Assembly: GCF_000737595.1 (NCBI RefSeq)
Contig: NZ_CP006271.1
Coordinates: 1,240,001 to 1,304,000, forward strand
Length of the DNA: 64,000 nt
Direction of reading: 5' to 3'
Source: Synechococcus sp. KORDI-52
Lineage (GTDB): Bacteria > Cyanobacteriota > Cyanobacteriia > PCC-6307 > Cyanobiaceae
Shown here: in pieces, positions 1-64,000 of the stretch
Numbering within the stretch: position 1 is the first letter of the stretch
Layout of the letters: every line of letters starts with the position of its first letter
The notes under the pieces: model-generated
Database searches by the model: none
What the model was told of the DNA's origin: nothing
What the model saw: only the letters and a program-made list of their open reading frames with translations
Position numbers and translations under genes: made by a program

Positions 1-333
1 GCTGTAGATCTCCTGCATCAAGGGGACGAATTCGTCCTTGCCGACGGCGGCAATGCGATCCAGAACCTGGTTGGGGTCGTCATAGCGGGTCTGCACGCCC
101 TCCAGGTTCAGCACGCCCAGGGCACCCAGCTCAGACAGGCGAACGGCCATGCCCACATCGACCACGCCATCCATGGCGCTGGCGATGATGGGGATCTCGC
201 GCTCGATGCCCCCCAGAGTCCAACGGGTATCCGTGACCTCGGGGTCAACTGTGCGACCCCCAGGCACCAGAGCGATTTCATCGATTCCGTAGGCCCGGCG
301 AACGGTCTTGGAGCGTCCGAGCTGAATGTCCAC
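1..333 (-). CDS. GuaB3-family IMP dehydrogenase-related protein (N-terminal part, cut by window edge)
   Basis: Only the first 111 codons are present; the gene runs off the left edge. The reading starts at a GTG (331-333) that follows an in-frame TGA four codons upstream, so no longer start is available. The N-terminus resembles the IMP dehydrogenase TIM barrel: an early segment around YGIDEIALVPGG, then PIIASAMDGVVD, the glycine-rich substrate-binding start, then LGALGVLNLEG. This pattern matches the actinobacterial/cyanobacterial GuaB3 group rather than classic GuaB. The expected reaction, if active, is NAD-dependent IMP oxidation or a related purine step; the true role of GuaB3 proteins is less settled. 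The catalytic cysteine lies outside the window. Confidence 0.85.
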   Translation of the reverse strand, partial: MDIQLGRSKTVRRAYGIDEIALVPGGRTVDPEVTDTRWTLGGIEREIPIIASAMDGVVDVGMAVRLSELGALGVLNLEGVQTRYDDPNQVLDRIAAVGKDEFVPLMQEIYS

Positions 334-382
334 CGAGCGACGTCAATAAAGTCAGATCAAGCTACCAATCGGGATGATCGCC

Positions 383-1036
383 TCAGCTGGATCGGCCCGT
401 CACACGGCTCCAGGTCGAGCGCGTGCTCGCGATGAATTTGTCCCGATCGCTGTTGCGGATCAGGTTGCGCAGGGCGAAGTTCACCAACCAGATCACGCCG
501 GCGAGCTCCAGCAGGCCCGGCACCAGGGGAAGGCTGTTGATGGTTCCGAGCACGCCGGAGTAGATCGTCGCCAAGAGGCTGAACACGATCAGGCCACCAA
601 CCACCTTCAGGGGCAGCTGGGCCTTGGTCCAAAGCTCAGCGAGATCGTTCTGCTCGAGCCAGTCCTTCACCTTTCCCACCAGTAGATCCCACTCGCCACC
701 GTCCTGATCGGAGCTCTCCTGGGCGGGGATGGACACGGTGGAGGCGATCACAGGATCCGGTGTTAGAGCAGCTGCGGGCGCGGGAGTCGGGTCTTCAGTC
801 GATGCCGGGGACGGCGCAGGTGTTGGAGCAGCTGCGGGCGCGGGAGTCGGGTCTTCAGTCGATGCCGGGGACGGCGCAGGTGTTGGAGCAGCTGCGGGCG
901 CGGGAGTCGGGTCTTCAGTCGATGCCGGGGACGGCGCAGGTGTTGCAACCGGAGCCGTAGTGGATTCAGGGGTCGGCGTGGGGTCACTGCCTGGGGTGTC
1001 GGCTTCAGGGCGTGGCTCGTCGACAGGACCCATCAC
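383..1036 (-). CDS. CAAD-domain membrane protein with Pro/Ala/Thr-rich repeats
   Basis: The 217-residue product has two parts. Residues 1 to about 110 are low-complexity, rich in Pro, Ala, Thr and Ser, with a 20-residue unit repeated three times. Residues about 120-217 form a CAAD-like module: an amphipathic helix, a hydrophobic hairpin of two membrane segments (about 147-165 and 175-195), and a basic C-terminal amphipathic helix. CAAD domains occur fused to some cyanobacterial aminoacyl-tRNA synthetases and, in CURT1 proteins, bend thylakoid membranes. The expected location is the thylakoid membrane with the repeat tail in the cytoplasm. Start is either of two adjacent ATGs. It is divergent from gyrA, sharing a 90-bp intergenic region. 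Confidence 0.8.
   Translation of the reverse strand: MMGPVDEPRPEADTPGSDPTPTPESTTAPVATPAPSPASTEDPTPAPAAAPTPAPSPASTEDPTPAPAAAPTPAPSPASTEDPTPAPAAALTPDPVIASTVSIPAQESSDQDGGEWDLLVGKVKDWLEQNDLAELWTKAQLPLKVVGGLIVFSLLATIYSGVLGTINSLPLVPGLLELAGVIWLVNFALRNLIRNSDRDKFIASTRSTWSRVTGRSS
761..945. repeat. Three tandem 60-bp repeats inside the CAAD gene
   Basis: Three consecutive 60-bp copies (761-820, 821-880, 881-940, with five more matching bases) are identical except one base near 764. The period is a multiple of three, so each copy adds exactly 20 residues to the Pro/Ala-rich tail. Near-perfect identity at the DNA level implies recent duplication by slippage or unequal exchange. Confidence 0.97.
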
Positions 1037-1125
1037 GTGAATGGAAAGCGGTTGGGACTTTATCCGGAGTTTTCAGATTCGATCCACTGTCCGAGATAGA
1101 CTGTTAAAGGAAGTCTGATGCACGT

Positions 1126-3723
1126 ATGACGGATTCTGTGGGGCCTGGCAGCGGCGGTCCCGGCGATTCCGACGATCGGATCATTCAGACGGATCTACGC
1201 AACGAGATGTCGCGCTCCTACTTGGAGTACGCGATGAGTGTGATCGTGGGTCGGGCGCTGCCCGATGCCCGCGACGGCCTCAAGCCGGTGCATCGCCGAA
1301 TCCTGTACGCGATGTATGAGTTGGGCCTCACTAGCGACAGGCCTTACCGCAAGTGCGCCCGTGTCGTGGGCGAAGTGCTCGGCAAATATCACCCCCACGG
1401 CGACACCGCCGTGTACGACGCCCTGGTGCGCATGGCCCAGGACTTCTCCATGTCGATGCCCCTGATCGATGGGCACGGCAATTTCGGCTCGGTGGACAAC
1501 GATCCACCGGCGGCCATGCGATACACCGAATCGCGATTGCGGGCGCTGACCACCGACAGCCTCCTGGAAGACATCGAGGCGGAGACGGTTGATTTTGCCG
1601 ACAACTTCGATGGCTCCCAGCAGGAGCCAACCGTGCTTCCTGCTCGGATCCCGCAGCTGCTGCTGAATGGTTCAGCGGGCATCGCCGTGGGGATGGCGAC
1701 CAATATTCCGCCCCACAACCTCAATGAGCTGATTGATGGCTTACTAGCGTTGATCGCGAACCCGGAGATCACCGATCAGGACTTGATCCGGCTGATCCCT
1801 GGTCCAGATTTCCCCACCGGTGGTCAGATCCTTGGGCGGGAAGGCATCCGCGAGACCTACCTGGGCGGCCGCGGCTCGGTGACGATGCGCGGAGTGGCCA
1901 ATATCGAAACGCTCGAGGTGCCGGGACGCCCCGATCGCGATGCCGTGATCATCACGGAGTTGCCGTATCAGACCAACAAAGCGGCGCTGATTGAGCGCAT
2001 CGCAGAGCTGGTTAACGACAAGAAGCTCGAGGGTATTTCCGACATCCGTGATGAAAGCGACCGCGATGGCATGCGGATTGTGGTGGAGCTGCGCCGCGAC
2101 GCTTACCCGCAGGTGGTGCTGAACAACCTGTTCAAGCTCACCCCGCTGCAGAGCAACTTCAGCGCATACATGTTGGCGCTGGTGAACGGCGAACCGATCC
2201 TGCTCACCCTGCGCAAGATGCTCGAGGTGTTCCTCGACTTCCGGGTCGAGACGATTGAGCGCCGCACCCGGTATTTGCTTCGCAAGGCCGAAGAGCGCGA
2301 CCACATCCTGCTGGGCCTGCTGCTGGCGCTCGATCAGCTGGATCCGATCATCGCCTTGATCCGGGCTGCTCCCGATACGGCTACGGCACGGCAACAGCTG
2401 CAGGAGCGCCATGGCCTCTCCGACATCCAGGCCGATGCCATCCTGCAGATGCAGCTGCGCCGTCTGACGGCTCTAGAGGCCGACAAGATCCGGCTCGAGC
2501 ACGAGGATCTGGTCACCAAGATCGCTGACTACAAGGACATCCTTGGCCGGCGTGAGCGTGTGTTCGGAATCATCCAGGACGAGCTCGGTCAGCTGCAGGA
2601 GCGCTACCAGACGCCTCGTCGCACCGAAATCCTCGACCTCGGCGGCGGCCTGACCGACATCGACCTGATCGCCAATGAGCGTTCAGTGGTGCTGCTCACC
2701 GAGACCGGTTATCTCAAGCGGATGCCGGTGAGTGAATTTGAGGCCACCAGCCGCGGCACCCGCGGCAAGGCCGGCACCCGCAGCCAGGGTGAAGATGCGG
2801 TGAAGCTGTTCATCAGCTGCAACGACCACGACACCTTGGTGCTGTTCAGCGACCGCGGAGTGTCGTATGCCCTGCCGGCTTACCGCGTGCCCCAGTGCAG
2901 CCGTGCGGCCAAGGGAACGCCGGTGGTGCAGCTGCTGCCGATCCCTCGGGAAGAGGCGATCACCACATTGATTCCGGTGTCGGAGTTCAGCGACGACACC
3001 GACCTGGTGATGCTCACCCGAGGTGGCTTCATCAAGCGCACCCGCCTTTCGGCCTTCAGCAACATCCGCTCCAATGGCCTGATCGCCATCAATCTGGAGG
3101 ACGGTGATGCCCTCACCTGGGTGCGCCTGGCGGTGCCTGGCGACAGCGTCTTGATCGGCTCCAAAGCCGGGATGACCATCCACTTCCGCCTCAGTGATGA
3201 GGAGTTGCGGCCCCTCGGCCGCACGGCCCGCGGCGTGCGTTCGATGAACCTGCGCGATGGTGATGCCCTGGTGAGCATGGATGTACTGCCCGTGGAACTC
3301 GCCGATCAGGTGGCCGCCAGCGCCGACGATGAAGAGGATGCCGCCAGTGAGGGGCCCTGGGTGCTCGTGGCGTCGGCCTCGGGTCTGGGCAAGCGGGTTC
3401 CGGTGACGCAATTCCGCTTGCAGAAACGGGCTGGAATGGGGTTGCGGGCGATGAAGTTCCGCACCGACGCCGATGAGCTGGTGGGGCTGAGTGTGCTTGG
3501 TGCCGGTGAGGAGTTGCTGCTGGTGAGCGAGAAGGGGGTGATCGTGCGCACCAGTGCCGATGCCATCCCCCAGCAATCCCGGGCCGCTACGGGTGTGCGT
3601 CTGCAGAAGCTCGACAAGGGCGACCGGCTGCTCAAGGTGGTGCTGGTGCCGCCAGAAGCCGAAGACGAAGCTGCTGCCGATCCCGAAGCGAGTGGGACCG
3701 AAACAGACGCGCAGGACAGCTGA
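1126..3723 (+). CDS. gyrA: DNA gyrase subunit A
   Basis: This 865-residue protein is the breakage-reunion subunit of type IIA topoisomerase. It cuts and rejoins DNA so that gyrase can introduce negative supercoils. The catalytic tyrosine is Tyr133 in the segment AAMRYTE. The N-terminus contains the typical [17 protein letters not shown] and [11 protein letters not shown] segments. The C-terminal half carries repeated beta-pinwheel blades. The position where gyrase normally has its seven-residue GyrA box reads SRGTRGKAG (about 542-550), a degenerate form. An acidic tail ends the protein. Start ATG at 1126 is preceded by AAAGGAAG. crtL follows after two bases. A ParC-like role is the alternative, but length and sequence resemble cyanobacterial GyrA. 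Confidence 0.95.
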
Positions 3724-3725
3724 TC

Positions 3726-4979
3726 TTGGCCGAGCCGGTGGATGTGCTGGTGTTGGGGGGCGGTCCTGCTGCCCTCTGTGTCGCCTCGGAACTGAACCAA
3801 CGGGGTGTGTCCGTTGCTGGCATCGCCTCGGATCCGGTCGACGCTCCATGGCCGAACACCTACGGCATCTGGGCCGATGAACTCAAAGCGGTGGGGCTTG
3901 AGCAGCTGCTGGAGCACCGCTGGAGCGACACCGTGAGTTTTTTCGGCGAAGGCGGCTCAACGGCTCAGGATCGGAGCCATGCCCACGGGATCGACTACGG
4001 CTTGTTTGATCGCGCTGTTCTCCAGCGCCATTGGCTGGAGCGGGCCGACGGCGTGGTTTGGCATCAAGACACTGCCGAACGGGTGGAGCTGAAGGGTTCA
4101 ACCACCCTCGTCAGCTGCGCATCGGGAACGACCATGCAGGCGCGGTTGGTGATTGATGCCTCCGGTTCGCGTACGCACCACATTCGCCGCCCCGATCAGG
4201 GGCCTGTGGCGGGCCAGGCGGCCTACGGGGTGGTGGGGCGTTTCTCCAAGCCGCCGATTGAGCCGGACCGTTTTGTGTTGATGGACTACCGCTGCGATCA
4301 TCTCAGCGAGACGCAGCGCCAGGAACCACCCACGTTCCTGTATGCGATGGATCTGGGCGATGGGGTGTTCTTCGTGGAGGAGACCTCCCTCGCTTTGGCG
4401 CCGGCGGTTCCCTACGACGTGCTCCAGCAACGGCTGCAACAGCGCCTTGATCAGCGCGGTGTGGAGATCACCGAGGTGATCCATGAGGAGTTCTGCCTCT
4501 TCCCGATGAACCTGCCGCTGCCGGATCGGCGTCAGCCGCTGTTGGCCTTTGGTGGTGCGGCGAGCATGGTGCATCCAGCCTCGGGCTACATGGTCGGTTC
4601 GTTGCTGCGGCGTGGCCCTGATCTGGCCCAGGCCTTGGCCGAAGCCATCACCAATCCAAGCCTTGGCTCAGCAGCCTTGGCCCAACGGGGTTGGCAAGCG
4701 CTTTGGCCATTGGAACTTGTGCTGCGCCATCAGCTCTATCAGTTCGGTTTGGGCCGGTTGATGGGGTTCAACGAAGCGCTATTGCGCACTCACTTCGCCA
4801 CCTTCTTTGCGCTGCCGCGGGATGAGTGGTTCGGCTTCCTCACCAACACCCTTCCCTTGCCCCGGCTGATGAGCGTGATGCTGCGTTTGTTCGCCCTTGC
4901 TCCGTGGGAGTTGCGGCGGGGGTTGGTGTTGGGAGCGCCCCCGTCTCAGTCGCCGACCTGGACCCAGTCCAACGGCTGA
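3726..4979 (+). CDS. crtL: Lycopene beta-cyclase (CrtL type)
   Basis: This 417-residue FAD/NAD(P)-binding protein should cyclise the ends of lycopene to form beta-carotene in the carotenoid pathway. The dinucleotide-binding motif VLGGGPAALC is at residues 8-17 and is followed by the plant-type cyclase signature PNTYGIWADEL (about 43-53). A C-terminal hydrophobic region containing HPASGYMVG matches the family. The start is a TTG two bases after the gyrA stop, so the two are probably cotranscribed. The 3' end overlaps the convergent GH57 gene by 34 bp. Beta-type rather than epsilon-type cyclase is the likelier assignment but cannot be proved from motifs. Confidence 0.88.
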   Translation: MAEPVDVLVLGGGPAALCVASELNQRGVSVAGIASDPVDAPWPNTYGIWADELKAVGLEQLLEHRWSDTVSFFGEGGSTAQDRSHAHGIDYGLFDRAVLQRHWLERADGVVWHQDTAERVELKGSTTLVSCASGTTMQARLVIDASGSRTHHIRRPDQGPVAGQAAYGVVGRFSKPPIEPDRFVLMDYRCDHLSETQRQEPPTFLYAMDLGDGVFFVEETSLALAPAVPYDVLQQRLQQRLDQRGVEITEVIHEEFCLFPMNLPLPDRRQPLLAFGGAASMVHPASGYMVGSLLRRGPDLAQALAEAITNPSLGSAALAQRGWQALWPLELVLRHQLYQFGLGRLMGFNEALLRTHFATFFALPRDEWFGFLTNTLPLPRLMSVMLRLFALAPWELRRGLVLGAPPSQSPTWTQSNG

Positions 4980-6520
4980 ATCAAAGGGAACAGACAGTCG
5001 TCCGTCTGCACCTCCTCGAGCCAGCCCTCCGGCAATTCGGTGGTGCCGTCGATCGCCTGCATCAGCTGCCAGAAGCGTGCCAGGTGACGTTGCACCCGTT
5101 CCCGGGCGAGTTCGGTCGTGGTGCCGGCCCGCAGGATGAAGCTCCAATCGGATGACTGGGCGAGCAACAGTTCTCGCGCCGCCTGCTGCAGCCACTGCAT
5201 CGCCTGCTCGCTGCCCACCCCGCGGCTGCAGCGCCGCACCATCGCGGCACTGGCCTTTTCCCACTCAGGAATGATCCAGGCGTTGCTGTCGTTCAGCCAG
5301 TAGTCGTGATAGCCCCCCTGTCCCCAGCTGGAGGGGCAGGGATCACAGAGCTGCAGTTGGCCAACGCTGTTCAGCACATCTCGAAGCCGGGCGAAGGCCA
5401 CGCCCTCATGAGGCGCCTGCTGGAACAGCTGGCTGAGAAAAGCCGGTCCTTCAAACCACCAGTGGCCAAACAGTTCGGCATCGAAGGGGGCCACCAGCAG
5501 CGGCGGCACCTCCATGGCACCGCCCAGCTGATCCAACTGACGGCGACGGCCCTGCAGGTAATCGGCTGCATGCTCTTTCACCCGTTCAGCAGCGACCCCC
5601 GGTTCGTAGGGACGTTTCAGGTCCAGCGGTGCGCTGTGGTCGGTGACCCGATGCAGCTTCAGCCCGAGCGGACGCGGTTGGTCGAGCCCAAGGGGCTTGA
5701 GCTCTTCGATGGGCAGATCCCAGCCCAGATCGCGATGGAATTCCCGGTAATGGGGATCTCCGGGATAGCCGTCCTTGGCCGACCACACCGGCAGGGTGGC
5801 TTCACTGTCACGCCCGAAGAAGGCCACCCCGTTGCGGCTGCAGATCGGCGAGTAGACCCCGTAGCGGGGCCTCGGCCGGCCGTGCAGCAGCCCATGGCCG
5901 TCCAGAACGGCGTAACGCAGCCCCGCATCGCGCATCCAGTGGTCCAGGCCTTCGTAATAGGCGCATTCCGGCAACCAGATCCCCAAGGGCCGTTCCCCCA
6001 CGAGGCGTTGGTGTTCCCGCACCGCCGTGCGCAGTTGACCGCGCACCGCTTCCGGGTGATGGCGCAGCAGGGGCAGATAGCCGTGGGTGGCTCCGCAGGT
6101 GAGCAGGTCGACCACCCCCTGGCGCTGCAGGAGGGCGAAGCGCTGGATCAAAGCGCCGTCACAGTCCTGCCAGGCCCGCTGATGCCGTTCGATGGTCGCC
6201 GCCAGATGATCGGCACCCTCCCGCAGCTCGGGAGCTGCCTTCGGCAGCAGCGCCAGCCGTTCGTTCAGCCAGTGGGGAAAACGCTGCTTGAGGTCCTGAT
6301 CGCTCAGCAGCGACAGCAGCGTCGGCGACAAGCCGATGGTGAGTTTGGGGTGTTGGTTGGGATCGGCGCTCGCGCCCTCCAGCGTTTCTAGAAGGGGGAG
6401 GTAGCACTCGATCAGAGCCTGAAAAAACCAGTCCTCCTCCAGAGAACCTGGTCTTGCCGATCGCACATAGGGCAGATGGGCATGCAACACCAGGGCGACA
6501 GCGCCTTTGGTCACGAACAA
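4946..6520 (-). CDS. GH57 family 1,4-alpha-glucan branching enzyme-like protein
   Basis: The 524-residue protein starts with ALVLHAHLPYVR, the first conserved GH57 motif with its histidines. The proposed nucleophile is Glu185 in WLPECAYYEG and the acid/base is Asp347 in PFDAELFGHWW; both positions are close to those of characterised GH57 branching enzymes. A DUF1957-type C-terminal helical region follows. It probably shapes glycogen by moving alpha-1,4 chains to alpha-1,6 positions. Some GH57 members have other alpha-glucan activities. It is convergent with crtL (34-bp overlap) and divergent from leuA. Confidence 0.88.
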   Translation of the reverse strand: MFVTKGAVALVLHAHLPYVRSARPGSLEEDWFFQALIECYLPLLETLEGASADPNQHPKLTIGLSPTLLSLLSDQDLKQRFPHWLNERLALLPKAAPELREGADHLAATIERHQRAWQDCDGALIQRFALLQRQGVVDLLTCGATHGYLPLLRHHPEAVRGQLRTAVREHQRLVGERPLGIWLPECAYYEGLDHWMRDAGLRYAVLDGHGLLHGRPRPRYGVYSPICSRNGVAFFGRDSEATLPVWSAKDGYPGDPHYREFHRDLGWDLPIEELKPLGLDQPRPLGLKLHRVTDHSAPLDLKRPYEPGVAAERVKEHAADYLQGRRRQLDQLGGAMEVPPLLVAPFDAELFGHWWFEGPAFLSQLFQQAPHEGVAFARLRDVLNSVGQLQLCDPCPSSWGQGGYHDYWLNDSNAWIIPEWEKASAAMVRRCSRGVGSEQAMQWLQQAARELLLAQSSDWSFILRAGTTTELARERVQRHLARFWQLMQAIDGTTELPEGWLEEVQTDDCLFPLIQPLDWVQVGD

Positions 6521-6623
6521 GCCCGAACGGTGGCTGAATTTAATCCGATTCCACCTTCAGGGCTGAACTAAGATGTGCTAACTCATAGTCATTCCGACTA
6601 AGATCACTGAGGGAGCCTTTTCC

Positions 6624-8246
6624 ATGGCCAAGGACCCTGGTCGCGTCCTGATTTTTGACACCACCCTGCGGGATGGGGAGCAGTCGCCTGGGGCGAGCCT
6701 CAATCTGGAGGAGAAGCTGGCCATCGCTCAGCAGCTGGCGCGCCTGGGTGTGGATGTGATCGAGGCGGGATTCCCCTTCGCCAGCCCTGGTGATTTCGCC
6801 GCTGTGCAGCGGATCGCCCAGCAGGTGGGTGGTGAGAATGGTCCGACCATCTGCGGCCTTGCCCGTGCTTCGCGGGCCGACATCAAGGCCTGTGCCGACG
6901 CTGTCGCACCAGCGCCGCGTCGCCGCATTCACACCTTCATCGCCACCAGCGACATCCACCTCGAGCACAAGCTGCGCAAGAGCCGTGCTGATGTTCTCGG
7001 CATCGTTCCCGAGATGGTGAGCTACGCCCGCTCGCTGGTGGACGATGTTGAGTTCTCCTGTGAAGACGCTGGCCGCAGCGATCCGGAGTTCCTCTACGAG
7101 GTGATTGAGGCGGCGATTGCCGCTGGCGCCACCACGATCAACATTCCCGACACCGTTGGATACACCACCCCGTCGGAGTTCGGTGCATTGATCGCGGGCA
7201 TCAATCAGCACGTGCCCAACATTGGCGATGCCGTGATCTCGGTGCACGGCCACAACGATCTCGGCCTGGCCGTGGCCAATTTCCTCGAGGCGGCCAAAAA
7301 CGGCGCCCGTCAGCTCGAATGCACGATCAATGGCATCGGCGAACGGGCCGGCAATGCCTCCCTCGAGGAGTTGGTGATGGCGCTGCATGTGCGGCGGCGC
7401 TACTACAACCCCTTCTTCGGGCGGGAGGAGGACAGCCCCACGCCGCTCACCGCCGTGCGCACCGAAGAGATCACCAAGACCTCAAGACTGGTGTCCAACC
7501 TCACCGGCATGGTCGTGCAGCCCAACAAGGCCATCGTTGGTGCCAATGCCTTCGCCCATGAATCCGGTATCCACCAGGACGGCGTCCTCAAGAACAGGCT
7601 CACCTACGAAATCATCGACGCCCAGACGGTGGGCTTGTCCGACAACCGCATCTCCCTCGGCAAGCTGAGCGGCCGCAGTGCCGTTCGCGCCCGCCTTGAA
7701 GAGCTGGGCTACGACCTCACCCGTGAGGATCTCGATGAGGCCTTCGCCCGCTTCAAGGAACTCGCTGATCGCAAGCGCGAGATCACCGACCGTGATCTGG
7801 AGGCGATCGTCAGCGAACAGGTGCAGCAGCCGGAAGCTCGCTTTCAGCTCAAGCTGGTGCAGGTCAGCTGCGGCAGCAGCCTGCGCCCCACCGCCACCGT
7901 CACGCTCCTGGATGAAGAGGGCAGTGAGACCACAGGCTCGGCGGTTGGCACCGGTCCGGTGGATGCCGTCTGCCGTGCCTTGAATGAACTGGCGGGTGTG
8001 CCCAATGAGTTGATCGAGTTCTCGGTCAAGTCGGTCACCGAGGGCATCGATGCCATGGGTGATGTGACCATTCGCCTGCGCCGCAACGGTGCGCTCTATT
8101 CCGGCCACGCTGCCGACACCGATGTCGTGGTGGCGGCGGCGATGGCCTTCGTCAATGCCCTCAATCGCCTGGTGGCCGGTGAGGAGCGTCAGTCGTTGCA
8201 TCCGCAGAAGGATCCTGTTGTCCTGGAGGCCCGACCAACGCTCTAG
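6624..8246 (+). CDS. leuA: 2-isopropylmalate synthase
   Basis: The 540-residue enzyme makes 2-isopropylmalate from acetyl-CoA and 2-oxoisovalerate, the first committed step of leucine synthesis. The N-terminal TIM barrel opens with [15 protein letters not shown]. The metal-binding [13 protein letters not shown] and the following [10 protein letters not shown] are intact. Residues from about 380 form the LeuA allosteric domain, which in the family binds leucine for feedback inhibition. Start ATG 6624 is preceded by GAGGGAG at a good distance. An ABC permease gene begins 10 bp downstream. Confidence 0.96.
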
Positions 8247-8256
8247 AGCCGACGCC

Positions 8257-9081
8257 ATGCGCACGTCCATTGCCCGGGCTGTTCAGCTTGTGCTGCTGAT
8301 TCTTCTGGCGTTGCTGGTGCTCACCCCGCTGCTCTGGCTGGTGAGCACGTCGCTCAAGGGCCCGGCTGAAGACATCTTCAGCAGTCCTCCGGCGTTGTTG
8401 CCTGCAGACCCCAGCTTGGATGCCTACATCCGTCTCTTTCAAGACAATCCCCTCACCACCTATCTGTTCAACAGCACCGTTGTGAGTGGCTTGGCGGTGC
8501 TGGCCAACCTGCTGTTCTGCTCCCTAGCCGCCTATCCACTGGCCAGACTTCGCTTCCCTGGCCGAGGCCTGGTGCTGGGCCTTGTGGTTGCCACGATTCT
8601 GATTCCTTTTCAGGTGGTGATGATTCCGCTGTACCTGCTGATGGTGCAGTTGGGCTTGCGCAACACCTTGCTGGCCTTGGTGATCCCCCAGGCGGCCACC
8701 GCCTTTGGTCTCTATTTGCTGCGCCAAAGTTTTCTTGGTGTTCCCAAGGAGCTGGAGGAGGCGGCACGGATCGATGGCTGCAGTCGTCTGGGGGAGTGGT
8801 GGAACGTGATGATCCCCGCCGCTAAAGCCGATCTGATCACCCTGGCGATGTTCGTGTTCATCGGCACCTGGAGTGATTTCCTCTGGCCGCTGGTGATCCT
8901 TGACGACCCAGCGCTCTACACGCTCCCCCTCGGTCTGCAGCAGCTGTCCAGCAGCTTTTCGCTGGATTGGCGGATCGTTGCCGCCGGATCGGTGGTCTCA
9001 ATCCTGCCGGTGTTGCTCTTGTTCGTGCTGTTGCAGCGCTTCATCCTGCCCAATGCCAGCGGCGATGCTGTGAAGGGATGA
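8257..9081 (+). CDS. Carbohydrate-type ABC transporter permease (MalG-like)
   Basis: The 274-residue inner-membrane protein has about six hydrophobic segments and the binding-protein-dependent transport signature LEEAARIDGCSRLGEWW near residue 170, which contacts the ATPase subunit. The family imports sugars or related solutes as the second permease subunit. The chosen start is the ATG at 8257, 10 bp after leuA; upstream in-frame codons lie within leuA. No partner ATPase, binding protein or other permease is next to it, so it is an orphan locus here and the substrate (for example glucosylglycerol or sucrose) is unknown. Its 3' end overlaps a small opposite-strand gene. Confidence 0.88.
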   Translation: MRTSIARAVQLVLLILLALLVLTPLLWLVSTSLKGPAEDIFSSPPALLPADPSLDAYIRLFQDNPLTTYLFNSTVVSGLAVLANLLFCSLAAYPLARLRFPGRGLVLGLVVATILIPFQVVMIPLYLLMVQLGLRNTLLALVIPQAATAFGLYLLRQSFLGVPKELEEAARIDGCSRLGEWWNVMIPAAKADLITLAMFVFIGTWSDFLWPLVILDDPALYTLPLGLQQLSSSFSLDWRIVAAGSVVSILPVLLLFVLLQRFILPNASGDAVKG

Positions 9082-9312
9082 GGGGGGCGACGAACGCATG
9101 GCTGCAATGGCATCGATGCGTTCCTGCATCAAACCCATCTGTTGGCTCAGCAGATCGCTGTGGGCGTTGTTCGGGGTGCGTTTCTCGAGCTGATCAATCC
9201 GGTCCTGCAGGGCGTGGATGCGCTGGTTGTGTTGATTCAACCCCTTCACCAAGGTGACCACAAGAACGCTCACCAGCGCGAGGCTGCCGCAGCTGATCAG
9301 TTTCAACAGCAT
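8998..9312 (-). CDS. Small membrane-anchored coiled-coil protein
   Basis: This 104-residue protein is not assigned to a named family. Residues 3-23 form one hydrophobic helix, followed by a basic stop and a heptad-like stretch (about 26-65) rich in Gln, Leu and Ile that looks coiled-coil. The tail is polar and Gln/His-rich. ATG 9310-9312 has a strong GGGGAGG ribosome site, which argues for a real gene. It overlaps the end of the convergent ABC permease by 84 bp, so the exact C-terminus should be treated with care. Confidence 0.6.
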   Translation of the reverse strand: MLLKLISCGSLALVSVLVVTLVKGLNQHNQRIHALQDRIDQLEKRTPNNAHSDLLSQQMGLMQERIDAIAAMRSSPPSSLHSIAAGIGQDEALQQHEQEQHRQD

Positions 9313-9373
9313 GCAACCTCCCCATACAGGCCGATGCTGACTTGAATGGGAGCCATCAACAAGAGGTGCTGGG

Positions 9374-9619
9374 ATGTCTCTCGAGGATCTGGATCGGTTT
9401 TTAACGCTTCGGGACAGTGATCCTGATCTGGCCAAGGCCCTCGCGCAGCCCATGGATCTTGAGCGGTTTCTCGCTCTCGCGGCCGATCACGGTTATGGGT
9501 TGAGCGAGGCGGATGTTGTTGCAGCCCAACAGCGTGAACACCACGCAAGAACGGCAGCTCAGCTTCAGCAGGATCAGGCTGTGGAATCACGGCGCCTCCG
9601 CAATTTCATCCACGGCTGA
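9374..9619 (+). CDS. Nif11-domain small protein
   Basis: The 81-residue product begins with SLEDLDRFL, then a spacer with DLAKAL, then LERFLALAADHGYGLSEADV. This spacing of helices, ending in a Gly-Tyr-x-hydrophobic-Ser step, is typical of Nif11 domains. Such domains serve as leader regions of peptide natural product precursors, but also occur alone. No double-Gly cleavage site or Cys/Ser/Thr-rich core follows; the tail is Gln/Arg-rich and ends FIHG. A modified peptide product is therefore not supported. ATG 9374 follows AGAGGTGCTGGG. No maturation enzyme is adjacent. Confidence 0.7.
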   Translation: MSLEDLDRFLTLRDSDPDLAKALAQPMDLERFLALAADHGYGLSEADVVAAQQREHHARTAAQLQQDQAVESRRLRNFIHG

Positions 9620-9630
9620 TCCTCACCACG

Positions 9631-9846
9631 TCATTTCTTCAGATCCAGCTTCACCACGTCCGGTGTTTCCCCATGCACCTCGCCGATCCAGCGCGCATGG
9701 GTGACGGCACCCTCGTGGGTGTGAAAGATCCAGGCGTTGTCGGGGGACTGTTGCTGTTCAATCTGTTGATCCACGTCCCTGACGCCGAGATAGCCGCCGG
9801 CTGAACAGGACCGCAGCACGTAGCGTTCGGCGTACTTGGTGAGCAT
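9631..9846 (-). CDS. Conserved-looking small hypothetical protein (71 aa)
   Basis: I do not recognise a family. The product has no clear membrane segment, is charged and ends in a lysine-rich tail. Aromatic and Trp residues (AWIFHTHEG, HARWIGEVHG) suggest a small folded domain. It is convergent with the Nif11 gene, separated by 11 bp. Start ATG is 9844-9846. Confidence 0.6.
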   Translation of the reverse strand: MLTKYAERYVLRSCSAGGYLGVRDVDQQIEQQQSPDNAWIFHTHEGAVTHARWIGEVHGETPDVVKLDLKK

Positions 9847-9916
9847 TGGCTGAGAGGGCTCTATCTGCTGGCTAGCGGTGCGTTCCTTGGGCTCAGCGTG
9901 TTCTGCGGAATTCTTT

Positions 9917-10363
9917 TCACTTTTCTTCCTTGAGGGTTAATAAGATTTGCTGTTGCCAGGCCAGCCCCGTTGGCGCTGCAAAGCGGCTCTGATGACCGCC
10001 CTCCCGGAACCACGGGGTGTTGAGGGCTGTGACATCCAGCTCGTTCAGGTTGAGATTCCAGGTGTCTTGGAGGTAGAGGCGCAGTTGCTCCGGTTCGGCT
10101 GGCTGTGGCTGTTGCCAGTGCACCACGGCCAGTTGGCCCGGTCGTGAGCGGAGAATGGCCAGACGGTGATTCGGGTCGCCATCATTTGCAGGCTGAATCG
10201 ATTCTTCAAGCTGCTCATCGCAGACGTAAAGACGCAGAGGGATGGTGCTTGTGGGTTGGGGAAGTGGATATTTGTTGAGATAAAGGGACCGCGCTTTTTG
10301 AAATGCTGCCCCCGGGGCCTTGACCATCAAGGCGTTGTAAGCCTGCTGCAGCTGTTCAGTCAT
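9917..10363 (-). CDS. Hypothetical soluble protein (148 aa)
   Basis: The reading starts at ATG 10361-10363, preceded by GGCGGA; a longer frame runs into the upstream promoter area of the divergent gene and is not needed. The first 30 residues look helical (LQQAYNALMVKA), followed by a beta-rich region with several Trp and Gln. No signal peptide or membrane segment is seen. It is divergent from the 82-residue gene at 10454. No function can be assigned. Confidence 0.65.
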   Translation of the reverse strand: MTEQLQQAYNALMVKAPGAAFQKARSLYLNKYPLPQPTSTIPLRLYVCDEQLEESIQPANDGDPNHRLAILRSRPGQLAVVHWQQPQPAEPEQLRLYLQDTWNLNLNELDVTALNTPWFREGGHQSRFAAPTGLAWQQQILLTLKEEK

Positions 10364-10453
10364 GCCGTTTCCGCCACGTTCGTGGTCCCAGTGTGTTGAT
10401 GACGCTGGGCGGCGAACATGGGAGAATGGTGACACTTCCGGGATTGGACTGCG

Positions 10454-10702
10454 ATGGCCAAGCATCGCTCCCGCTACCGGTTGGTTGGCCTGGACGGTCA
10501 ACCGCATCCGGTGCTCGACGCCCCCTATGACACATTGGAACTGGCCCTCGCTGAGGCCAGTGATTGGTGCACGGGACAAGGGTCCCGATGTCCCATGGGT
10601 CAACAGGGCATTGCGGTTGAAGTGCGAACCGACAGCGGCAGCTGGCGCACCATCGACTACCCCGTGAGTTGTTTGCGTCGATCCAGCGAGATGGCGGGTT
10701 GA
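10454..10702 (+). CDS. Small hypothetical protein coupled to a thiamine-binding-like gene
   Basis: The 82-residue protein has a basic N-terminus (KHRSRYRLVGLDG), one pair of cysteines (CTGQGSRC) and a Trp-rich centre. No known domain is recognised. Its stop codon overlaps the next start in TGATG at 10700-10704, so the two are probably translated together. Confidence 0.65.
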   Translation: MAKHRSRYRLVGLDGQPHPVLDAPYDTLELALAEASDWCTGQGSRCPMGQQGIAVEVRTDSGSWRTIDYPVSCLRRSSEMAG

Positions 10703-11019
10703 TGTGGGTCAGCGTTGACCTCTGCGTTGTGCCGATCGGCGTTGGCGTGAGCCTTTCCCCCTACATCGCCGCCTGTGAGCGGGTCATCGCTGCCACGGGC
10801 CTGATGCATCAGCTGGGTCCCAATGGCACGGCGATCGAAGGCCCTTGGGATGAGGTCATGGACTGTGTGCGTGCTTGTCATGCCGAGTTGCATGGCATGG
10901 GCGCCCCGCGTCTTTACACAACGCTCAAGCTCAACACCCGCACCGATCGGCAGCAGTCGTTCTCTGAAAAGGTCGCCTCCGTTGAGCAGCAGTTGGCTGG
11001 GCCGTTGCCGAAGGGCTGA
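10702..11019 (+). CDS. MTH1187/YkoF-family thiamine-binding-like protein
   Basis: The 105-residue product fits the MTH1187 (DUF77) fold: a first strand VSVDLCVVPIGVGVSLS, a helix YIAACERVIAATG, then LGPNGTAIEG, a helix WDEVMDCVRACHAEL, and a closing strand RLYTTLKLNTR. Family members form ferredoxin-like oligomers that bind thiamine or related small molecules. It starts at the ATG overlapping the upstream stop. A thiamine role is a family expectation, not seen in the neighbourhood. Confidence 0.75.
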   Translation: MWVSVDLCVVPIGVGVSLSPYIAACERVIAATGLMHQLGPNGTAIEGPWDEVMDCVRACHAELHGMGAPRLYTTLKLNTRTDRQQSFSEKVASVEQQLAGPLPKG

Positions 11020-11102
11020 AAACCTGTAGATCTCCGGTGGGTTTCGATCCGGCTCGAGCCGCTTTTGAGACCAATGAGATCGCCCTGTGATGCCCCGTTC
11101 CC

Positions 11103-11591
11103 ATGGATCGTGGTTTTAGAGCAGCGTTGTTAGCGCTGCTCGTCATGCAGCTGACGGGCAGTTCTGTTCAGGCATCAACATGGGATCGCATTGGCAGTTA
11201 TCTGCGGCTGCTGCAGCGGGCAGGGGTCAAAGCGCTGGTGGCGCGGGATTGCCCGGTGGGCTTGCTGGGGGCTTTCCATGAAGGCAAACAGGCTCTCTTG
11301 ATGTGTGGCAACAACCTGCCCGACGATCCGTCGGTTGTTTGGGTTGTTCTGGCCCATGAATCCGCCCATGTCATGCAGTCGTGCAACGGCGGAAACCTGA
11401 TGCAGGCTGCCTTGTTGAGCCGAGAGATGGACGAGGCTCGACAGCGTCAGCCGGACATGTTTCACGAATTGAGGCTTTATCACTCCAGTCAGCACCACGT
11501 TGAGGCGGAGGCCCGGCTGATTCAGGCCCTGCCGCCGGAACAGGTGGTGGTTTTGTTTGAAAAACACTGCGCCAAGCGATTGACCCCTTGA
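11103..11591 (+). CDS. Secreted protein with HExxH metallopeptidase-like motif
   Basis: The 162-residue protein begins with a signal-peptide-like helix (about 5-24, ending VQA-S). The sequence VVLAHESAHVMQSC places His85, Glu86 and His89 in an HExxH arrangement, the zinc site of many metallopeptidases. Possible third ligands lie in the C-terminal EAEARL segment (about residue 138-143). Four cysteines could form disulfides. It may act in the periplasm as a small protease, though HExxH alone is weak proof. Its end overlaps the RluA gene start (TTGA). Confidence 0.6.
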   Translation: MDRGFRAALLALLVMQLTGSSVQASTWDRIGSYLRLLQRAGVKALVARDCPVGLLGAFHEGKQALLMCGNNLPDDPSVVWVVLAHESAHVMQSCNGGNLMQAALLSREMDEARQRQPDMFHELRLYHSSQHHVEAEARLIQALPPEQVVVLFEKHCAKRLTP

Positions 11592-12205
11592 AGCTGCTGC
11601 TGCTCGACCCCTGGCTGATGGTGGTCGATAAGCCCGCCGGCCTGTTGACGCAACCGGGGCTGGGGCCGGATCAACAGGATTCCGTGATCACCCGATTGCA
11701 GTGCCAGGAGCAGGGTTTGCGACTGGTCCACCGCCTGGATCGCGACACCTCGGGAGTGCTTCTGCTGGCCCGACGTGCCGACGCTCTGCGGCGTCTGAGC
11801 TCTCTGTTTGCCGCACGTCGGGTCAACAAGCTCTACCAAGCCGATGTGGAGGGGGGGCTCGAGGGACGCGGCTGCATCGCCAGCCCCCTGGCGCGCCTCT
11901 CGCGCCAACCGCCCCGCTACGGCAGTCACCCCGATGGACGTCTGGCGCTCACCATCTGGAGGGTCCGCGCTGCTTGTTCGAACAGCACGCGGCTCTGGCT
12001 GCGTCCGCTCACGGGCCGCTCCCATCAGCTCCGGGCTCATCTGGCCGAACTGGGCCACCCCATCGTTGGTGATCCCATCTATGGAGATGCCGGTCGCGCC
12101 CGCCGAATGCACCTGCATGCTCGGGCCCTCAGCTTTCGCCATCCCTTCACAAAGCAACGCGTCCGTTTGATCGCGCCGGATGCTCGTTTTGATACAGCGT
12201 GTTGA
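11588..12205 (+). CDS. RluA-family pseudouridine synthase
   Basis: The 205-residue enzyme should convert uridine to pseudouridine in rRNA or tRNA. The catalytic loop is LVHRLDRDTSGVLLLA (about 45-60), with the conserved catalytic Asp in RLDRD. TGRSHQLRAHL and GHPIVGDPIYGD near residues 142-165 are the other family motifs. The protein lacks an N-terminal S4 domain, as in the short RluA/RluE-like types. The start is a TTG overlapping the stop of the preceding gene. Which RNA and position it modifies cannot be told from sequence. Confidence 0.87.
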   Translation: MKLLLLDPWLMVVDKPAGLLTQPGLGPDQQDSVITRLQCQEQGLRLVHRLDRDTSGVLLLARRADALRRLSSLFAARRVNKLYQADVEGGLEGRGCIASPLARLSRQPPRYGSHPDGRLALTIWRVRAACSNSTRLWLRPLTGRSHQLRAHLAELGHPIVGDPIYGDAGRARRMHLHARALSFRHPFTKQRVRLIAPDARFDTAC

Positions 12206-12216
12206 ACGCGCTGAGC

Positions 12217-14307
12217 TCAGCGTCGGGCCGGGATCGGATAAGGGATGCGCCGGTGGCGCATCCGTCGCCATACCTGCACGAAGGCACGGATCACAAGTTC
12301 CACTTCGCTGCGGTTAAGGCTGCTTTTGCGCAGTTGTCCATCCCGCTGCCGCGCTTCCACGATCCGCCGCACCGTGTCGACCGCCTGCACATCGGAGGTG
12401 TCGGGAGGGAGGGATCGCAGCGCTGCCTCGCATCCGTCGGCCAGCATCAAGATCGCTGTTTCCTTGGAACGGGGTTCCGGGCCCCTGTAACGGAAGCGGC
12501 GCTCCTCCACCTCTTCGCCGCGTTCCCGAGCCTTGTGGAGGAAAAAGCCCATCTTCAAGGTGCCCTGGTGCTCGGGTATGAAATCGGCGATGGGCCGCGG
12601 CAATCGGTGGCGCCGCGCCAGCTTCAGCCCTTCATCCACGTGGGCTTGAAGAACCGCTGCGCTTGCCTGGGGGTCGTCCAGGGCATCGTGGGGATTTGGG
12701 CCATCCTTCTGGTTTTCAATGAACCAGTCCGGTGCGTGCAGCTTGCCGACGTCGTGATATAGCGAGCCGGTCCGGATCAGATCCACATCTGCACCGATGG
12801 CGCGCGCTCCCTCTTCCGCCAGGCCGCAGATCATCAGGGTGTGTTCAAAGGTGCCTGGGGCTTCGCATGAGAGGCGTCGCAGCAGGGGGCGTTCCTGATC
12901 GGCGAGTTCCAGCAGCCGCGCCCGGGTGAGCAGACCGAAGGAGCCTTCCAGAACCGGGATCAGCAGCAGGCTGAGCATCAGCAGAACCCCGAGCAGCAAG
13001 GTGTCGGTGGCTAGTTCATCCAGGCTGGGATTCAGACTTCCCCAGAGACGCAAGCCGGTGAAAGGTTGCAGTTGCAGCAGCAGCCACTGGCCCACGAGGG
13101 CGCCGATCGGAAGCAACACAGTGAGTTGCAGGAGCTGTCCGCGGCTGCGTTGACGGCCTGCGATCAGGGCTCCAGCGGCGGCCACGGTTGCCGCCACCAG
13201 AAGGCGACCATCTCCCAGCCCCTGCACAGGTTCGGGCCAGAGCAGAGCGGCAACCCCCATCCAAACCATGCCGCAGCCGGTGCCCAACCCCTCAGCCAGC
13301 ACCAGGGTCGGTGCCACCAGTACGGCCAAAGGGCTCACGGCTCCTTTGAACCACAGCTTTGCCACTTGCACCAGCAGCAGCAGTCCCACCGCCAGCAGGG
13401 CGTGGCGCACCTCCAGACCCGGCCGTTCCCGCCGCATCACCAACAGCATCACCGCGCAGGCTGCAGCCGCTTCAACAAACCGTTGGAACCAGATCAGTGG
13501 TTGGGGTTCGCGCCGCACGCGGCCGAAATAATCCAGCACGTCATAGGCCTGGGGACTGATCGGTTCGCCTTTGCGGGTGATCAGATCCCCTTTGCGGACC
13601 TGGATGGTGGGGATGGCCTGTTTGGTGAGCTGTTCCTCGATCAGCTGTTTGCTGAGGTTCGGGTCGGTGCGTAGGTTGCTGCTTCCGCGCAGGGCGCTGG
13701 TGAGCACCTTGCCGGCCAGGGAGTGCGCTGCTGGCGGCTTCAGCCCGACGGCGTTCAGTTGCAGGTCGGCAGCCCGGCGCAGTTGCTCAACGGCCAGGTT
13801 GCTCACCAGGCCTTGGCTGAGCATGCGATCAGCGGTGCTTCGCACCGCGGCGTCCCAGGCGAGATGCTCCTGTTCACTCCGCTGTTCAAGCCATGTCTCC
13901 TCCTGTTCAGACAGGTTGACCGGCCCGATCCGGGCCCCTGACCCGGTATCGGTGACCTCCTGCAGCTGGAGAAGCTGCTGATTGAGACGTTGTTTGAGCT
14001 GTTGGTTTTGCTCCTGATCGATGACCTGCACCACCGATCGCGCCACAAGAGAGGCACGCTGCTGCTCGAGCGCGGTGCTGTCTTGAACCAGCACATCCTT
14101 TGGAGCGATGGCATCAAACGGGGCCAGTGATCCCGGTTGGAGTTCCGGTTTGATCAGCCAGGGCAGGCTTGAAGCTGCTGCCACGGCAAGGCACAACAGC
14201 AGAACGAGCAGAGATTGCAGCCGCGTCCATCGCAGCAATCGTGCCCCTGGGCCCTCGAGCCGCAGCCAGTTGCGCCAGAGGCTGATTCGCCGTGGAACGC
14301 CAACCAA
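12217..14307 (-). CDS. 7TM-HD family phosphohydrolase (PgpH-like)
   Basis: The 696-residue membrane protein has an N-terminal helix (about 33-50), an extracytoplasmic domain to about residue 265, seven membrane segments (about 270-460) and a cytoplasmic HD domain (about 480-660). His518-Asp519 in YHDVGKLH and the upstream EHTLMICGLAEEGARAIG are metal-binding elements. PgpH proteins with this layout hydrolyse c-di-AMP; the cyanobacterial form probably does likewise. The start is TTG 14305-14307 with no clear ribosome site. It is divergent from folD. Confidence 0.85.
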   Translation of the reverse strand: MVGVPRRISLWRNWLRLEGPGARLLRWTRLQSLLVLLLCLAVAAASSLPWLIKPELQPGSLAPFDAIAPKDVLVQDSTALEQQRASLVARSVVQVIDQEQNQQLKQRLNQQLLQLQEVTDTGSGARIGPVNLSEQEETWLEQRSEQEHLAWDAAVRSTADRMLSQGLVSNLAVEQLRRAADLQLNAVGLKPPAAHSLAGKVLTSALRGSSNLRTDPNLSKQLIEEQLTKQAIPTIQVRKGDLITRKGEPISPQAYDVLDYFGRVRREPQPLIWFQRFVEAAAACAVMLLVMRRERPGLEVRHALLAVGLLLLVQVAKLWFKGAVSPLAVLVAPTLVLAEGLGTGCGMVWMGVAALLWPEPVQGLGDGRLLVAATVAAAGALIAGRQRSRGQLLQLTVLLPIGALVGQWLLLQLQPFTGLRLWGSLNPSLDELATDTLLLGVLLMLSLLLIPVLEGSFGLLTRARLLELADQERPLLRRLSCEAPGTFEHTLMICGLAEEGARAIGADVDLIRTGSLYHDVGKLHAPDWFIENQKDGPNPHDALDDPQASAAVLQAHVDEGLKLARRHRLPRPIADFIPEHQGTLKMGFFLHKARERGEEVEERRFRYRGPEPRSKETAILMLADGCEAALRSLPPDTSDVQAVDTVRRIVEARQRDGQLRKSSLNRSEVELVIRAFVQVWRRMRHRRIPYPIPARR

Positions 14308-14377
14308 ATAGGACCCTGTATCGACTTCACGCTAGCTCTCTCCAAAGGGCATGCTGGATGGAGCGGACTGAGACGCC

Positions 14378-15259
14378 ATGGCCCTGCGTTTGGACGGCAA
14401 GGTGCTGGCAAGGGATGTGGAGCGGCGTCTGCAAATCCTGATCGAGCGGCGCCTGGCCGAGGCGGGGCGACCTCCGGGTTTGGCCGTGCTGCGTGTTGGC
14501 GATGATCCAGCCAGTGCCGTCTACGTCGCCAACAAGGAAAAGGCCTGTGGCCGGATTGGGGTGGCCAGCTTCGGCGACCACCTCCCTGGCGATACGCCTC
14601 CGGCGGAGGTGCTTCAGACCATTGAACGGCTGAATGCCAATCCCGAAGTGGATGGCATCCTCCTGCAGTTGCCACTACCGGCCGGCCTGGACGAGGGGCC
14701 GCTGTTAATGGCCATTGATCCCGAAAAGGATGCCGATGGTCTGCACACCCTCAATCTCGGCCGGCTGCTCAAGGGGGAACCGGGCCCGCGCAGCTGCACC
14801 CCCGCCGGGGTGATGGCGATGCTGCGCAGCAATGGCATCGATCCAGCGGGCAAGCGCGCTGTGGTGATTGGCCGCAGCATTCTTGTGGGGCAGCCGATGG
14901 CTTTGATGCTGCAGGCGGCCAACGCCACCGTCACCATCGCCCACTCCCGCACGGCCGATCTGGCGGCCCACACCCGGGAAGCCGACATTCTTGTGGTGGC
15001 AGCCGGCCGTCCTGAGTTCATCGGGGCCGAGCACGTGCGGCCTGGGGCGGCTGTGGTGGATGTCGGCATTCACCGCAAGCCGGAAGGCGGATTGTGCGGG
15101 GATGTTCGCGCGGCTGAAATCGAACCCATCGCTGCTGCGCTTTCCCCCGTCCCCGGCGGCGTGGGACCGATGACGGTGACGATGTTGCTGGTGAACACCG
15201 TTATGGCGTGGTGCAGACGTCACAACCTTGACCATGATCTGGACGATCTTGTGCCCTGA
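14378..15259 (+). CDS. folD: Methylenetetrahydrofolate dehydrogenase / cyclohydrolase
   Basis: The 293-residue bifunctional enzyme interconverts 5,10-methylene-, methenyl- and 10-formyl-tetrahydrofolate with NADP, feeding one-carbon units to purines. The signatures include [18 protein letters not shown] with the catalytic lysine, QLPLPAGLD, the NADP segment [17 protein letters not shown], and [14 protein letters not shown]. Length is typical of the family. ATG 14378 begins an apparent folD, oxygenase-like, crtE, PAP2-like, helicase series on the plus strand. Confidence 0.96.
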
Positions 15260-15267
15260 TCGACCCC

Positions 15268-15945
15268 ATGGCGCTGCACTGGCTGTTCCCGACCCCGGTT
15301 CTGCAGGTGGACCTTGAGCCGGATGCCGCCACGGCCGCAGCCATGCAGCAGCAGCTGGAGCAGTTCGATGCCCAGGTGTTTCAACACCCTGAGTTCAGCG
15401 ATCGCAACAATCTCACCGGCGATCTGTTGGGCCATGCCGGCCTGGATCAGTTGCACCGCATGGATGCGTTCCAGTGGCTGAACGGGCAGTTGGCTGAGCA
15501 TGTTTCGGCCTATCTCCGATCGCTGTTAGGCCCGGATCACGGCCTTGTGGCCCACATCCAAAAAGCCTGGCCCGTGGTGTGTGCGAGGAATGGCGGCACG
15601 GTGGATCTCCACAGCCACCGCAACGCCCAGTTGAGCGCGGTGTTCTACGTGTTGATGGATCCGTCGAACGAGAGCGGGGAGCTGGAATTTGAGGCGCCCG
15701 ACGATTACTTCAGCCATGTGATGGCGATTCCGTACCGCGACGCGGCGGTTTCCGGTGGTGTGTTCGCGCCGCTGCCCCACCGTCTTCTTCTGTTTCCATC
15801 GGACCTGCGCCATCGGGTGCTCCCCTATGAAGGAAACGGCCCCCGCTATTCGGTCTCCTACGACCTGGCCATCACCACGGCGCCGGGCAAGGGGCGCGAA
15901 ATGCGAACACCCCATCCGATGGACTGGGTCCCCCTCGGCAGCTAA
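15268..15945 (+). CDS. Putative 2-oxoglutarate/Fe(II)-dependent oxygenase-like protein
   Basis: The 225-residue protein resembles the TIGR02466-type group. It begins with LFPTPVLQVDL; a likely iron-binding site is made by His in VDLHSHRNAQLSAVFYV and a distal His in LFPSDLRHRVLPY, followed by an Arg in RYSVSYDL that would bind 2-oxoglutarate. The substrate is unknown. It begins 8 bp after folD and is upstream of crtE, but no role in isoprenoid metabolism follows from that alone. Confidence 0.7.
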   Translation: MALHWLFPTPVLQVDLEPDAATAAAMQQQLEQFDAQVFQHPEFSDRNNLTGDLLGHAGLDQLHRMDAFQWLNGQLAEHVSAYLRSLLGPDHGLVAHIQKAWPVVCARNGGTVDLHSHRNAQLSAVFYVLMDPSNESGELEFEAPDDYFSHVMAIPYRDAAVSGGVFAPLPHRLLLFPSDLRHRVLPYEGNGPRYSVSYDLAITTAPGKGREMRTPHPMDWVPLGS

Positions 15946-15985
15946 GGGCTCGGCCTGAGAGAATCCCGCCAGCCAGGGTCCGCCC

Positions 15986-16876
15986 ATGAGCGCCGAGTTC
16001 GATTTCAAGGCCTATCTCGGCAAGGCCAAGGAACAGGTGGAAGCGGCCCTCGATGGATCCCTCGGTCCTGAGCGGCCGGAGTCCCTCCGCGAAGCGATGC
16101 GCTATTCGCTGCTTGCCGGTGGCAAGCGCCTGCGCCCGATTCTCTGCCTTGCCGCCTGCGAGTTGGCGGGCGGTGAGGCGAAGCAGGCCTTGCCCACGGC
16201 GGTGGCGCTGGAAATGATCCACACCATGTCGTTGATCCATGACGACCTGCCGGCCATGGACGACGACGACCTGCGCCGTGGTCGTCCCACCAACCACAAG
16301 GTGTACGGCGACGCCGTGGCCATCCTTGCCGGTGATGCTCTGCTGACCCGCGCCTTCGAAATGGTGGCGCTGCGCAGTCCGGATGTGCCGGCTGAGCGTC
16401 TGCTCAAGGTGGTAGGAGAACTGTCGTTGGTGGCCGGTGCCCCAGGCCTTGTGGGCGGCCAGGTGGTGGATCTGGAAAGCGAGGGCAAGGAGGTTGATCT
16501 TGAAACCCTCGAGTACATCCACCTCCACAAAACCGGAGCCCTGTTGAGCGCTTGTGTGATCACTGGGGCGATAATCGGCGGCGCCGATGAGGCGCTGATC
16601 AAGGCCCTGCGCACCTACGCCAGGGGGATCGGCCTCGCTTTCCAGATTATCGACGACATCCTCGACATCACGGCCAGCAGCGAGGTGCTCGGCAAAACCG
16701 CCGGCAAGGACCTCATCGCCGACAAGACCACCTATCCCAAGCTTCTGGGGCTCGACGAGTCCCGCCGCCGGGCCGATGCGTTGGTCAACGAAGCGAAAGA
16801 GGCGCTTCAACCCTGGGCAGAGAAGGCCATTCCCCTGCTGGCCTTGGCCGACTTCATCACCAGCCGCGACCGATGA
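15986..16876 (+). CDS. crtE: Geranylgeranyl diphosphate synthase
   Basis: This 296-residue trans-prenyltransferase builds C20 geranylgeranyl diphosphate for carotenoids, chlorophyll phytyl chains and quinones. The first Asp-rich motif is [17 protein letters not shown] and the second is IIDDILDIT. The GGKRLRPIL segment binds diphosphate. A (farnesyl) diphosphate synthase activity is possible, but genome context and length favour CrtE. Its stop overlaps the next start (ATGA). Confidence 0.92.
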
Positions 16877-17385
16877 TCGATGCCACGCCTTCCCATGCGG
16901 TGCTGCGGGAGTTCTTCGACAACAGTTCGCTCACCTGGGGCTTGATGGCCTGTGGCGTCGCCCAGCTGTCCAAGTTGTTCCTTGAGTTGCTCCTGCATCG
17001 CCGTTGGCGTCCGGCGGTGCTGATCGAAACCGGCGGCATGCCGTCGAGCCATTCCGCTCTTGTGACGGGGACCGCGGCCTGTGTGGGCTGGACCCTCGGC
17101 TTCGATCACCCCCTCTTCGCTGTTGCGGCGATGGTGGCGTTCGTGGTCATGTACGACGCCAGTGGCATTCGTCGTGCTGCCGGGCTGACGGCGGAACGGG
17201 TCAATGGCCTGCCTGATTCGCTCTGGCCAGATGCTCCGGAGAAACCCCTCAAGGAAAGCCTGGGCCACAGCCGGCTCCAGGTGCTGGTGGGCAGCCTGAT
17301 GGGTCCCGCCATTGCTCTGCCTGGTCTGGAATTTGTGGGATCACCGCTGCATCTGCTGTCGGGTCTTGGAGCCGGGCTGGGGTGA
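16873..17385 (+). CDS. Divergent PAP2 family membrane protein (DUF212)
   Basis: The 170-residue protein has three to four hydrophobic helices. The motif [15 protein letters not shown] gives the PAP2-like phosphatase loop, and [12 protein letters not shown] follows, as in the DUF212 group. It may dephosphorylate a lipid or prenyl diphosphate, in keeping with its four-base overlap with crtE. That link is inference. It overlaps the following helicase gene by four bases (GTGA). Confidence 0.85.
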
Positions 17386-18833
17386 CCGCCACCGCGGACC
17401 TCACCGTTGATCAACAGGCAGCTGCGGACGCCTTTGCAGCTTGGCTCAAGCAGCCCGTTGATGGCACGCCCTTCGTGCTCAGTGGTTTTGCCGGCAGCGG
17501 CAAGACCTTTCTCTCCATGCGTCTGCTTCGGCAGGTGGAAGCCAGTGGTTTGTGTTGGACCGTCGTGGCTCCAACCCACAAAGCGGTCGGTGTCTTACGC
17601 CAGGCGTTGGACCTGGAGGGTCTTCAACCCACCTGGTATCCCTCCACCATCCATCGCTTGTTGCGGCTCAAGCTCAAGCGCTCCGCCGACGCTGAACTCT
17701 GCGAGCCCACCGAGCAGACGGCCATGGCCCTGGAGAACCTGGGCCTCGTGCTGATCGACGAAGCCTCGATGGTGGACAGCACCCTCTTGGGCATCGCCCT
17801 CCAGTGCGCCCATCCGTTCAAGACCCGTCTGGTGTTTGTCGGCGACCCCGCCCAGTTGCCTCCGGTGGGCGAGCCGAACAGTCCCGTGTTTGCGATGCAA
17901 CGGTCCTGTTCCGCCAGCTTGACCCAGGTGGTGCGGCATCAAGGTCCGGTGCTGCAGCTGGCGGCGGGTCTGCGCGAGGGGCGCCTGCCCTGCCAGATGC
18001 CGCCGCTGCTGCCGCCGATTCGTTCCCCGCAAGGGCAGGTGTGCAGCCTGGTGCAACGGGATTGGCTGGATCAGGCCCGTCGTGCGTTGCGGGACGCCGC
18101 GGCGCAAGACAACCCCGATGCCGCACGCATCCTCTGCTACACGAACCGCACCCTGGATCGTCTGGTGCCCCATGCGCGACGGGCCATCCATGGGGAGATG
18201 GCCGATCAGATGCCGGTGCTGCCCGGTGAGGTGTTGATCAGTCGCACCGCGGTGATGGCACCGGCCTCAAGGGACGGAGAAGAGGCCGGGGAAGAACCCG
18301 ACATGGTGCTCGGCTCCAACCGCGAAGTGATCGTGCGTGATGTCACGCCGGAGGCCTGTGATCTGGCGGATTTCGGCCTGTCGTCTGCCGATGGGCCTGT
18401 ACCCGTGATTGAGACCCTCTCCGCATCGGTGAATGCGGGGGATCTGGAGCTCACCCTGCGCCTGCAGCCACCCCTGGGCAGTACCGGACGTCAGGAGCTC
18501 GATGCCGTGATGCAGCGGCTGCGCAAGCAGGCCCGTGATGCGGGCAAGAAAAACGGTCGCGCGATCTGGCGGCAGTATTTCTTGATTCGCGATGCCTTCG
18601 CCTCCTTGGGCCCGGCGGCGGTGCTCACGGTGCACCGCAGTCAGGGAAGCAGTTTCGGAGAAGTCTTTGTGGCTCCGGATGTTTTCCGTGCCGATCCCTC
18701 GATACGGCAGCAGCTCTGTTATGTGGCCGTGTCCCGAGCCCGTACTGGTGTCTGGTTGCTCGGAGGTGAGACCTCGTCCGACCTGCGCGCCTCCTGGCAG
18801 CGTGAATTGGACACCACCAGGGAGTCGTTGTGA
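17382..18833 (+). CDS. RecD/exonuclease V alpha-like DNA helicase
   Basis: The 483-residue ATPase has Walker A in LSGFAGSGKTFLSM (about residue 34-47), Walker B in LVLIDEASMVD, a superfamily-1 motif III GDPAQLPPVGE, and the C-terminal motif LTVHRSQGSSFGEVFV with VAVSRAR. These define a RecD-like superfamily 1B 5'-3' helicase. It starts with GTG overlapping the PAP2-like stop. It lacks an obvious nuclease domain. A RecBCD-independent repair role is likely but not shown. Confidence 0.88.
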   Translation: MTATADLTVDQQAAADAFAAWLKQPVDGTPFVLSGFAGSGKTFLSMRLLRQVEASGLCWTVVAPTHKAVGVLRQALDLEGLQPTWYPSTIHRLLRLKLKRSADAELCEPTEQTAMALENLGLVLIDEASMVDSTLLGIALQCAHPFKTRLVFVGDPAQLPPVGEPNSPVFAMQRSCSASLTQVVRHQGPVLQLAAGLREGRLPCQMPPLLPPIRSPQGQVCSLVQRDWLDQARRALRDAAAQDNPDAARILCYTNRTLDRLVPHARRAIHGEMADQMPVLPGEVLISRTAVMAPASRDGEEAGEEPDMVLGSNREVIVRDVTPEACDLADFGLSSADGPVPVIETLSASVNAGDLELTLRLQPPLGSTGRQELDAVMQRLRKQARDAGKKNGRAIWRQYFLIRDAFASLGPAAVLTVHRSQGSSFGEVFVAPDVFRADPSIRQQLCYVAVSRARTGVWLLGGETSSDLRASWQRELDTTRESL

Positions 18834-18834
18834 A

Positions 18835-19521
18835 TCAGTTGATCATCAGACCGCTGATGCCTTGCCAACCCAGATAAGACCCGAGCCCGACACTGAGGCT
18901 TCCTACCACCAGTTCCCCCCGGCGAAGCAGGGCGATTTTGCCGCTTTGCAGAAGGGGAAGTACCCGCTGACGTCCGATCAAAACAGCCAGAAACGGAATC
19001 AGAAGCAGCACACTGGTGGCGGCGCTGAATCCGGCGCTCCAGGCAATTTCCGCCTGCAATGGCAATTGCGCGGCAAGGATCACAGCTGCACTCTTGGCGA
19101 ACAGCAGGATGTCGTCGGGACTGATGACCTCGGTGACACTGCTGATCAGCAACAGCAAGGGGAGTGGCATCGCTGCGAAACGATCCACGGCGCCGCTCCA
19201 GGCTGGAGCCTCTCCGCCATTCAGCACCCCTCGGATCAGTTCACGCCCGCCCAGGGCGATCAAGGCTCCGCCGCCGATCAGGTCCAGCCCGGTGCGGTGG
19301 TCGGATCCCTGGCTCATGTCCAGCAGCAGTCCATGGCCCAGGGTCAGGAGAGCGATCACCACTAGGGCACTGGTCAGCAACCAACCGCCCACAAACAAGC
19401 CTCCGCGCCGCAGGGGTGACGCACCCAGCAACAGCAAAAGCAGAAGCACGAGATGGATGGGCGAGAGCGCTATCCCCAGCCCGTAGGTCAGCAGTTCTGT
19501 CCAGATCCTGGGTTCTGCCAT
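18835..19521 (-). CDS. GAP-family (LysE/sulfolipid-addressing-like) membrane protein
   Basis: The 228-residue protein has about six hydrophobic segments and starts with a helix containing the Pro-rich turn ALSPIHLVLLLLLL. Its family, GAP (Sap-like), contains membrane proteins involved in glycopeptidolipid or sulfolipid export in mycobacteria. The actual substrate here is unknown. It is convergent with the helicase and directly downstream of the histidine phosphatase (no gap), so it is probably cotranscribed with it. Confidence 0.75.
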   Translation of the reverse strand: MAEPRIWTELLTYGLGIALSPIHLVLLLLLLLGASPLRRGGLFVGGWLLTSALVVIALLTLGHGLLLDMSQGSDHRTGLDLIGGGALIALGGRELIRGVLNGGEAPAWSGAVDRFAAMPLPLLLLISSVTEVISPDDILLFAKSAAVILAAQLPLQAEIAWSAGFSAATSVLLLIPFLAVLIGRQRVLPLLQSGKIALLRRGELVVGSLSVGLGSYLGWQGISGLMIN

Positions 19522-20109
19522 TCAGGCGACACGTTTTGCAGGGGCATTCCAGCGCTGAATGGCTCGGATGTCCCGTTCCCATCCCAGGATGCTCACGGTG
19601 GCTGTTCCGAGGGGCAGGAGCTGGCCGCCGCAGGCTCCCAGACCCAGCCAAGTTCCGGCGAGGGCTCTAAGGATGTGGCCGTGGGCGAACAAGGCAACAT
19701 CCCCTGCTTCTAGAACAGCGAGTGCTGTGTTGATCGCTCTGACGCAGCGAACCTCAACCTGTTGTGCGTCCTCTCCGTTGGGACAGCCATGGCTCCACAC
19801 CGTCCACTTTGGAACGGTTTCTCGAATCGTTGAGGTTGTGATTCCTTCGTAATCCCCATAGTTCCATTCGACAATGTCTTCATTGATCTGCATCTGTTCG
19901 CCAAGACCAGCCAGTTCACAGGTACGTCTTGCTCGTTGGAGGGGAGAGCTGAACACTGCTGCGAAGTGCTGTTGACCGAGAACCTCGGCGAGGGCACGGG
20001 CCTCAGCTTCACCCTCAGGCAGCAACGGTAAATCCGTGATGCCGGTGTGCCGACCGTCGAGAGCCCACTCCGTTGCTCCGTGGCGCAACAACCAGAGCTG
20101 GCGTGACAT
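19522..20109 (-). CDS. Histidine phosphatase family protein
   Basis: The 195-residue protein has the catalytic RHG motif in LWLLRHGATEWALDG (about residue 7-20) and SSPLQRARRTCEL, which carries the second Arg. A later FAHGHILRALAG gives the second histidine. The fold is phosphoglycerate-mutase-like. Members act as mutases or as phosphatases on sugars, bisphosphates or cobalamin intermediates, and this sequence does not decide between them. The following GAP-family gene starts immediately after. Confidence 0.88.
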   Translation of the reverse strand: MSRQLWLLRHGATEWALDGRHTGITDLPLLPEGEAEARALAEVLGQQHFAAVFSSPLQRARRTCELAGLGEQMQINEDIVEWNYGDYEGITTSTIRETVPKWTVWSHGCPNGEDAQQVEVRCVRAINTALAVLEAGDVALFAHGHILRALAGTWLGLGACGGQLLPLGTATVSILGWERDIRAIQRWNAPAKRVA

Positions 20110-20173
20110 CTGCCTGTGATGACGACGACCACCACAGCGTGGGGTGGGTTGGCTGACGAGTCAGCAACCTGCA

Positions 20174-20281
20174 TCACAACTTCAGGATCAGGGCAGCCAG
20201 GCCGATACTCATTCCCAGACTCACGACGCCGAGAAGGGCGCGCCAGAAGGCTTTGTCTTTGGTGTTGAGGAAATTGTTCAA
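20174..20281 (-). CDS. Candidate 35-residue single-helix membrane microprotein
   Basis: The frame starts at TTG (20279-20281), 15 nt after the stop of the preceding minus-strand gene, and ends at TGA. The product reads NNFLNTKDKAFWRA then a 20-residue hydrophobic segment, ending LKL. A polar/charged lead followed by one membrane helix is typical of small cyanobacterial membrane proteins, but the start has no good ribosome site. No photosystem small subunit I remember matches it. Confidence 0.35.
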   Translation of the reverse strand: MNNFLNTKDKAFWRALLGVVSLGMSIGLAALILKL

Positions 20282-20296
20282 GAAATGCCGCTGTAT

Positions 20297-20671
20297 TCAG
20301 CCGTCAGTTTTGCCCTCTGGCAGCAGATACGGAAAGGTGCGATTGATCGGGCGATGCAGTGACCGCAACGTTTTGTCGTAGTGCACATCAGCCACCACGC
20401 TGTAGCGGCGCCCCAGCACCAGTGCGTGGTCCAGATCGGCTTCGCAGCTGCGGATGTCGGTTTGCACAAGCCGCGCTTGTGTTGACACCGGTGCAGCAGC
20501 AGGAATTAGTGCAGAAAATTGCCCTTCCCTTTGCCGCCAGCTTTGACAGGCGTCAAGGGCTTCTGATGGCGAATCGAACACCTGCTTCGTGGTTTCCTGT
20601 CGTGTGCTCGTCGCCTCCATGCCCAGCAGGGGCAGCGCGGTGAGCAGCAGGACAAATCCGAAGCGGAGCAT
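20297..20671 (-). CDS. Secreted hypothetical protein (124 aa)
   Basis: An N-terminal hydrophobic segment (about 3-17) is followed by a polar, mostly soluble domain with two cysteines (DACQSW and IRSCEAD), consistent with export and one disulfide. No family is recognised. It lies just upstream of a candidate membrane microprotein on the same strand. Confidence 0.6.
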   Translation of the reverse strand: MLRFGFVLLLTALPLLGMEATSTRQETTKQVFDSPSEALDACQSWRQREGQFSALIPAAAPVSTQARLVQTDIRSCEADLDHALVLGRRYSVVADVHYDKTLRSLHRPINRTFPYLLPEGKTDG

Positions 20672-20756
20672 GCGACAGGCGCGAAGGTCCTGCTTCAGCC
20701 GTAGCGAGATCAGCAGGGCATGGAACCCTTCTTCCCAATCTTTTCGCCTGTGGGTC

Positions 20757-21110
20757 TCAGTAGCGCACTTCGAACCAGTCGTCGCCCGTGACGGGGAGCT
20801 GGCTGGGGGTCACCCGAACCACCCTGGCGCCCGGCGGCCCGACTTCACACCAGGCCCGCAGTTCAGACAGGGCCAGTGGTGGACCTTCGGCCTGCACTTC
20901 CACACGGCCGTCACTCAGGTTGCGCACCCAGCCGCTGATGCCGAGATCCAGGGCTCGCCGATTGCAGCTGGCGCGGAACCCCACCCGCTGAACGCGGCCT
21001 TCAATCAGCCAGCGCCAGCGTTCGACGAAGGCTTGGATCCTTTGGGGTGACTGGCGGCTGACGAAGCGTTTGGCAATCGTCTCTCCCCGGCTTCGAGCGC
21101 GGCGCGCCAT
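20757..21110 (-). CDS. Acylphosphatase domain protein
   Basis: The C-terminal 90 residues match acylphosphatase: GRVQRVGFRASC contains the catalytic Arg, GISGWVRNLSDGRVEVQAEG the catalytic Asn, and the domain ends DDWFEVRY. Acylphosphatases cleave carboxyl-phosphate bonds of small molecules. The start is uncertain: no ATG, GTG or TTG lies right before the domain, so ATG 21108-21110 is used, giving about 30 extra basic residues and a 106-bp overlap with the end of cobB. An initiation at a rare codon closer to 21014 is the alternative. Confidence 0.7.
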   Translation of the reverse strand: MARRARSRGETIAKRFVSRQSPQRIQAFVERWRWLIEGRVQRVGFRASCNRRALDLGISGWVRNLSDGRVEVQAEGPPLALSELRAWCEVGPPGARVVRVTPSQLPVTGDDWFEVRY

Positions 21111-22432
21111 CGGGAGCAGATCGTCGTAGAGCTTGCCCAGTGCAGGTGAACCCAGCTCGCGTGAACCGTCTGATCGACCCATCCTTCCGAATGTCGATGG
21201 ACTTTCCATCCCTCAATGTCCCACAGCACTGACCTGTCGGAGGACGGCCGGTTGGTGTGCAGCTCCCAACGGTGAAATTCATGGCCCACCAGCTGCTGAC
21301 CGCTCACCACCACAGGGCTGTTCCGCCGCGCCTGCAGGCGGCGGTAACCCACCTGTAGCGGGCCGCGCTGGGCTGTGAAGGGCAGCAAGCCCGCCATGCT
21401 GTGACTGCTCCCATCGAGGTCGGTCAGCTTTTCTCCCAGCATCAACATCCCTCCGCATTCGGCGTAGAGCGGCCGCTGTTGCACGAACGCACGCAGAGAA
21501 CTCAGGCTTCGCTCACAGCCGCTGAGCTGGGCGGCGTGCTGCTCGGGGAAACCGCCCGGCAGGATCAGCCCTTTGGCTTCGTTAGGGATGCTCTCATCGG
21601 CCAGCGGACTCCAGTGGAGCAGGGGCATACCCATCCGCTCGAGCAGTTCGCTGGTTTCCTGGTAGCGGAAATGAAAGGCGGCATCACTCGCCAGTGCCAC
21701 CGGCAGGGGCTGTTCCTGTTGCAAAGGGATGTCGGCCAGGGGGTGCGGCCTGGGGTGGGGTGCTCGCAGTAGGGGTTCCAGGCGTTCCAGGTTCAGGTGC
21801 TGGCTGGCCAGAGCGGCCCAGGCCTGGCGCCGTTGTTCGGGCGCATCCAATTCATGGGCCGGGGCAAGGCCGAGATGCCGGCCCGGCAGGGCCAGGGCTT
21901 CGCTGCGGGGCAGGCAGCCCAGCAATGGCACCTCCAGGCGCTCCAGCACTTCGGCGAGCAGCTCCCGGTGCCTGGGGCTGCTGACTTTGTTGAGCACCAC
22001 GCCAGCGATCTGCAGCTGGGGATCGTGATCACGGAATCCCCGCACGAGGGCGCCGAGGGAGGCAGCCTGACCGCCGGCATCCAACACCAGCACCACCGGC
22101 AGATCCAGCAGGCGGGCCACCTCAGCGGTGCTTCCGGTTGTGCTGCTGCCGATGCCGTCGAACAGCCCCATCACTCCCTCCACGAGGGTGAGCTCAGAGG
22201 CTCCTCCATAACCGTGAAAGGCCTGATGAACCCAGGTTTCCCCGCAGAGATTGAGATCGAGATTGCGGCAGGCCTGGCCGGAGGCCTGGCTGAGCAGCTG
22301 GGCATCGAGGTAGTCGGGGCCCACCTTGAAGGCCTGGACCCGCCGGCCCTGCTGCTGCGCCCAGCTCAACAGCGCCAGGCTCAGCAGGGTTTTGCCGCTG
22401 CCACTGGCGGGTGCAGCGATGACGGCGGCCAT
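21005..22432 (-). CDS. cobB: Cobyrinate a,c-diamide synthase
   Basis: The 475-residue enzyme amidates cobyrinate side chains with ATP and glutamine in cobalamin synthesis. The N-terminal P-loop is IAAPASGSGKTLLSLAL. The second domain is a class I-like glutamine amidotransferase: the nucleophile motif lies in PLYAECGGMLML. Length fits the CobB/CbiA group. The 3' end overlaps the acylphosphatase frame. opcA lies 14 bp upstream and zwf beyond it, all on the same strand. Confidence 0.92.
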   Translation of the reverse strand: MAAVIAAPASGSGKTLLSLALLSWAQQQGRRVQAFKVGPDYLDAQLLSQASGQACRNLDLNLCGETWVHQAFHGYGGASELTLVEGVMGLFDGIGSSTTGSTAEVARLLDLPVVLVLDAGGQAASLGALVRGFRDHDPQLQIAGVVLNKVSSPRHRELLAEVLERLEVPLLGCLPRSEALALPGRHLGLAPAHELDAPEQRRQAWAALASQHLNLERLEPLLRAPHPRPHPLADIPLQQEQPLPVALASDAAFHFRYQETSELLERMGMPLLHWSPLADESIPNEAKGLILPGGFPEQHAAQLSGCERSLSSLRAFVQQRPLYAECGGMLMLGEKLTDLDGSSHSMAGLLPFTAQRGPLQVGYRRLQARRNSPVVVSGQQLVGHEFHRWELHTNRPSSDRSVLWDIEGWKVHRHSEGWVDQTVHASWVHLHWASSTTICSRWRAALEAGERRLPNASSAASHPKGSKPSSNAGAG

Positions 22433-22446
22433 GGGTCAGACGCGGC

Positions 22447-23733
22447 TCAGCCGAGCAGCCTGGCAGCCAGCGGAGCCGCAGCGGCCAGCAGGGGGTTGGT
22501 GCTGTCGTGACCGCCGCCCAGCAGGCGGGCTACATCCATTTCAGGGGTGTCGTGCTGCACGGGCACCACCTCTTCATGCAGCTCGAGGTTGGCCATGCCG
22601 CCCCCTTCCAAACGCATGCAGCCCCCGGATTCAGCGCAGAGAATCACACACACGCCCTGCCCGTTCTCCGGTTCAGCGATCAGCCGAAGCCCCACCATCT
22701 GGCCGGCGTGCACGTTGGGCTGTCCTGTCGGCACAGCCATCAGTTGGAAGCTCACCTCCGTGCCATCGGACCGCTGGAACAGGGCGGAGGTGCCCTCCTC
22801 GATTGCCGTGGATGACACCAGGTTCCAGCCCAGTCGATCGGCGATCCAGGCGGCCAGCAGCATCCCCTGGGCGGGGTGATGGCCCTCAACATCGATGTCC
22901 AGACGGGTGATGTGGCTGAGGGCATCACGCCGTTGCGGCGGGTCGAACACCATGGCGAGGGTCTCGCGCCAGCTGCGCAGGCGAAGCCAGTTGAGATCGT
23001 TCACCGCCTGGCCGCTCTCCACGCGGCGACGCAGCAGCTCAAGGCACTGATGGGGATCCCCCAAAGCGGTGTCGATGATCAGGCGCCGGGGTGCGCTGGT
23101 GAGCCGTTGCATCAGCTCCGGTGATTCGTCGATGCAGCCGTTCCACCAGACCCAGGCCGGCATCGACTCCGGCAGCAGGGGGTCGAGAATCGAAAGGCCC
23201 TCATGCAGGGCACCATGGCCGCCCCGCAGAACCACCACATCGCCGCAAGCGGCAGTACCACCCCCTTCTTCAGGCAGCGGGCAGTAGGCGGCCACGAGTG
23301 TTTCCAGGGGCTGCGCCGCATCGATGGTGGGCGCCAGGGTGATCAGGCGCCGAGGCATCAGCGCACTCAGGGCCGGATCGATGTACTGCCCACGCAGGTC
23401 TTCGGCGCTGGCCTGCCCCTCAAAATCAGCCACCGCCTTGACGACGGCTGGATCCAGGGGCGGCGTGCTCAGGGGAAGGTCGGCATCCTGCGCCGCTTGG
23501 CGCCCCGCAGCGATCAACGGGTCGGACTGCTGTCCGGTGATGGGCCCAGGCAGACGACCACTGCGGATCAAGTGCTGCTCGGCCCAGGCGGGTTGCCAGA
23601 TCAGCAGACAGAAGGTGTTGGCCCCGGTGCCCGTGCTGCCCTGCTGCTCGGGGGACCAGAGCTGTTCGAGGTAATGGGGGACTTCCGCAGGTGCAAGTTC
23701 CAGCGGGGTTTGCAGGGTGAGCTGAGGGGACAT
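22447..23733 (-). CDS. opcA: OpcA, glucose-6-phosphate dehydrogenase assembly/activator protein
   Basis: The 428-residue protein is OpcA, which in cyanobacteria activates glucose-6-phosphate dehydrogenase through redox- and thioredoxin-linked assembly. The assignment rests on the position directly downstream of zwf and the protein's typical length and DUF-type content (for example LASWRETLAMVFDPP-like segments). Several cysteines are present, as expected for a redox-sensing partner. No catalytic motif is expected. Confidence 0.87.
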   Translation of the reverse strand: MSPQLTLQTPLELAPAEVPHYLEQLWSPEQQGSTGTGANTFCLLIWQPAWAEQHLIRSGRLPGPITGQQSDPLIAAGRQAAQDADLPLSTPPLDPAVVKAVADFEGQASAEDLRGQYIDPALSALMPRRLITLAPTIDAAQPLETLVAAYCPLPEEGGGTAACGDVVVLRGGHGALHEGLSILDPLLPESMPAWVWWNGCIDESPELMQRLTSAPRRLIIDTALGDPHQCLELLRRRVESGQAVNDLNWLRLRSWRETLAMVFDPPQRRDALSHITRLDIDVEGHHPAQGMLLAAWIADRLGWNLVSSTAIEEGTSALFQRSDGTEVSFQLMAVPTGQPNVHAGQMVGLRLIAEPENGQGVCVILCAESGGCMRLEGGGMANLELHEEVVPVQHDTPEMDVARLLGGGHDSTNPLLAAAAPLAARLLG

Positions 23734-23803
23734 GGTGACGGTGCTGTCAGGAGTGCCGTGAACAGTGGAGAGCGGAGAACCAGGGCCTTAAGAAGTGGCG
23801 CGA

Positions 23804-25327
23804 TCAGGGGCGTCGCCAGAGCAATCCGTCTTTCGCCAACAGGGCATCCGCTGCGGCAGGCCCCCAGGTGCGGGATTCGTAGGGATGAACCGGCAGCTGC
23901 CAGGGGCTGTCTTCAATCAGTTCCAGCAGCGGGGTGTAAAGCCGCCAGGCGGCTTCCACTTCATCGCTGCGGGTGAACAGGGTGGGATCACTGAGCATGG
24001 CGTCAGCCAGGAGCCGCACATAGCCTTCATCGGAGGGTTCCCCGAAGGATTCGTCGTAGGAGAACTCCATGTCGATGGGGCGGCTCCGCATGCCAGATCC
24101 GGGTGACTTCACCTCAAAGCGGAATTCCGCCCCTTCATCCGGCTGGATGCGCAGGATCAGCTGATTGGCGGTGGGGCCACCGGTGGCCGCGTCAAACAGA
24201 TGGACCGGTGCTTCACGGAAGGTGAGCACCACCTCGCTCGTGCGCTTGGCCAGTCGTTTGCCGGTGCGCACATAGAACGGAACCCCCTGCCAGCGCCAGT
24301 TGTCGATGAACAGTTTCATCGCCACGTAGGTCTCGGTGGTGCTGTTGGGGTCCACGCCGGGTTCGTGTCGGTAACCGGCCAGGGGCGAATCCGTTGACCC
24401 CCCGGGTCCGTACTGGCCGCGGATGCAGCAGTTCCAGGGTTCGAGTTCATCGGCCAGGCGCGCGGCCTGTAGCACCTTGGCTTTTTCGTTGCGGATGGCT
24501 TCCGGATCAAAGCGCCCGGGTGGTTCCATGGCGGTGATCGCCAGCATCTGGGTCAGGTGGTTCTGCACCATGTCCCTCAGGGCACCGGCCGATTCGTAGT
24601 ACCCGGCGCGTTCCTCAACTCCGACGGTTTCCGCGGCGGTGATCTGAACACTGGAGATGTAATTGCGATTCCAGATCGGCTCGAAGATGGTGTTGGCAAA
24701 TCGCAGAACCATGATGTTCTGGACGGTTTCCTTGCCCAGGTAATGGTCGATGCGAAAGATCTGGTTCTCCTGACCGCAGGCCTGAACCACTCGATTGAGG
24801 GCCTGGGCACTGCCGTAATCGCGTCCGAAGGGTTTCTCGATCACCACCCGGCTGCGTTTGGGATCCTTCAACAGGCCCGCGTCGGCGAGGGAGCGGCAAC
24901 CACTGCCATAGAACTTGGGGGAGACGGAGAGATAAAAGGTGCGGTTGCCGCGGGTGGCGCACTGTTGATCGATCTGCTCCAGCCGACCGCCCAGCCGCAC
25001 CACATCTTGGGGTTGTTGAAGGTCGACCGGTTCGTAGAAGAGTTTGCCGACGAACTGGTCCCAGGCCTGGGGATCGTCCTCGATCGTGCTGGCCAGTGCC
25101 TCCGCCATCTTTCCGCGGAACTCCTCGTCACTCCACGGCCGTCGCGCACAGCCCAGCAGGGCGAACTCACTGGGGAGACGCCGTTGCTTGAACAGTTCAA
25201 ACAGGGCTGGCACCAATTTGCGGTGGGTCAGATCACCGCTGGCGCCGAAGATCACCAGACACTGCGGCGCGATCACGCGCTCCTGACGCAGTCCAACCCT
25301 GAGGGGGTTCGTCATCGTGGCAACCAT
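23804..25327 (-). CDS. zwf: Glucose-6-phosphate 1-dehydrogenase
   Basis: The 507-residue enzyme oxidises glucose 6-phosphate with NADP, the first step of the oxidative pentose phosphate pathway. The NADP site is VIFGASGDLTHRKLVPAL and the substrate-binding site RIDHYLGKETVQN carries the key Lys and His. The chosen start is the ATG at 25325-25327, which gives the normal family length; a longer frame reaches 25390. It is followed by opcA and cobB in the same direction. Confidence 0.95.
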   Translation of the reverse strand: MVATMTNPLRVGLRQERVIAPQCLVIFGASGDLTHRKLVPALFELFKQRRLPSEFALLGCARRPWSDEEFRGKMAEALASTIEDDPQAWDQFVGKLFYEPVDLQQPQDVVRLGGRLEQIDQQCATRGNRTFYLSVSPKFYGSGCRSLADAGLLKDPKRSRVVIEKPFGRDYGSAQALNRVVQACGQENQIFRIDHYLGKETVQNIMVLRFANTIFEPIWNRNYISSVQITAAETVGVEERAGYYESAGALRDMVQNHLTQMLAITAMEPPGRFDPEAIRNEKAKVLQAARLADELEPWNCCIRGQYGPGGSTDSPLAGYRHEPGVDPNSTTETYVAMKLFIDNWRWQGVPFYVRTGKRLAKRTSEVVLTFREAPVHLFDAATGGPTANQLILRIQPDEGAEFRFEVKSPGSGMRSRPIDMEFSYDESFGEPSDEGYVRLLADAMLSDPTLFTRSDEVEAAWRLYTPLLELIEDSPWQLPVHPYESRTWGPAAADALLAKDGLLWRRP

Positions 25328-25428
25328 GGAGCGTCCAGGCTTCTGACGCTGGTTTAGGCACGGAACCGGCAACAGACATGGACTCGCCACTTTGTTTCCG
25401 TGTTGGTGTCAGCGTTTGTTGCTAACCC

Positions 25429-25457
25429 AAAAAAAAGTCCACCCCTAGGGGTGGACT
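25429..25457 (-). terminator. Intrinsic terminator of petH
   Basis: On the minus strand the palindromic arms 25436-25446 and 25447-25457 (an 11-bp perfect inverted repeat) are followed by a run of eight U. It lies about 39 bp downstream of the petH stop, a typical spacing. Confidence 0.9.
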
Positions 25458-25495
25458 GGAAACGATCGATGGCTGATAGATCAGCGCTTGATCGA

Positions 25496-26698
<1,203 letters not shown>

Positions 26699-26847
26699 CT
26701 ATTTGTGGCGCGACTATAGGCGTGGCCTTTGATTTCACACAAAAAGGTTGCTGTTCGGAACAGAATCTGATGTGATTCGGGCAACCTCCTTAAGATCCTC
26801 AGGTTCGGCCCCTCATCTCGGCGTCTCTTTTGGTTTTCCCCCAGACA

Positions 26848-27369
26848 ATGTTTGGACGAGGGCTTCAAACCTCCGCAAATTCAGGGACTGCGATCGAGCA
26901 GACCATGGAACGGCTGCCCCAGGGGACCCGTCGTCTGGCAGCTGAACTCAAATCTCCACTGCCTGTTCAGCTGCTCTGGGATGTGCTGACGGATTACGAG
27001 AATCTGTCCCGTTTCATTCCCAACCTCAGCACCAGTGAGCTGATTCAGCGCCAGGGGCAGACGGTGCGGCTCCAACAAGTGGGCAGTCAGCAGCTGTTGG
27101 GGCTTCGCTTCTCGGCCCAGGTTCAGTTGGAGCTGACGGAATACCGCCAGGACGGACTGCTGAAGTTCCGCATGATGAAAGGTGATTTCCGACGTTTTGA
27201 AGGGTCCTGGCAGATCCGTCAGCGTCCCGATGGCAGCTCACTGCTTTATGAGCTGACGGTCCAAGGCTGTCTTGGCATGCCGATCGGTCTGATCGAGGAG
27301 CGGCTGCGGGACGACCTCTCCAGCAATCTCAATGCTGTTGTGCAGGAAGCCCACCGCAGAAACAGCTGA
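26848..27369 (+). CDS. SRPBCC/START-like (cyclase/dehydrase) family protein
   Basis: The 173-residue protein has the Coq10/START-like pattern: a helix with LPVQLLWDVLTDYENLSRFIPNLS, a strand-rich middle, and a final helix IEERLRDDLSSNLNAVVQEA. The fold forms a hydrophobic ligand cavity. In cyanobacteria such proteins are thought to bind lipids, quinones or pigments. The start is taken at ATG 26848; a shorter product from ATG 26905 would keep the domain. The gene is divergent from petH. Confidence 0.75.
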   Translation: MFGRGLQTSANSGTAIEQTMERLPQGTRRLAAELKSPLPVQLLWDVLTDYENLSRFIPNLSTSELIQRQGQTVRLQQVGSQQLLGLRFSAQVQLELTEYRQDGLLKFRMMKGDFRRFEGSWQIRQRPDGSSLLYELTVQGCLGMPIGLIEERLRDDLSSNLNAVVQEAHRRNS

Positions 27370-27538
27370 TTGAGAGGTTCGGCTGGGAGTTGGATCTCGG
27401 CCTGGATCCGATTGGACCTAATTTCAGGAGTGACGACACAGCATGTCCCAGCGATCTGGACGGTCTCAGGCCTGAAAAAACAGCAAAACAACCAATTAAG
27501 TATTCGATTTATCGCCAAAAAGCTTGGCGATAACGTCA

Positions 27539-27611
27539 TACCCCCAAGGGGATTCGAACCCCTGTCGCCTCCGTGAAAGGGAGGTGTCCTAGGCCTCTAG
27601 ACGATGGGGGC
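27539..27611 (-). tRNA. trnE: tRNA-Glu (anticodon UUC)
   Basis: On the minus strand the 73-nt sequence folds into a cloverleaf: acceptor GCCCCCA paired with the 3' arm, a D arm with TCTAGAGGCCTAGGA, an anticodon stem with the loop reading CTTTCAC (anticodon TTC), and a T arm with GGTTCGAATCC. The CCA is not encoded. In cyanobacteria this tRNA also supplies glutamate for tetrapyrrole synthesis. Short flanks separate it from the SRPBCC gene and sasA. Confidence 0.97.
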
Positions 27612-27658
27612 GAGGCCGTAACCAGCGAGCGATCTGTGCTCCTGATCACTTGTGAACA

Positions 27659-28810
27659 CTAGGGCTTGGTCGGACCCTCCGTCAAGACAGCTTGGCCCCA
27701 TTCGATGCCTTGCCCCTGCCAGATCGGCACTGTGAAGGTGAAGCAGGCACCCTCTCCAGGGTCTGAGACCACCCAGATCTTGCCGCCGTGCACTTCGACG
27801 ATGCGGCGGCAGACCGCTAGCCCCACGCCGTACCCGGTGGTTTGGTCGGAGGTTTGAGGCAGGCGCACCCGATCCATAAAAATTCGCTGCTGTTCCTGTT
27901 CCGGAATGCCGGGACCGCTGTCACAAACACTCACCTCCACCCGCTGGCTGGTGCGGTGCAGCATGGTGAGAGAGATGTGGCCGCCATCGCCGGTGTACTT
28001 CAGGGCGTTTTCCAGAAGATTCAGCATCACCTGACGCATGCGGCGTTGGTCGGCGAACACCTTGGGTAGGTCAGCGGGAATGTCGGTCTTGATTTCGACG
28101 TTGCGGCCCAGCCACAATTTTTCGAGCTCGAGGATCACTTCGGCTGAAACGCTGGCCAGGTCAAGCCGCTGGGGGTTGAACAGGGTTTCCCACCGGGTGG
28201 TTCCCACCTCCAGCAAATCCTTCGAGAGCGCCTCCATCTCTTGCAGGCGGCGGGTGATCACATCCTGAAAGCGATCCATGTCGATCTGACCCAGCTTCTG
28301 GCTTTGCAGGGCCAAGGCCGCCGCTGTCAGCGGTGTTCGCAGTTCATGGGCCACCATGCGCAACAGTCGTTCCTGGGCACTGACGCGATCGATCAGGGTC
28401 TCGTTCTCCTGCCGCAGCACCAGCAGTTGATCCTCCAATTGGAGTTCCTTCTGGGTGCGACTTCCGTCAAGTTCCGTTGGTCTGAGGCTGAGGCCAAGGC
28501 CGCTCACCACCCCATCCTGTTTCCAGCGCGGCACCCAACCCTTCAGTTGCTGCAGGATGTTGCTTCCGGCAAACACCTGTTTCGGGTGGGGCGCCAGTTT
28601 GATCAGTGCAGGCGTCACCACAAGGCGATGAAGTTCCAGAAGCTCTGGTTGTTGCGAGGGGTCGGCCACCTGGAGGGTGACGTCGAAGCCCAGGTCTTCC
28701 CGTTCCAAGAACTGCACCAGGGTGCGGAGGTCCTGGCCTGAGAGGTGATGTCGCGCTGCCACAAGCAACAGCTTCAAGGGTTGACGTGTCTTGGAAACGT
28801 CCTTGACCAC
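27659..28810 (-). CDS. sasA: Circadian sensor histidine kinase SasA
   Basis: The protein has an N-terminal KaiB-like thioredoxin-fold domain (about residues 10-95) and a histidine-kinase core. His155 in [16 protein letters not shown] is the phosphorylation site; the N box [11 protein letters not shown], the G1 box DSGPGIP and the G2 box GYGVGLAV follow. SasA binds KaiC and phosphorylates RpaA to set circadian output. The start used is GTG 28808-28810, giving 383 residues, close to known SasA lengths; the frame extends to 28894 and an ATG at 28870 is possible. No good ribosome site decides it. Confidence 0.92.
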
Positions 28811-28918
28811 GCGGACTTCAAGACAGCAAAAACCGACACTTACCTTATGGGTTTTTGACTGGATCGCCATCAGCGCTAAGACGATCAAGAACACTCCGTT
28901 GCGTCATCGACGCGGTCT

Positions 28919-29503
28919 ATGTCGCTCTTTTCCGGGCAAAACCGTGTTCCTCTGACCGTTCCTGGTACGGCTGCCGCCCAGCCGACGATTCAGGTCGACA
29001 GCAACCTGCGTCGTTGGTTCAGCCGCAATCTCGGCGTGTGGCGTTCCCGGCGGCAGTACACCTTCAGTGACGACCAGGTGCTTCATCTGGACATGAACCT
29101 GAAGATGGAGGCCTTCTCGCAACCTGAGGCCGGCGAGAGTCGCTACCGCTTCAGCTGGTGGTCCGATCAGGACGACCAGCATTCCGACGAATTTTTTGCA
29201 CGTAAGCCCTGGTTTGAGCGCAGTGGGGTGATGGAAGCCACGCTCTGGGGCCATCAGCTCCAGAGAAGTCGCGGATACCTCACGGGAGACCCGGTGCGAA
29301 CCCGGCTGCGTCAAGTGGATGAGCACGAAACCATCCTCGAATCCCACTATCAGCAGTGGGACATCCTTGAGCACATCCGCCTTGTGGATCAGGACCGCTA
29401 CCGCTACCGGGCCATTTACAGCTGGGAGAATGGCGAGCTCTCGATCGTTGAACACCACCATGAGATTCGATTGTCTGACCCCCTGCCTCTGATCGAGGAC
29501 TGA
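28919..29503 (+). CDS. CpcS/CpeS-family phycobiliprotein lyase
   Basis: The 194-residue protein matches the CpeS/CpcS (DUF1001) family, beta-barrel enzymes that attach bilins to phycobiliprotein cysteines. The stretch WFSRNLGVWRSRRQYTF is the family's WRSxRxY element and is followed by a series of antiparallel strands. Which bilin and which subunit it serves cannot be told from sequence. It is divergent from sasA, with the two starts about 110 bp apart. The possible names cpcS, cpcU and cpeS cannot be separated here. Confidence 0.8.
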   Translation: MSLFSGQNRVPLTVPGTAAAQPTIQVDSNLRRWFSRNLGVWRSRRQYTFSDDQVLHLDMNLKMEAFSQPEAGESRYRFSWWSDQDDQHSDEFFARKPWFERSGVMEATLWGHQLQRSRGYLTGDPVRTRLRQVDEHETILESHYQQWDILEHIRLVDQDRYRYRAIYSWENGELSIVEHHHEIRLSDPLPLIED

Positions 29504-29624
29504 TCCCGGACGCTTGATCGAGGAGGGCAGAACGGTTTCGCTCTGCCAATGTCCCAGTTCAACAACCGCGCCATAGCGTCGTGATGACCTGGCTGGGGCG
29601 TTAAGTTGCGAAAATTGAAGCTGT

Positions 29625-30047
29625 TTGAACACCTCGGTGATTCGTCGTTCGCTCGCTGCTGTAGCCCTGTTGATGGCAAGTCCGTTGTTGTCTCCAACAA
29701 CGGCTCTGGCCCAGGCCTCCACAGACAAACCCACTCCTGCAACGCCCATGGAGGTCAACACCTATGGGGTGATGTCGATCGCCACATTCTGCGAGGCAAG
29801 AGCCCAGTCGATCGATTTCAGCAAGTCTCTGGCGGTGGCTCTCGCTGGTCAGTTGCACGTGATCTACGGCAAGCACGGAGGTCTTCTTCCCGGTTCCTCG
29901 ACACCTCTTCCTGAGAAACAGTTTCTCAACAATGCTGGTTTCATGATTGTTGGCGGCGCTTTGAAGTTCTGCCCCAAATCAGTCCCCGCTGCAGAAAAAG
30001 AACGCTTCGAGAAGGCGGCTGCTTCATTGAAATCCACGAAGAAATAG
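29625..30047 (+). CDS. Secreted hypothetical protein (about 140 aa)
   Basis: The N-terminus is a signal peptide (RRSLAAVALLMASPLL then ALA-QA). The mature part has two cysteines (ATFCEARA and LKFCPKS) and a lysine-rich tail. Start is the TTG at 29625; an in-frame GTG at 29637 is also possible. I recognise a cyanobacterial hypothetical type, not a function. An intrinsic terminator follows 30 bp after the stop. Confidence 0.7.
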   Translation: MNTSVIRRSLAAVALLMASPLLSPTTALAQASTDKPTPATPMEVNTYGVMSIATFCEARAQSIDFSKSLAVALAGQLHVIYGKHGGLLPGSSTPLPEKQFLNNAGFMIVGGALKFCPKSVPAAEKERFEKAAASLKSTKK

Positions 30048-30076
30048 GTTCACTTCAGTCCTTGTGAGTTCAAAAC

Positions 30077-30107
30077 GTCTGGCCGATTAAGGTCAGACTT
30101 TTTTTTT
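30077..30107 (+). terminator. Intrinsic terminator after the secreted protein gene
   Basis: A GTCTGGCC/GGTCAGAC stem with one mismatch (30077-30098) and a short loop is followed by nine T (30099-30107). Confidence 0.87.
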
Positions 30108-30240
30108 GGAGTCTGTTTCTCTGCTCTGATTCAATTGGCTGCCTGACGGCTGGCACCTTGTGATGAGCGGCACCTTGGCTGAAACGTCCCGGTTTTGAGC
30201 TTCGTCCGTCAAGATCATTCGATCCTTGCCTGGTTAGGTC

Positions 30241-32844
30241 ATGGCTGCAGCTGCTTCGATTCGTCTGGCGGACTACACGCCATGGGCTTTTGAGCTCCCC
30301 ACCATCGCCCTGGACGTGACCATTCAGGACGACCATGTCGTCGTTGCCTCCAGGCTGAGCCTTGAACCGCGTCGGCCTGGTGAGCCTCTGGAGCTTTGCG
30401 GTGTCGATTTGGCGATCGAATCCCTGGAGATCGACCAGGAGCCGTTGCAGCCCGAGGATTACAGCTTCACCGACGGACGTCTGACCATCCCCAAGGTGCC
30501 GGGTCAGCCGTTTGTGCTCGAGACCCGTTGCCGCCTGGATCCCTACTCCAACAGTTCACTCGAAGGCCTGTATGCCAGTGGTGGTCTGCTGAGCACCCAG
30601 TGCGAGGCCGAGGGGTTCCGGCGCATCAGCCTTCACCCCGATCGTCCGGATGTGCTGAGCCGCTGGCAGGTGCGTATTGAAGCCAGCCGCAGCAGCTGCC
30701 CTGTGCTGCTGAGCAATGGCAATGCGGTTCAGGAGGAATCCGTTGGCGCTGATCGTCATGCGGTCACGTGGGATGACCCCTTCCCCAAGCCCTCTTATCT
30801 GTTTGCACTGGTGGCTGGAGACCTCAGGGAAATTCGTGATCACTACACAACGGCATCGGGCCGGCAGGTCACCCTGCGCTTGCATGTGGAGGAGGGGGAT
30901 GAATCCTTCACGGCCCACGCCATGGCCTCGTTGAAGCGATCCATGCAATGGGATGAATCGGTTTATAACCTTGAATACGATCTTGATGAATACAACATCG
31001 TCGCCGTCCGTCACTTCAACATGGGCGCAATGGAGAACAAGAGTCTGAATATTTTCAACTCAAAGCTTGTTCTTGCTGATGCGGAAACAGCTACCGATGC
31101 TGAACTTGAACGCATCGAAAGTGTGATTGCTCATGAATACTTTCACAACTGGAGCGGAAATCGCATCACCTGCCGGGATTGGTTCCAGCTTTCGCTCAAA
31201 GAGGGCCTGACGGTTTTCCGTGATCAATGCTTCACCGCAGATCTGCATTCCAAAGCGGTCAAACGCATTGAGGATGTTGCGATGTTGCGCAACACCCAAT
31301 TCCGTGAGGATGCTGGCCCTACAGCTCACCCAGTTAAGCCAGCGGAATACCAGGCGATCGATAACTTCTACACAACAACCATCTATGAAAAAGGTGCAGA
31401 GTTGATCCGCATGTTGCACACCCTGGTTGGACCGGAGCGGTTCATGAAGGGAATGGAGGTGTACGTGCAACGTTTCGATGGCACGGCCGCCACAACGGAG
31501 GACTTCGTTCAGGCGATTGCCGATGGTGCCACCAGTCAGGGCGAGCTCCTTGGCTTTGATCTGGAACGCTTCAAGCGCTGGTATCACCAGGCAGGAACTC
31601 CGGAACTCAGCATTGAACGTCAGTGGAACCCTGAATCGGGTCAGCTGACGGTCGACTTGCACCAGGTGACGCCTCCGACGCCGGGACAAGCTGACAAACA
31701 GCCCCTGGTGCTGCCGGTTGCCATGGCCCTGGTGGGTGAACAAGGCCGTGTTGGTGACGAGCAGCTGCTGGTGATGGAGGCTGAGCGCGCCAGCATCACC
31801 CTGCAGGGTCAGCCCGGTGAAACCCCTCCTGCCCTTTCGGTGCTGCGCCGCTTCTCGGCGCCGGTGCACGTGCGTCTCGAGCAGCCGCTGGAGGAGTGCC
31901 TGCAGCTGTTGGCTTCCGACGATGACTCCTTCTGCCGCTGGGATGCGGCCCAGTGCCTGGCACGCCAGGTGTTGTTGGCGCGGGCTGAACACCAGCCGAA
32001 GCCTGCGGTGGAGGCGGCACTGATTCAGGCCCTCGATCAGCGGATCTGCGCTTACGACGGTGGTGATGGCATGGGCCTGGCGGCGCTGCTGGCGCTGCCG
32101 GGAATGGCGGAACTGGAGGCGTTGCAATCTCCGGTGGATCCGCCGGCGCTGGATCAAGCCTTCCGGGCGTGGACCCAGGAGCTGGGCGTTCAATTGCAGT
32201 CGTCCTTGCGACGACTCCTGGAGCTGGCCCGGGCGGACTGGACCCTGGCCTGGCCGGCTGGCCAGGGCGGCCGTGCCCTGACGGCCTTGGCCTGGCGCTG
32301 GCTTGCCGCAGCGGGCGATTCCACGGTGAAAGCGGATGCGTTGGCTGCTGTTTCCGGTCCCTCGATGACCCTGGCGCGGGGAGCCCTGCGGGCCTTGCTG
32401 CCGCAGGAGAGCGCTGAGCGTGAGCAGGCAATGGCGCTTTTTTATGAGCGTTGGCAAGACAAGCCCGTGATCCTGGATGCCTGGTTTGCGATGGAGGCAT
32501 CAGCCCCCAGATCCAACGCCCTGGAGCGGGTTCAACAGCTGTTGGACCACCCACGCTTCGATCCCCTGGCACCCAATTCCCTGCGCGCTGTTCTCGGTGG
32601 ATTCACCGCCAATGTTCAGGCATTTCATGCCGCCGATGGCAGTGGTTACCGGTTCATGGCGGAGCAGATTGCAGCGGTCGATGCCCGCAATCCGATCACT
32701 GCATCACGGATGGCCAAGGTGTTCAGCCGCTGCGCCAGTTACGGCCCCGAGCGGCAAACGGTCATGCGTCAGGCCATCAACCAGTTGGCCGCCAAGCCCT
32801 TGTCGACGAACACGGCCGAGGTGGTGCAGCTGCTCACGACGTGA
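30241..32844 (+). CDS. pepN: Aminopeptidase N
   Basis: The 867-residue M1 metallopeptidase removes N-terminal residues from peptides. The GAMEN exopeptidase motif is in NMGAMENKSLNIFN, and the zinc site is VIAHEYFHNWSGNR with Glu about 20 residues later in SLKEGLTVFRDQ. The N-terminal beta-domain, thermolysin-like core and C-terminal helical repeat domain all fit the E. coli-type PepN length. Its end overlaps the convergent zinc-ribbon gene by 11 bp. Confidence 0.96.
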   Translation: MAAAASIRLADYTPWAFELPTIALDVTIQDDHVVVASRLSLEPRRPGEPLELCGVDLAIESLEIDQEPLQPEDYSFTDGRLTIPKVPGQPFVLETRCRLDPYSNSSLEGLYASGGLLSTQCEAEGFRRISLHPDRPDVLSRWQVRIEASRSSCPVLLSNGNAVQEESVGADRHAVTWDDPFPKPSYLFALVAGDLREIRDHYTTASGRQVTLRLHVEEGDESFTAHAMASLKRSMQWDESVYNLEYDLDEYNIVAVRHFNMGAMENKSLNIFNSKLVLADAETATDAELERIESVIAHEYFHNWSGNRITCRDWFQLSLKEGLTVFRDQCFTADLHSKAVKRIEDVAMLRNTQFREDAGPTAHPVKPAEYQAIDNFYTTTIYEKGAELIRMLHTLVGPERFMKGMEVYVQRFDGTAATTEDFVQAIADGATSQGELLGFDLERFKRWYHQAGTPELSIERQWNPESGQLTVDLHQVTPPTPGQADKQPLVLPVAMALVGEQGRVGDEQLLVMEAERASITLQGQPGETPPALSVLRRFSAPVHVRLEQPLEECLQLLASDDDSFCRWDAAQCLARQVLLARAEHQPKPAVEAALIQALDQRICAYDGGDGMGLAALLALPGMAELEALQSPVDPPALDQAFRAWTQELGVQLQSSLRRLLELARADWTLAWPAGQGGRALTALAWRWLAAAGDSTVKADALAAVSGPSMTLARGALRALLPQESAEREQAMALFYERWQDKPVILDAWFAMEASAPRSNALERVQQLLDHPRFDPLAPNSLRAVLGGFTANVQAFHAADGSGYRFMAEQIAAVDARNPITASRMAKVFSRCASYGPERQTVMRQAINQLAAKPLSTNTAEVVQLLTT

Positions 32845-33046
32845 CCACCACCAGCACGATCACCGCGATCAGCAAGATCACCAGCCAGCGCTTTCCGTTG
32901 CTGCGCCGACCGCTCCGTGGCGACGCTGCCCGTCCGGCTCGGCTTCCGGCAGGAGTGCCGCAGTCCTGACAGACCAGCCGACCGCCCATGGATCGGTCGG
33001 CGCGGAACCGACGGCTTCCGCAGTGCTGGCAGACGGTGACGGCCAA
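32834..33046 (-). CDS. Small zinc-ribbon membrane protein
   Basis: The 70-residue protein has a four-cysteine ribbon (CQHCG at residues 6-10 and CQDCG at 26-30), a basic linker and a C-terminal membrane helix (about 53-69). Start is TTG 33044-33046. Its role is unknown; a tail-anchored metal-binding protein is the plain reading. Confidence 0.65.
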   Translation of the reverse strand: MAVTVCQHCGSRRFRADRSMGGRLVCQDCGTPAGSRAGRAASPRSGRRSNGKRWLVILLIAVIVLVVVTS

Positions 33047-33106
33047 TGTCTCTGATTCGTCGTCACACCAGCTTGCCTGGCGTTCGTCAGTGGCACAGAC
33101 AGCAAG

Positions 33107-33376
33107 TCAGTCCCGTCCCCAGCCATCGCACCCTGCCTTGGCGCGTTGGCGTTTCGTGCGTCGGTAGCTCTCGTTCTGCTGGGCCAGGGCTTCGCTGGCA
33201 ACCGCAACGGCTGTGCTGTCTTTGCTTTCAGCGATGATCGCCCGGTTGATCGCCATGGCATTGCCGAGCCGACTCAGAACTTGATTCATCAACCGGCACT
33301 CATCGAACTCGGCACGCCCCGCAGCCGGCAGCCCCAACAGCAGCAGGGCCCAACAGGGGGCAAGCAAGCTTTTCAT
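33107..33376 (-). CDS. Small secreted hypothetical protein (89 aa)
   Basis: A signal peptide (about 3-22, ending GRA-EF) is followed by a short helical region, DECRLMNQVLSRLGNAMAINRA, and a basic tail with KRQRAK. Two cysteines (one in each half) could pair. No family is recognised. Confidence 0.6.
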   Translation of the reverse strand: MKSLLAPCWALLLLGLPAAGRAEFDECRLMNQVLSRLGNAMAINRAIIAESKDSTAVAVASEALAQQNESYRRTKRQRAKAGCDGWGRD

Positions 33377-33541
33377 AGATCAGCCGTGCGATACGCGACC
33401 GTGAACCGGTAGCGGCTGTCGAAGCCCACATCCATGCTTTTTGCAGCGAGTGTCGATGATTGTTGTCCCTTAGGCCTCTAAGACGTGGCGTGGCCATCGT
33501 CAAAGCTACAAGTCGCATCTTGAATCTCCAAGGTTCTGGGT

Positions 33542-33778
33542 TCAGCAACCGCCTCGGCACCCACCCTGGCGTCGAGGTGTGGGCTCGACTTGAGCCGCAG
33601 TGTCTGATCTCCAGGCGGGCACTGGAGGTGGGGGCAGTACTGCTGCCGGCTTGACGGGAACACGCCGCGATCCCCATGCGGCATCAAAGGGAACCACCAC
33701 GAGGGGAACCGGTTCCGCAGCGTGAACCGGAATGGTCAAAGCGCAGGACGCGATGAGTGCTGTCAGCAGATGTCTCAT
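33542..33778 (-). CDS. Small secreted proline-rich hypothetical protein (78 aa)
   Basis: ATG 33776-33778 starts a signal-like segment (LLTALIASCALTIPVHA), followed by a Pro/Val-rich part (KPAAVLPPPPVP) and a Gly/Arg/Cys tail. A GGGGTG sits just before the ATG, close for a ribosome site. Composition rather than homology supports it. Confidence 0.45.
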   Translation of the reverse strand: MRHLLTALIASCALTIPVHAAEPVPLVVVPFDAAWGSRRVPVKPAAVLPPPPVPAWRSDTAAQVEPTPRRQGGCRGGC

Positions 33779-34283
33779 CACCCCATTGTGCTGATCCCTG
33801 ACCGTCAAGCCGTCGTCCTTGTGGCTCCTCTTGGTGCGGGATGCGCCCTGATTGGGTCCACAACGTGGCCATTCGAAGGGATCGGACCTGTTCATGGCGA
33901 TGGCTTTTCCGATGCCTTCTCCGATGCTTGTTGAGATGAATCATTGGTGGTGCTGAGGTTGCTTATGACCGCGTCGATTTGTTGCCACACCTGGTGAGTT
34001 GATTGCAGGGCAGAGGGAGGATGGCCATGCCCTCAAGGGCTGAATCACAACTGGGGGCCTGCAAACTTGCATGTCATCAGACTTTCCTGGTGCTGGATGA
34101 ATCAAGGTGGAGTTGAATTGTTGATCTTGGCGTTCTTTTGTTGTCAAAAGGCGAGGTGGTTTGAATCGATTTGGACTTGCTTTTTTTGTACCTGATGGAA
34201 TTATTTTGCTGGTTTTTTGTATCGTCCCGTTTTTTGCGGGAAGACGCCGTTGTTACATCTGGTTTTGCCTGAGTCTGTAATTA
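33779..34283. other. AT-rich intergenic stretch with no gene seen
   Basis: No convincing frame was found. Base composition shifts from the GC-rich flank to AT-rich runs (for example T runs near 34180 and 34200). A short hairpin CCCG-TTTTTTG-CGGG is near 34226. This shift marks the left side of the insertion-like patch. Confidence 0.6.
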
Positions 34284-35672
34284 TTGATTCAATCAATGAA
34301 ACGTGCCCTTCTCAGCAATATGAATTGGCGAAAAAACACGTATTGGTTCAACTGTTATGCAAGCAGCAGTGCAACGGTGGTTGCTTTGATTGGACACTTT
34401 CTGCGTGATCGAATCTCATCCAATTTGCTGGAAGCCGCGCCTCGCGTGAAACCGTTGACGCTCGCTGGTCGCACCTGGGGTGAGCCGCCCTTTGAGAAGG
34501 TGGTTGGAGGCCATCAAGAGCTTGAATGGTTGATACGTCATCCGGAGTCGTATCGGAACGCGGTTTGCATTCTTGAGCCTGCTGAGCACGTTGGTCAGAA
34601 TTCAATTCGTGAAAATGTTCGCGCGTCCAGTAACATTGCGCATCTATCTCGCTTAATTGCTGATTGCGATTCGGTTCTTTTCCCGCTTTGGAAGACTGGA
34701 CCCTTGAATCAAGAGATGTTGGGGCATGTCCTCGAAACATCTCTCGCTGTTTTTGTTGAAGGTGGGCATCCAACGGCTAAGGATGCATCCAGTTTTGATC
34801 ATCAGGAAATTGGGCTTTCTGAGCTTCACGAAGTTGTTGAGTCCTTGCTTCTTTCTCGGAGTCATAAAAGTGCTCCGCATATCTTTATTTGTATTGGTCA
34901 TCAGTTGGTGGCCCAGTCCCACGTCAATCTGATCAAAAAGGCTGTAGTTGATGTGCGGAAGAAGTTAGCGAATGTTCTTGAGGTTGAGTCATATCAATAT
35001 CAATTGATGATGGAATTGTGTGATGAGATTGAGGCTGTTGGGACAGGCTTGAAAATCCTCAAGGATGGCCATGTTGTGGCGACAGGTTGGAATGATCCCC
35101 TTTTTGCTGTTGCTTTGAACGAGCAGCCGGAGGTGGGTCATTGTGAGCTCCAGCACTATTCCCATAGTGGTGTTCACCCTTCGGAGGCGATGAAAAGGCT
35201 TCTCATCAAGCATGATGAAACCAGCGATCGGTACAGTGGGATTGTCGAAGAGTCGATTTCGTATGAGAAAAATCTAAACATAGTTATGTTTCACAGCGAC
35301 GAAGTTAATGAAGAAGCAATTCTTTTTGTGAATTGGGCCTATTCGCGGTTGCATGAGATGTTGCTTTCTGCGAGGAGGACGGTCATTCTCTCTGAGTTGT
35401 CTTGGTTGCTTGATCTCCCTACGTCGGTAGAGATTCTCTGTTCTACCAGCTCGGACGGCAAGACGTGTACAGAGGTTGCTGCTACCTGTATCAGCTACGT
35501 TGATGATGAAACGCGAAAGGTGCGTCGTTCATTCAGTTTTCAGTTCCATCCGGAACTCTTGGATGACCTTCGGGAGTTTCATCTCGTGGGTGAAGCTGAT
35601 TACTCTAAGTTGAAATCTGATGATGGCGTCCGGATGTTGATGAGAGTGCTTCAAGAAAGCATGATGGATTGA
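34284..35672 (+). CDS. Glutamine-amidotransferase-like protein with atypical spacing
   Basis: The 462-residue protein carries two marks of class I glutamine amidotransferase: FICIGHQLVAQ, placing the nucleophile Cys203 before Gly-His-Gln, and SFQFHPELL with His422 and Glu424. The spacing between them, about 219 residues, is much larger than the roughly 95 seen in GuaA-type domains, so there is an insertion or an unrelated fold. The first 170 residues and the middle are unassigned. The gene is AT-richer than its neighbours. Start could be ATG 34284 or one at 34299. What amide-transfer partner it serves is unknown. Confidence 0.6.
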   Translation: MIQSMKRALLSNMNWRKNTYWFNCYASSSATVVALIGHFLRDRISSNLLEAAPRVKPLTLAGRTWGEPPFEKVVGGHQELEWLIRHPESYRNAVCILEPAEHVGQNSIRENVRASSNIAHLSRLIADCDSVLFPLWKTGPLNQEMLGHVLETSLAVFVEGGHPTAKDASSFDHQEIGLSELHEVVESLLLSRSHKSAPHIFICIGHQLVAQSHVNLIKKAVVDVRKKLANVLEVESYQYQLMMELCDEIEAVGTGLKILKDGHVVATGWNDPLFAVALNEQPEVGHCELQHYSHSGVHPSEAMKRLLIKHDETSDRYSGIVEESISYEKNLNIVMFHSDEVNEEAILFVNWAYSRLHEMLLSARRTVILSELSWLLDLPTSVEILCSTSSDGKTCTEVAATCISYVDDETRKVRRSFSFQFHPELLDDLREFHLVGEADYSKLKSDDGVRMLMRVLQESMMD

Positions 35673-35776
35673 AGACTGAATATTAAAGTTTTGCCTGATG
35701 ATTGAAATTGTGCTGTTGCATTTTGCTGGGTCTGGCCTGATTGGTTTTCCAAGGGACTGCTGGGCTTCTGCAGGTC

Positions 35777-36181
35777 TTATCTTTTGCTATATGGCTCAGC
35801 GGTTGAATCAATTTTCTTGCTGCTGCAGCGTTGGCATGCAGATATTCTGTCTTTGTGATGCTCCGGCAGGGTCAGCCGAAAAGGATCAACGTCAAATTCG
35901 TAGCCGCATGAACATCGTGCATGGAACTTCAGCTTTTTTGATTTTTTGAGTCGTTTCAAAAGAGTGACGTTTCCAAAGACTTGATCCGGTTTGAATCGCT
36001 CTAGCTTTGTGCGTTCTTCGGGAGCATGTTTGACCCGTGCCTTGTTCAGTGCGTTACGCACGGAGTTTTCACTGCCTCTGCCCAGGATTTTGGGAATTTG
36101 GAGGATAGACCGTCCTTCCTGCAAATAGAGACGCTTGATCTCCTCGATCTCAGCACTGGTGAAACCAGATTTCTTGCCCAC
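35777..36181 (-). CDS. Helix-turn-helix protein with C-terminal zinc-binding motif
   Basis: The 134-residue protein has an N-terminal HTH-like segment (SAEIEEIKRLYLQEGRSILQIPKIL, residues 9-33; the second helix is like homeodomain/invertase types) and a C-terminal cysteine array (CSCGYEF and CQRCSSKK), a probable zinc knuckle. It may bind DNA, in the style of mobile-element or phage regulators. No partner gene is nearby. The family is not identified. Confidence 0.55.
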   Translation of the reverse strand: MGKKSGFTSAEIEEIKRLYLQEGRSILQIPKILGRGSENSVRNALNKARVKHAPEERTKLERFKPDQVFGNVTLLKRLKKSKKLKFHARCSCGYEFDVDPFRLTLPEHHKDRISACQRCSSKKIDSTAEPYSKR

Positions 36182-36225
36182 CTGCTTCCTTCCTTTGGTG
36201 TGAGTCTCTCAGGTCGTGTGTCTGC

Positions 36226-36875
36226 TCACCCCTGACCGAACGCTTTCAGAACAGCCATTGCGGTTTGTGATCCACTGGCGATGGCCCCTTCCATGAAGCC
36301 CCGTCAACCGTCCCCATGGTCTCCGGAGGCAAAGAACAGCTTGTCTTCTCTGAGGGGAAGAGCTTCGGCGAAGCGCGTCACCGACCTGGGCGGTTGTTGC
36401 ACCAACTGCCCTGCGACAACGGGTCCGTTCCCCAGGGGTGTCCGAAGGTGCGGATGATCTCGAGCTCAGGCAGGTACGCCTTGAAGATGGATTGCCACTC
36501 CTCGACGGGTTTATCCAGTGCATTGGGTTCCAAGCTGAAGCCTGCCAGTCGGGATTGATGCTCGCCGCGGTGATAGGTGAAGCTGCCAATCAGTGCTGAG
36601 TCCGCGCTGCGAGCCAAGGTCATCACATTCGAGTCCATAGCGTTCTTTTTCTGCCCAGATGAACGGTTGCGTCCAGTGAATCAACGTCCCGCCCAGCTCA
36701 ACTGGGCAACCCTCATCCTCGACGGTGTAAGTCCGACCGCCAAGGCGATCGTTGGCTTCAATAACGACAGTTCGAAGTCCACGTTGCTGGAGGTCGCGGG
36801 CAGCTGTGATTCCTGCAAGTCCACCGCCAATAGTGACAACACATCAGGGCTGAAAATGCGTTCGATTTGGACCAT
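36226..36875 (-). pseudogene. Broken flavin amine oxidase-like gene
   Basis: Pieces in different frames read as an FAD amine oxidase. The N-terminal Rossmann motif VVTIGGGLAGITAARDL at about 36840-36790 is followed by EANDRLGGRTYTV and GGTLIHWTQPFIW, then a frame change near 36640. A middle piece TDPLSQGSWCNNRPGR ends at a stop; the C-terminus resumes in other frames as REDKLFFASGDHGDG and GFMEGAIASGSQTAMAV, typical of the FAD-binding end. At least three shifts and a central deletion (total about 220 codons against 450) show it is inactive. A 2-nt excess (GTGT) near 36842 also separates the N-terminal start. Confidence 0.85.
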
Positions 36876-37108
36876 GTTGATTTGACCTGATGATCTTTGG
36901 TTGCGGCTGACTTGTGATGCGTGAATGAGATGGCTCGATCATCCAGCCGAGTTTCTTTCCAGCCCAGGTTCCCTGCTTCGAATCGATCTGTCTGCAAGGC
37001 CTGCTGGTCTTGGATCAGATCTGCAGCGGTCCGCTTGAGGTGTTGGCCTTTGCCAGGCTGTCGCTCACAACAGCCCCCTTGTGTTGATCGGGTTGTCAAC
37101 GCGGTCCC

Positions 37109-37840
37109 ATGATTCCCCTTCAGCCCCTGCTTGATCGTCTCTCCGCAATCCCCGGTATGGAGAGCGGCTGCAAGCGCCTTGTGGTTGTACTCGGCCAGCT
37201 TGGGGATTTCGATTCGATCGAATACGCCCAGGCGTTGGTGCCGAGGCTTCCCGAGTTGACCACGGCTGGGGTCAAGGTTCAACTGTTCGGCATCGGCAAT
37301 TCCGCCAGCGCCGAGCGCTTCGCTGCCTTCACCGGGTTCCCTCGGCAGCAGCTGATCGCCGATGCATCGCCGGTGTTGCATGAAACTCTAGGTTTGGAAT
37401 CCGGGTTGCAGCTCCCCGGTGGGCCCTGGCCTGGTTTTCTGTTGATGTGCGCCGGCGTGGGCTCACCAGGCACGCTGGGCGAGGTGCTGCGCGGCTACAC
37501 GGGGGATCGCTCGGCTGCCCAGATCTTCGAGGACGACGAGTGGGTCGAGGCGTTTCCACTGCCGCGCTTCCGTGGGGCTCTCTTCCGCCGGGCCGGTGGT
37601 GCGGGGTTTCAGCGACCGTTTGAGCTCGCCACCAAGCGTCTGCGCAACATGAATGAAGTGCTCCGGCACTGGCGCACCTACGTGCCCTGTGATGACTACA
37701 TCACCCAGCGCGGCGCCACCGTGCTGTTCGATGTTGATGACAGCGTGCTCCACTGCCATCGCGATCAATCTCTGTTGGGCTACTCCGCCACCATGAATCG
37801 CCCCCTGGCGTTTCTCGACATGGTCCTGTCTCCGTCCTGA
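37109..37840 (+). CDS. AhpC/TSA-related peroxiredoxin-like protein
   Basis: The 243-residue protein resembles the PRXL2/AhpC-TSA-like cyanobacterial group: a thioredoxin-fold strand RLVVVLGQLGDFDSIEYAQ, a helix with LTTAGVKVQLFGIGNSASAERF, and the late FPRQQLIADAS region. No peroxidatic Cys of the standard PxxxTxxC type stands out, so activity as a peroxidase is uncertain. It is convergent with the rhomboid gene. Confidence 0.65.
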   Translation: MIPLQPLLDRLSAIPGMESGCKRLVVVLGQLGDFDSIEYAQALVPRLPELTTAGVKVQLFGIGNSASAERFAAFTGFPRQQLIADASPVLHETLGLESGLQLPGGPWPGFLLMCAGVGSPGTLGEVLRGYTGDRSAAQIFEDDEWVEAFPLPRFRGALFRRAGGAGFQRPFELATKRLRNMNEVLRHWRTYVPCDDYITQRGATVLFDVDDSVLHCHRDQSLLGYSATMNRPLAFLDMVLSPS

Positions 37841-37841
37841 A

Positions 37842-38381
37842 TCAATGGGCGGTGGGCTCGCGATACACCGCCAGTGCCGCCAACAACCCACCGATGAACC
37901 CTGCGCTGTGGCCGATCCAGCTGACGCCGGCGGGTGAAATGCCGGGAATCAAGGCGATCAGCGCGGAGCCGTACAGCCAGAACGCCACGAGCCCCAGGGC
38001 GATGGACAGGATGCGACGTTCCAGCCAGCCGATCAACAGCAGGTAGCCCAGCAGTCCATACACCACGCCCGAGAGTCCATGGCTGCGGGCAGGCCAGAAC
38101 AGGGCGACCGGAATGTTGATCACCAGCACCGACAGCCAGACGCTCAGGTAATCGCGCATCCCCCGGCTGAGGACGAGCCAGCTCAGGGGCAGAAAAGCCA
38201 GGCTGTTGGAGATGAGATGCCCGAAACCCGCGTGACTGAACGGGGCGGTGATGACCCCCCACCACGGTTGATCTGGCCCCATCGGCAGGTTCCACTGCCC
38301 CGCAAAGAGCAGTTGATCGATCAGCTCCTGAGCCCAGGCCACGGCCAGGATCAGCAGGGGGAGCAGCAGTCGAGCGCGCAT
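37842..38381 (-). CDS. Rhomboid family intramembrane serine protease
   Basis: The 179-residue membrane protein has about six helices. The catalytic dyad is visible: Ser104 in HGLSGVVYG and His158 in WIGHSAGFIGG. Rhomboids cut membrane helices near their ends. It lies between the peroxiredoxin-like gene and the CrtISO-like gene; substrates are not known. Confidence 0.9.
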   Translation of the reverse strand: MRARLLLPLLILAVAWAQELIDQLLFAGQWNLPMGPDQPWWGVITAPFSHAGFGHLISNSLAFLPLSWLVLSRGMRDYLSVWLSVLVINIPVALFWPARSHGLSGVVYGLLGYLLLIGWLERRILSIALGLVAFWLYGSALIALIPGISPAGVSWIGHSAGFIGGLLAALAVYREPTAH

Positions 38382-38425
38382 CGTCTTGCGCCAATGACCA
38401 CAATGATGACGCGGATGCTGAGCGG

Positions 38426-39961
38426 ATGATCAGAAGTGACGTCGACGTTCTGGTCATCGGCAGCGGCATCGGTGGACTGTGCGCCGCAGGTTTGTGTGCC
38501 CGCGCCGGCCGTGAGGTGCTGGTGCTGGAGGCCCACCACCATCCCGGTGGGGCCGCCCATGGCTTTCAACGCCAGGGCTATCACTTTGAATCCGGGCCGT
38601 CCCTGTGGAGTGGCCTTGGGCAATGGCCCAGCAGCAATCCACTGACCCAGGTGCTGCGCGCCCTGGGGCAGACCGTCGAAGTGATCCCTTATCGCACCTG
38701 GGATGTGCTGCTGCCGGAAGGCGATCTGCGCATCGCCGTGGGGCATGACGATTTTGAGGCTGTGGTGCGCAGCCTGCGCGGCCCCGCGGTGGCCGCGGAA
38801 TGGCGACGTTTTGTGGAGGCACTGCGGCCGATTGCCGCCGCCGCTGATGCTCTCCCCCTTTTGGCCCTGCGGCCTGGGGTGGATGGCATGGCGCAACTGC
38901 TGAAGCGCGGCGGACGCCTGTTGCCGCACCTGGCGGCGATGCGTCACCTCTCCGGTTCCTTTGGGCCCCTGGTGGATCGTCATCTCCGTGATCCCTTCCT
39001 GCGGCATTGGGTGGATCTCCTCTCCTTCCTGATCAGCGGCATGCCGATGGGAGACACCAACGCCGCAGCCATGGCCACGCTGTTCGGCGAGTGGTTCGAG
39101 CCGGAGGCCCACCTCGACTACCCCGTTGGTGGCAGTGCCGCTGTGGTTGAGGCCCTGGTGCGTGGCCTGCAAGCCCATGGCGGCAGCCTGCACACGGGCA
39201 CGGCGGTGCAACAACTGCAGGTGGAGGGGGATTGCGTTGTGGGTGTAACGCTGGCGGATGGAACGCAGATTGCGGCGCGGCAGGTGATCTGCAACGCCGA
39301 CATCTGGTCCACCCTTGCGCTGCTGCCGGCGTCCGTGGCGCCGAAGTGGCAGCGTCAGCGCCGGGCCACGCCAGCTTGCAACGGCTTCCTGCACCTGCAC
39401 CTGGGATTCGATGCCGCGGGGTTGGAGGATCTGCCGATCCACACCGTCTGGGTTGATGACTGGGAGCGTGGGATCGATGCAGAGCGCAATGCTGTGGTGC
39501 TGTCGATCCCATCGGTGTTGGATCCCTCCATGGCGCCGGCGGGTCACCATGTGCTGCACGCCTACACCCCGGCCAGCGAACCCTGGGAGGTCTGGGCTGA
39601 TCTGGAGCGCGACAGTGCGGCGTATCAGCAGAGAAAACACGAGCGATGCGCTGTGTTCTGGCGGGTGCTGGAACGCCGTATCCCCGACATCCGCCACCGC
39701 TGCGAGTTGATCATGGAGGGAACGCCGCTGACCCACCGCCATTTCCTCAATGTGCATCAAGGCAGTTATGGCCCTGCGCTTTCAGCGGCTGAAGGCCTCT
39801 TTCCTGGCGTGACGACCCCCCTCGCCAATTTCTGGCTTTGTGGTGCCAGCACTTTCCCGGGGATCGGAATCCCTCCCGTGGCGGCGAGTGGCGCTATGGC
39901 GGCCCATGCGATCCTCGGCCGCGAGCCACAAAACAGTCTGCTGCGTGAACTGGAGCTTTGA
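38426..39961 (+). CDS. FAD-dependent carotenoid isomerase/desaturase-like oxidoreductase
   Basis: The 511-residue protein has the Rossmann motif VLVIGSGIGGLCAAGLCARAG (residues 8-28), then VLEAHHHPGGAAHGF, the FAD loop of the phytoene desaturase/CrtISO superfamily. A C-terminal FAD site reads STFPGIGIPPVAASGAMAA. This matches CrtISO-like and CrtO/CrtD-type proteins rather than CrtI. It may isomerise or desaturate a carotenoid; the exact substrate is unknown. Confidence 0.8.
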   Translation: MIRSDVDVLVIGSGIGGLCAAGLCARAGREVLVLEAHHHPGGAAHGFQRQGYHFESGPSLWSGLGQWPSSNPLTQVLRALGQTVEVIPYRTWDVLLPEGDLRIAVGHDDFEAVVRSLRGPAVAAEWRRFVEALRPIAAAADALPLLALRPGVDGMAQLLKRGGRLLPHLAAMRHLSGSFGPLVDRHLRDPFLRHWVDLLSFLISGMPMGDTNAAAMATLFGEWFEPEAHLDYPVGGSAAVVEALVRGLQAHGGSLHTGTAVQQLQVEGDCVVGVTLADGTQIAARQVICNADIWSTLALLPASVAPKWQRQRRATPACNGFLHLHLGFDAAGLEDLPIHTVWVDDWERGIDAERNAVVLSIPSVLDPSMAPAGHHVLHAYTPASEPWEVWADLERDSAAYQQRKHERCAVFWRVLERRIPDIRHRCELIMEGTPLTHRHFLNVHQGSYGPALSAAEGLFPGVTTPLANFWLCGASTFPGIGIPPVAASGAMAAHAILGREPQNSLLRELEL

Positions 39962-40004
39962 AACAGCTGCGTCATAACCTCCCTTCGGAAAGCCGTCGCA
40001 GCCC

Positions 40005-40205
40005 ATGAATTCCAACGCCCGGATTGATTCGCTGCAATTGATGTTGACCGATCTGCGCATGCGCAACGAGCCGATCCGTCACAAGGCGGCATTCCGTGGT
40101 TGCCAGCCGGAATTCCAGGCCTTGGTCAGCCGTCTGATTGAGCAGCTGGAGGGGGAGCTTCTCCAGGAGAAGCAGAGTTTTCGAGAAGCCTCACGCCAGG
40201 GTTGA
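40005..40205 (+). CDS. Small hypothetical protein (66 aa)
   Basis: The product is charged and helical, with a stretch FQALVSRLIEQLEGELLQEKQSF that could form an amphipathic or coiled-coil helix. No domain is recognised. It starts 43 bp after the CrtISO-like gene. Confidence 0.55.
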   Translation: MNSNARIDSLQLMLTDLRMRNEPIRHKAAFRGCQPEFQALVSRLIEQLEGELLQEKQSFREASRQG

Positions 40206-40270
40206 GCCCGAGAGCAGGTCGCTCCAGGTTTGATCTCTCGGTTCCCGTTCAACAGCTGATGTTCAGGATG

Positions 40271-40510
40271 TCAACCGTTCCGCTCCGCTGCGGATCGGTA
40301 GGCGGCGGGGACGAGCACTAGAAACAGCAACCACCAGGCCAGCACGCCCAGGGCCAGAGGAAGGCTGATCCAGAGGCGATGCAGCAGGGCCCAGGACCCG
40401 CTAACCATCAGCACTCCTGTGACGAGGATGGACCAGGGCTGGCACCACCAAGGTTTGAGCGACCAGAAGGGTGGTTGTTCCCGAGATTCAGCGGAGGGCG
40501 TCGAGTTCAC
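40271..40510 (-). CDS. DUF6737-like small membrane protein
   Basis: The 79-residue product has a short polar lead, the Trp-rich FWSLKPWWCQPWSILVTG, and two hydrophobic helices with a WLLFLVLVPAAY end, as in the small DUF6737 family. GTG 40508-40510 is used as start; it overlaps the upstream fusion gene by 23 bp, suggesting coupling. Confidence 0.6.
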   Translation of the reverse strand: MNSTPSAESREQPPFWSLKPWWCQPWSILVTGVLMVSGSWALLHRLWISLPLALGVLAWWLLFLVLVPAAYRSAAERNG

Positions 40511-41090
40511 CGGCGGCTTGCATGGCAGCGAGGGTGTCGTAGCCACCAATCACGGATCCGTCGATGAACACCTGGGGGAAGGTGCTCATTCCACTGCGTT
40601 GTTGCACGGCTTGGAAAGCGTCGTCATCGTTGATGGTGGTGACGCTGTGGGGCAGATCCAGGGTTCTGAGGATGCGCAGGGCACGGCTGCACCAGGGGCA
40701 TCCGGGAAGAACGGCGATCTCCACCCGTGGCGCTGATGTTTGGCGCCCGGGGCGGCCTTCGCGTTGCTCCAGCACACCAATCAGGAGGTCGACGCCCTTC
40801 TGCACGATGGTGCCGGGCTCCAGGTGGCCGCCCCACACCTGGCAGGCTCCATCCGAGAGGCTCAGGTGCAGATGCACGCCCTCAGGGGAGAAGGTTCCGT
40901 TGAGGGTGATCACCTCAAGATCCCCCTCCAGCACGGTGGGGTTGGCCTGCCCCGGGCACTGAAACGACGCTTTGGTGAGATTGCCCACCACGCCGAGCAC
41001 AAAGCCGTTGATGCCGTCCCGTTGGGCCAGCTCTTCGAGGCTGAGGCGCAGGTCACTGCCGGGAGCGAGCTTCAGCGGCAGGGAGTGCAT
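40488..41090 (-). CDS. PCC(DUF296)-glutaredoxin fusion protein
   Basis: The 200-residue protein joins two domains. Residues 1 to about 115 are a PCC/DUF296 domain: LKLAPGSDLRLSLEELAQ, GFVLGVVGNLTKASF and GVHLHLSLSDGACQVWGGHL, the His-rich trimer-forming fold seen in AT-hook proteins. Residues about 122-200 are a glutaredoxin: AVLPGCPWCSRAL (Cys131, Cys134), TFPQVFIDGSVIGGYDTL for glutathione binding. A two-cysteine site suggests disulfide reductase activity. Its 3' end overlaps the DUF6737-like gene. Confidence 0.85.
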   Translation of the reverse strand: MHSLPLKLAPGSDLRLSLEELAQRDGINGFVLGVVGNLTKASFQCPGQANPTVLEGDLEVITLNGTFSPEGVHLHLSLSDGACQVWGGHLEPGTIVQKGVDLLIGVLEQREGRPGRQTSAPRVEIAVLPGCPWCSRALRILRTLDLPHSVTTINDDDAFQAVQQRSGMSTFPQVFIDGSVIGGYDTLAAMQAAGELDALR

Positions 41091-41175
41091 GGCGCCTCAA
41101 AAAGTGTGCTCAAGATTACGCAACCTTGTCTTGCACGATATTGGCTATATATTGTGAATATTTTTTCACGAAATC

Positions 41176-41412
41176 GTGTCTCTCCTTCAGGATCTGGTTC
41201 AGGAGCTGCAGCAGCGGCTCGAGGGCCAGGCCGCGGCGCCCAGCACGGCTGCGGTGGCGGACGCCGCCGGTTCGGAGCGCATCAACGTCACCCTGCCCCG
41301 TGGGGTGATGGATGACCTCAAGCGCCATGCCCTTGCCGAGGGGCGCAGTTGCGGCAATTTGGCCGCCTATCTGCTGGAAGAGGCCCTGCGCCGGCATCGT
41401 TCCCTGGGGTGA
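41176..41412 (+). CDS. Ribbon-helix-helix-like small protein
   Basis: The 78-residue protein starts with GTG. Its C-terminal half (RINVTLPRGVMDDLKRHAL then AYLLEEALRRH) has the beta-strand-helix-helix outline of CopG/Arc repressors. The N-terminal half is Gln-rich. No toxin partner is next to it; a DNA-binding role is only suggested. Confidence 0.6.
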   Translation: MSLLQDLVQELQQRLEGQAAAPSTAAVADAAGSERINVTLPRGVMDDLKRHALAEGRSCGNLAAYLLEEALRRHRSLG

Positions 41413-41421
41413 GGCTTTCGC

Positions 41422-42495
41422 TCAATTCAGCAGCCGGTTGGCAATCTCTTCGACATGACCCCGCCGTTGAAGTCTGAGGATGGAGACGTCCATCGGAGTC
41501 CGCAGGGGATTGTTCGGTTTGATCACGAATCCGTAGGTCTCTTCGGCAAGGGTGAAGGGGGCGAGGCGAAGGGCGAGATCGGGATTGTTTTTGAGGTGAT
41601 AGCGAAGGGCGGGTCGATCGAAAATCAAGGCATCGGCTTGTTTCTTGGTCATGAATTGAATGGCTCCCTTGAGATCGGGTGCCGCCACGATTCGCATGTC
41701 TCCGCGTTGGGCAAGTTCCATGCCGCTGGTGCCTTCCACGACGGCGATACGACGCCCGTTGAGCTGATCAGGTCGGCTGATCGCCGTTTCGGTGGCGCCG
41801 GAGAGAAACAATGTGAACGCTGACGCGAGGCTCGCGGTCAGGGACGACACCGCGACTAACGAGATCACCATCCAGAACCCCGTGATCCCCCGGCCTGTTC
41901 GTGTGATGGGTGCTTTGTCGCCATATCCCACCGTGGTCAAGGTCACCAGGGCGAACCACATGCCGCTGCTGATGCCGGGAAGCCAGGCCCGCGGGAACTG
42001 CTCACTGTTGTGGTTCCGTTCGGCCATCCAGATCAGGCTGCCGACCACCAGCAGCACGCTGATCAGCACCAGGACCGAAGACATCACCGCCCAGCCGAAA
42101 AACACCCCGACGCGGCTCAGGATCGACGGTGGGTTCAGCGGGAGCAACACCCCCGCCTTGCCCAGGTAGTACGGCTGGGTGAAGTCGATTCCGGGGATGG
42201 CCAGGCGGCGGGACGTGATGCTGATCGGACCGACCAGAACGTCAATGCGTCCCTTGTCCACAGCTTCAATGCCGGCTTGGGGTGATGGCTGTTGAATCAG
42301 CGTGTAGCTGAGGTTGTTGTCTTCAGCGACGCGACGCCAGATGTCGAGGCTGATGCCGCTGCTGGTGTTGCCGTCCTCGATCACGAAGGGGGCGGAGCCA
42401 CTGATCCCCACCTTCAGCTGGTTGGCCTGCAGGGGCGGTGCGCTGCTGAAACAAGCGAGCGCGAGGACGACGGACCAGCGTCGAACCGTTCGCAT
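41422..42495 (-). CDS. GluR0-like ligand-gated potassium channel
   Basis: The 357-residue protein has a signal peptide, a bilobed periplasmic-binding-like domain split around a channel pore, and the order S1 lobe (about 27-130), first helix (about 130-155), pore and second helix, then S2 lobe (to 357). The filter T188-V-G-Y-G-D193 is the potassium signature. This is the layout of the prokaryotic glutamate receptor GluR0 of cyanobacteria. The ligand is probably an amino acid. Its ATG overlaps the stop of a 26-residue frame upstream (TGATG). Confidence 0.9.
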   Translation of the reverse strand: MRTVRRWSVVLALACFSSAPPLQANQLKVGISGSAPFVIEDGNTSSGISLDIWRRVAEDNNLSYTLIQQPSPQAGIEAVDKGRIDVLVGPISITSRRLAIPGIDFTQPYYLGKAGVLLPLNPPSILSRVGVFFGWAVMSSVLVLISVLLVVGSLIWMAERNHNSEQFPRAWLPGISSGMWFALVTLTTVGYGDKAPITRTGRGITGFWMVISLVAVSSLTASLASAFTLFLSGATETAISRPDQLNGRRIAVVEGTSGMELAQRGDMRIVAAPDLKGAIQFMTKKQADALIFDRPALRYHLKNNPDLALRLAPFTLAEETYGFVIKPNNPLRTPMDVSILRLQRRGHVEEIANRLLN

Positions 42496-42575
42496 CAGCG
42501 TTGTTCCAGGCGCCGCACAATCACGGCCATGGCCGCCAGTGAACCCGCCAGCGCGATCAGCAGGGCGATGGTCAT
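42495..42575 (-). CDS. Candidate 26-residue membrane microprotein coupled to the GluR0-like channel
   Basis: ATG 42573-42575 opens the frame MTIALLIALAGSLAAMAVIV followed by RRLEQR, one hydrophobic helix with a positive C-terminus. Its TGA shares one base with the start of the channel gene. There is no strong ribosome site, so it may be translated by coupling from the upstream 66-residue frame, which ends 7 nt earlier. Too short for homology by eye. Confidence 0.4.
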   Translation of the reverse strand: MTIALLIALAGSLAAMAVIVRRLEQR

Positions 42576-42582
42576 GGAAAAG

Positions 42583-42783
42583 TCAGGGAAGGGATGGTGC
42601 GATCAGATTGGCATCCCCGGCACCGAGCAACCAGTCGGCCACTTCCATCCTCAGGGCATAGGCACACTCGTAGCGGCCGTGGGCTTCCAGAAAGTTCAAC
42701 CGTTGTTCCAGTGATCGCAGGGTTGAACCTGCGAGCTGGTGTGGTCCCTTGCCACGCGCCACAATGCGTTTTCTGAAGTGCAT
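42583..42783 (-). CDS. Small hypothetical protein (66 aa) upstream of the channel
   Basis: The product ends with a helical stretch STLRSLEQRLNFLEAHGRYE and then a hydrophobic, Trp-containing end. The first ten residues are basic. No domain recognised. ATG 42781-42783 is the plain choice. It is divergent from the PdeM-like gene and precedes the microprotein by 7 nt. Confidence 0.5.
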   Translation of the reverse strand: MHFRKRIVARGKGPHQLAGSTLRSLEQRLNFLEAHGRYECAYALRMEVADWLLGAGDANLIAPSLP

Positions 42784-42850
42784 GGAGCTTGAGGCACGAC
42801 GTCGGACATCGGATGCAGCCAGCGCTACAGATCCTCGATCTGTCCCGTGG

Positions 42851-43525
42851 ATGACTGGCATGGAATGGGCTTGGGGAGACAGCCCGCTGACGTTCCTGCC
42901 CGAACGGGCGCTTTGGCGCGCTGAGGGGCGCGAGCTGTTCGTCGCCGACCTGCACCTCGGCAAAGCCGAGGTGTTTCAGGCCCATGGCATCCCCATGCCC
43001 AGCGACGGTGATCAAGGAACCCTCAATCCACTGCTTGCCCTCTGCCATGCCCGCTCGCCTGAGCGCTTGTTTGTTCTGGGTGATCTTGTACATGCCCGGT
43101 TGGGCATCACCGCTCCGCTGCGCGACACGTTGCTGGCTCTGCCCGATCTCTGCGGTTGCCCTGTCGTTCTGATCGGTGGAAACCATGACCAAGGCAGTTG
43201 GATTGAAGGTTTGCCCCAGCAGCCCTCCCAGCGTCTTGGCAATCTCTGGTTGAGCCACATGCCTGAAAGGGTTCCAGAGCCGGGTTTGTTGAATGTGTGT
43301 GGTCACCTTCATCCCACGACACGGATTCGAAGCCGTTCAGATCAGTTGCGTTTGCCCTGTTTCGCCTTCGATCCGGATGGTCCGCGTCTGGTGATTCCTG
43401 CCTTCGGGCAGTTGACGGGAGGCCATGACTGCGGCGAGCGTTACCAGCAATGGCTGGTGGCCGACGGCTCCATCGTTCCTTGGTTCGATCCTCTCCCCCA
43501 CAACCGAGAGCGAAGACTCGCGTGA
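42851..43525 (+). CDS. Ligase-associated metallophosphoesterase (PdeM-like)
   Basis: The product is a calcineurin-like phosphoesterase with the metal ligands in VADLHLGKAE, FVLGDLVHARLG, IGGNHDQGSW and NVCGHLHPTTRI. This spacing fits PdeM, the DNA end-processing nuclease/phosphatase often linked to a DNA ligase-helicase operon. Those partners are not nearby. ATG 42851 gives 224 residues; a downstream ATG (42860) is an alternative. The last bases overlap the start of the next gene (GTGA). Confidence 0.82.
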   Translation: MTGMEWAWGDSPLTFLPERALWRAEGRELFVADLHLGKAEVFQAHGIPMPSDGDQGTLNPLLALCHARSPERLFVLGDLVHARLGITAPLRDTLLALPDLCGCPVVLIGGNHDQGSWIEGLPQQPSQRLGNLWLSHMPERVPEPGLLNVCGHLHPTTRIRSRSDQLRLPCFAFDPDGPRLVIPAFGQLTGGHDCGERYQQWLVADGSIVPWFDPLPHNRERRLA

Positions 43526-44967
43526 CTCAGCCTGCTGAGCGGCGACCCCGAGCCAAGCGGCGCCTTCGGCTGCGCAAGCGCTGGCTGCTTCTGGCGATGC
43601 CATTTGTGGTGTTCGGTGGCTTGATCGGGCTGGCGCCTGTCGCACCTGAGCATTCCGATCGTGAAGTGCAGCAGGTCGATCCTGCCCAGCAACGCCGGCG
43701 GGATGCCGAGCCCTTTCTCTACATCCCGGATGACGAGGTCTACGCCCTGGATCTCGATCCAAGACGGGTGCGGTTCGGGTTGCTGGAAGGTTGGGATCGC
43801 GAACAGGATGCCTACGAGGACAGTGCTGCTCTGGCCTATGTGTCAGGCCCGATGTACGAACGCCATGTGGACAACGCTGGACGTGAGATCACTGTTCCTC
43901 TGGGTGATCTCAAGTTCGGCAGCAAGGTCTGGCGAGGGCGTAACCGCACGGCCTCCCGCCAGCGGGCCTACGTCGGCATCCGCCACGACGGCAGCATCGA
44001 TTTCGGCTATGGGGAGCTGACCGATGCCCGCAGCCAGGCGTACGACACGTTCATTGGTGGCCTCCACAGCCTCTACAACGACATCGAGGCCCCGCCCGAC
44101 AGCTACAAGGGGGCTTACAGCATCAGCATGGGCCAGAGGATCCGGTATTACCTACCGCGGATCCGCATGGTGATGGGCCTGCGTCAGGACGGTCATATGG
44201 AAGTTTTGATGAGCCGTGACGGCCTGACGTTGGAGCAGAGCAAGGAGCTGGCCCGTCGCCGGGGTTACCTGGCGGCCTACATGCCAGACCATGCATCGAA
44301 GAGCCGCTTCATCATTCCTGGGGTGAAGGGATTCACCGAAGAAGATGCCAACTGGATCAGTGGCGGGGCAACCAGCTTTGTGCATGTGCCCTACATGCTG
44401 CGGTTGAGTCGGCGTCAGATCCCTCTGCAGGGAAATCTGATGGCGGGTCTGACGCCACGGTTCGTGATGGATGAGGCCTGTGATGGCCCCGTTGACTGTG
44501 TGAGCTCCTTTGGCAACCATCTCGTGGATCGCGCCCTGGCGGGCTTGAACCGGGTGATGGAACAAGGTGTCGAACCTGTGGCCCGGATGATCTGGGGGCC
44601 CTCAAGCTCCACCAAGCCTGGGGTGCCCGCGGATGCAGGCGGCGGCGTGGATCTGGATCGCGCGCCGTTGCGGGAACCTCCGATCACGGCGGATCCGTTG
44701 GTCCTGCGGGAGCAGCCGGCCTTGATCCGGGAGCTGGAGCCGGCTGAACCCGATCTGGACGACAACTGGACGGAGCCGCAGCCATTTGCGCCGTTACCCC
44801 CCGATCTGCCACCGCCGACCTTTCTCGATGAGCCGGCGGCCAATCCAGCTGAGGTTCTCCTGGCTGAACCGGTGGATGCCGTTCCGCCTGACCTGCTTCA
44901 GGAGGCTCCCCCGCCGCCGGATCTTCCTCCCCTGCCGCCCGCTCCTCTCCCGGTTTTGCAGGATTGA
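43522..44967 (+). CDS. Membrane-anchored protein with proline-rich C-terminal tail
   Basis: This 481-residue protein starts with GTG. A basic lead (about 1-20) precedes one membrane helix (about 21-42). A large soluble domain (about 60-370) has repeated Tyr/Gly segments (for example YVGIRHDGSIDFGYG), and the last 100 residues are rich in Pro, Glu and Leu (LPPDLPPPTF, PPPPDLPPLPPAPLP). It is an exported or periplasm-facing protein with a Pro-rich linker. I do not recognise the domain; a distant phosphodiester-glycosidase-like resemblance is too weak to claim. Confidence 0.7.
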   Translation: MTQPAERRPRAKRRLRLRKRWLLLAMPFVVFGGLIGLAPVAPEHSDREVQQVDPAQQRRRDAEPFLYIPDDEVYALDLDPRRVRFGLLEGWDREQDAYEDSAALAYVSGPMYERHVDNAGREITVPLGDLKFGSKVWRGRNRTASRQRAYVGIRHDGSIDFGYGELTDARSQAYDTFIGGLHSLYNDIEAPPDSYKGAYSISMGQRIRYYLPRIRMVMGLRQDGHMEVLMSRDGLTLEQSKELARRRGYLAAYMPDHASKSRFIIPGVKGFTEEDANWISGGATSFVHVPYMLRLSRRQIPLQGNLMAGLTPRFVMDEACDGPVDCVSSFGNHLVDRALAGLNRVMEQGVEPVARMIWGPSSSTKPGVPADAGGGVDLDRAPLREPPITADPLVLREQPALIRELEPAEPDLDDNWTEPQPFAPLPPDLPPPTFLDEPAANPAEVLLAEPVDAVPPDLLQEAPPPPDLPPLPPAPLPVLQD

Positions 44968-44970
44968 GTC

Positions 44971-45540
44971 TTGGACGCTGTTTGCTCCTGGTGGCCGATC
45001 CCTGGCACCCAACGCCGGGTCTTGGTGGCGCGCCTACCTCAGCCCGCGACGCGTGTTGTGCAACGTGCCTTGAGTGACCGGCTCACCTGCCGTTTGTTCG
45101 CCGATGCAGGCCACGCCATTGCCGTGGATGACATCGGCCGCACGATCTATGGCAAGCCGCAGTTGCGTGATCAGTCTTTGCACCACAGCATTTCCAACAC
45201 CCGCTCGCTCACCATTGGCGTGTTGGGGCCTGATCCGATTGGCATCGATATCGAGGCGCTTGACCGGCCGTTGCGGGTGGCTCCCGAGCTCCTGGCTCAC
45301 AGGTTGTTTGCCTCGGCGGCTGAAGCGACGGTGTTCCTGCGGCATTGGTCGCTGATTCAGGCCTGGACGGCGAAGGAGGCTGTGTTGAAAGCAGCGGGCC
45401 TTGGGCTGGGTGGTGGACTCGCCCATGTGAAGATTGCGCCCGACGGTGCTGAGGCATCGCTGCATGGCTCGCGCTATGCCCTCTACCTGTGGGAACAGGA
45501 GGGTTTCAGCGTTGCTGTCGCTGAATGCATCCGTTGCTAA
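44971..45540 (+). CDS. 4'-phosphopantetheinyl transferase family protein
   Basis: The 189-residue protein fits the Sfp/HetI-type: YGKPQLRDQ, HHSISNTRSLTIGVL, IGIDIEAL and WTAKEAVLKAAGLGLG, which carries the Mg-binding Glu and the Lys. It would attach the 4'-phosphopantetheine arm to acyl or peptidyl carrier proteins. It starts with TTG three bases after the stop of the previous gene. No carrier-protein gene is adjacent. Confidence 0.85.
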   Translation: MDAVCSWWPIPGTQRRVLVARLPQPATRVVQRALSDRLTCRLFADAGHAIAVDDIGRTIYGKPQLRDQSLHHSISNTRSLTIGVLGPDPIGIDIEALDRPLRVAPELLAHRLFASAAEATVFLRHWSLIQAWTAKEAVLKAAGLGLGGGLAHVKIAPDGAEASLHGSRYALYLWEQEGFSVAVAECIRC

Positions 45541-45568
45541 GGGAAGGAATGGAGCCTCCAGCAGCGGT

Positions 45569-45766
45569 GTGAGATTTCGTCTTCAGGAACGCATCGCCGA
45601 GGCCAACAATTTCCAGAAAGCGTTGATGACGTCTCTTCTGGCCTGGGTGGCCTTGGGGGGCTGGAGCTATCTGATCGTTGTTCCGATCCTCTCAGCTGCA
45701 GCGTTTCTCTGGCTTGGGGTGACAGGTTGGCTCGTTTGGCGGATCTGGCGTAAGTCAGATCGCTGA
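45569..45766 (+). CDS. Small two-helix membrane protein (65 aa)
   Basis: From GTG 45569 the frame gives a short basic lead (RFRLQERIAEANNFQ), then two hydrophobic segments (about 19-35 and 40-58) ending with a Trp/Arg/Lys-rich tail. A GGAG sequence lies about 13 bp upstream. No family is recognised. Confidence 0.5.
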   Translation: MRFRLQERIAEANNFQKALMTSLLAWVALGGWSYLIVVPILSAAAFLWLGVTGWLVWRIWRKSDR

Positions 45767-45775
45767 AGCTAACGA

Positions 45776-46066
45776 TTGCAGGCCAACAACATAGAATCCT
45801 GGACGGTTTTTAGTTCGACTTCAGTGGAGTTCACGTTGGTGATTCTCAGTGAGCAGGTTGGTTCCTATCCAACAATTAATTGGACGGAATGGAAAGATCG
45901 CAACCGAAAGCAGATGAAGAGCCAGGGCGATCTTTGGTCAATGGCTACACTTTCTGGGGCAACAATCTGGGACTGCTTGGACGCCAACCAGATCGACCGC
46001 TTGCATCTCGTGCAGTGGAAGCCAGCCGACGACACGATGTATCGGGTCAGCCTTCCTCGGCGCTGA
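45776..46066 (+). CDS. Uncertain small hypothetical protein (up to 96 aa)
   Basis: The frame opens at TTG 45776 with GTG alternatives at 45825 and 45837. The composition (several Trp, little repeat) is compatible with a folded protein, but no ribosome site or known domain supports it. Confidence 0.3.
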   Translation: MQANNIESWTVFSSTSVEFTLVILSEQVGSYPTINWTEWKDRNRKQMKSQGDLWSMATLSGATIWDCLDANQIDRLHLVQWKPADDTMYRVSLPRR

Positions 46067-46276
46067 AGCTTGCTTTGGCTTCGGTGTTGAGGGCCTTGCC
46101 CGTTCGCCAGGAGCCTTGAGACGCCGCGTAAAGATCCCTCGAACGGGTGATGTGCCAGGTCGCGGGACGGGCAAGACTTCTAGTCATCAGGCACGAGCCA
46201 AACAACCCATCCCACGCCAATATCACAGATCTATCGCGTTAAAGAGGGAAGTCAACTCGCCGGCGTATGTTCCGGG

Positions 46277-46567
46277 TTGGAGGCTGCGGGGAAGGGTTCT
46301 GCGGCTGGCTGGAGGCTTCTTTTTTTAGTGGGCGGCTTTTTTACCTTTTTCCCAATTGTTATTTACTTCGCCTTAGCTCTTGCGTGGCCCATGGCCAAAA
46401 CGAAAGAGATGGCTGCAGGCAAGGCAGGTGTGAACAGCGTGAATCAAATCTCTGAACTTCCGGGGTTGGAGGCAAATTTGATGAAGCTCGTTGAGATGAA
46501 AGAAAAGGGTCTGATTTCAGAGGTCGAGTACGCAAAGATGAGAAAAAAAGAGCTCGGAATCGATTGA
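46277..46567 (+). CDS. SHOCT-domain membrane protein
   Basis: From TTG 46277, the protein has one membrane segment (about 13-37) and a C-terminal SHOCT motif: LMKLVEMKEKGLISEVEYAKMRKKEL. SHOCT is a short oligomerisation domain often at the end of other proteins. The start could be earlier or later. Confidence 0.65.
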   Translation: MEAAGKGSAAGWRLLFLVGGFFTFFPIVIYFALALAWPMAKTKEMAAGKAGVNSVNQISELPGLEANLMKLVEMKEKGLISEVEYAKMRKKELGID

Positions 46568-46945
46568 TATTGTGAGGTTGTAGTGCCGGAAGCAAGGGGT
46601 ATGAAGTCTTCTCGATATCAATCAAGATAAATTGGCTGTAAGGGATGTTTCATTGATTGTTTCGTTATGGCGTGCCCATCAATCCTTCGACCGCTGCGAT
46701 GGTTTTTAACATTGATGAGAGACCTTATCGTTCACCCACTGAGCGATGGGGCTTGACGGGCTCCAGGCCTGGTGGAGGAGCCGGGCTCACGTTTCGAGGC
46801 TTTAGGACATGTGTCTGCCTGCAACGCCCATGAGCAACCCAGTCGCCAGCTTCATTGGCTGAAGAGGTTTGTTGAGTAAAAACCGTGGATTCGAGCTTCT
46901 TTGTTTTGTGGGGTCTACCAATGAGTGCAAAGCATTCGATGACAG
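46568..46945. other. Gene-free stretch before the MarC gene
   Basis: I see no frame with coding signals. A GC-rich, partly self-complementary part at about 46750-46800 (CTCCAGGCCTGGTGGAGGAG) could fold, but no terminator-like U run follows. Confidence 0.5.
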
Positions 46946-47572
46946 ATGTCTCTGTTGCATACCGCAGTTGGTGTGTTCACCATTGCCAATCCAATAGGAA
47001 ACCTGCCGATCTATCTCTCTTTCACCAACGGTAATCCTCGCCAGGATCGTGCGATTGCCCGCAGCGCAGCCTTCACATTCATCGTCGCCCTGCTGCTGTC
47101 CACATGGATTGGAAACAATCTTCTTGCGTTCTTCGGCATCAGCCGTGGGGCTTTTCAGATTGCCGGTGGCGTGATCGTGGTCTTGATTGGACTTTCGATG
47201 CTGCGTTCCAAGACGCCTCCAGAGCACCACGACCCGGAGTCAGTCGTTCGCGACCAGTCGTCATCTGTTAAGGGTGTCGTTCCTCTTGGGATTCCGCTTC
47301 TTGCTGGTCCGGGAACCTTAACCGTTGTGATTGCTGACCCAATGGCTGCAAGCCTGAGTGGTCGGCTGGGCATCAGCTTGGTGGTTCTGTTGCTCGGCTT
47401 GGTGGTGTATGTCGTCTTTGCGGCTGGAGATCGTATCGCCAGTCGTATCAGTTCATCCGCGTTGCAAGTGCTAACGAAGGTGATGGGATTGCTTTTGACC
47501 GCCATCGCCATTCAGATGTTGATTAACGGTCTTGTGTCAGTCTTCCCATCGCTGAGCCAAACAGCGGCGTGA
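46946..47572 (+). CDS. MarC family integral membrane protein
   Basis: The 208-residue protein has six hydrophobic segments and the MarC features TIANPIGNLPIYLSF at the first loop and GIPLLAGPGTLTVVI in the middle. MarC proteins were once linked to antibiotic resistance; their actual function is unsettled. ATG 46946 is the start. Confidence 0.88.
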   Translation: MSLLHTAVGVFTIANPIGNLPIYLSFTNGNPRQDRAIARSAAFTFIVALLLSTWIGNNLLAFFGISRGAFQIAGGVIVVLIGLSMLRSKTPPEHHDPESVVRDQSSSVKGVVPLGIPLLAGPGTLTVVIADPMAASLSGRLGISLVVLLLGLVVYVVFAAGDRIASRISSSALQVLTKVMGLLLTAIAIQMLINGLVSVFPSLSQTAA

Positions 47573-47797
47573 ATCTGTTCCACGATTGATTGAGGCAGCG
47601 TAGGCCCATCACAGAGTTCTCGATGGGTTGATGTGTTCTGCAACGGGAATGGCCATCGTCAACCGTCTGGAGATGGTGCTTCGGATGCATCCCCATTCAG
47701 ATGATTCTCATCGGATTATCCAGCCTCCTACATAAAGGGGCTCGCCAAACAAAGGCATATTACTGATAAGGCAAAAGCCTCACTTTGGATATGGGTT

Positions 47798-48412
47798 ATG
47801 CAATTTAAAGTTCAGGTGACGATGGGCCATCGTCAACGAGAATTAACCTTGAATGCGGAGAATGAGGCTGATGTCAGGAGGAAACTGAGATCACGTGGAT
47901 ATTCGGAGGCGACTTCTGTGATTGAACAGGTGGATGCTGATTGTCAGTCTCCAAAGCCAATTCAATCGTCTCGATTTTTACCAAGAACTCTACTGATTTG
48001 CCTTTTTCTGGCCCTTCCTGTTGCAGGAGTAACAGCGGCTCTATTCTCTGAGCCATTTGATCCTGATGTTTGTAAAACAGAGGCAGGGCGGTTGCGACAT
48101 CTTCAGCAATGCGTGTCTGTTCTCAATGATGATCAATATGCATGGAGCCATCGAGACTTGTCGCCTGACACGTGCAAACGTTATCTAGGGTCAATTCTGG
48201 GACATGATCCATCGATTATGAGAACGGTAAACTGGGATTCATCAATCGTTCGCATTGATTACACGCGACAGGATGATGGTAAAAAGTTTATGTATGAATG
48301 TTCTACGCTGGGAGATGAGATTATTTGGAGAGGAGTTGATATTTTCCGTTTGGGTGATGGTCCTGGTAGGTGGAGGTATGAGGACGCTAGATCAATTTCA
48401 AATTTTCAATGA
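47798..48412 (+). CDS. Hypothetical protein with one membrane helix (204 aa)
   Basis: The N-terminal 50 residues look like a small beta/alpha domain (QFKVQVTMGHRQRELTLNAE then ADVRRKLRSRGY). A single hydrophobic helix (about 64-82) follows, then an external or luminal part with four cysteines (CKTEAG, CVSVL, TCKRYL, ECSTLG). The order suggests a type II membrane protein. No family known to me. Confidence 0.6.
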   Translation: MQFKVQVTMGHRQRELTLNAENEADVRRKLRSRGYSEATSVIEQVDADCQSPKPIQSSRFLPRTLLICLFLALPVAGVTAALFSEPFDPDVCKTEAGRLRHLQQCVSVLNDDQYAWSHRDLSPDTCKRYLGSILGHDPSIMRTVNWDSSIVRIDYTRQDDGKKFMYECSTLGDEIIWRGVDIFRLGDGPGRWRYEDARSISNFQ

Positions 48413-48514
48413 AGCGTGCTGCTCTCGGTATCGGTTCATTCATCCTGCTGCCTGGCCCAGTCAATGCACAGAGCTAAGGGTGGATCAAGGAGCACCTGAG
48501 TTAGCGCCGGTTGA

Positions 48515-48616
48515 TCAGCTATTGGCCGGCTTTGTCAGCTTGTAGAGGTTCAAGGCAAAAAGGGCCATGCCGAAGCTGCCAAAAACGATGAGAAGGTCTT
48601 GGGTGTCGAATGCCAT
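48515..48616 (-). CDS. Candidate 33-residue membrane microprotein
   Basis: ATG 48614-48616 to TGA 48515 gives AFDTQDLLIVFGSFGMALFA plus LNLYKLTKPANS: one hydrophobic helix and a polar tail. No ribosome site was recognised. It resembles small photosynthetic membrane subunits in shape only. Confidence 0.35.
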   Translation of the reverse strand: MAFDTQDLLIVFGSFGMALFALNLYKLTKPANS

Positions 48617-48796
48617 GGGCGTAGTTGCATTTCTTTGTAAACAACTATAACGAAGCCTTGCTGCTCCGTCGTCGACCCATGCATTAAGGCCAATGGCGGT
48701 ACTGGTGGTTTGCCTTGCCCCTTGATAAGGCTCGAACGTGTGAAGTCGATTGGTTGGCATTTCGCCCATACTCATGGCCCAGAGCAAGATCTCCCC

Positions 48797-49321
48797 ATGG
48801 TGGTGCTTGGACGCAAAGCCATTCTTGAGGCGATTGACGATGGATTGATCGCGATTACTCCCTTCATCGCCGACCACGTTGGGCCTGCATCCGTGGATCT
48901 CACCCTCGCTTCTACCTTCCGGGTGTTCCGAAAGGTGCATGAAGTCATTGATGTCCGCGAGCACACCGACTACCGCGAATTCACTGACAAGCTTGAGATT
49001 CCGGATGGTCAACACATTCTGATCATGCCGGGGGAGACCGTCTTGGGAATCACCCGCGAGCGACTCAAGCTTGGCCCGGGCCTCTGCGGCTGGCTTGAGG
49101 GTCGCAGTCGTTTTGCTCGTCTAGGCCTGATGGTGCATATCAGTGCACCGTTTATGGGGCCGAGGATCGACAGTCAGCAGGTGCTTGAGATCAGTAATTT
49201 CGGTCCGGCACCCTTGGCGGTGGTGCCGGGAACGCCCATCTGTCAGTTCATTTTTCAGCGGATGGATGGTGCAGAGCACTACGAGGGCCGCTTCGCCGGA
49301 CAGAGCCAGAGCAGTTTTTAG
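48797..49321 (+). CDS. dcd: dCTP deaminase
   Basis: The product turns dCTP into dUTP, giving dUMP for thymidylate synthesis. The motif GRSRFARLGLMVHISAPF and, later, QVLEISNFGPAPLAVVPG, which holds the catalytic Glu, are clear. ATG 48797 gives 174 residues, a little shorter than E. coli Dcd. A frame extending to 48710 lacks features. Confidence 0.9.
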   Translation: MVVLGRKAILEAIDDGLIAITPFIADHVGPASVDLTLASTFRVFRKVHEVIDVREHTDYREFTDKLEIPDGQHILIMPGETVLGITRERLKLGPGLCGWLEGRSRFARLGLMVHISAPFMGPRIDSQQVLEISNFGPAPLAVVPGTPICQFIFQRMDGAEHYEGRFAGQSQSSF

Positions 49322-49697
49322 GGATGTGCTGAGGTGTCCCAGTTCGTCATTTGGGTTCCCTTGTTGAAGGGGAATCAAGGCTTTCAATGCTGGTGTTGAG
49401 CTGTTGGCTGCACTGCATCGGGCTTGCTGCATTCATTGGGGATGCGCACCGTCGGGATTGTTGCCGTGCATGATGCGGTCGATGTCATCCACGTGCTACT
49501 CAGCTTTCTTATGAGTCAGCCTGAGCAGCGTCGCTTCATGAATGTGGTGATTGGCCGGTCCAAGTCTTGATAGAACTTGTCTGCCGGTGCTCCCAGGTTG
49601 TGATCTTCGTCATTGCTCACGCTATTGGAGTGTGAGGTAGTAGCGGCTACTGCATGGCCTGCCATCCCTGTCATCCTCCCCTTAGCGGATCAAAGTC
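49322..49697. other. Intergenic stretch without a clear gene
   Basis: No frame over 50 codons with a start and convincing composition was seen. Several short inverted sequences are present but none with a clear terminator run. Confidence 0.5.
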
Positions 49698-49859
49698 ATG
49701 ACACTCGAGGAGCAATACATCACTTTGATGAATGCGGCTGGTCGCGTACCTGATGAGTGGTGTCGAGACAAGTTCGTTCAAGAAGCAGACAATGTGCTCA
49801 TGCACATCAAGAAGCAGAGTCTGAGCAACGAGCAGGATTTCAAATCTATGGCTGCCTAA
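49698..49859 (+). CDS. Small soluble hypothetical protein (53 aa)
   Basis: ATG 49698 to TAA gives MTLEEQYITLMNAAGRVPDE then charged, helical sequence to FKSMAA. The short helix pairs look like a small helical bundle. The spaced AGCGGATCAAAG upstream is a weak ribosome site. It is convergent with the ferredoxin gene. Confidence 0.5.
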   Translation: MTLEEQYITLMNAAGRVPDEWCRDKFVQEADNVLMHIKKQSLSNEQDFKSMAA

Positions 49860-49888
49860 AGCCGTTCTGCTGCAGGCCCAGTCGGTTG

Positions 49889-50179
49889 TCAGAGGTCCTC
49901 TTCCGCCTCACCCTTGATTTGGCAATCGCTTGTTGGATAGGCGACACATAGGAGGGCAAACCCCTGGGCGATTTGTTCATCGTCCAAGAAGCTCTGATCC
50001 GATTGATCAAGAGAACCAGTTGAAATTTTGCCCGCACAGGTGGAGCATGCACCGGCTCTGCAGGAATAGGGAAGATCAGCACCAGCTTCTTCTGCTGCAT
50101 CGAGGATGTATTGATCTGCAGCACACTGAAAGCTGGATGAACCCTCTGATGTGGTGATCGTGACTTGATAAGAGGTCAT
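49889..50179 (-). CDS. Plant-type [2Fe-2S] ferredoxin
   Basis: The 96-residue protein has the cluster ligands in [13 protein letters not shown] and LLCVAYP, with the loop between. It begins [12 protein letters not shown] and ends with acidic residues, typical of photosynthetic-type ferredoxins. It could serve electron transfer to FNR or other acceptors; a specialised isoform is possible because cyanobacteria carry several. ATG 50177-50179 is used. Confidence 0.9.
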
Positions 50180-50405
50180 TCGATTGAATTGACTTGAATC
50201 AATGCACTTATGAATACGTTGATTGAACACTGGTGCTGATGGTTTCAAGAAAGATTTCGGGATCGAAGTAGCAATTCATGCAAAATTGATATTGATGTCA
50301 CTGATCTCTGATCTGGTCGATCAAATCCGTGTCGCTACCACATCCAAACCATGCATCGCTACGGCCAAACCTCAACGATGCAAGTCGGTGCCATTGTGTT
50401 CTGAG

Positions 50406-50561
50406 TCAGCCCAGGGCGAAATCGACATCGATCGCTCCGAAGCCAATGGGTGCTGTTGTGATCAGGACCCAGGCAACCAATCACAGCCACGGCGATCTTG
50501 GGGCTTTCAAGGCTTCGTCGTGTTTTTCATCCCGTAGCGCAGCCTCTGTGATAGCTTCCAT
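50406..50561 (-). pseudogene. Membrane microprotein gene interrupted by an in-frame TGA
   Basis: From ATG 50559-50561 the frame gives MEAITEAALRDEKHDEALKA then PRSPWL and stops at TGA 50481-50483. Past the stop in the same frame, LVAWVLITTAPIGFGAIDVD then FALG runs to a second TGA at 50406. The joined product would be a charged lead plus one membrane helix. The helix start matches the intact 30-residue frame at 62574-62666 (WL-x-LVAWVL), which has CAG at the position of this TGA. A sequencing error, decay or readthrough could explain it. Confidence 0.6.
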
Positions 50562-50720
50562 CGTCACGACAGCAATAGTCTCAGTCTGAAGACGTTGCTT
50601 CAATCAAGGTCTGCCAAAAGGGGATGGGGCTCGGGCTCTCATCTGAACGGTCAGCCTCTCCAGCTCGGGGCGACGTTCAGACCTCGAGAACTCCTAATCT
50701 CCATCTCAAAGCTGTATGTG

Positions 50721-50742
50721 CCCTGCCACAGAAGTGGCAGGG
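50721..50742 (-). terminator. Hairpin downstream of the AbrB-type gene
   Basis: CCCTGCCAC pairs perfectly with GTGGCAGGG around a four-base loop (AGAA). It sits 34 bp beyond the AbrB stop on the minus strand. No U run follows on either strand, so it could be an mRNA-stabilising end or a Rho-independent-like site without strong termination. Confidence 0.5.
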
Positions 50743-50776
50743 CTTTGATGAAGCAGGTTTGGAGGCAACGTCCTCC

Positions 50777-51181
50777 TCACTCCTCAACGGCTTCAGCAGC
50801 TTCGCTGTGCTCTGCAGCCGCACCTGTGGGGATCAGGCGAATTGCTTTCTTTCCGAGTTTGATTTCAAACTCATCGCCGGCCTCCAGATTCAGCATCGCC
50901 GTATAGGCCTTGCCGATCAGCAGATTGCCATTGCCCTGCACTTTCGCGATGTAACTGAGCTTGCGTCCGCCCTTGCCGATGGCCGCTCCACCAGTGGTGA
51001 AGTTGATCCCCTTGGCTTCGAGTAGAGCCTCGTAGAAGGCGGTGAAATTCAGGCGCTCGCCGCCATCCTTCTTCTCAGATACATAGCCGCATGACCGCAC
51101 AAGGTCAGACTTGGAGACGTCACCAAGATCTTTCACCTTCGACAGAAGATCGCTGCCAGTGAGCATTGGATTGTTTCTCAT
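50777..51181 (-). CDS. AbrB-family (cyAbrB) transcriptional regulator
   Basis: The 134-residue protein has the cyanobacterial AbrB pattern: an N-terminal DLLSKVKDLGDVSKSDLVRSCGY, a middle LNFTAFYEALLEAKG, and a C-terminal SpoVT-AbrB-like DNA-binding part (LEAGDEFEIKLGKKAIRLIP). Such regulators control carbon/nitrogen balance genes. ATG 51179-51181 follows GGTGA; the next ATG (51166) is an alternative. Confidence 0.8.
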   Translation of the reverse strand: MRNNPMLTGSDLLSKVKDLGDVSKSDLVRSCGYVSEKKDGGERLNFTAFYEALLEAKGINFTTGGAAIGKGGRKLSYIAKVQGNGNLLIGKAYTAMLNLEAGDEFEIKLGKKAIRLIPTGAAAEHSEAAEAVEE

Positions 51182-51280
51182 CAGATCACCATTACATAGC
51201 TGTTTTCGTTGATACCTGTCAACAGTTAGTGGCAAATCAACGGACACTGGTCTTACGAGCAGCTCTGGCTTGATAAGTGC

Positions 51281-51481
51281 TTACCCGAGCAAAGCTGCTT
51301 CATCAGAGCGCTCAATGACCTGTTTCGGTGTCCCTCGAAGTGTCGTCCACGCCTCGTATGAATGCCCTGCATACTTGGGGCTTGAATGCTGATCTCGCGT
51401 CAGGGTTCTCGCCTCGTTCAGTTTTCCAGCAAGAGCGTGGCTGAAGAGGGTCTCTCGAGATCGACTCAGATGGTGGTTCAT
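51281..51481 (-). CDS. Uncertain small hypothetical protein (66 aa)
   Basis: Composition is polar and charged; no domain or membrane segment. An AAGAG precedes the ATG but too closely. Kept only because it sits in a stretch without other genes. Confidence 0.25.
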   Translation of the reverse strand: MNHHLSRSRETLFSHALAGKLNEARTLTRDQHSSPKYAGHSYEAWTTLRGTPKQVIERSDEAALLG

Positions 51482-51999
51482 CTCTTGTCTTGGTATTCCT
51501 GCACCGTGGCTATGTCACTTGATGTGATGTCTTGAGCTGGTTATCTCGCCATAGCCGTTGGCCTTTCGTACTCGTGGAGGCCAATGTTTTGACCTGAGGA
51601 GTTGACCATATCGTGTCTCTCTCCCATGGAGCCAACGGTTGGAGCAGAGGCGAGACAGCCACTCTATGGATCGATCATGATGTAATGGAAGAACATGGAG
51701 TTTTGTGTGATTGATTGACTGATCTTGAAGGCACTTTGTGAGTGAATCTGCCTGGACATCTCTGTAGATTTTTCTGGGCAAATAAAAAGTCTGGAAAAGA
51801 CGGCAAACCTCTTTTCTTGTCTGCAAGAAAGCCGACTCACCGAATTACTTGGATTTGCCTGACAGCTTGATGCATCTAAGGAAAAACTATTGCATGAGCA
51901 GGCCTTGGCCAGGTTCCGGCTCAGCCAGCAGTCAGAGGTGAATTCAGAGGTGAATTCTTCGCCTGACCCTGCACTCATGCACTGCAACGGATCGCTGTT
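51482..51999. other. Upstream region of the giant repeat gene
   Basis: No gene was seen in this 518-bp stretch. It carries inverted bits (GAGCCAACGGTTGG near 51632) and a 12-bp tandem duplication just before the giant gene. Several AT-rich patches could hold promoter elements, but none can be named. Confidence 0.5.
51932..51957. repeat. Two tandem 12-bp repeats upstream of the giant gene
   Basis: TCAGAGGTGAAT occurs at 51932-51943 and again at 51944-51955, followed by TC. It ends 42 bp before the ATG and could be a protein-binding site or a slippage product in the leader. Confidence 0.85.
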
Positions 52000-54900
52000 A
52001 TGCCCTCAACTGCAAACGCCGAGAACCATGCCGCCAACGCGGTCGATGGCTCTCCTCAAGAGGTTCAGGGCGACCAAACACTGATCGCGAACGCACCTGA
52101 AAACGGCGTGAACACCGTCAGCGCGGATGCCGACAACACAAACGGCCCCGCCAGTGCCACAGCAGACAGTGGAGAATCTGCTGCTGTGATCGACTCCCCG
52201 GTCACTGCTGGAGGCAATGCCACTCTCGTTGCCCGTGAACTTTTGAGCGTTACCGCCGATGCGGAAACGACCACCGGAGATGCCACAGCAGACGCCCATA
52301 ACGATTCAAACGGAAGGCCAGCTCCCAGAGCGCGAACCGGTGGCCTGATTGACAGCGATCAAGCCATTGGTGGCGACTATGGCCAGACCATTGTCGTTGA
52401 CAACAGCACCGTTGCTGTGGCCGGCACCGAGACAGGTAATGCTGATGCCGCTGCCGACGAGTTCAGCACATTCGGCATCCGCAACAGCACCATTGATGTT
52501 GAGGGCGACTACAACAGCACGGTTGATAACGACAACACCATCAGCGCCAGTGCTTCAACAACCACTCATAACGCTACCGCTGAGAGCGAAAGCACTGAGC
52601 GCACCGGTGTTGGTATTAGTAGGGATGTTTTTGATGTTGAAGGCGATGCTGATCTCGCCGTCACCGTAGGTACGGAAGACGACCCCAACACGATGAGCGC
52701 ATCCGCCATTGTGGTGGGTGATGGTAACGCCGCTGCATTTGTAGGCGCTACATATAACTACGGTATTACCGCTACTGGGGGAGTGACACCTGATGGCGAT
52801 GTCGTGCTTGATGATGTGGAATCCATCCTTGGTGGTGCATCGATTGCTGTCTCTGGTAATGCCAACATCACGGCTGAAGTTGACAATGTTTACAGCTCAG
52901 TAGCATCTACCTCAACCGGTGATGCGAGTGCCACAACCAATACTTCTGACAGGTTTGGCATTGAGGGTGCCATCGGTTCTGGCGAAACCATTGGCATCGA
53001 TGCAGCTGTGATTGAAGTTGGTGGCGATGCCGCCATCCTTGAAGGCACTGTTGATAATGAAAGCGGAACAACAGCCGATGCCAAAACAGGTGATGCAACA
53101 GCCGTTGATTCCAGTGGCTTGCGCGCGGGTATCCGTGCCAACACGCTCGATGTGGCAGGCACCTCGATCATCACAGGCTCCGTTGTCAATGACCAAGCAG
53201 CCATTGCATCGTCTGTCACTGAAGCTGATGGTGGTGATGGTGCAAAAGCCAGCGTCACGGCGGGCGACGATAGGGATGAGGCTATTGACGCCGATATCAC
53301 CGGCGTTGATGCAGACAACCTCCATCTTGGAGGTGTCTCAACGATCGCCGGTTCTGTTGCACTTGGCTTAACCGCTCAGGCCGATATCACCACCGGTGGT
53401 GCTGAATCTCTTGGTGAGCTCGGTGGAGATGTAACCGGTGTGCTCAATTCAAGCCATGCTGAAGCAGGCGCTGATCTCACTGTTGATGCCGATGCGTCAG
53501 TTGTTGTTGAGTCCAGTGCCAGCAACACGAAGGGTTCCGCCGCTGGCGTAACAAGTACCGCTGTTCAAGCTGGATCTGTGATTGGCTTGGATCAATCCAC
53601 CAGCGAAGAAGGTGAATTTAGGGTTAATGGTTATTTGGATGTCGATGGAGATGTATTCGTAGCACTGGATTCAAGTGCGAAGAGTGTTGATGATGATTCG
53701 ATATCAAGAGCTCGTTCTGTTGGTGAAGGGTCTGAAAATAGCAGTCAAGTCAAGGGTGTTGTTCTTGATGCTGAATCTCCAATAGATCTGAATGGTGGGG
53801 CTTCCATTGTTGGCGATGCGTTGGCTGAATTATCAGCAGTCGCTGAGTCCAAAGCAGGTTCTTCAACTGCTGAATCTCTTATTAATACTGGTAAAATTGT
53901 TGGTTTTACGGGCGTCAATGTTCAGCAGAATTTAGACGTCGAAGCGGATGTGCTGCTTGATGGCTCGGCTGATCTGTCACTGCATGCAAATGCATTCACC
54001 GTTGGTGGCTCAACGGAAGCATTGGCCACGTCTGGTGATTTCGTTCAAGGTGTAGAAGTTAAAGGATCGGCAGCACTGGTCGATGTATCCGGTGATGCTG
54101 TTATCGATGGCGAAGCTGACGTGGTGCTATCTGCTGAAGCAGCAGGTACTGGCGACTCATCCGCTGATCGCGCGACAGCTGATGCTGAACTTATTGGAGG
54201 ATTAGGGAGCAACTTCAGTTCAGTCGGTGGTGGTTCTGGACTGAATGTTGATGGAAATCTGGATGCCGATGGTGATGTACAAGCTTTATTGAGCAGTGTC
54301 GCGCGAATCAAAACCGGTAGCGCCCGTGCAGATTCAGACCTTACGCGTAAGGCCGTAGGCCTTGTCTTTGGTGGTCGCCAATCATCTGGGGACTCTGCCA
54401 CAGTTGGAAAAGACGCCAACCTTGCAGGTCGTGCGGATATATCTCTTGTTTCAGTTGCGTCTTCGACCACTGGTGATGCAGAGGCTTCCTCAGATGCAGA
54501 AGGTAAGAATGCTGCCAAGCCTGGTCTGGTTCAATCGGTCGATGTCGCAGATCTTTCTGTTAATGCTGATGCGGTAATTACCGCTGATACTGATCTTTTT
54601 ATTCAGTCTGATGCATCAACTGTCACTGGTGATAGCGCTGCTGATTCAACCACTGACGAAATCAACGGACTCAATATCGAGAATCAATTAACTTCGGGCG
54701 GACAGTCAACCCTCAAGGCTGATGTTGATGCCACCTTGGCGGCCTCTGCCGGCACCACCAGCGGTGATGCCGATGCGGGCGTTCAAGGGGCAGAGGGGGT
54801 CAGGGCAATTGAATCCAATGACATTGATGCTGCTGGCGCTTTCTCTGCCAGTGGCACCATCGATTTGGTCGGCACCGCCTACGCCGAGACTGTCAACCCA

Positions 54901-57900
54901 GATGGCGACAACTCAGGATCTACAGCTGAAGTCAGCTTTGTGAATGAGATTCAAGCCGTTGAACTCGATCATACCGATGTTGAAGCTAATGCTGAAATTG
55001 TTGGTGTAGCCGATGTTGATTTAGAGGCATCGGCCATCAGTGTGAACACCAACGCCAATGCCGATACCCGGCAACGTTTCGACGAGGATCTTGAGGACCA
55101 ACTTGAAGGTGTTGATCTTGATGATCTCCTTGATGCAGAAGGCAACATATCGGTTGAAGGTCGTGCTGAACTCTCAGCAACTGCCATTGCCAAGACAACC
55201 CACGGAGAAGCAGATGCAGCGGCTGAGTCGGGGGGATTGAACGGTATCGATTATGAGACTGTTCAGGGGGCTGATGTTGTACTTGATGGTGATGCCGTTC
55301 TCGATCAAACGGCATCAGCCATTACAACTGAAGGCCTTGCAAAGGCAACGACATTTCAACAGACTCAGGTCGCTGGTGTGAATCAGCGCGGTGGAGAAGG
55401 ATTGGCCACGGAGGCTTCTGGCTTCGTGGGCGTTGACGGTGCAGCCGCCAGCATTGGCTTAGCCAATGCTGGGACCATTCATGGCAATGCTGAAGCCAGC
55501 TTTCAAGCTGATGATGAGGTCGTTGGCGCAGAATTCTCTGATGCTTTGAAGAGTTTCGGTGACATATCTGTCACTGGTAATGCTGCGCTTGATGACACTG
55601 CATTGGCAACGAGTGGCTCGGGTTCTGCTAATGCTGATGTAGAGGCTTTTGGTGCTGAGGGCGTTGAATTTGATGCCGATGTTACTTCTGGTGGAGATGT
55701 CAGCCTCAGCGGTAGTGGTTCGGCCGTAACTCGGGCCGTCGCATCCAGTACTGGTGATCAGTCATCAGATCAAGCTCATGCGAAGAGCAGCCTTACTGAG
55801 GTCATCGGCATCCATCAAGGTGGCATCACCATCAATAGCGACACGGTACCGAACAATGCCGACCGCGTTAGTATCCTTGGTACGTTTGATGGACACATAG
55901 TCTTCGAAATTCAGGACGACAGAGCTAGTGAAGGGATTGAAGCCCCCAGTAGTCAACAGCTTGTTTTGTCAAAGAGGACAGCCAGACCGATCACTGACGA
56001 AGTTATTGCTGATCAGAAATTAATTGTTTCTCCCCCATTCGATTTCCCTCTTTCGTCAGGAGCGGCCAACGATCTCAGCCCCGATATACAGACTTCGGAC
56101 AGTGTAAATACATTTGCCTTTCTTTCTCTGCAGGACGTTGAAAACTTTGTTGCCGATAAGGGTAAATCTTTTATTTATACACGAAACACCGATACCGGTG
56201 AAGTGGCAATGGGTCAACCGACCCGTATAAGACTCAATGCACAAAAACTAGATAATCTGTCTCCTTTGACGTCTGATCAGATTGAACGTGTATTCTCTGG
56301 CGCCTTGATCACTATCAAGGGTGATTTTGGTGCTACTGGAGATGCCTCTGCTCTTCAATCTGCCCATGCAGACATCAGCACCGGCGATGCAACTGCCGAG
56401 ATCATTGCTGATGTCGTTGTTGGTGCTCATTTTGACGACAATCTGATTGGTGCCGGTTCAGACGGGATCGATGTGGCTGGCGATGCCAAGGTCACCGGTG
56501 ATGCTGTGGTCAACAATGACGCCACTGCATCGAGCACCACTGGCGATGCCACAGCCAATGAATCTGTTGATCAAACCACGGGTCTGATTGATGACCTCAA
56601 TGTTGGTGGTGATGCCGATGTTGCAGGCACAGCCAGCGTTGTTGGATCCGCATCGGCAACCACCGTCACCGGTACCGCTGATGCAGACAGCGGTACTTAC
56701 GACAGTGACGTCACGGGTTACGACGTTCAGGGCCGCGTTGATGTTGGTGGTGATGCAGCGCTCACCGGTGGCGCCTCCAGCAGCAACACCTCGTTTGCTG
56801 CAGCCACCACCGGCGGTGCTGATGCAACGTCGGTGCAAGGTGAAGTCAACGGCATCCTGATCGACAGGGAATCCCACTTCCAAGCACATCCCGACATTGA
56901 TGTCGCCGGTGATGCCGAGGTCATCGCCACCGCTGCCAGCAACTCCTTCGCAGAAGCTGCCACAACGACAGGCGATGCAACAGCTCAGGCCGACAATCTT
57001 GCCACCGTCGGTTTTGAAATTGGTGACAGTGCTGATGAACCCGCTCTCTCCGTCGCCGGCGACAGCGTCCTGCGCGTTCAGGCCACCAATGTCGGCACCG
57101 CCGATGCATCAGCCACCACGAACAATGCAACAGCTGAGGTCAATGACGAGGGCTCGAATGATGTCACCGGCATCAACAGTGACGACAACACACTGGATCT
57201 GAATGGTGATGCTGATGTCAATGCACTGGCTCGGAGCACCCAAACGGCCAACGCATCAACCACCACTGGTGATGCAAGAGCAAAGACCGCTTTCCGTGAC
57301 GACGTTGTTGGTAGCGATGACACCAGTTACGACATTGAAGGCAATGCAACGCAGTTCGACAGCCGCGGTGAACTGACGGCCAGCTCAGGCGCCAACGCCG
57401 TCACCGGTGATGCTGTTGCCAAAGCGGGGATTCGATCAGAAGCCATTGGTTTCGAGAATGGATCTGTTGATATTGCAGGCAATGCCACCGGTGAGTTTGG
57501 CCTGACCGACGACGGCATTCTCAGCTACGGCAACTCCGTCCTCACCACGGAAGCTGAAACGGGAACCGGCGATGCAAGCGCTGAATCCACAAGCGTCAGG
57601 GTCAAAGGCGCTGAGGGCATGGACCTCGACGTCGCTGGCAATGTGGACGGCCCTTGGGGCGCCCGTGCCCTCGCGGTTGGCGATTTCAGCGCCAGCGCCC
57701 AAAGCGTCAACGGCGAGACAACGGAAGCTGTTCTTGAAGCTGAGGCCAGAGGCTTTGATGCTGACGGCGAAAGCACCTCCGGTGACATCGACATCCTGGG
57801 CAACGGCAACGTCACCCAGATCGCCCAGATGGTCGCCGACGCTGAGGCGATGACCATTGGCGACAGCACGAATGACGGGGTCCAGGCCAGCGTCAATCTT

Positions 57901-58779
57901 GATGCCATTGGCGGTGACTTCTCCGAGACCGATGGAGATATCACCATCAACGGTGACGGCAACGCGCTCGCCGATGGCGTCAACCAAGGTTCTGCCTTCG
58001 CCTATGGAGTTCACTCAATCGCTTTTGCCAGCAGCAACGTCAACTCGGAGGGCTTCAAGCTCGGCGACAACAACATCGAAATTGGTGGTGCGGGTGATGT
58101 GAGCGGCCGTGGTTTCATCGGCGACTGGGATCAATACGGTGACGCCTACCTCATTGATGACGCATTCAGCGTCAGCGCTGAAACCACCACGGGCAATGCA
58201 TATGCAGCCGCCGGTGGTGGAACAGGCTCGGCCACGTTCACCGCTATCGGTATTGGTGGTTTTGGTGGAGCAGACGGGGGAGATGCGATGGTCACCGCCG
58301 GACCCTCCGGTGGAGACATCACGGGTACCGCCAATGCTGCCGCTGATCTCTCAGCCACCACCACCACGGGTATCGCTGTCTCTAACAGCATGGCTGAACT
58401 CTTTGGTATTCAGAAAGTGAACCTGCAAGGCGGCCTTGATGGTGAAAGCACCATCGATGGCCAAGCTCAAGGCATCTTCAACACCAGTTCCAGCAGTGTG
58501 AATGGTGTTGCCCAGGCCACATCAGACGTCACTGGCATCGGCATGGATGGTCTTGTTAGCAATGCAATGGTCAACGGCAACATCAATGCCGTGGCGGACA
58601 TCAGCAACACCGTGCTGGCCTCCACCGTCACCGGCAGTGCCATTGCCACCGCCACCGGCAATGCCGTTGGCATCCAGGACTACACCATCACGATGGAAGG
58701 TGATGGTGTCATCACGGCCAATGCCAGCACCAACATCGTTGCTGTGGCATCCACCGTGACGACTCTAGATGATGGTTAA
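52000..58779 (+). CDS. Giant acidic repeat protein (2259 aa)
   Basis: This gene encodes a 2259-residue protein made of about 35 units of roughly 60-70 residues. Each unit pairs a segment like [LI]-x-[VI]-x-G-[DN]-A-x-[VI] with a turn T-T-G-D-A-x-A and a Ser/Ala/Asp-rich link; regular hydrophobic positions suggest a beta-solenoid or stacked strands. It is cysteine-free, strongly acidic and has only two Trp. No signal peptide or RTX nonapeptide is seen. Residues about 1276-1443 are non-repetitive. The repeats recall giant surface proteins such as SwmB of motile marine Synechococcus, but the family match is not established. ATG 52000 is the start; no secretion gene is next to it. Confidence 0.75.
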   Translation: MPSTANAENHAANAVDGSPQEVQGDQTLIANAPENGVNTVSADADNTNGPASATADSGESAAVIDSPVTAGGNATLVARELLSVTADAETTTGDATADAHNDSNGRPAPRARTGGLIDSDQAIGGDYGQTIVVDNSTVAVAGTETGNADAAADEFSTFGIRNSTIDVEGDYNSTVDNDNTISASASTTTHNATAESESTERTGVGISRDVFDVEGDADLAVTVGTEDDPNTMSASAIVVGDGNAAAFVGATYNYGITATGGVTPDGDVVLDDVESILGGASIAVSGNANITAEVDNVYSSVASTSTGDASATTNTSDRFGIEGAIGSGETIGIDAAVIEVGGDAAILEGTVDNESGTTADAKTGDATAVDSSGLRAGIRANTLDVAGTSIITGSVVNDQAAIASSVTEADGGDGAKASVTAGDDRDEAIDADITGVDADNLHLGGVSTIAGSVALGLTAQADITTGGAESLGELGGDVTGVLNSSHAEAGADLTVDADASVVVESSASNTKGSAAGVTSTAVQAGSVIGLDQSTSEEGEFRVNGYLDVDGDVFVALDSSAKSVDDDSISRARSVGEGSENSSQVKGVVLDAESPIDLNGGASIVGDALAELSAVAESKAGSSTAESLINTGKIVGFTGVNVQQNLDVEADVLLDGSADLSLHANAFTVGGSTEALATSGDFVQGVEVKGSAALVDVSGDAVIDGEADVVLSAEAAGTGDSSADRATADAELIGGLGSNFSSVGGGSGLNVDGNLDADGDVQALLSSVARIKTGSARADSDLTRKAVGLVFGGRQSSGDSATVGKDANLAGRADISLVSVASSTTGDAEASSDAEGKNAAKPGLVQSVDVADLSVNADAVITADTDLFIQSDASTVTGDSAADSTTDEINGLNIENQLTSGGQSTLKADVDATLAASAGTTSGDADAGVQGAEGVRAIESNDIDAAGAFSASGTIDLVGTAYAETVNPDGDNSGSTAEVSFVNEIQAVELDHTDVEANAEIVGVADVDLEASAISVNTNANADTRQRFDEDLEDQLEGVDLDDLLDAEGNISVEGRAELSATAIAKTTHGEADAAAESGGLNGIDYETVQGADVVLDGDAVLDQTASAITTEGLAKATTFQQTQVAGVNQRGGEGLATEASGFVGVDGAAASIGLANAGTIHGNAEASFQADDEVVGAEFSDALKSFGDISVTGNAALDDTALATSGSGSANADVEAFGAEGVEFDADVTSGGDVSLSGSGSAVTRAVASSTGDQSSDQAHAKSSLTEVIGIHQGGITINSDTVPNNADRVSILGTFDGHIVFEIQDDRASEGIEAPSSQQLVLSKRTARPITDEVIADQKLIVSPPFDFPLSSGAANDLSPDIQTSDSVNTFAFLSLQDVENFVADKGKSFIYTRNTDTGEVAMGQPTRIRLNAQKLDNLSPLTSDQIERVFSGALITIKGDFGATGDASALQSAHADISTGDATAEIIADVVVGAHFDDNLIGAGSDGIDVAGDAKVTGDAVVNNDATASSTTGDATANESVDQTTGLIDDLNVGGDADVAGTASVVGSASATTVTGTADADSGTYDSDVTGYDVQGRVDVGGDAALTGGASSSNTSFAAATTGGADATSVQGEVNGILIDRESHFQAHPDIDVAGDAEVIATAASNSFAEAATTTGDATAQADNLATVGFEIGDSADEPALSVAGDSVLRVQATNVGTADASATTNNATAEVNDEGSNDVTGINSDDNTLDLNGDADVNALARSTQTANASTTTGDARAKTAFRDDVVGSDDTSYDIEGNATQFDSRGELTASSGANAVTGDAVAKAGIRSEAIGFENGSVDIAGNATGEFGLTDDGILSYGNSVLTTEAETGTGDASAESTSVRVKGAEGMDLDVAGNVDGPWGARALAVGDFSASAQSVNGETTEAVLEAEARGFDADGESTSGDIDILGNGNVTQIAQMVADAEAMTIGDSTNDGVQASVNLDAIGGDFSETDGDITINGDGNALADGVNQGSAFAYGVHSIAFASSNVNSEGFKLGDNNIEIGGAGDVSGRGFIGDWDQYGDAYLIDDAFSVSAETTTGNAYAAAGGGTGSATFTAIGIGGFGGADGGDAMVTAGPSGGDITGTANAAADLSATTTTGIAVSNSMAELFGIQKVNLQGGLDGESTIDGQAQGIFNTSSSSVNGVAQATSDVTGIGMDGLVSNAMVNGNINAVADISNTVLASTVTGSAIATATGNAVGIQDYTITMEGDGVITANASTNIVAVASTVTTLDDG

Positions 58780-58931
58780 CAAGCAGGCTTACACAACACA
58801 GATTAATCCTTCTGGTCGCCCCATGGCTTCATCGTGCCGACAGGGCTTCGACGTACTGAACAATTCCATTGATGGACTTTGATATGGAAATTGTCCAAAG
58901 CCATTGGCCACATTGGCCCACTTGATCTCAA

Positions 58932-59144
58932 TCATCCCGTCCATTCGCGTGAGGCGTAGATGCAAGCAAGGATGAGGGTGGGGATGAAAACGAGTGTTCC
59001 CATGAGAGGTGCCGCAAGCATCAGGCCAAAGGAGATGCCCAGAGACCAGGCGAGTGCTGAGCGCACATTTTTTCTCGAGGCTTGACGCTTCTTGATGCTT
59101 TCTCTTCTGGAGCCACCCCGCATCAGCCTGTTGAATTCACTCAT
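58932..59144 (-). CDS. Small two-helix membrane protein (70 aa)
   Basis: A basic N-terminus (RRESIKKRQASRKN) precedes two hydrophobic helices (about 28-45 and 50-65). Its start overlaps the upstream gene's stop (ATGA), so the two are probably cotranslated. No family recognised. Confidence 0.55.
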   Translation of the reverse strand: MSEFNRLMRGGSRRESIKKRQASRKNVRSALAWSLGISFGLMLAAPLMGTLVFIPTLILACIYASREWTG

Positions 59145-59395
59145 GGAAGAGGTCGCCGAAAGTTGTAGTAATGGAACGTAGTTCCGTTGGCTTGCACGTC
59201 TTGATTGACAGCGTGCGTCACCAGCTCCCAGCCATCTTTCCCTAGTGCCTCAAACATCTCCGGCAGGGTTGGCACCTCCTTGCTTGAGCCCCATCCCCGT
59301 ACTCGCTCGCCATCGATATCGAGAAGATTGATCTCCTGCGTGATTCCACGCCCTTTGTAATCAAGGCGGATGCTTTTGTACTGCCACTGGCGCAT
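59141..59395 (-). CDS. Small DUF4177-like protein (84 aa)
   Basis: From ATG 59393-59395 the product reads WQYKSIRLDYKGRGITQEIN, then LGKDGWELVTHAVNQ and a final FHYYNFRRP. The Lys/Gly-Trp-Glu-Leu/Val pattern resembles DUF4177. A longer frame reaches 59551 but its extra N-terminus has no features. It overlaps the two-helix gene by four bases. Confidence 0.6.
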   Translation of the reverse strand: MRQWQYKSIRLDYKGRGITQEINLLDIDGERVRGWGSSKEVPTLPEMFEALGKDGWELVTHAVNQDVQANGTTFHYYNFRRPLP

Positions 59396-59576
59396 TCGCA
59401 GTGATGCGACTGTCGAAGTGGTAGCTGCACGGTTCAGAGATCGCTGCATTTTTGACATCTGGAGTGCAGTGCAACTCACGGGACGTCCTAAATGCGGAGG
59501 CCAGGCAAGCCTTTTGCCTGTTCTTTGACGCGTCGCCTCTTGGTAAGCCAACCGTCTTGGTCACCACCATGCTGGG

Positions 59577-60068
59577 GTGATCCCCCGTCGACGATTGATG
59601 CAACTGTCTCTCGGAGCCTCCCTCATCCTGCTGTTTCTTCCGGCATCAGGTTTTGCGCATCCAGTGATTCCCCAGCACGCGTCGACCGATGTCATCCCCG
59701 CCGCAGAGCATCAGGCCCCACCTGGGCTGGCGCCGCATCAGACACGTGATGTGTCCACCAAGGATCTCGGTGCTATTGCCCTTTCCCAGGAGTTCAGATC
59801 GCTGAACGACAGGGTGTTCCGAGCGAGGCTGATCACGATTGAACCTGGTGGATCGGTGGCCTGGCATGAACATCGACAACGCCCCGGGGTGGCGTATCTT
59901 CTCAGCGGTTCACTGGTGGAGATCCGTGACGACGGGCAAGGGCCAAGGAGGATTCTTCGCCGGCAGGGGGATGCCGTGTTTGAGCAAACAGGAGTTCGAC
60001 ATGGTTGGACCAACACATCAGCGCTGCCTGCTACAGCTCTGGTCGTGGATGTGATTCCAATGCCGTGA
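59577..60068 (+). CDS. Secreted cupin-domain protein
   Basis: A signal-like helix (about 8-27, ending GFA-HP) precedes a cupin: RLITIEPGGSVAWHEHRQRPGVAYLLSG gives motif 1 with its histidines and Glu-like site, and DAVFEQTGVRHGWTN gives motif 2. It may bind a metal and a small ligand in the periplasm. GTG 59577 is the start; ATG 59598 is possible. Confidence 0.75.
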   Translation: MIPRRRLMQLSLGASLILLFLPASGFAHPVIPQHASTDVIPAAEHQAPPGLAPHQTRDVSTKDLGAIALSQEFRSLNDRVFRARLITIEPGGSVAWHEHRQRPGVAYLLSGSLVEIRDDGQGPRRILRRQGDAVFEQTGVRHGWTNTSALPATALVVDVIPMP

Positions 60069-60150
60069 ACCCTTCGATCGCTTCCCCTCCTGGTGCTGAG
60101 CCAGAACCTGAACGACATGGCTCGGAACAAGTGACTGGAGACAAATCTGC

Positions 60151-60558
60151 GTGATCAGAACTGTTGCCTTTCTTCTTTTGATGTTTGGACCTGCTCACGC
60201 CGGGCCCAGAGTGACAATCGCCTCCTGCCAGGACGGGGAGACCTGTACAAGTACAACAGGTGAATCGATCAGGATTGCCTGTATTGATGTGCCTGAAATG
60301 AAAGAACAACCTCGGCTGCGACCCACGTCAATGCAAGCTGTCTTGCTTCCTAACAACCGTGCCATTCGTGCAATCGATCATTTAAGCCAATACGTTGTCG
60401 GGAAACAGGTTTTCATCCAACGCATGGCGATCGACCGCAATGGTCGAACTGTGGCCGAGCTCTATGTTGATGACATCAATGTGGGGCAGGACCTCGTGAG
60501 ACGTGGTCACGCCGACATCGATCGGAATCATGCCGGATCATGTGTCTGGACCCGATGA
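60151..60558 (+). CDS. Secreted staphylococcal-nuclease-like protein
   Basis: The 135-residue protein has a short signal peptide (ending HAGP) and an SNase-like fold: SIRIACIDVPEM matches the family's first Asp-Pro-Glu region, though the usual Arg is replaced, and DRNGRTVAELYVDDINVGQDL supplies a later Arg and structural strands. Four cysteines suggest disulfides. It may be a nuclease or inactive relative. The start is GTG 60151. Confidence 0.7.
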   Translation: MIRTVAFLLLMFGPAHAGPRVTIASCQDGETCTSTTGESIRIACIDVPEMKEQPRLRPTSMQAVLLPNNRAIRAIDHLSQYVVGKQVFIQRMAIDRNGRTVAELYVDDINVGQDLVRRGHADIDRNHAGSCVWTR

Positions 60559-60583
60559 TCCTCGCCGTTTCACGGCAATTGAG

Positions 60584-61048
60584 ATGGCCCGTATGCGCTC
60601 TTTCCTCAGCAGCCCACTCCAAACAGCTTTAGCTGCACTTCTTTCAATGGGTTTAGCTCAATCTCTTCATTTGCCAGACCCATATTGGGCACCGATTTCC
60701 GCCATCGTCTGCTCATTGGATGCTTTCGAAGGTGTAGTTGCAACAGCTCGTCGCCGACTTTTTGGGACTCTTCTCGGTGTTCTTCTGGCGGGATTGCAAG
60801 TTAGTTTTACGGATTACAACCTCATCAACTATGGGATTGCAATTGTTTTGCTGGGCCTGCTCTGTACTGCTGCAAAGCTGCATCCGAGCTCACTTCGATT
60901 TGGTGCGATCGCCCTGACGGTCGTTGTCAGTGATCCTGATCACACTGACGTCTGGTTCACAGCTGGAGCACGGTTTGTTGATGTCGCGCTCGGTATAGCA
61001 GTTGCTCTCTTTGTGGCGAGAGTGTGGCCCACAGCAAGGCATCAATGA
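60584..61048 (+). CDS. FUSC/aromatic acid exporter-like membrane protein
   Basis: The 154-residue protein has four hydrophobic segments and the FUSC-type start PDPYWAPISAIVCS followed by RRRLFGTLLGVLLAG. Full exporters have two such halves plus a cytoplasmic domain, so this is a short form. ATG 60584 is used; ATG 60593 is possible. Confidence 0.7.
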   Translation: MARMRSFLSSPLQTALAALLSMGLAQSLHLPDPYWAPISAIVCSLDAFEGVVATARRRLFGTLLGVLLAGLQVSFTDYNLINYGIAIVLLGLLCTAAKLHPSSLRFGAIALTVVVSDPDHTDVWFTAGARFVDVALGIAVALFVARVWPTARHQ

Positions 61049-61408
61049 GTCAATGCTCTGGTGGATCTTTGAGTGGGCTGTTCGCGTGTTGACGGGCTGC
61101 CTCGGAACCAGGCTGTGTTGTGAGATCTTCCAAAGAGATGGATGGCGCGTTGATGGGCACGTTGAACCTCAGCCTCGCGAGGTGCCCTTGACAGATCAAG
61201 TGCTGCCGAATCGCCATGGGGTATTGACGTCTCTTTTATGCCCCTCTCCTTTGACGAGCCGCTGTTCCAGCCCAGAGTCCATCTTCACGACGATGGCAAG
61301 TCGCTGGGGATCGCAAGGTTGCTGGGTTCAGCTCAACAGCTGACCGGAGAGTGTTGGCGTCGCCTTGATCCCAGATTCTGGGTTGGTATAAAGAAGCCGG
61401 TGCAGACC

Positions 61409-61436
61409 AAAAAACCGCCCCCCTTGGAGAGCGGTT
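61409..61436 (-). terminator. Intrinsic terminator, minus strand
   Basis: On the minus strand AACCGC pairs with GCGGTT (61413-61418 with 61431-61436), extended by wobble pairs, and is followed by a run of six U. No annotated gene lies just upstream on this strand. Confidence 0.75.
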
Positions 61437-61641
61437 CTTCGATGCCGTAGTAACCCCCATCACCCGGCCATCTGCACCAGATCTTGATGCGATGGAAGAA
61501 CAATACCCGTGACACGCCAGATGTGGTGGCCCGCAAGAGTCACTTAAGACTGTGATGTATTTGCGTAACGAATGGCTCTCAGTCGACTCCTGCGCTGCAT
61601 TTAGTGCCTGCTAAGGCTATTCTTAAAAACCCCATCACCCG

Positions 61642-61665
61642 GCCCGCTCCAGTAGCGGGCTTTTT
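61642..61665 (+). terminator. Intrinsic terminator, plus strand
   Basis: GCCCGCT (61642-61648) pairs with AGCGGGC (61654-61660) around a five-base loop, followed by five T. Confidence 0.85.
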
Positions 61666-61718
61666 CGTGCCAAAGCGCTAGATGTGGTGCATTGTGTCGT
61701 GTTGGCAGCAGGTGATCA

Positions 61719-61952
61719 TCAGCTTTGGGTGCGCGTGAATTTTTTTCTCTTGACGACGCAACCAGCAACTCCGCAGATCACTTCGTAGGTCTCGTCGCTC
61801 AGTTCGCTGAGGCTGGGTGGATCAATGGATGCCAGGCGCTTGCCAATCCTGCGAGCAGCAGTTAGCCATTGAATCGTCATCTGCGTCGTGGCGGTTCTTT
61901 CAGTCTGCGCGTTTTTGATGCATCGGACATCAGCCCAAAGGCTCATTGCCAT
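61719..61952 (-). CDS. Small hypothetical protein (77 aa)
   Basis: The product has two cysteines near its end (EVICGVAGCVVKRKK) and a central helical, basic part. No membrane segment or known domain. The C-terminal CGVAGC could bind metal or form a disulfide, but this is a guess from two residues. Confidence 0.4.
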   Translation of the reverse strand: MAMSLWADVRCIKNAQTERTATTQMTIQWLTAARRIGKRLASIDPPSLSELSDETYEVICGVAGCVVKRKKFTRTQS

Positions 61953-62573
61953 GGGGTCGCCTGATCACAGCCGTGTTGAGCTTGCCAGCCTGATCAAAAG
62001 AAAGGGGTAGGACACCACTCCTACCCTCCAGCGCACGGTTCTCTGCTTCCGTGCACGCTTGATTCTGTATCTCAGCGCTACAAAAGCAACCTGTTTGTTG
62101 GATCTTGCACGATCTCCGCAAGCTCATTCCCCCTGGTCTGTCCGGTCAACGCATTATTTGGGCCATGAGCAGTTGGATCCTGGCGGTCTGTTGGATGTTC
62201 GTTGAGTGATTGATTCGCCGGCTGATGAAGGTTTGGTGTGATGCTTCTGCTGGAGCTCAGCTCCTCTTCTGCTACGTCAACCAAGGCAGTTGGCGTGGAA
62301 CACTCACATGATCAAGACAGTCCAAGTGTTCGTTATCGAGCTGCCATGAAACCAAGGCTGCTCTCGTGATCCTGACAAGTCATGCCATTAAAATCCTGCA
62401 TGGTGCTCCTGGCGGGACACGTTATGGGTTGGGCATGCTGTCATTCTTTGATCACGATCGATTTGTTGAAGTCTCTGAAATCATCTCCAGATTTGAGGTG
62501 GATAGCGATTGCTGGGCCATCCACACTATTTGCGAATTGTTGACAGCTGTCTGTCAACCGCCAGCTGACAACA
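61953..62573. other. Gene-poor stretch with a minus-strand hairpin
   Basis: No strong gene. A polar minus-strand frame (62078-62284, 68 codons, no ribosome site) is the only candidate and is weak. The stem GGGTAGGA/TCCTACCC (62005-62012 with 62019-62026) followed by a T-rich run on the minus strand looks like a terminator of that transcript. Confidence 0.45.
62005..62026 (-). terminator. Probable terminator, minus strand
   Basis: A perfect eight-base-pair stem with a six-base loop; on the minus strand it is followed by CTTTCTTTT, a U-rich but broken run. Confidence 0.6.
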
Positions 62574-62666
62574 TCAAAAAACTCCTGTTGCACTCAGGCA
62601 AATCAGAGTGGTGGCGAGCAGGACCCAGGCAACCAGCTGAAGCCACTGCGTTAGGGGCGTTCCCAT
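62574..62666 (-). CDS. Candidate 30-residue membrane microprotein
   Basis: ATG 62664-62666 to TGA gives MGTPLTQWLQLVAWVLLATT then LICLSATGVF, one hydrophobic helix. It begins three bases after the stop of the upstream 96-residue frame (62670), a tight spacing that suggests coupled translation. A second, interrupted copy of the helix start is at 50406-50561. Confidence 0.5.
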   Translation of the reverse strand: MGTPLTQWLQLVAWVLLATTLICLSATGVF

Positions 62667-62669
62667 CGT

Positions 62670-62960
62670 TCAATTGAGTGGGTCGTCCCAAAGCGGTGGC
62701 TCATCAAATTCTTCCAAGAGGGAGTTGGCTTCGAGATCCTTACCCATAAGAAGCAATCTCATAATCCTGTCCCAGACGAAACGGGTCAAGTGTTCGCGCT
62801 CGATTCCCTGATGCCCGATTTCGAACTTGATTGGAGGAACATCGCCAGCGTCATCGTGGAACCGTGTAATAACTGACACGAGGTGGATGGCAGTGGTTCT
62901 TGTGTCGTAACTCCTTTTGCTTGTGAGAAGAAGTATCAACGCACCCCTTTCGATCTGCAC
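62670..62960 (-). CDS. Hypothetical protein (96 aa) upstream of the microprotein
   Basis: The product begins with a short hydrophobic stretch (GALILLLTSKRS), has a mixed central part with several His and Asp, and ends with an acidic tail (LLEEFDEPPLWDDPLN). No family is recognised. Its stop is three bases before the microprotein start. Confidence 0.5.
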   Translation of the reverse strand: MQIERGALILLLTSKRSYDTRTTAIHLVSVITRFHDDAGDVPPIKFEIGHQGIEREHLTRFVWDRIMRLLLMGKDLEANSLLEEFDEPPLWDDPLN

Positions 62961-63008
62961 GTTGTCAGCGCTGGCTTGGTGGCAGCCGACGTGCTTCTGC
63001 TCTCGCTC

Positions 63009-63278
63009 TTAGCGCTTGAACACGCCGTTGCAGTCCCCCGGGGCAGGTGTCACAAAGCAGTGACCCTCCGGTGACCAGTACCCCAGGGCAGGAAATGCAA
63101 GGCCTTGGGCCCTGGCTTCGGCATTGACGGCATCAACGCCTTGAGCCTGGATGAGCACGTTTCCCTCGCCATCAACGAGGTCGAGGAAATCGTTTTCTTC
63201 GATCTCCGCTGTGGGCATGGCTTGGCCTTGGACAGGTACAAGTGCCATCACACAGGCGATCAGGACAAAACGAAGCAT
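63009..63278 (-). CDS. Secreted hypothetical protein (89 aa)
   Basis: The N-terminal segment (LRFVLIACVMALVPVQGQA) is a signal peptide. The mature part has an acidic first half and ends HCFVTPAPGDCNGVFKR with two cysteines. No family recognised. It follows the L,D-transpeptidase gene on the same strand by 25 bp. Confidence 0.6.
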   Translation of the reverse strand: MLRFVLIACVMALVPVQGQAMPTAEIEENDFLDLVDGEGNVLIQAQGVDAVNAEARAQGLAFPALGYWSPEGHCFVTPAPGDCNGVFKR

Positions 63279-63303
63279 TGGAGCTCAGAGCGAAAACAAT
63301 GGA

Positions 63304-63765
63304 TCAGTTGCTGGTGACGAGCACCGGTGTGCCGACCTTGATGCGGTTGTACACCTGAATCACATCGCTGTTCAGCATCCGAATGCAGCCCAGGCTGACG
63401 GCGGCCCGCAATTTCACCCAGTTCGGCCAGGCCGTGCCATGGATGGCGTATTCGCCGGTGCCGATTTGCACATAAGCCACGTAACGCACTCCCACAGGGT
63501 TTTTCGGCCCTGGTGCAATAACTTTGCCTTTCTTGTGATACGTCGGCTGAGGATCCATTTTGGTCACCGCATATGTGCCCGGCGGCGTCGGAGATTCCGG
63601 TGCACCGATGGCCACGGGGTACTTACCGATCACCTTGCCGTCGTCCAGGAGGGTGAGATATCTCGTCTTGAGGCTGATCTCGATCGAAGTTTCGGCTTGC
63701 GCTGGAACCGCGGACATGGCCCCTAGGCCCAACGCTGCCGTCAAGAGGATTGAACGAGGCTGCAT
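63304..63765 (-). CDS. L,D-transpeptidase (YkuD domain)
   Basis: The 153-residue protein has a signal peptide (PRSILLTAALGLGAMSAVPAQA-E) and a YkuD domain. The catalytic site is His109 in AIHGTAWPNW and Cys127 in SLGCIRM, with the Arg after it. Such enzymes cross-link peptidoglycan or attach proteins to it. ATG 63763-63765 gives a normal exported form; the frame runs further upstream to 63999 but without features. Confidence 0.9.
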   Translation of the reverse strand: MQPRSILLTAALGLGAMSAVPAQAETSIEISLKTRYLTLLDDGKVIGKYPVAIGAPESPTPPGTYAVTKMDPQPTYHKKGKVIAPGPKNPVGVRYVAYVQIGTGEYAIHGTAWPNWVKLRAAVSLGCIRMLNSDVIQVYNRIKVGTPVLVTSN

Positions 63766-63850
63766 GGGCGTGTGCAACAGGCGACCGCAGGCATTTTGAC
63801 CCATTCGAAAGGGGCTAGCGTCAACCCGTTGCTTGGCCGGAGCCTGAACC

Positions 63851-64000
63851 ATGTCCCGCTGCTCTGGAATCAGCCCCGTCCTGGCCGCTGGGGCGGCTGC
63901 CGTGGTCTCAATCCTGGGGTTCAACATGCCTGCCAGGGCTGGATTCACGCCCGAGCAGCTGGCTGGTTTTGAACTCACGCATCTGCGCGGCGTTGTCAAT
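63851..64000 (+). CDS. Secreted protein, N-terminal part (cut by window edge)
   Basis: ATG 63851 starts a frame of at least 50 codons that stays open to the edge. It has a signal-like segment (SPVLAAGAAAVVSILGFNMP, then ARA-GF) followed by TPEQLAGFELTHLRGVV. The rest and the function lie outside. It is divergent from the L,D-transpeptidase gene. Confidence 0.6.
   Translation, partial: MSRCSGISPVLAAGAAAVVSILGFNMPARAGFTPEQLAGFELTHLRGVVN

Follow-up and report, generated by a model that had tools for sequence, protein, structure and literature searches.

A predicted 26-residue membrane protein of picocyanobacteria is kept with or without the GluR0-like channel gene that follows it in marine Synechococcus

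Some ion transport systems have accessory subunits of a single helix; KdpF, which belongs to the kdp operon, is an example. The locus described here resembles the KdpF type in that a tiny hydrophobic frame precedes a gene for ion transport; in contrast to KdpF, which lies within the kdp operon, this tiny gene occurs mostly in genomes that do not carry the channel in question. GluR0 (Slr1257) of Synechocystis is a prokaryotic ionotropic glutamate receptor with a K+ filter and belongs to group 1 (PMC2950845), and its physiology is the subject of PMC13099474. GluR0 and the predicted channel of the present locus have the same domain order and the same TVGYGD filter. The accessible parts of both GluR0 papers mention no small upstream partner, and the comparison is uninformative on the tiny gene.

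The window (the whole stretch of 64,000 nucleotides that was analysed) comes from a genome of 2.57 Mb that behaves like that of a marine Synechococcus relative. The preliminary description of this DNA had recognized a 66-residue frame, a 26-residue frame and a GluR0-like channel gene, arranged with a 7-nt gap and a TGATG overlap, and all of these elements are present on the minus strand: the 66-codon frame (42783-42583) is followed, after 7 nt, by the 26-codon frame, here called gene B, and then by the channel gene. The upstream frame is called frame A. The features of the locus are listed in Table 1. The divergent phosphoesterase may resemble a ligase-associated PdeM enzyme. A promoter and terminator scan of the locus gave nothing usable.

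Table 1. Positions of the features at the locus, numbered from the first letter of the window
Feature	Position	Strand	Description
PCC-domain + glutaredoxin fusion	40488..41090	-	next gene on the channel's strand
CopG-like ribbon-helix-helix protein (RHH_5)	41176..41412	+	convergent neighbour of the channel
GluR0-like ligand-gated K+ channel (predicted)	41422..42495	-	signal peptide, S1, TM1, pore with TTVGYGD filter, TM2, S2
TGATG overlap of B stop and channel start	42493..42497	-	one-base overlap, channel ATG at 42495
Gene B	42495..42575	-	predicted 26-aa one-helix membrane protein MTIALLIALAGSLAAMAVIVRRLEQR
Frame A	42583..42762	-	predicted soluble helical protein of ~59 aa; 66 aa with a start at the non-conserved ATG at 42783
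Divergent calcineurin-like phosphoesterase	42851..43525	+	Pfam Metallophos

The channel consists of 357 aa. Above the Pfam cut-off, SBP_bac_3 (residues 27–354) flanks Ion_trans_2 (158–227) and Lig_chan (135–229), so that the S1 and S2 ligand-binding lobes are split by a two-helix pore, as in GluR0. The K+ selectivity filter TVGYG is found within the motif TTVGYGD, with the filter at residue 188, and the closest solved relative is the ligand-binding domain of Slr1257/GluR0 (1IIT, E 2e-40). Domain order, filter and closest solved relative bear out the earlier reading of the gene as a GluR0-like ligand-gated K+ channel, whose gating and conduction are predicted.

A small frame taken alone is uninformative, since there are 230 ATG frames of 20–40 aa in the window. 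Gene B goes beyond chance because a profile search finds it retained by 229 of 300 Cyanobiaceae genomes, in 48 of 59 genera, and because its pS of 0.43 in its own genus stands against a pN of only 0.03 (pN/pS 0.08; 17 distinct DNA versions). The same 26 residues, but for one, are encoded in 11 genomes of this genus, the channels of which are 76–100% identical to that of the window. The one-helix frame that had been pointed out from the letters alone is accordingly judged, by comparative evidence, to be a genuine and conserved gene under purifying selection. Copies of B were gathered with the pattern M-T-x-x-L-[LIV]-x5-[SA]-[LIV]-x-x-M-x-x-I-[VI]-x-x-[LMI], giving 102 copies that represent 91 DNA versions and 71 proteins; a few copies start with MI instead of MT and fall outside this pattern.

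Residues 1–20 of B have a GRAVY value of 2.49 and are followed by RRLEQR, so B presents the single hydrophobic helix, about 20 residues long and flanked by charge, that is typical of a small single-pass membrane protein. Under the positive-inside rule a basic flank lies on the cytoplasmic side. The helix of B begins at residue 2 and the basic residues come after it; therefore B would insert N-out/C-in, with its RRLE tail predicted to be cytoplasmic. No usable match for the A–B pair was found in Pfam, NCBIfam or the PDB. The family NF045534 weakly matches 6 of 30 B members (best E 1e-4), and it was rejected as an identity for B, the match being read as shared small-membrane-protein composition. 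No description of B was found in the open-access literature searched.

Carriers of B span marine and freshwater picocyanobacteria, with nearly always one copy per genome and with second matches being rare and weak. Only Cyanobiaceae score convincingly, and no credible match was found in the rest of the Cyanobacteriia; the matches outside the family, with E values of 0.006–0.04, lie mostly within long frames and were dismissed as chance. B is not universal in the family, because it was not found in genomes of g17, which are HL-Prochlorococcus-like, nor in those of g24, g8, g44 and g54, also with a second, more divergent profile. It was likewise not found in the phage collection or in IMG/VR. 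This distribution bears on the idea that B is a membrane-active peptide of the type I toxin kind, or a regulator of a membrane protease. A very short hydrophobic helix with a charged tail is indeed the form of Ldr/TisB/Fst-type peptides. However, type I toxins tend to come in several copies and to be patchily distributed, whereas B is single-copy in nearly all its carriers, strongly conserved across genera and absent from phages and viral contigs, and no Rfam match, such as an antisense RNA, occurs in positions 40300–44000. We regard this idea as highly improbable.

A microprotein translated together with a channel might be its auxiliary subunit, as had been suggested for B in the preliminary description, in which case B would be co-translated and assembled with the GluR0-like channel. 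Channel and B were tallied by hand from the result tables over the same 300 Cyanobiaceae genomes. An intact channel ortholog is present in 55 genomes, 51 of which carry B. In these, B lies directly upstream of the channel in 42 verified cases, with G098 and G120 being outside the individually checked set, and elsewhere in seven (G072, G083, G099, G121, G128, G157, G194). Thus, when conservation of the 26-residue frame upstream of GluR0 homologs was checked, B was indeed found directly upstream of most orthologs in marine Synechococcus. The adjacency, together with the one-base overlap in 11 close relatives and the precedent of KdpF, is what speaks for an auxiliary subunit. A dedicated subunit would be expected only or mainly where the channel is present, but B is carried by 171 of the 237 channel-less genomes. 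It would also be expected to be lost or to decay with the channel, but it persists in seven of the eight genomes with a broken channel (G034, G097, G112, G162, G216, G261, G279, G297), and in G112, G162, G216 and G279 both A and B are intact next to the broken gene. Conversely, the four genomes that have an intact channel without B all belong to genus g24, one of them, G024, being a single contig. The channel also evolves much faster than B (pN 0.098 versus 0.004 in 11 close relatives), and B and the channel are neighbours mainly within a few related genera, a pattern that may go back to very few events. Furthermore, a channel-less version of the locus, with B followed by the PCC-glutaredoxin gene, exists in Prochlorococcus-like genomes and in G259. 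Since B is kept without the channel, beside broken channels and unlinked to intact ones, and since the locus itself exists without the channel, B is independent of it: B is kept with or without the channel. An auxiliary subunit is therefore very unlikely, and that B is a real gene but no dedicated subunit of the channel is highly probable.

The exact TGATG overlap was found in 11 genomes, all of the same genus as the window, and it is just disturbed in G216; outside those genomes, the stop of the 26-aa frame precedes the channel by 0 to about 480 nt. The one-base overlap is a local state. In the own clade, translation of the channel is likely coupled to the B stop by termination and reinitiation, as the TGATG arrangement suggests; co-translation is thus plausible in close relatives, and elsewhere the overlap is replaced by a spacer. 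The same overlap would also accommodate a regulatory leader peptide or upstream frame that controls the downstream gene. However, the gene after B differs by clade (the channel, the PCC-glutaredoxin gene or unrelated genes), and the conservation of B lies in its amino acids over the full length rather than in its DNA, which makes a leader extremely improbable.

The stable neighbour of B is the upstream frame A of about 60 aa. The 66-residue frame of the preliminary description exists, but its ATG is not common to the relatives, which share a GTG or ATG start seven codons further inside; we therefore treat A as a protein of ~59 aa, the conserved start of which is probably the GTG at 42762. Its core reads ETxxWLExRLxxLExxxRFExAYALRME[MV]A[ED]WLL, and its pN of 0.048 among 12 close relatives points to purifying selection. 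A profile search gave clear A orthologs in 49 genomes (cut-off above 65 bits, the next best match scoring 46). Each of the 49 directly precedes B on its strand, from a 4-nt overlap to a distance of about 110 nt, and 24 of them are away from the channel. The distance from the A stop to the B start is a 4-nt overlap in some members of g34, 6–7 nt in g1 and 22–70 nt in freshwater genera, in which an A homolog stands upstream of B also where the channel is located elsewhere or absent. Because a detectable adjacent A is found in only 49 of the 229 B carriers, A is not obligatory for B. The AlphaFold model of A, made from the single sequence, is a helix hairpin with a mean pLDDT of 68, and a Foldseek search with this model returned nothing significant; a resemblance of the predicted fold to UVR hairpins is only an impression. 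Weaker A paralogs of the ERYEDSYAI type occur in nearly all picocyanobacteria, including g17, a genus without B. One such paralog, KEERYEDSYAITQEFCEWI, is encoded at L286:822-968 on the minus strand (genome position 1204822-1204968), and it has relatives even in HL-Prochlorococcus-like genomes.

In the likeliest reading, B is a small membrane protein that has escaped annotation and that has a soluble helical partner; we propose the following role for it. B would be a small single-pass membrane protein of picocyanobacteria whose ancestral partner is A rather than the channel. Its conserved face, MT..LL..L.GSL..M..I, may pack on a larger membrane complex common to picocyanobacteria, while the RRLE tail together with A may form a cytoplasmic contact, so that the A–B pair could serve as a small subunit, structural or regulatory. 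The channel gene of marine Synechococcus lies immediately after B, and in one subclade its translation probably reinitiates at the B stop; the link between B and the channel would then be one of expression rather than of subunit composition. B fits a subunit or regulator of a membrane complex because it is single-copy, strongly conserved and in no fixed operon except that with A. Taken as a whole, a real membrane protein B with partner A in the role of a subunit or regulator is the explanation we somewhat favour, and the small-subunit mechanism in particular is put forward as a tentative possibility.

The known proteins nearest to B in kind are PetL, PetN, PetG, PsbM and Psb30, with which it shares size, a single helix, single copy and strong conservation; different from them, B has no Pfam or NCBIfam sequence match apart from the weak one to NF045534. 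B was rejected as Psb30/Ycf12 (PF05969), since the same genome carries Psb30 elsewhere (E 1.1e-14). B could instead stand in, within this clade only, for a small photosynthetic subunit that is missing there, with PetL of the cytochrome b6f complex as the likeliest candidate; it would then be the missing fourth small b6f subunit, or else an equivalent, unrecognised subunit of another thylakoid complex, with A as an assembly partner. PetL (PF05115) was detected in 155 of 242 Cyanobacteriia genomes, with none among 29 Cyanobiaceae and 155 among 213 others, whereas B occurs only in Cyanobiaceae, and both are alike in length, single helix and basic C-terminus. A published survey also lists petL as absent from its freshwater Synechococcus and Prochlorococcus strains (PMC10161378). 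Against this, PetL is not essential in Synechocystis according to work cited in the same survey, and many other genes are also Cyanobiaceae-specific. By sequence profile B is not a PetL: the hhalign probability is 0.2%, and hmmsearch scores equal those of background frames of the window. Given the lack of a sequence relation and the clades in which B is undetected (those named above), we consider this replacement unlikely. If it were true, it would explain picocyanobacteria without a recognisable PetL.

The preferred reading, an A–B pair with B as a genuine membrane protein, places B among the conserved cyanobacterial microproteins missed by earlier annotation, like Norf1, Norf4 and NsiR6 (PMC5126843). 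In contrast to Norf1 and Norf4, which are lacking in marine picocyanobacteria (PMC5126843), B is picocyanobacterial only. What is new here is very probably an unannotated membrane microprotein of picocyanobacteria with a small soluble partner, for which the part of a dedicated channel subunit is very improbable; the natural guess that a gene next to a channel encodes one of its subunits is thereby corrected as probably wrong. Picocyanobacteria are among the most abundant photosynthetic cells. Most of their genera retain B with a nearly identical sequence, yet protein family libraries seem to lack it, probably on account of its shortness. For experimenters it offers a precise and easily tagged target.

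Several observations concern the neighbours of B. At least 8 Cyanobiaceae genomes, several of them complete, carry a broken GluR0-like channel, which suggests that the channel is dispensable in some lineages. Many relatives have retained the CopG-like protein at this locus, and one of them lacks the channel. In many Prochlorococcus-like genomes without the channel, the PCC-glutaredoxin gene comes directly after B, and clear relatives of this fusion were found in all 12 of the Prochlorococcus-like genomes searched.

Follow-up and report, generated by a model that had tools for sequence, protein, structure and literature searches.

A probable pseudogene of a microprotein gene pair next to a ferredoxin gene in Synechococcus sp. 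KORDI-52

Cyanobacteria possess small membrane proteins built of a single helix, for example minor subunits of the photosystems or of the cytochrome b6f complex. The microprotein discussed here is like them in its length of about 30 residues, its one hydrophobic helix and its strong conservation, and differs from them in that no PDB sequence matches it at E up to 1 and its strong matches are confined to one genus. The second system to be compared is the ordinary bacterial pseudogene of a duplicated gene, which has lost its start and stops, contains an internal stop and shows raised non-synonymous divergence, the genome retaining an intact copy at another place. The frame described below shares all of these features and differs in nothing essential, its parent being a microprotein gene without a Pfam or NCBIfam family (no match at E up to 0.1).

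We analysed a window of 64,000 nucleotides, positions 1240001-1304000 of the single-contig genome (2.57 Mb). At its minus-strand positions 50561-50406 lies a frame interrupted by one TGA, for which pseudogene, sequencing error and stop-codon readthrough had all been offered as options. With a probability of roughly 0.93 we consider it an ordinary, fairly old pseudogene of a duplicated pair, which consists of a 96-codon gene and the microprotein gene. Homology beyond chance and disabling changes, two marks of a pseudogene, are both found in it.

The intact gene pair

62574..62666, minus strand: intact gene of the 30-residue membrane microprotein, recognised from the searches and from pS and pN of the intact copies
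62670..62960, minus strand: 96-codon gene directly upstream, which shares the frame and is parted from the microprotein ATG by one stop and one codon

The intact microprotein gene (62666-62574) encodes MGTPLTQWLQLVAWVLLATTLICLSATGVF. Strong matches to it (87-90 nt, 93-100% identity) were found in 13 of the 34 genomes of the genus that were searched, its own included, while among 300 genomes sampled from the family there were just two matches beyond the genus, both weak (E 0.033 and 0.037) and both containing stops. Averaged over the 66 pairs that 12 intact genes form, pS is 0.403 and pN 0.016, so the protein sequence is kept nearly constant although the silent sites vary. The thirteenth gene, from genome G027, was left out of these pairs since it carries a TGA of its own (L034 1501-1590, which is G027:C1:95479-95568, minus strand), where Trp14 is changed from TGG to TGA in an otherwise intact gene; it differs little otherwise from the gene of G028, and this in-frame TGA looks truly young.

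The 96-codon gene and the microprotein gene share a frame in 13/13 copies, with one stop and one or two codons between them, an arrangement that is likely to reflect translational coupling. Both genes are conserved within the genus and both are without a family model, a search of Pfam and NCBIfam with the 96-codon gene being likewise negative. Phage records contain no match to the microprotein, and the start of its sequence was not found in the literature. Those paralogues of the 96-codon gene elsewhere that were examined have no microprotein gene behind them.

The remnant and its in-frame TGA

50424..50560, minus strand: decayed leftover of the junction between the two genes (end of the 96-codon gene plus microprotein), from local DNA alignments
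50481..50483, minus strand: in-frame TGA, opposite CAG (Gln10) in the intact microprotein gene
50508..50510, minus strand: TTG, aligned with the microprotein ATG start of the other copies
50561..50689, minus strand: perhaps more of the 96-codon gene, a weak indication that requires gaps, from DNA alignment to part of the 13 homologous segments

The minus strand from 50561 to 50406 reads 26 codons (MEAITEAALRDEKHDEALKAPRSPWL), a TGA, 24 codons (LVAWVLITTAPIGFGAIDVDFALG) and a second TGA, the sole internal stop being the TGA at 50483-50481. Searched through the 34 genus genomes, the microprotein ranks 50504-50433 as the second-best match in its own genome (E 0.0097), and in the reverse direction the frame read through its TGA recovers the intact pair, at E 9.4e-4 in its own genome and at E 4.5e-5 in that of G030. 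Against 300 genomes of the family the same frame matches, besides itself, the pairs of the genus, that of G030 best, and the weaker ones from other genera seem to be due to chance. At the DNA level 50776-50330 scored above all of 300 dinucleotide shuffles with each of the 13 gene-pair segments (13/13), the local alignments spanning 50560-50432 with its own intact copy and 50546-50424 with G030. Beyond 50561 the alignment extends to 50689 (G026, G012, G023, G028, G027), 50666 (G002, G004) or 50639 (G022), and no extension is clear for the other five of the 13 segments. In two trees the remnant falls next to G030 and G022, but the support is weak (0.315 and 0.660) and we give this placement no weight.

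The first-pass annotation described a microprotein paralog whose two halves flank the TGA. The TGA is where it was said to be; the halves are of a different nature. The best matches of the read-through frame start inside the 96-codon gene, cross its stop and enter the microprotein, the codons before the TTG at 50510 aligning without gaps with the last codons of the 96-codon gene. Because both these matches and the DNA alignment run across the gene junction, the supposed first half consists mostly of the end of the 96-codon gene, and ahead of the TGA no more than about nine codons, from the TTG at 50510, belong to the microprotein.

The remnant has GAA for the stop of the upstream gene and TTG for the microprotein ATG, and it has lost the original end stop. 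The codon opposite the TGA is CAG in the intact copy, as had been noticed before, and equally in 13/13 homologues, its own genome's included, so that all three bases differ. Neither a single sequencing error nor a single recent nonsense mutation can produce such a three-base difference from a codon present in 13/13 homologues. That a truly intact gene was misread or misassembled here has practically negligible probability: nothing beyond a general possibility of error speaks for it, while one wrong base would not suffice for three substitutions in one codon, an altered start and two lost stops, identity to its own intact copy is down to 77/129 positions, and the assembly, in one contig, reaches 99.97% completeness. 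The idea of an error at one base is thus excluded as the whole story.

The decay had also been supposed to be very young, which the divergence contradicts. Over 24 codons the remnant has pN 0.30-0.34 and pS 0.39-0.68 against the 13 homologues, compared with the pN of 0.016 among intact copies, although the remnant is known from a single copy only, the core of which has changed less. A comparison with relatives brings up a TGA in the same gene in G027, but at a different codon (Trp14), which makes it an independent event.

The better-kept core lies directly behind the TGA. In codons 11-20, the ten that follow the TGA, pN is 0.14 to the intact copy of the same genome and to G030 and 0.19 to G022, whereas it is 0.37-0.38 in the nine codons ahead of the TGA and 0.36-0.45 in the seven after the core (codons 21-27). 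The core contains a run of 17 bases identical to its own intact copy, and a run that long arose in only 58 of 20,000 column shuffles, for a stretch that was chosen after having been seen. Its preservation may be due to a short gene conversion, to residual constraint on the helix or to this after-the-fact choice. It fits the pseudogene less well, and we have counted it against that reading.

The same core is one reason to consider that the part behind the TGA lives on as a separate mini-gene, restarted at the TTG that follows the TGA directly and giving a membrane peptide of 24 residues. Its first ten codons are indeed the best kept (pN 0.14 to the intact copy), but the following seven are not, and the helix has gained proline, glycine and acidic residues. 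The clean hydrophobic helix attributed to this part is accordingly there in a weakened state, with a best 15-residue Kyte-Doolittle mean of 1.78 as against 2.33 in the intact copy. Moreover, this ferredoxin-side frame is known from its own genome alone; no second copy appeared in the 34 genus genomes searched with the intact protein or in the 300 family genomes searched with the read-through frame. We regard a live mini-gene as very unlikely.

Programmed readthrough of the stop in a working copy deserves hardly any credence. The frame is open on either side of the TGA, as readthrough would require; the part ahead of the TGA, however, has no start of its own and is fused to the decayed tail of another gene, and the stop does not behave as a conserved signal, the homologues having CAG in its place. 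Non-synonymous divergence is high on both sides, with the core as the one exception, so that the two-sided coding constraint expected of readthrough is not seen and the readthrough option finds no support. A readthrough of another kind, at the intercistronic stop of the intact pair, would if it occurred a little give a membrane-anchored 96-residue protein, and the remnant would be the relic of a copy in which this fusion had been made permanent, with the stop as GAA, before the copy died. We give this idea only a tiny chance. The junction homology, the lost start and stops, the raised non-synonymous divergence and the position between the ferredoxin gene and the variable stretch all support the pseudogene.

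Gene order and the 12.2-kb stretch

49889..50179, minus strand: 2Fe-2S ferredoxin gene (PF00111, E 3.3e-22), by synteny the neighbour of the microprotein gene in relatives
50313..62568, no strand assigned: stretch that parts the ferredoxin gene from the microprotein gene here, from comparison with relatives

Fourteen stretches from relatives were compared with 44-64 kb of the window. The order dCTP-deaminase-like gene, ferredoxin, microprotein, 96-codon gene, all in the same orientation, occurs in 10 of the 12 other genomes that have the microprotein, with a gap between ferredoxin and microprotein of 37-52 nt in nine of them and of 918 nt in G014. For the remaining two genomes, G030 and G022, the 16 kb that were fetched lack a ferredoxin match, and the ferredoxin-bearing genomes G020 and G024 have no microprotein match. 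In KORDI-52 about 12.2 kb lie between the two genes, with the remnant at the ferredoxin end and the intact pair at the other. On one side the intact pair adjoins the neighbours known from relatives; on the other the ferredoxin gene is still next to the remnant. This arrangement fits what a duplicated pair bordering inserted or rearranged DNA would leave behind.

Besides the remnant, the gap contains a gene of an AbrB-like regulator and cupin, nuclease-like and FUSC-like frames. It also holds an open frame of 2259 codons (52000-58779, plus strand), repetitive, acidic and rich in Ala, Asp and Thr, which has no Pfam or NCBIfam match and is perhaps a giant surface protein. Pieces of 61311-62121 turn up again, in G014 between ferredoxin and microprotein and in G030 close to the corresponding locus, and some of them are inverted; since parts of this region are found near the same place in two relatives, more than one step was probably needed to insert the 12.2-kb stretch. 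The intact copy has a 3' flank resembling those of G022 (score 50.0, best of 200 shuffles 28.0) and G030 (40.5 versus 35.0). The 3' flank of the remnant bears no clear likeness to the microprotein-ferredoxin spacers of relatives, so the exact left border is not fixed. Neither a phage record matching the DNA of 50300-50700 nor an Rfam family at gathering scores over 46000-64000 was found, and no tRNA gene lies near the borders of the stretch, the one tRNA of the window being at 27.5 kb.

Just upstream of the ferredoxin gene there is a short open frame (50208-50279, minus strand), with likenesses (MTCYIDPEVFLE...) in several relatives; the version in G028 has an internal stop.

Origin and significance

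We propose that one copy of the pair would have remained with the ferredoxin gene as other DNA, about 12.2 kb of it, came to separate that gene from the intact pair. The duplication itself may have come about by recombination at the gene pair, for instance by integration of a circle or of donor DNA that carried a pair of its own. The remnant would then have decayed without purifying selection, its start codon, both stop codons and codon 10 becoming altered, while the function was presumably carried by the intact pair at 62.6-63.0 kb; a product from the remnant is not to be expected.

The pseudogene itself matters little, apart from the fact that a false lead for readthrough is removed. It does illustrate that a genus-restricted membrane protein of 30 residues without a family model is under strong selection, can undergo duplication and loss, and lies at the edge of a variable region in marine Synechococcus.
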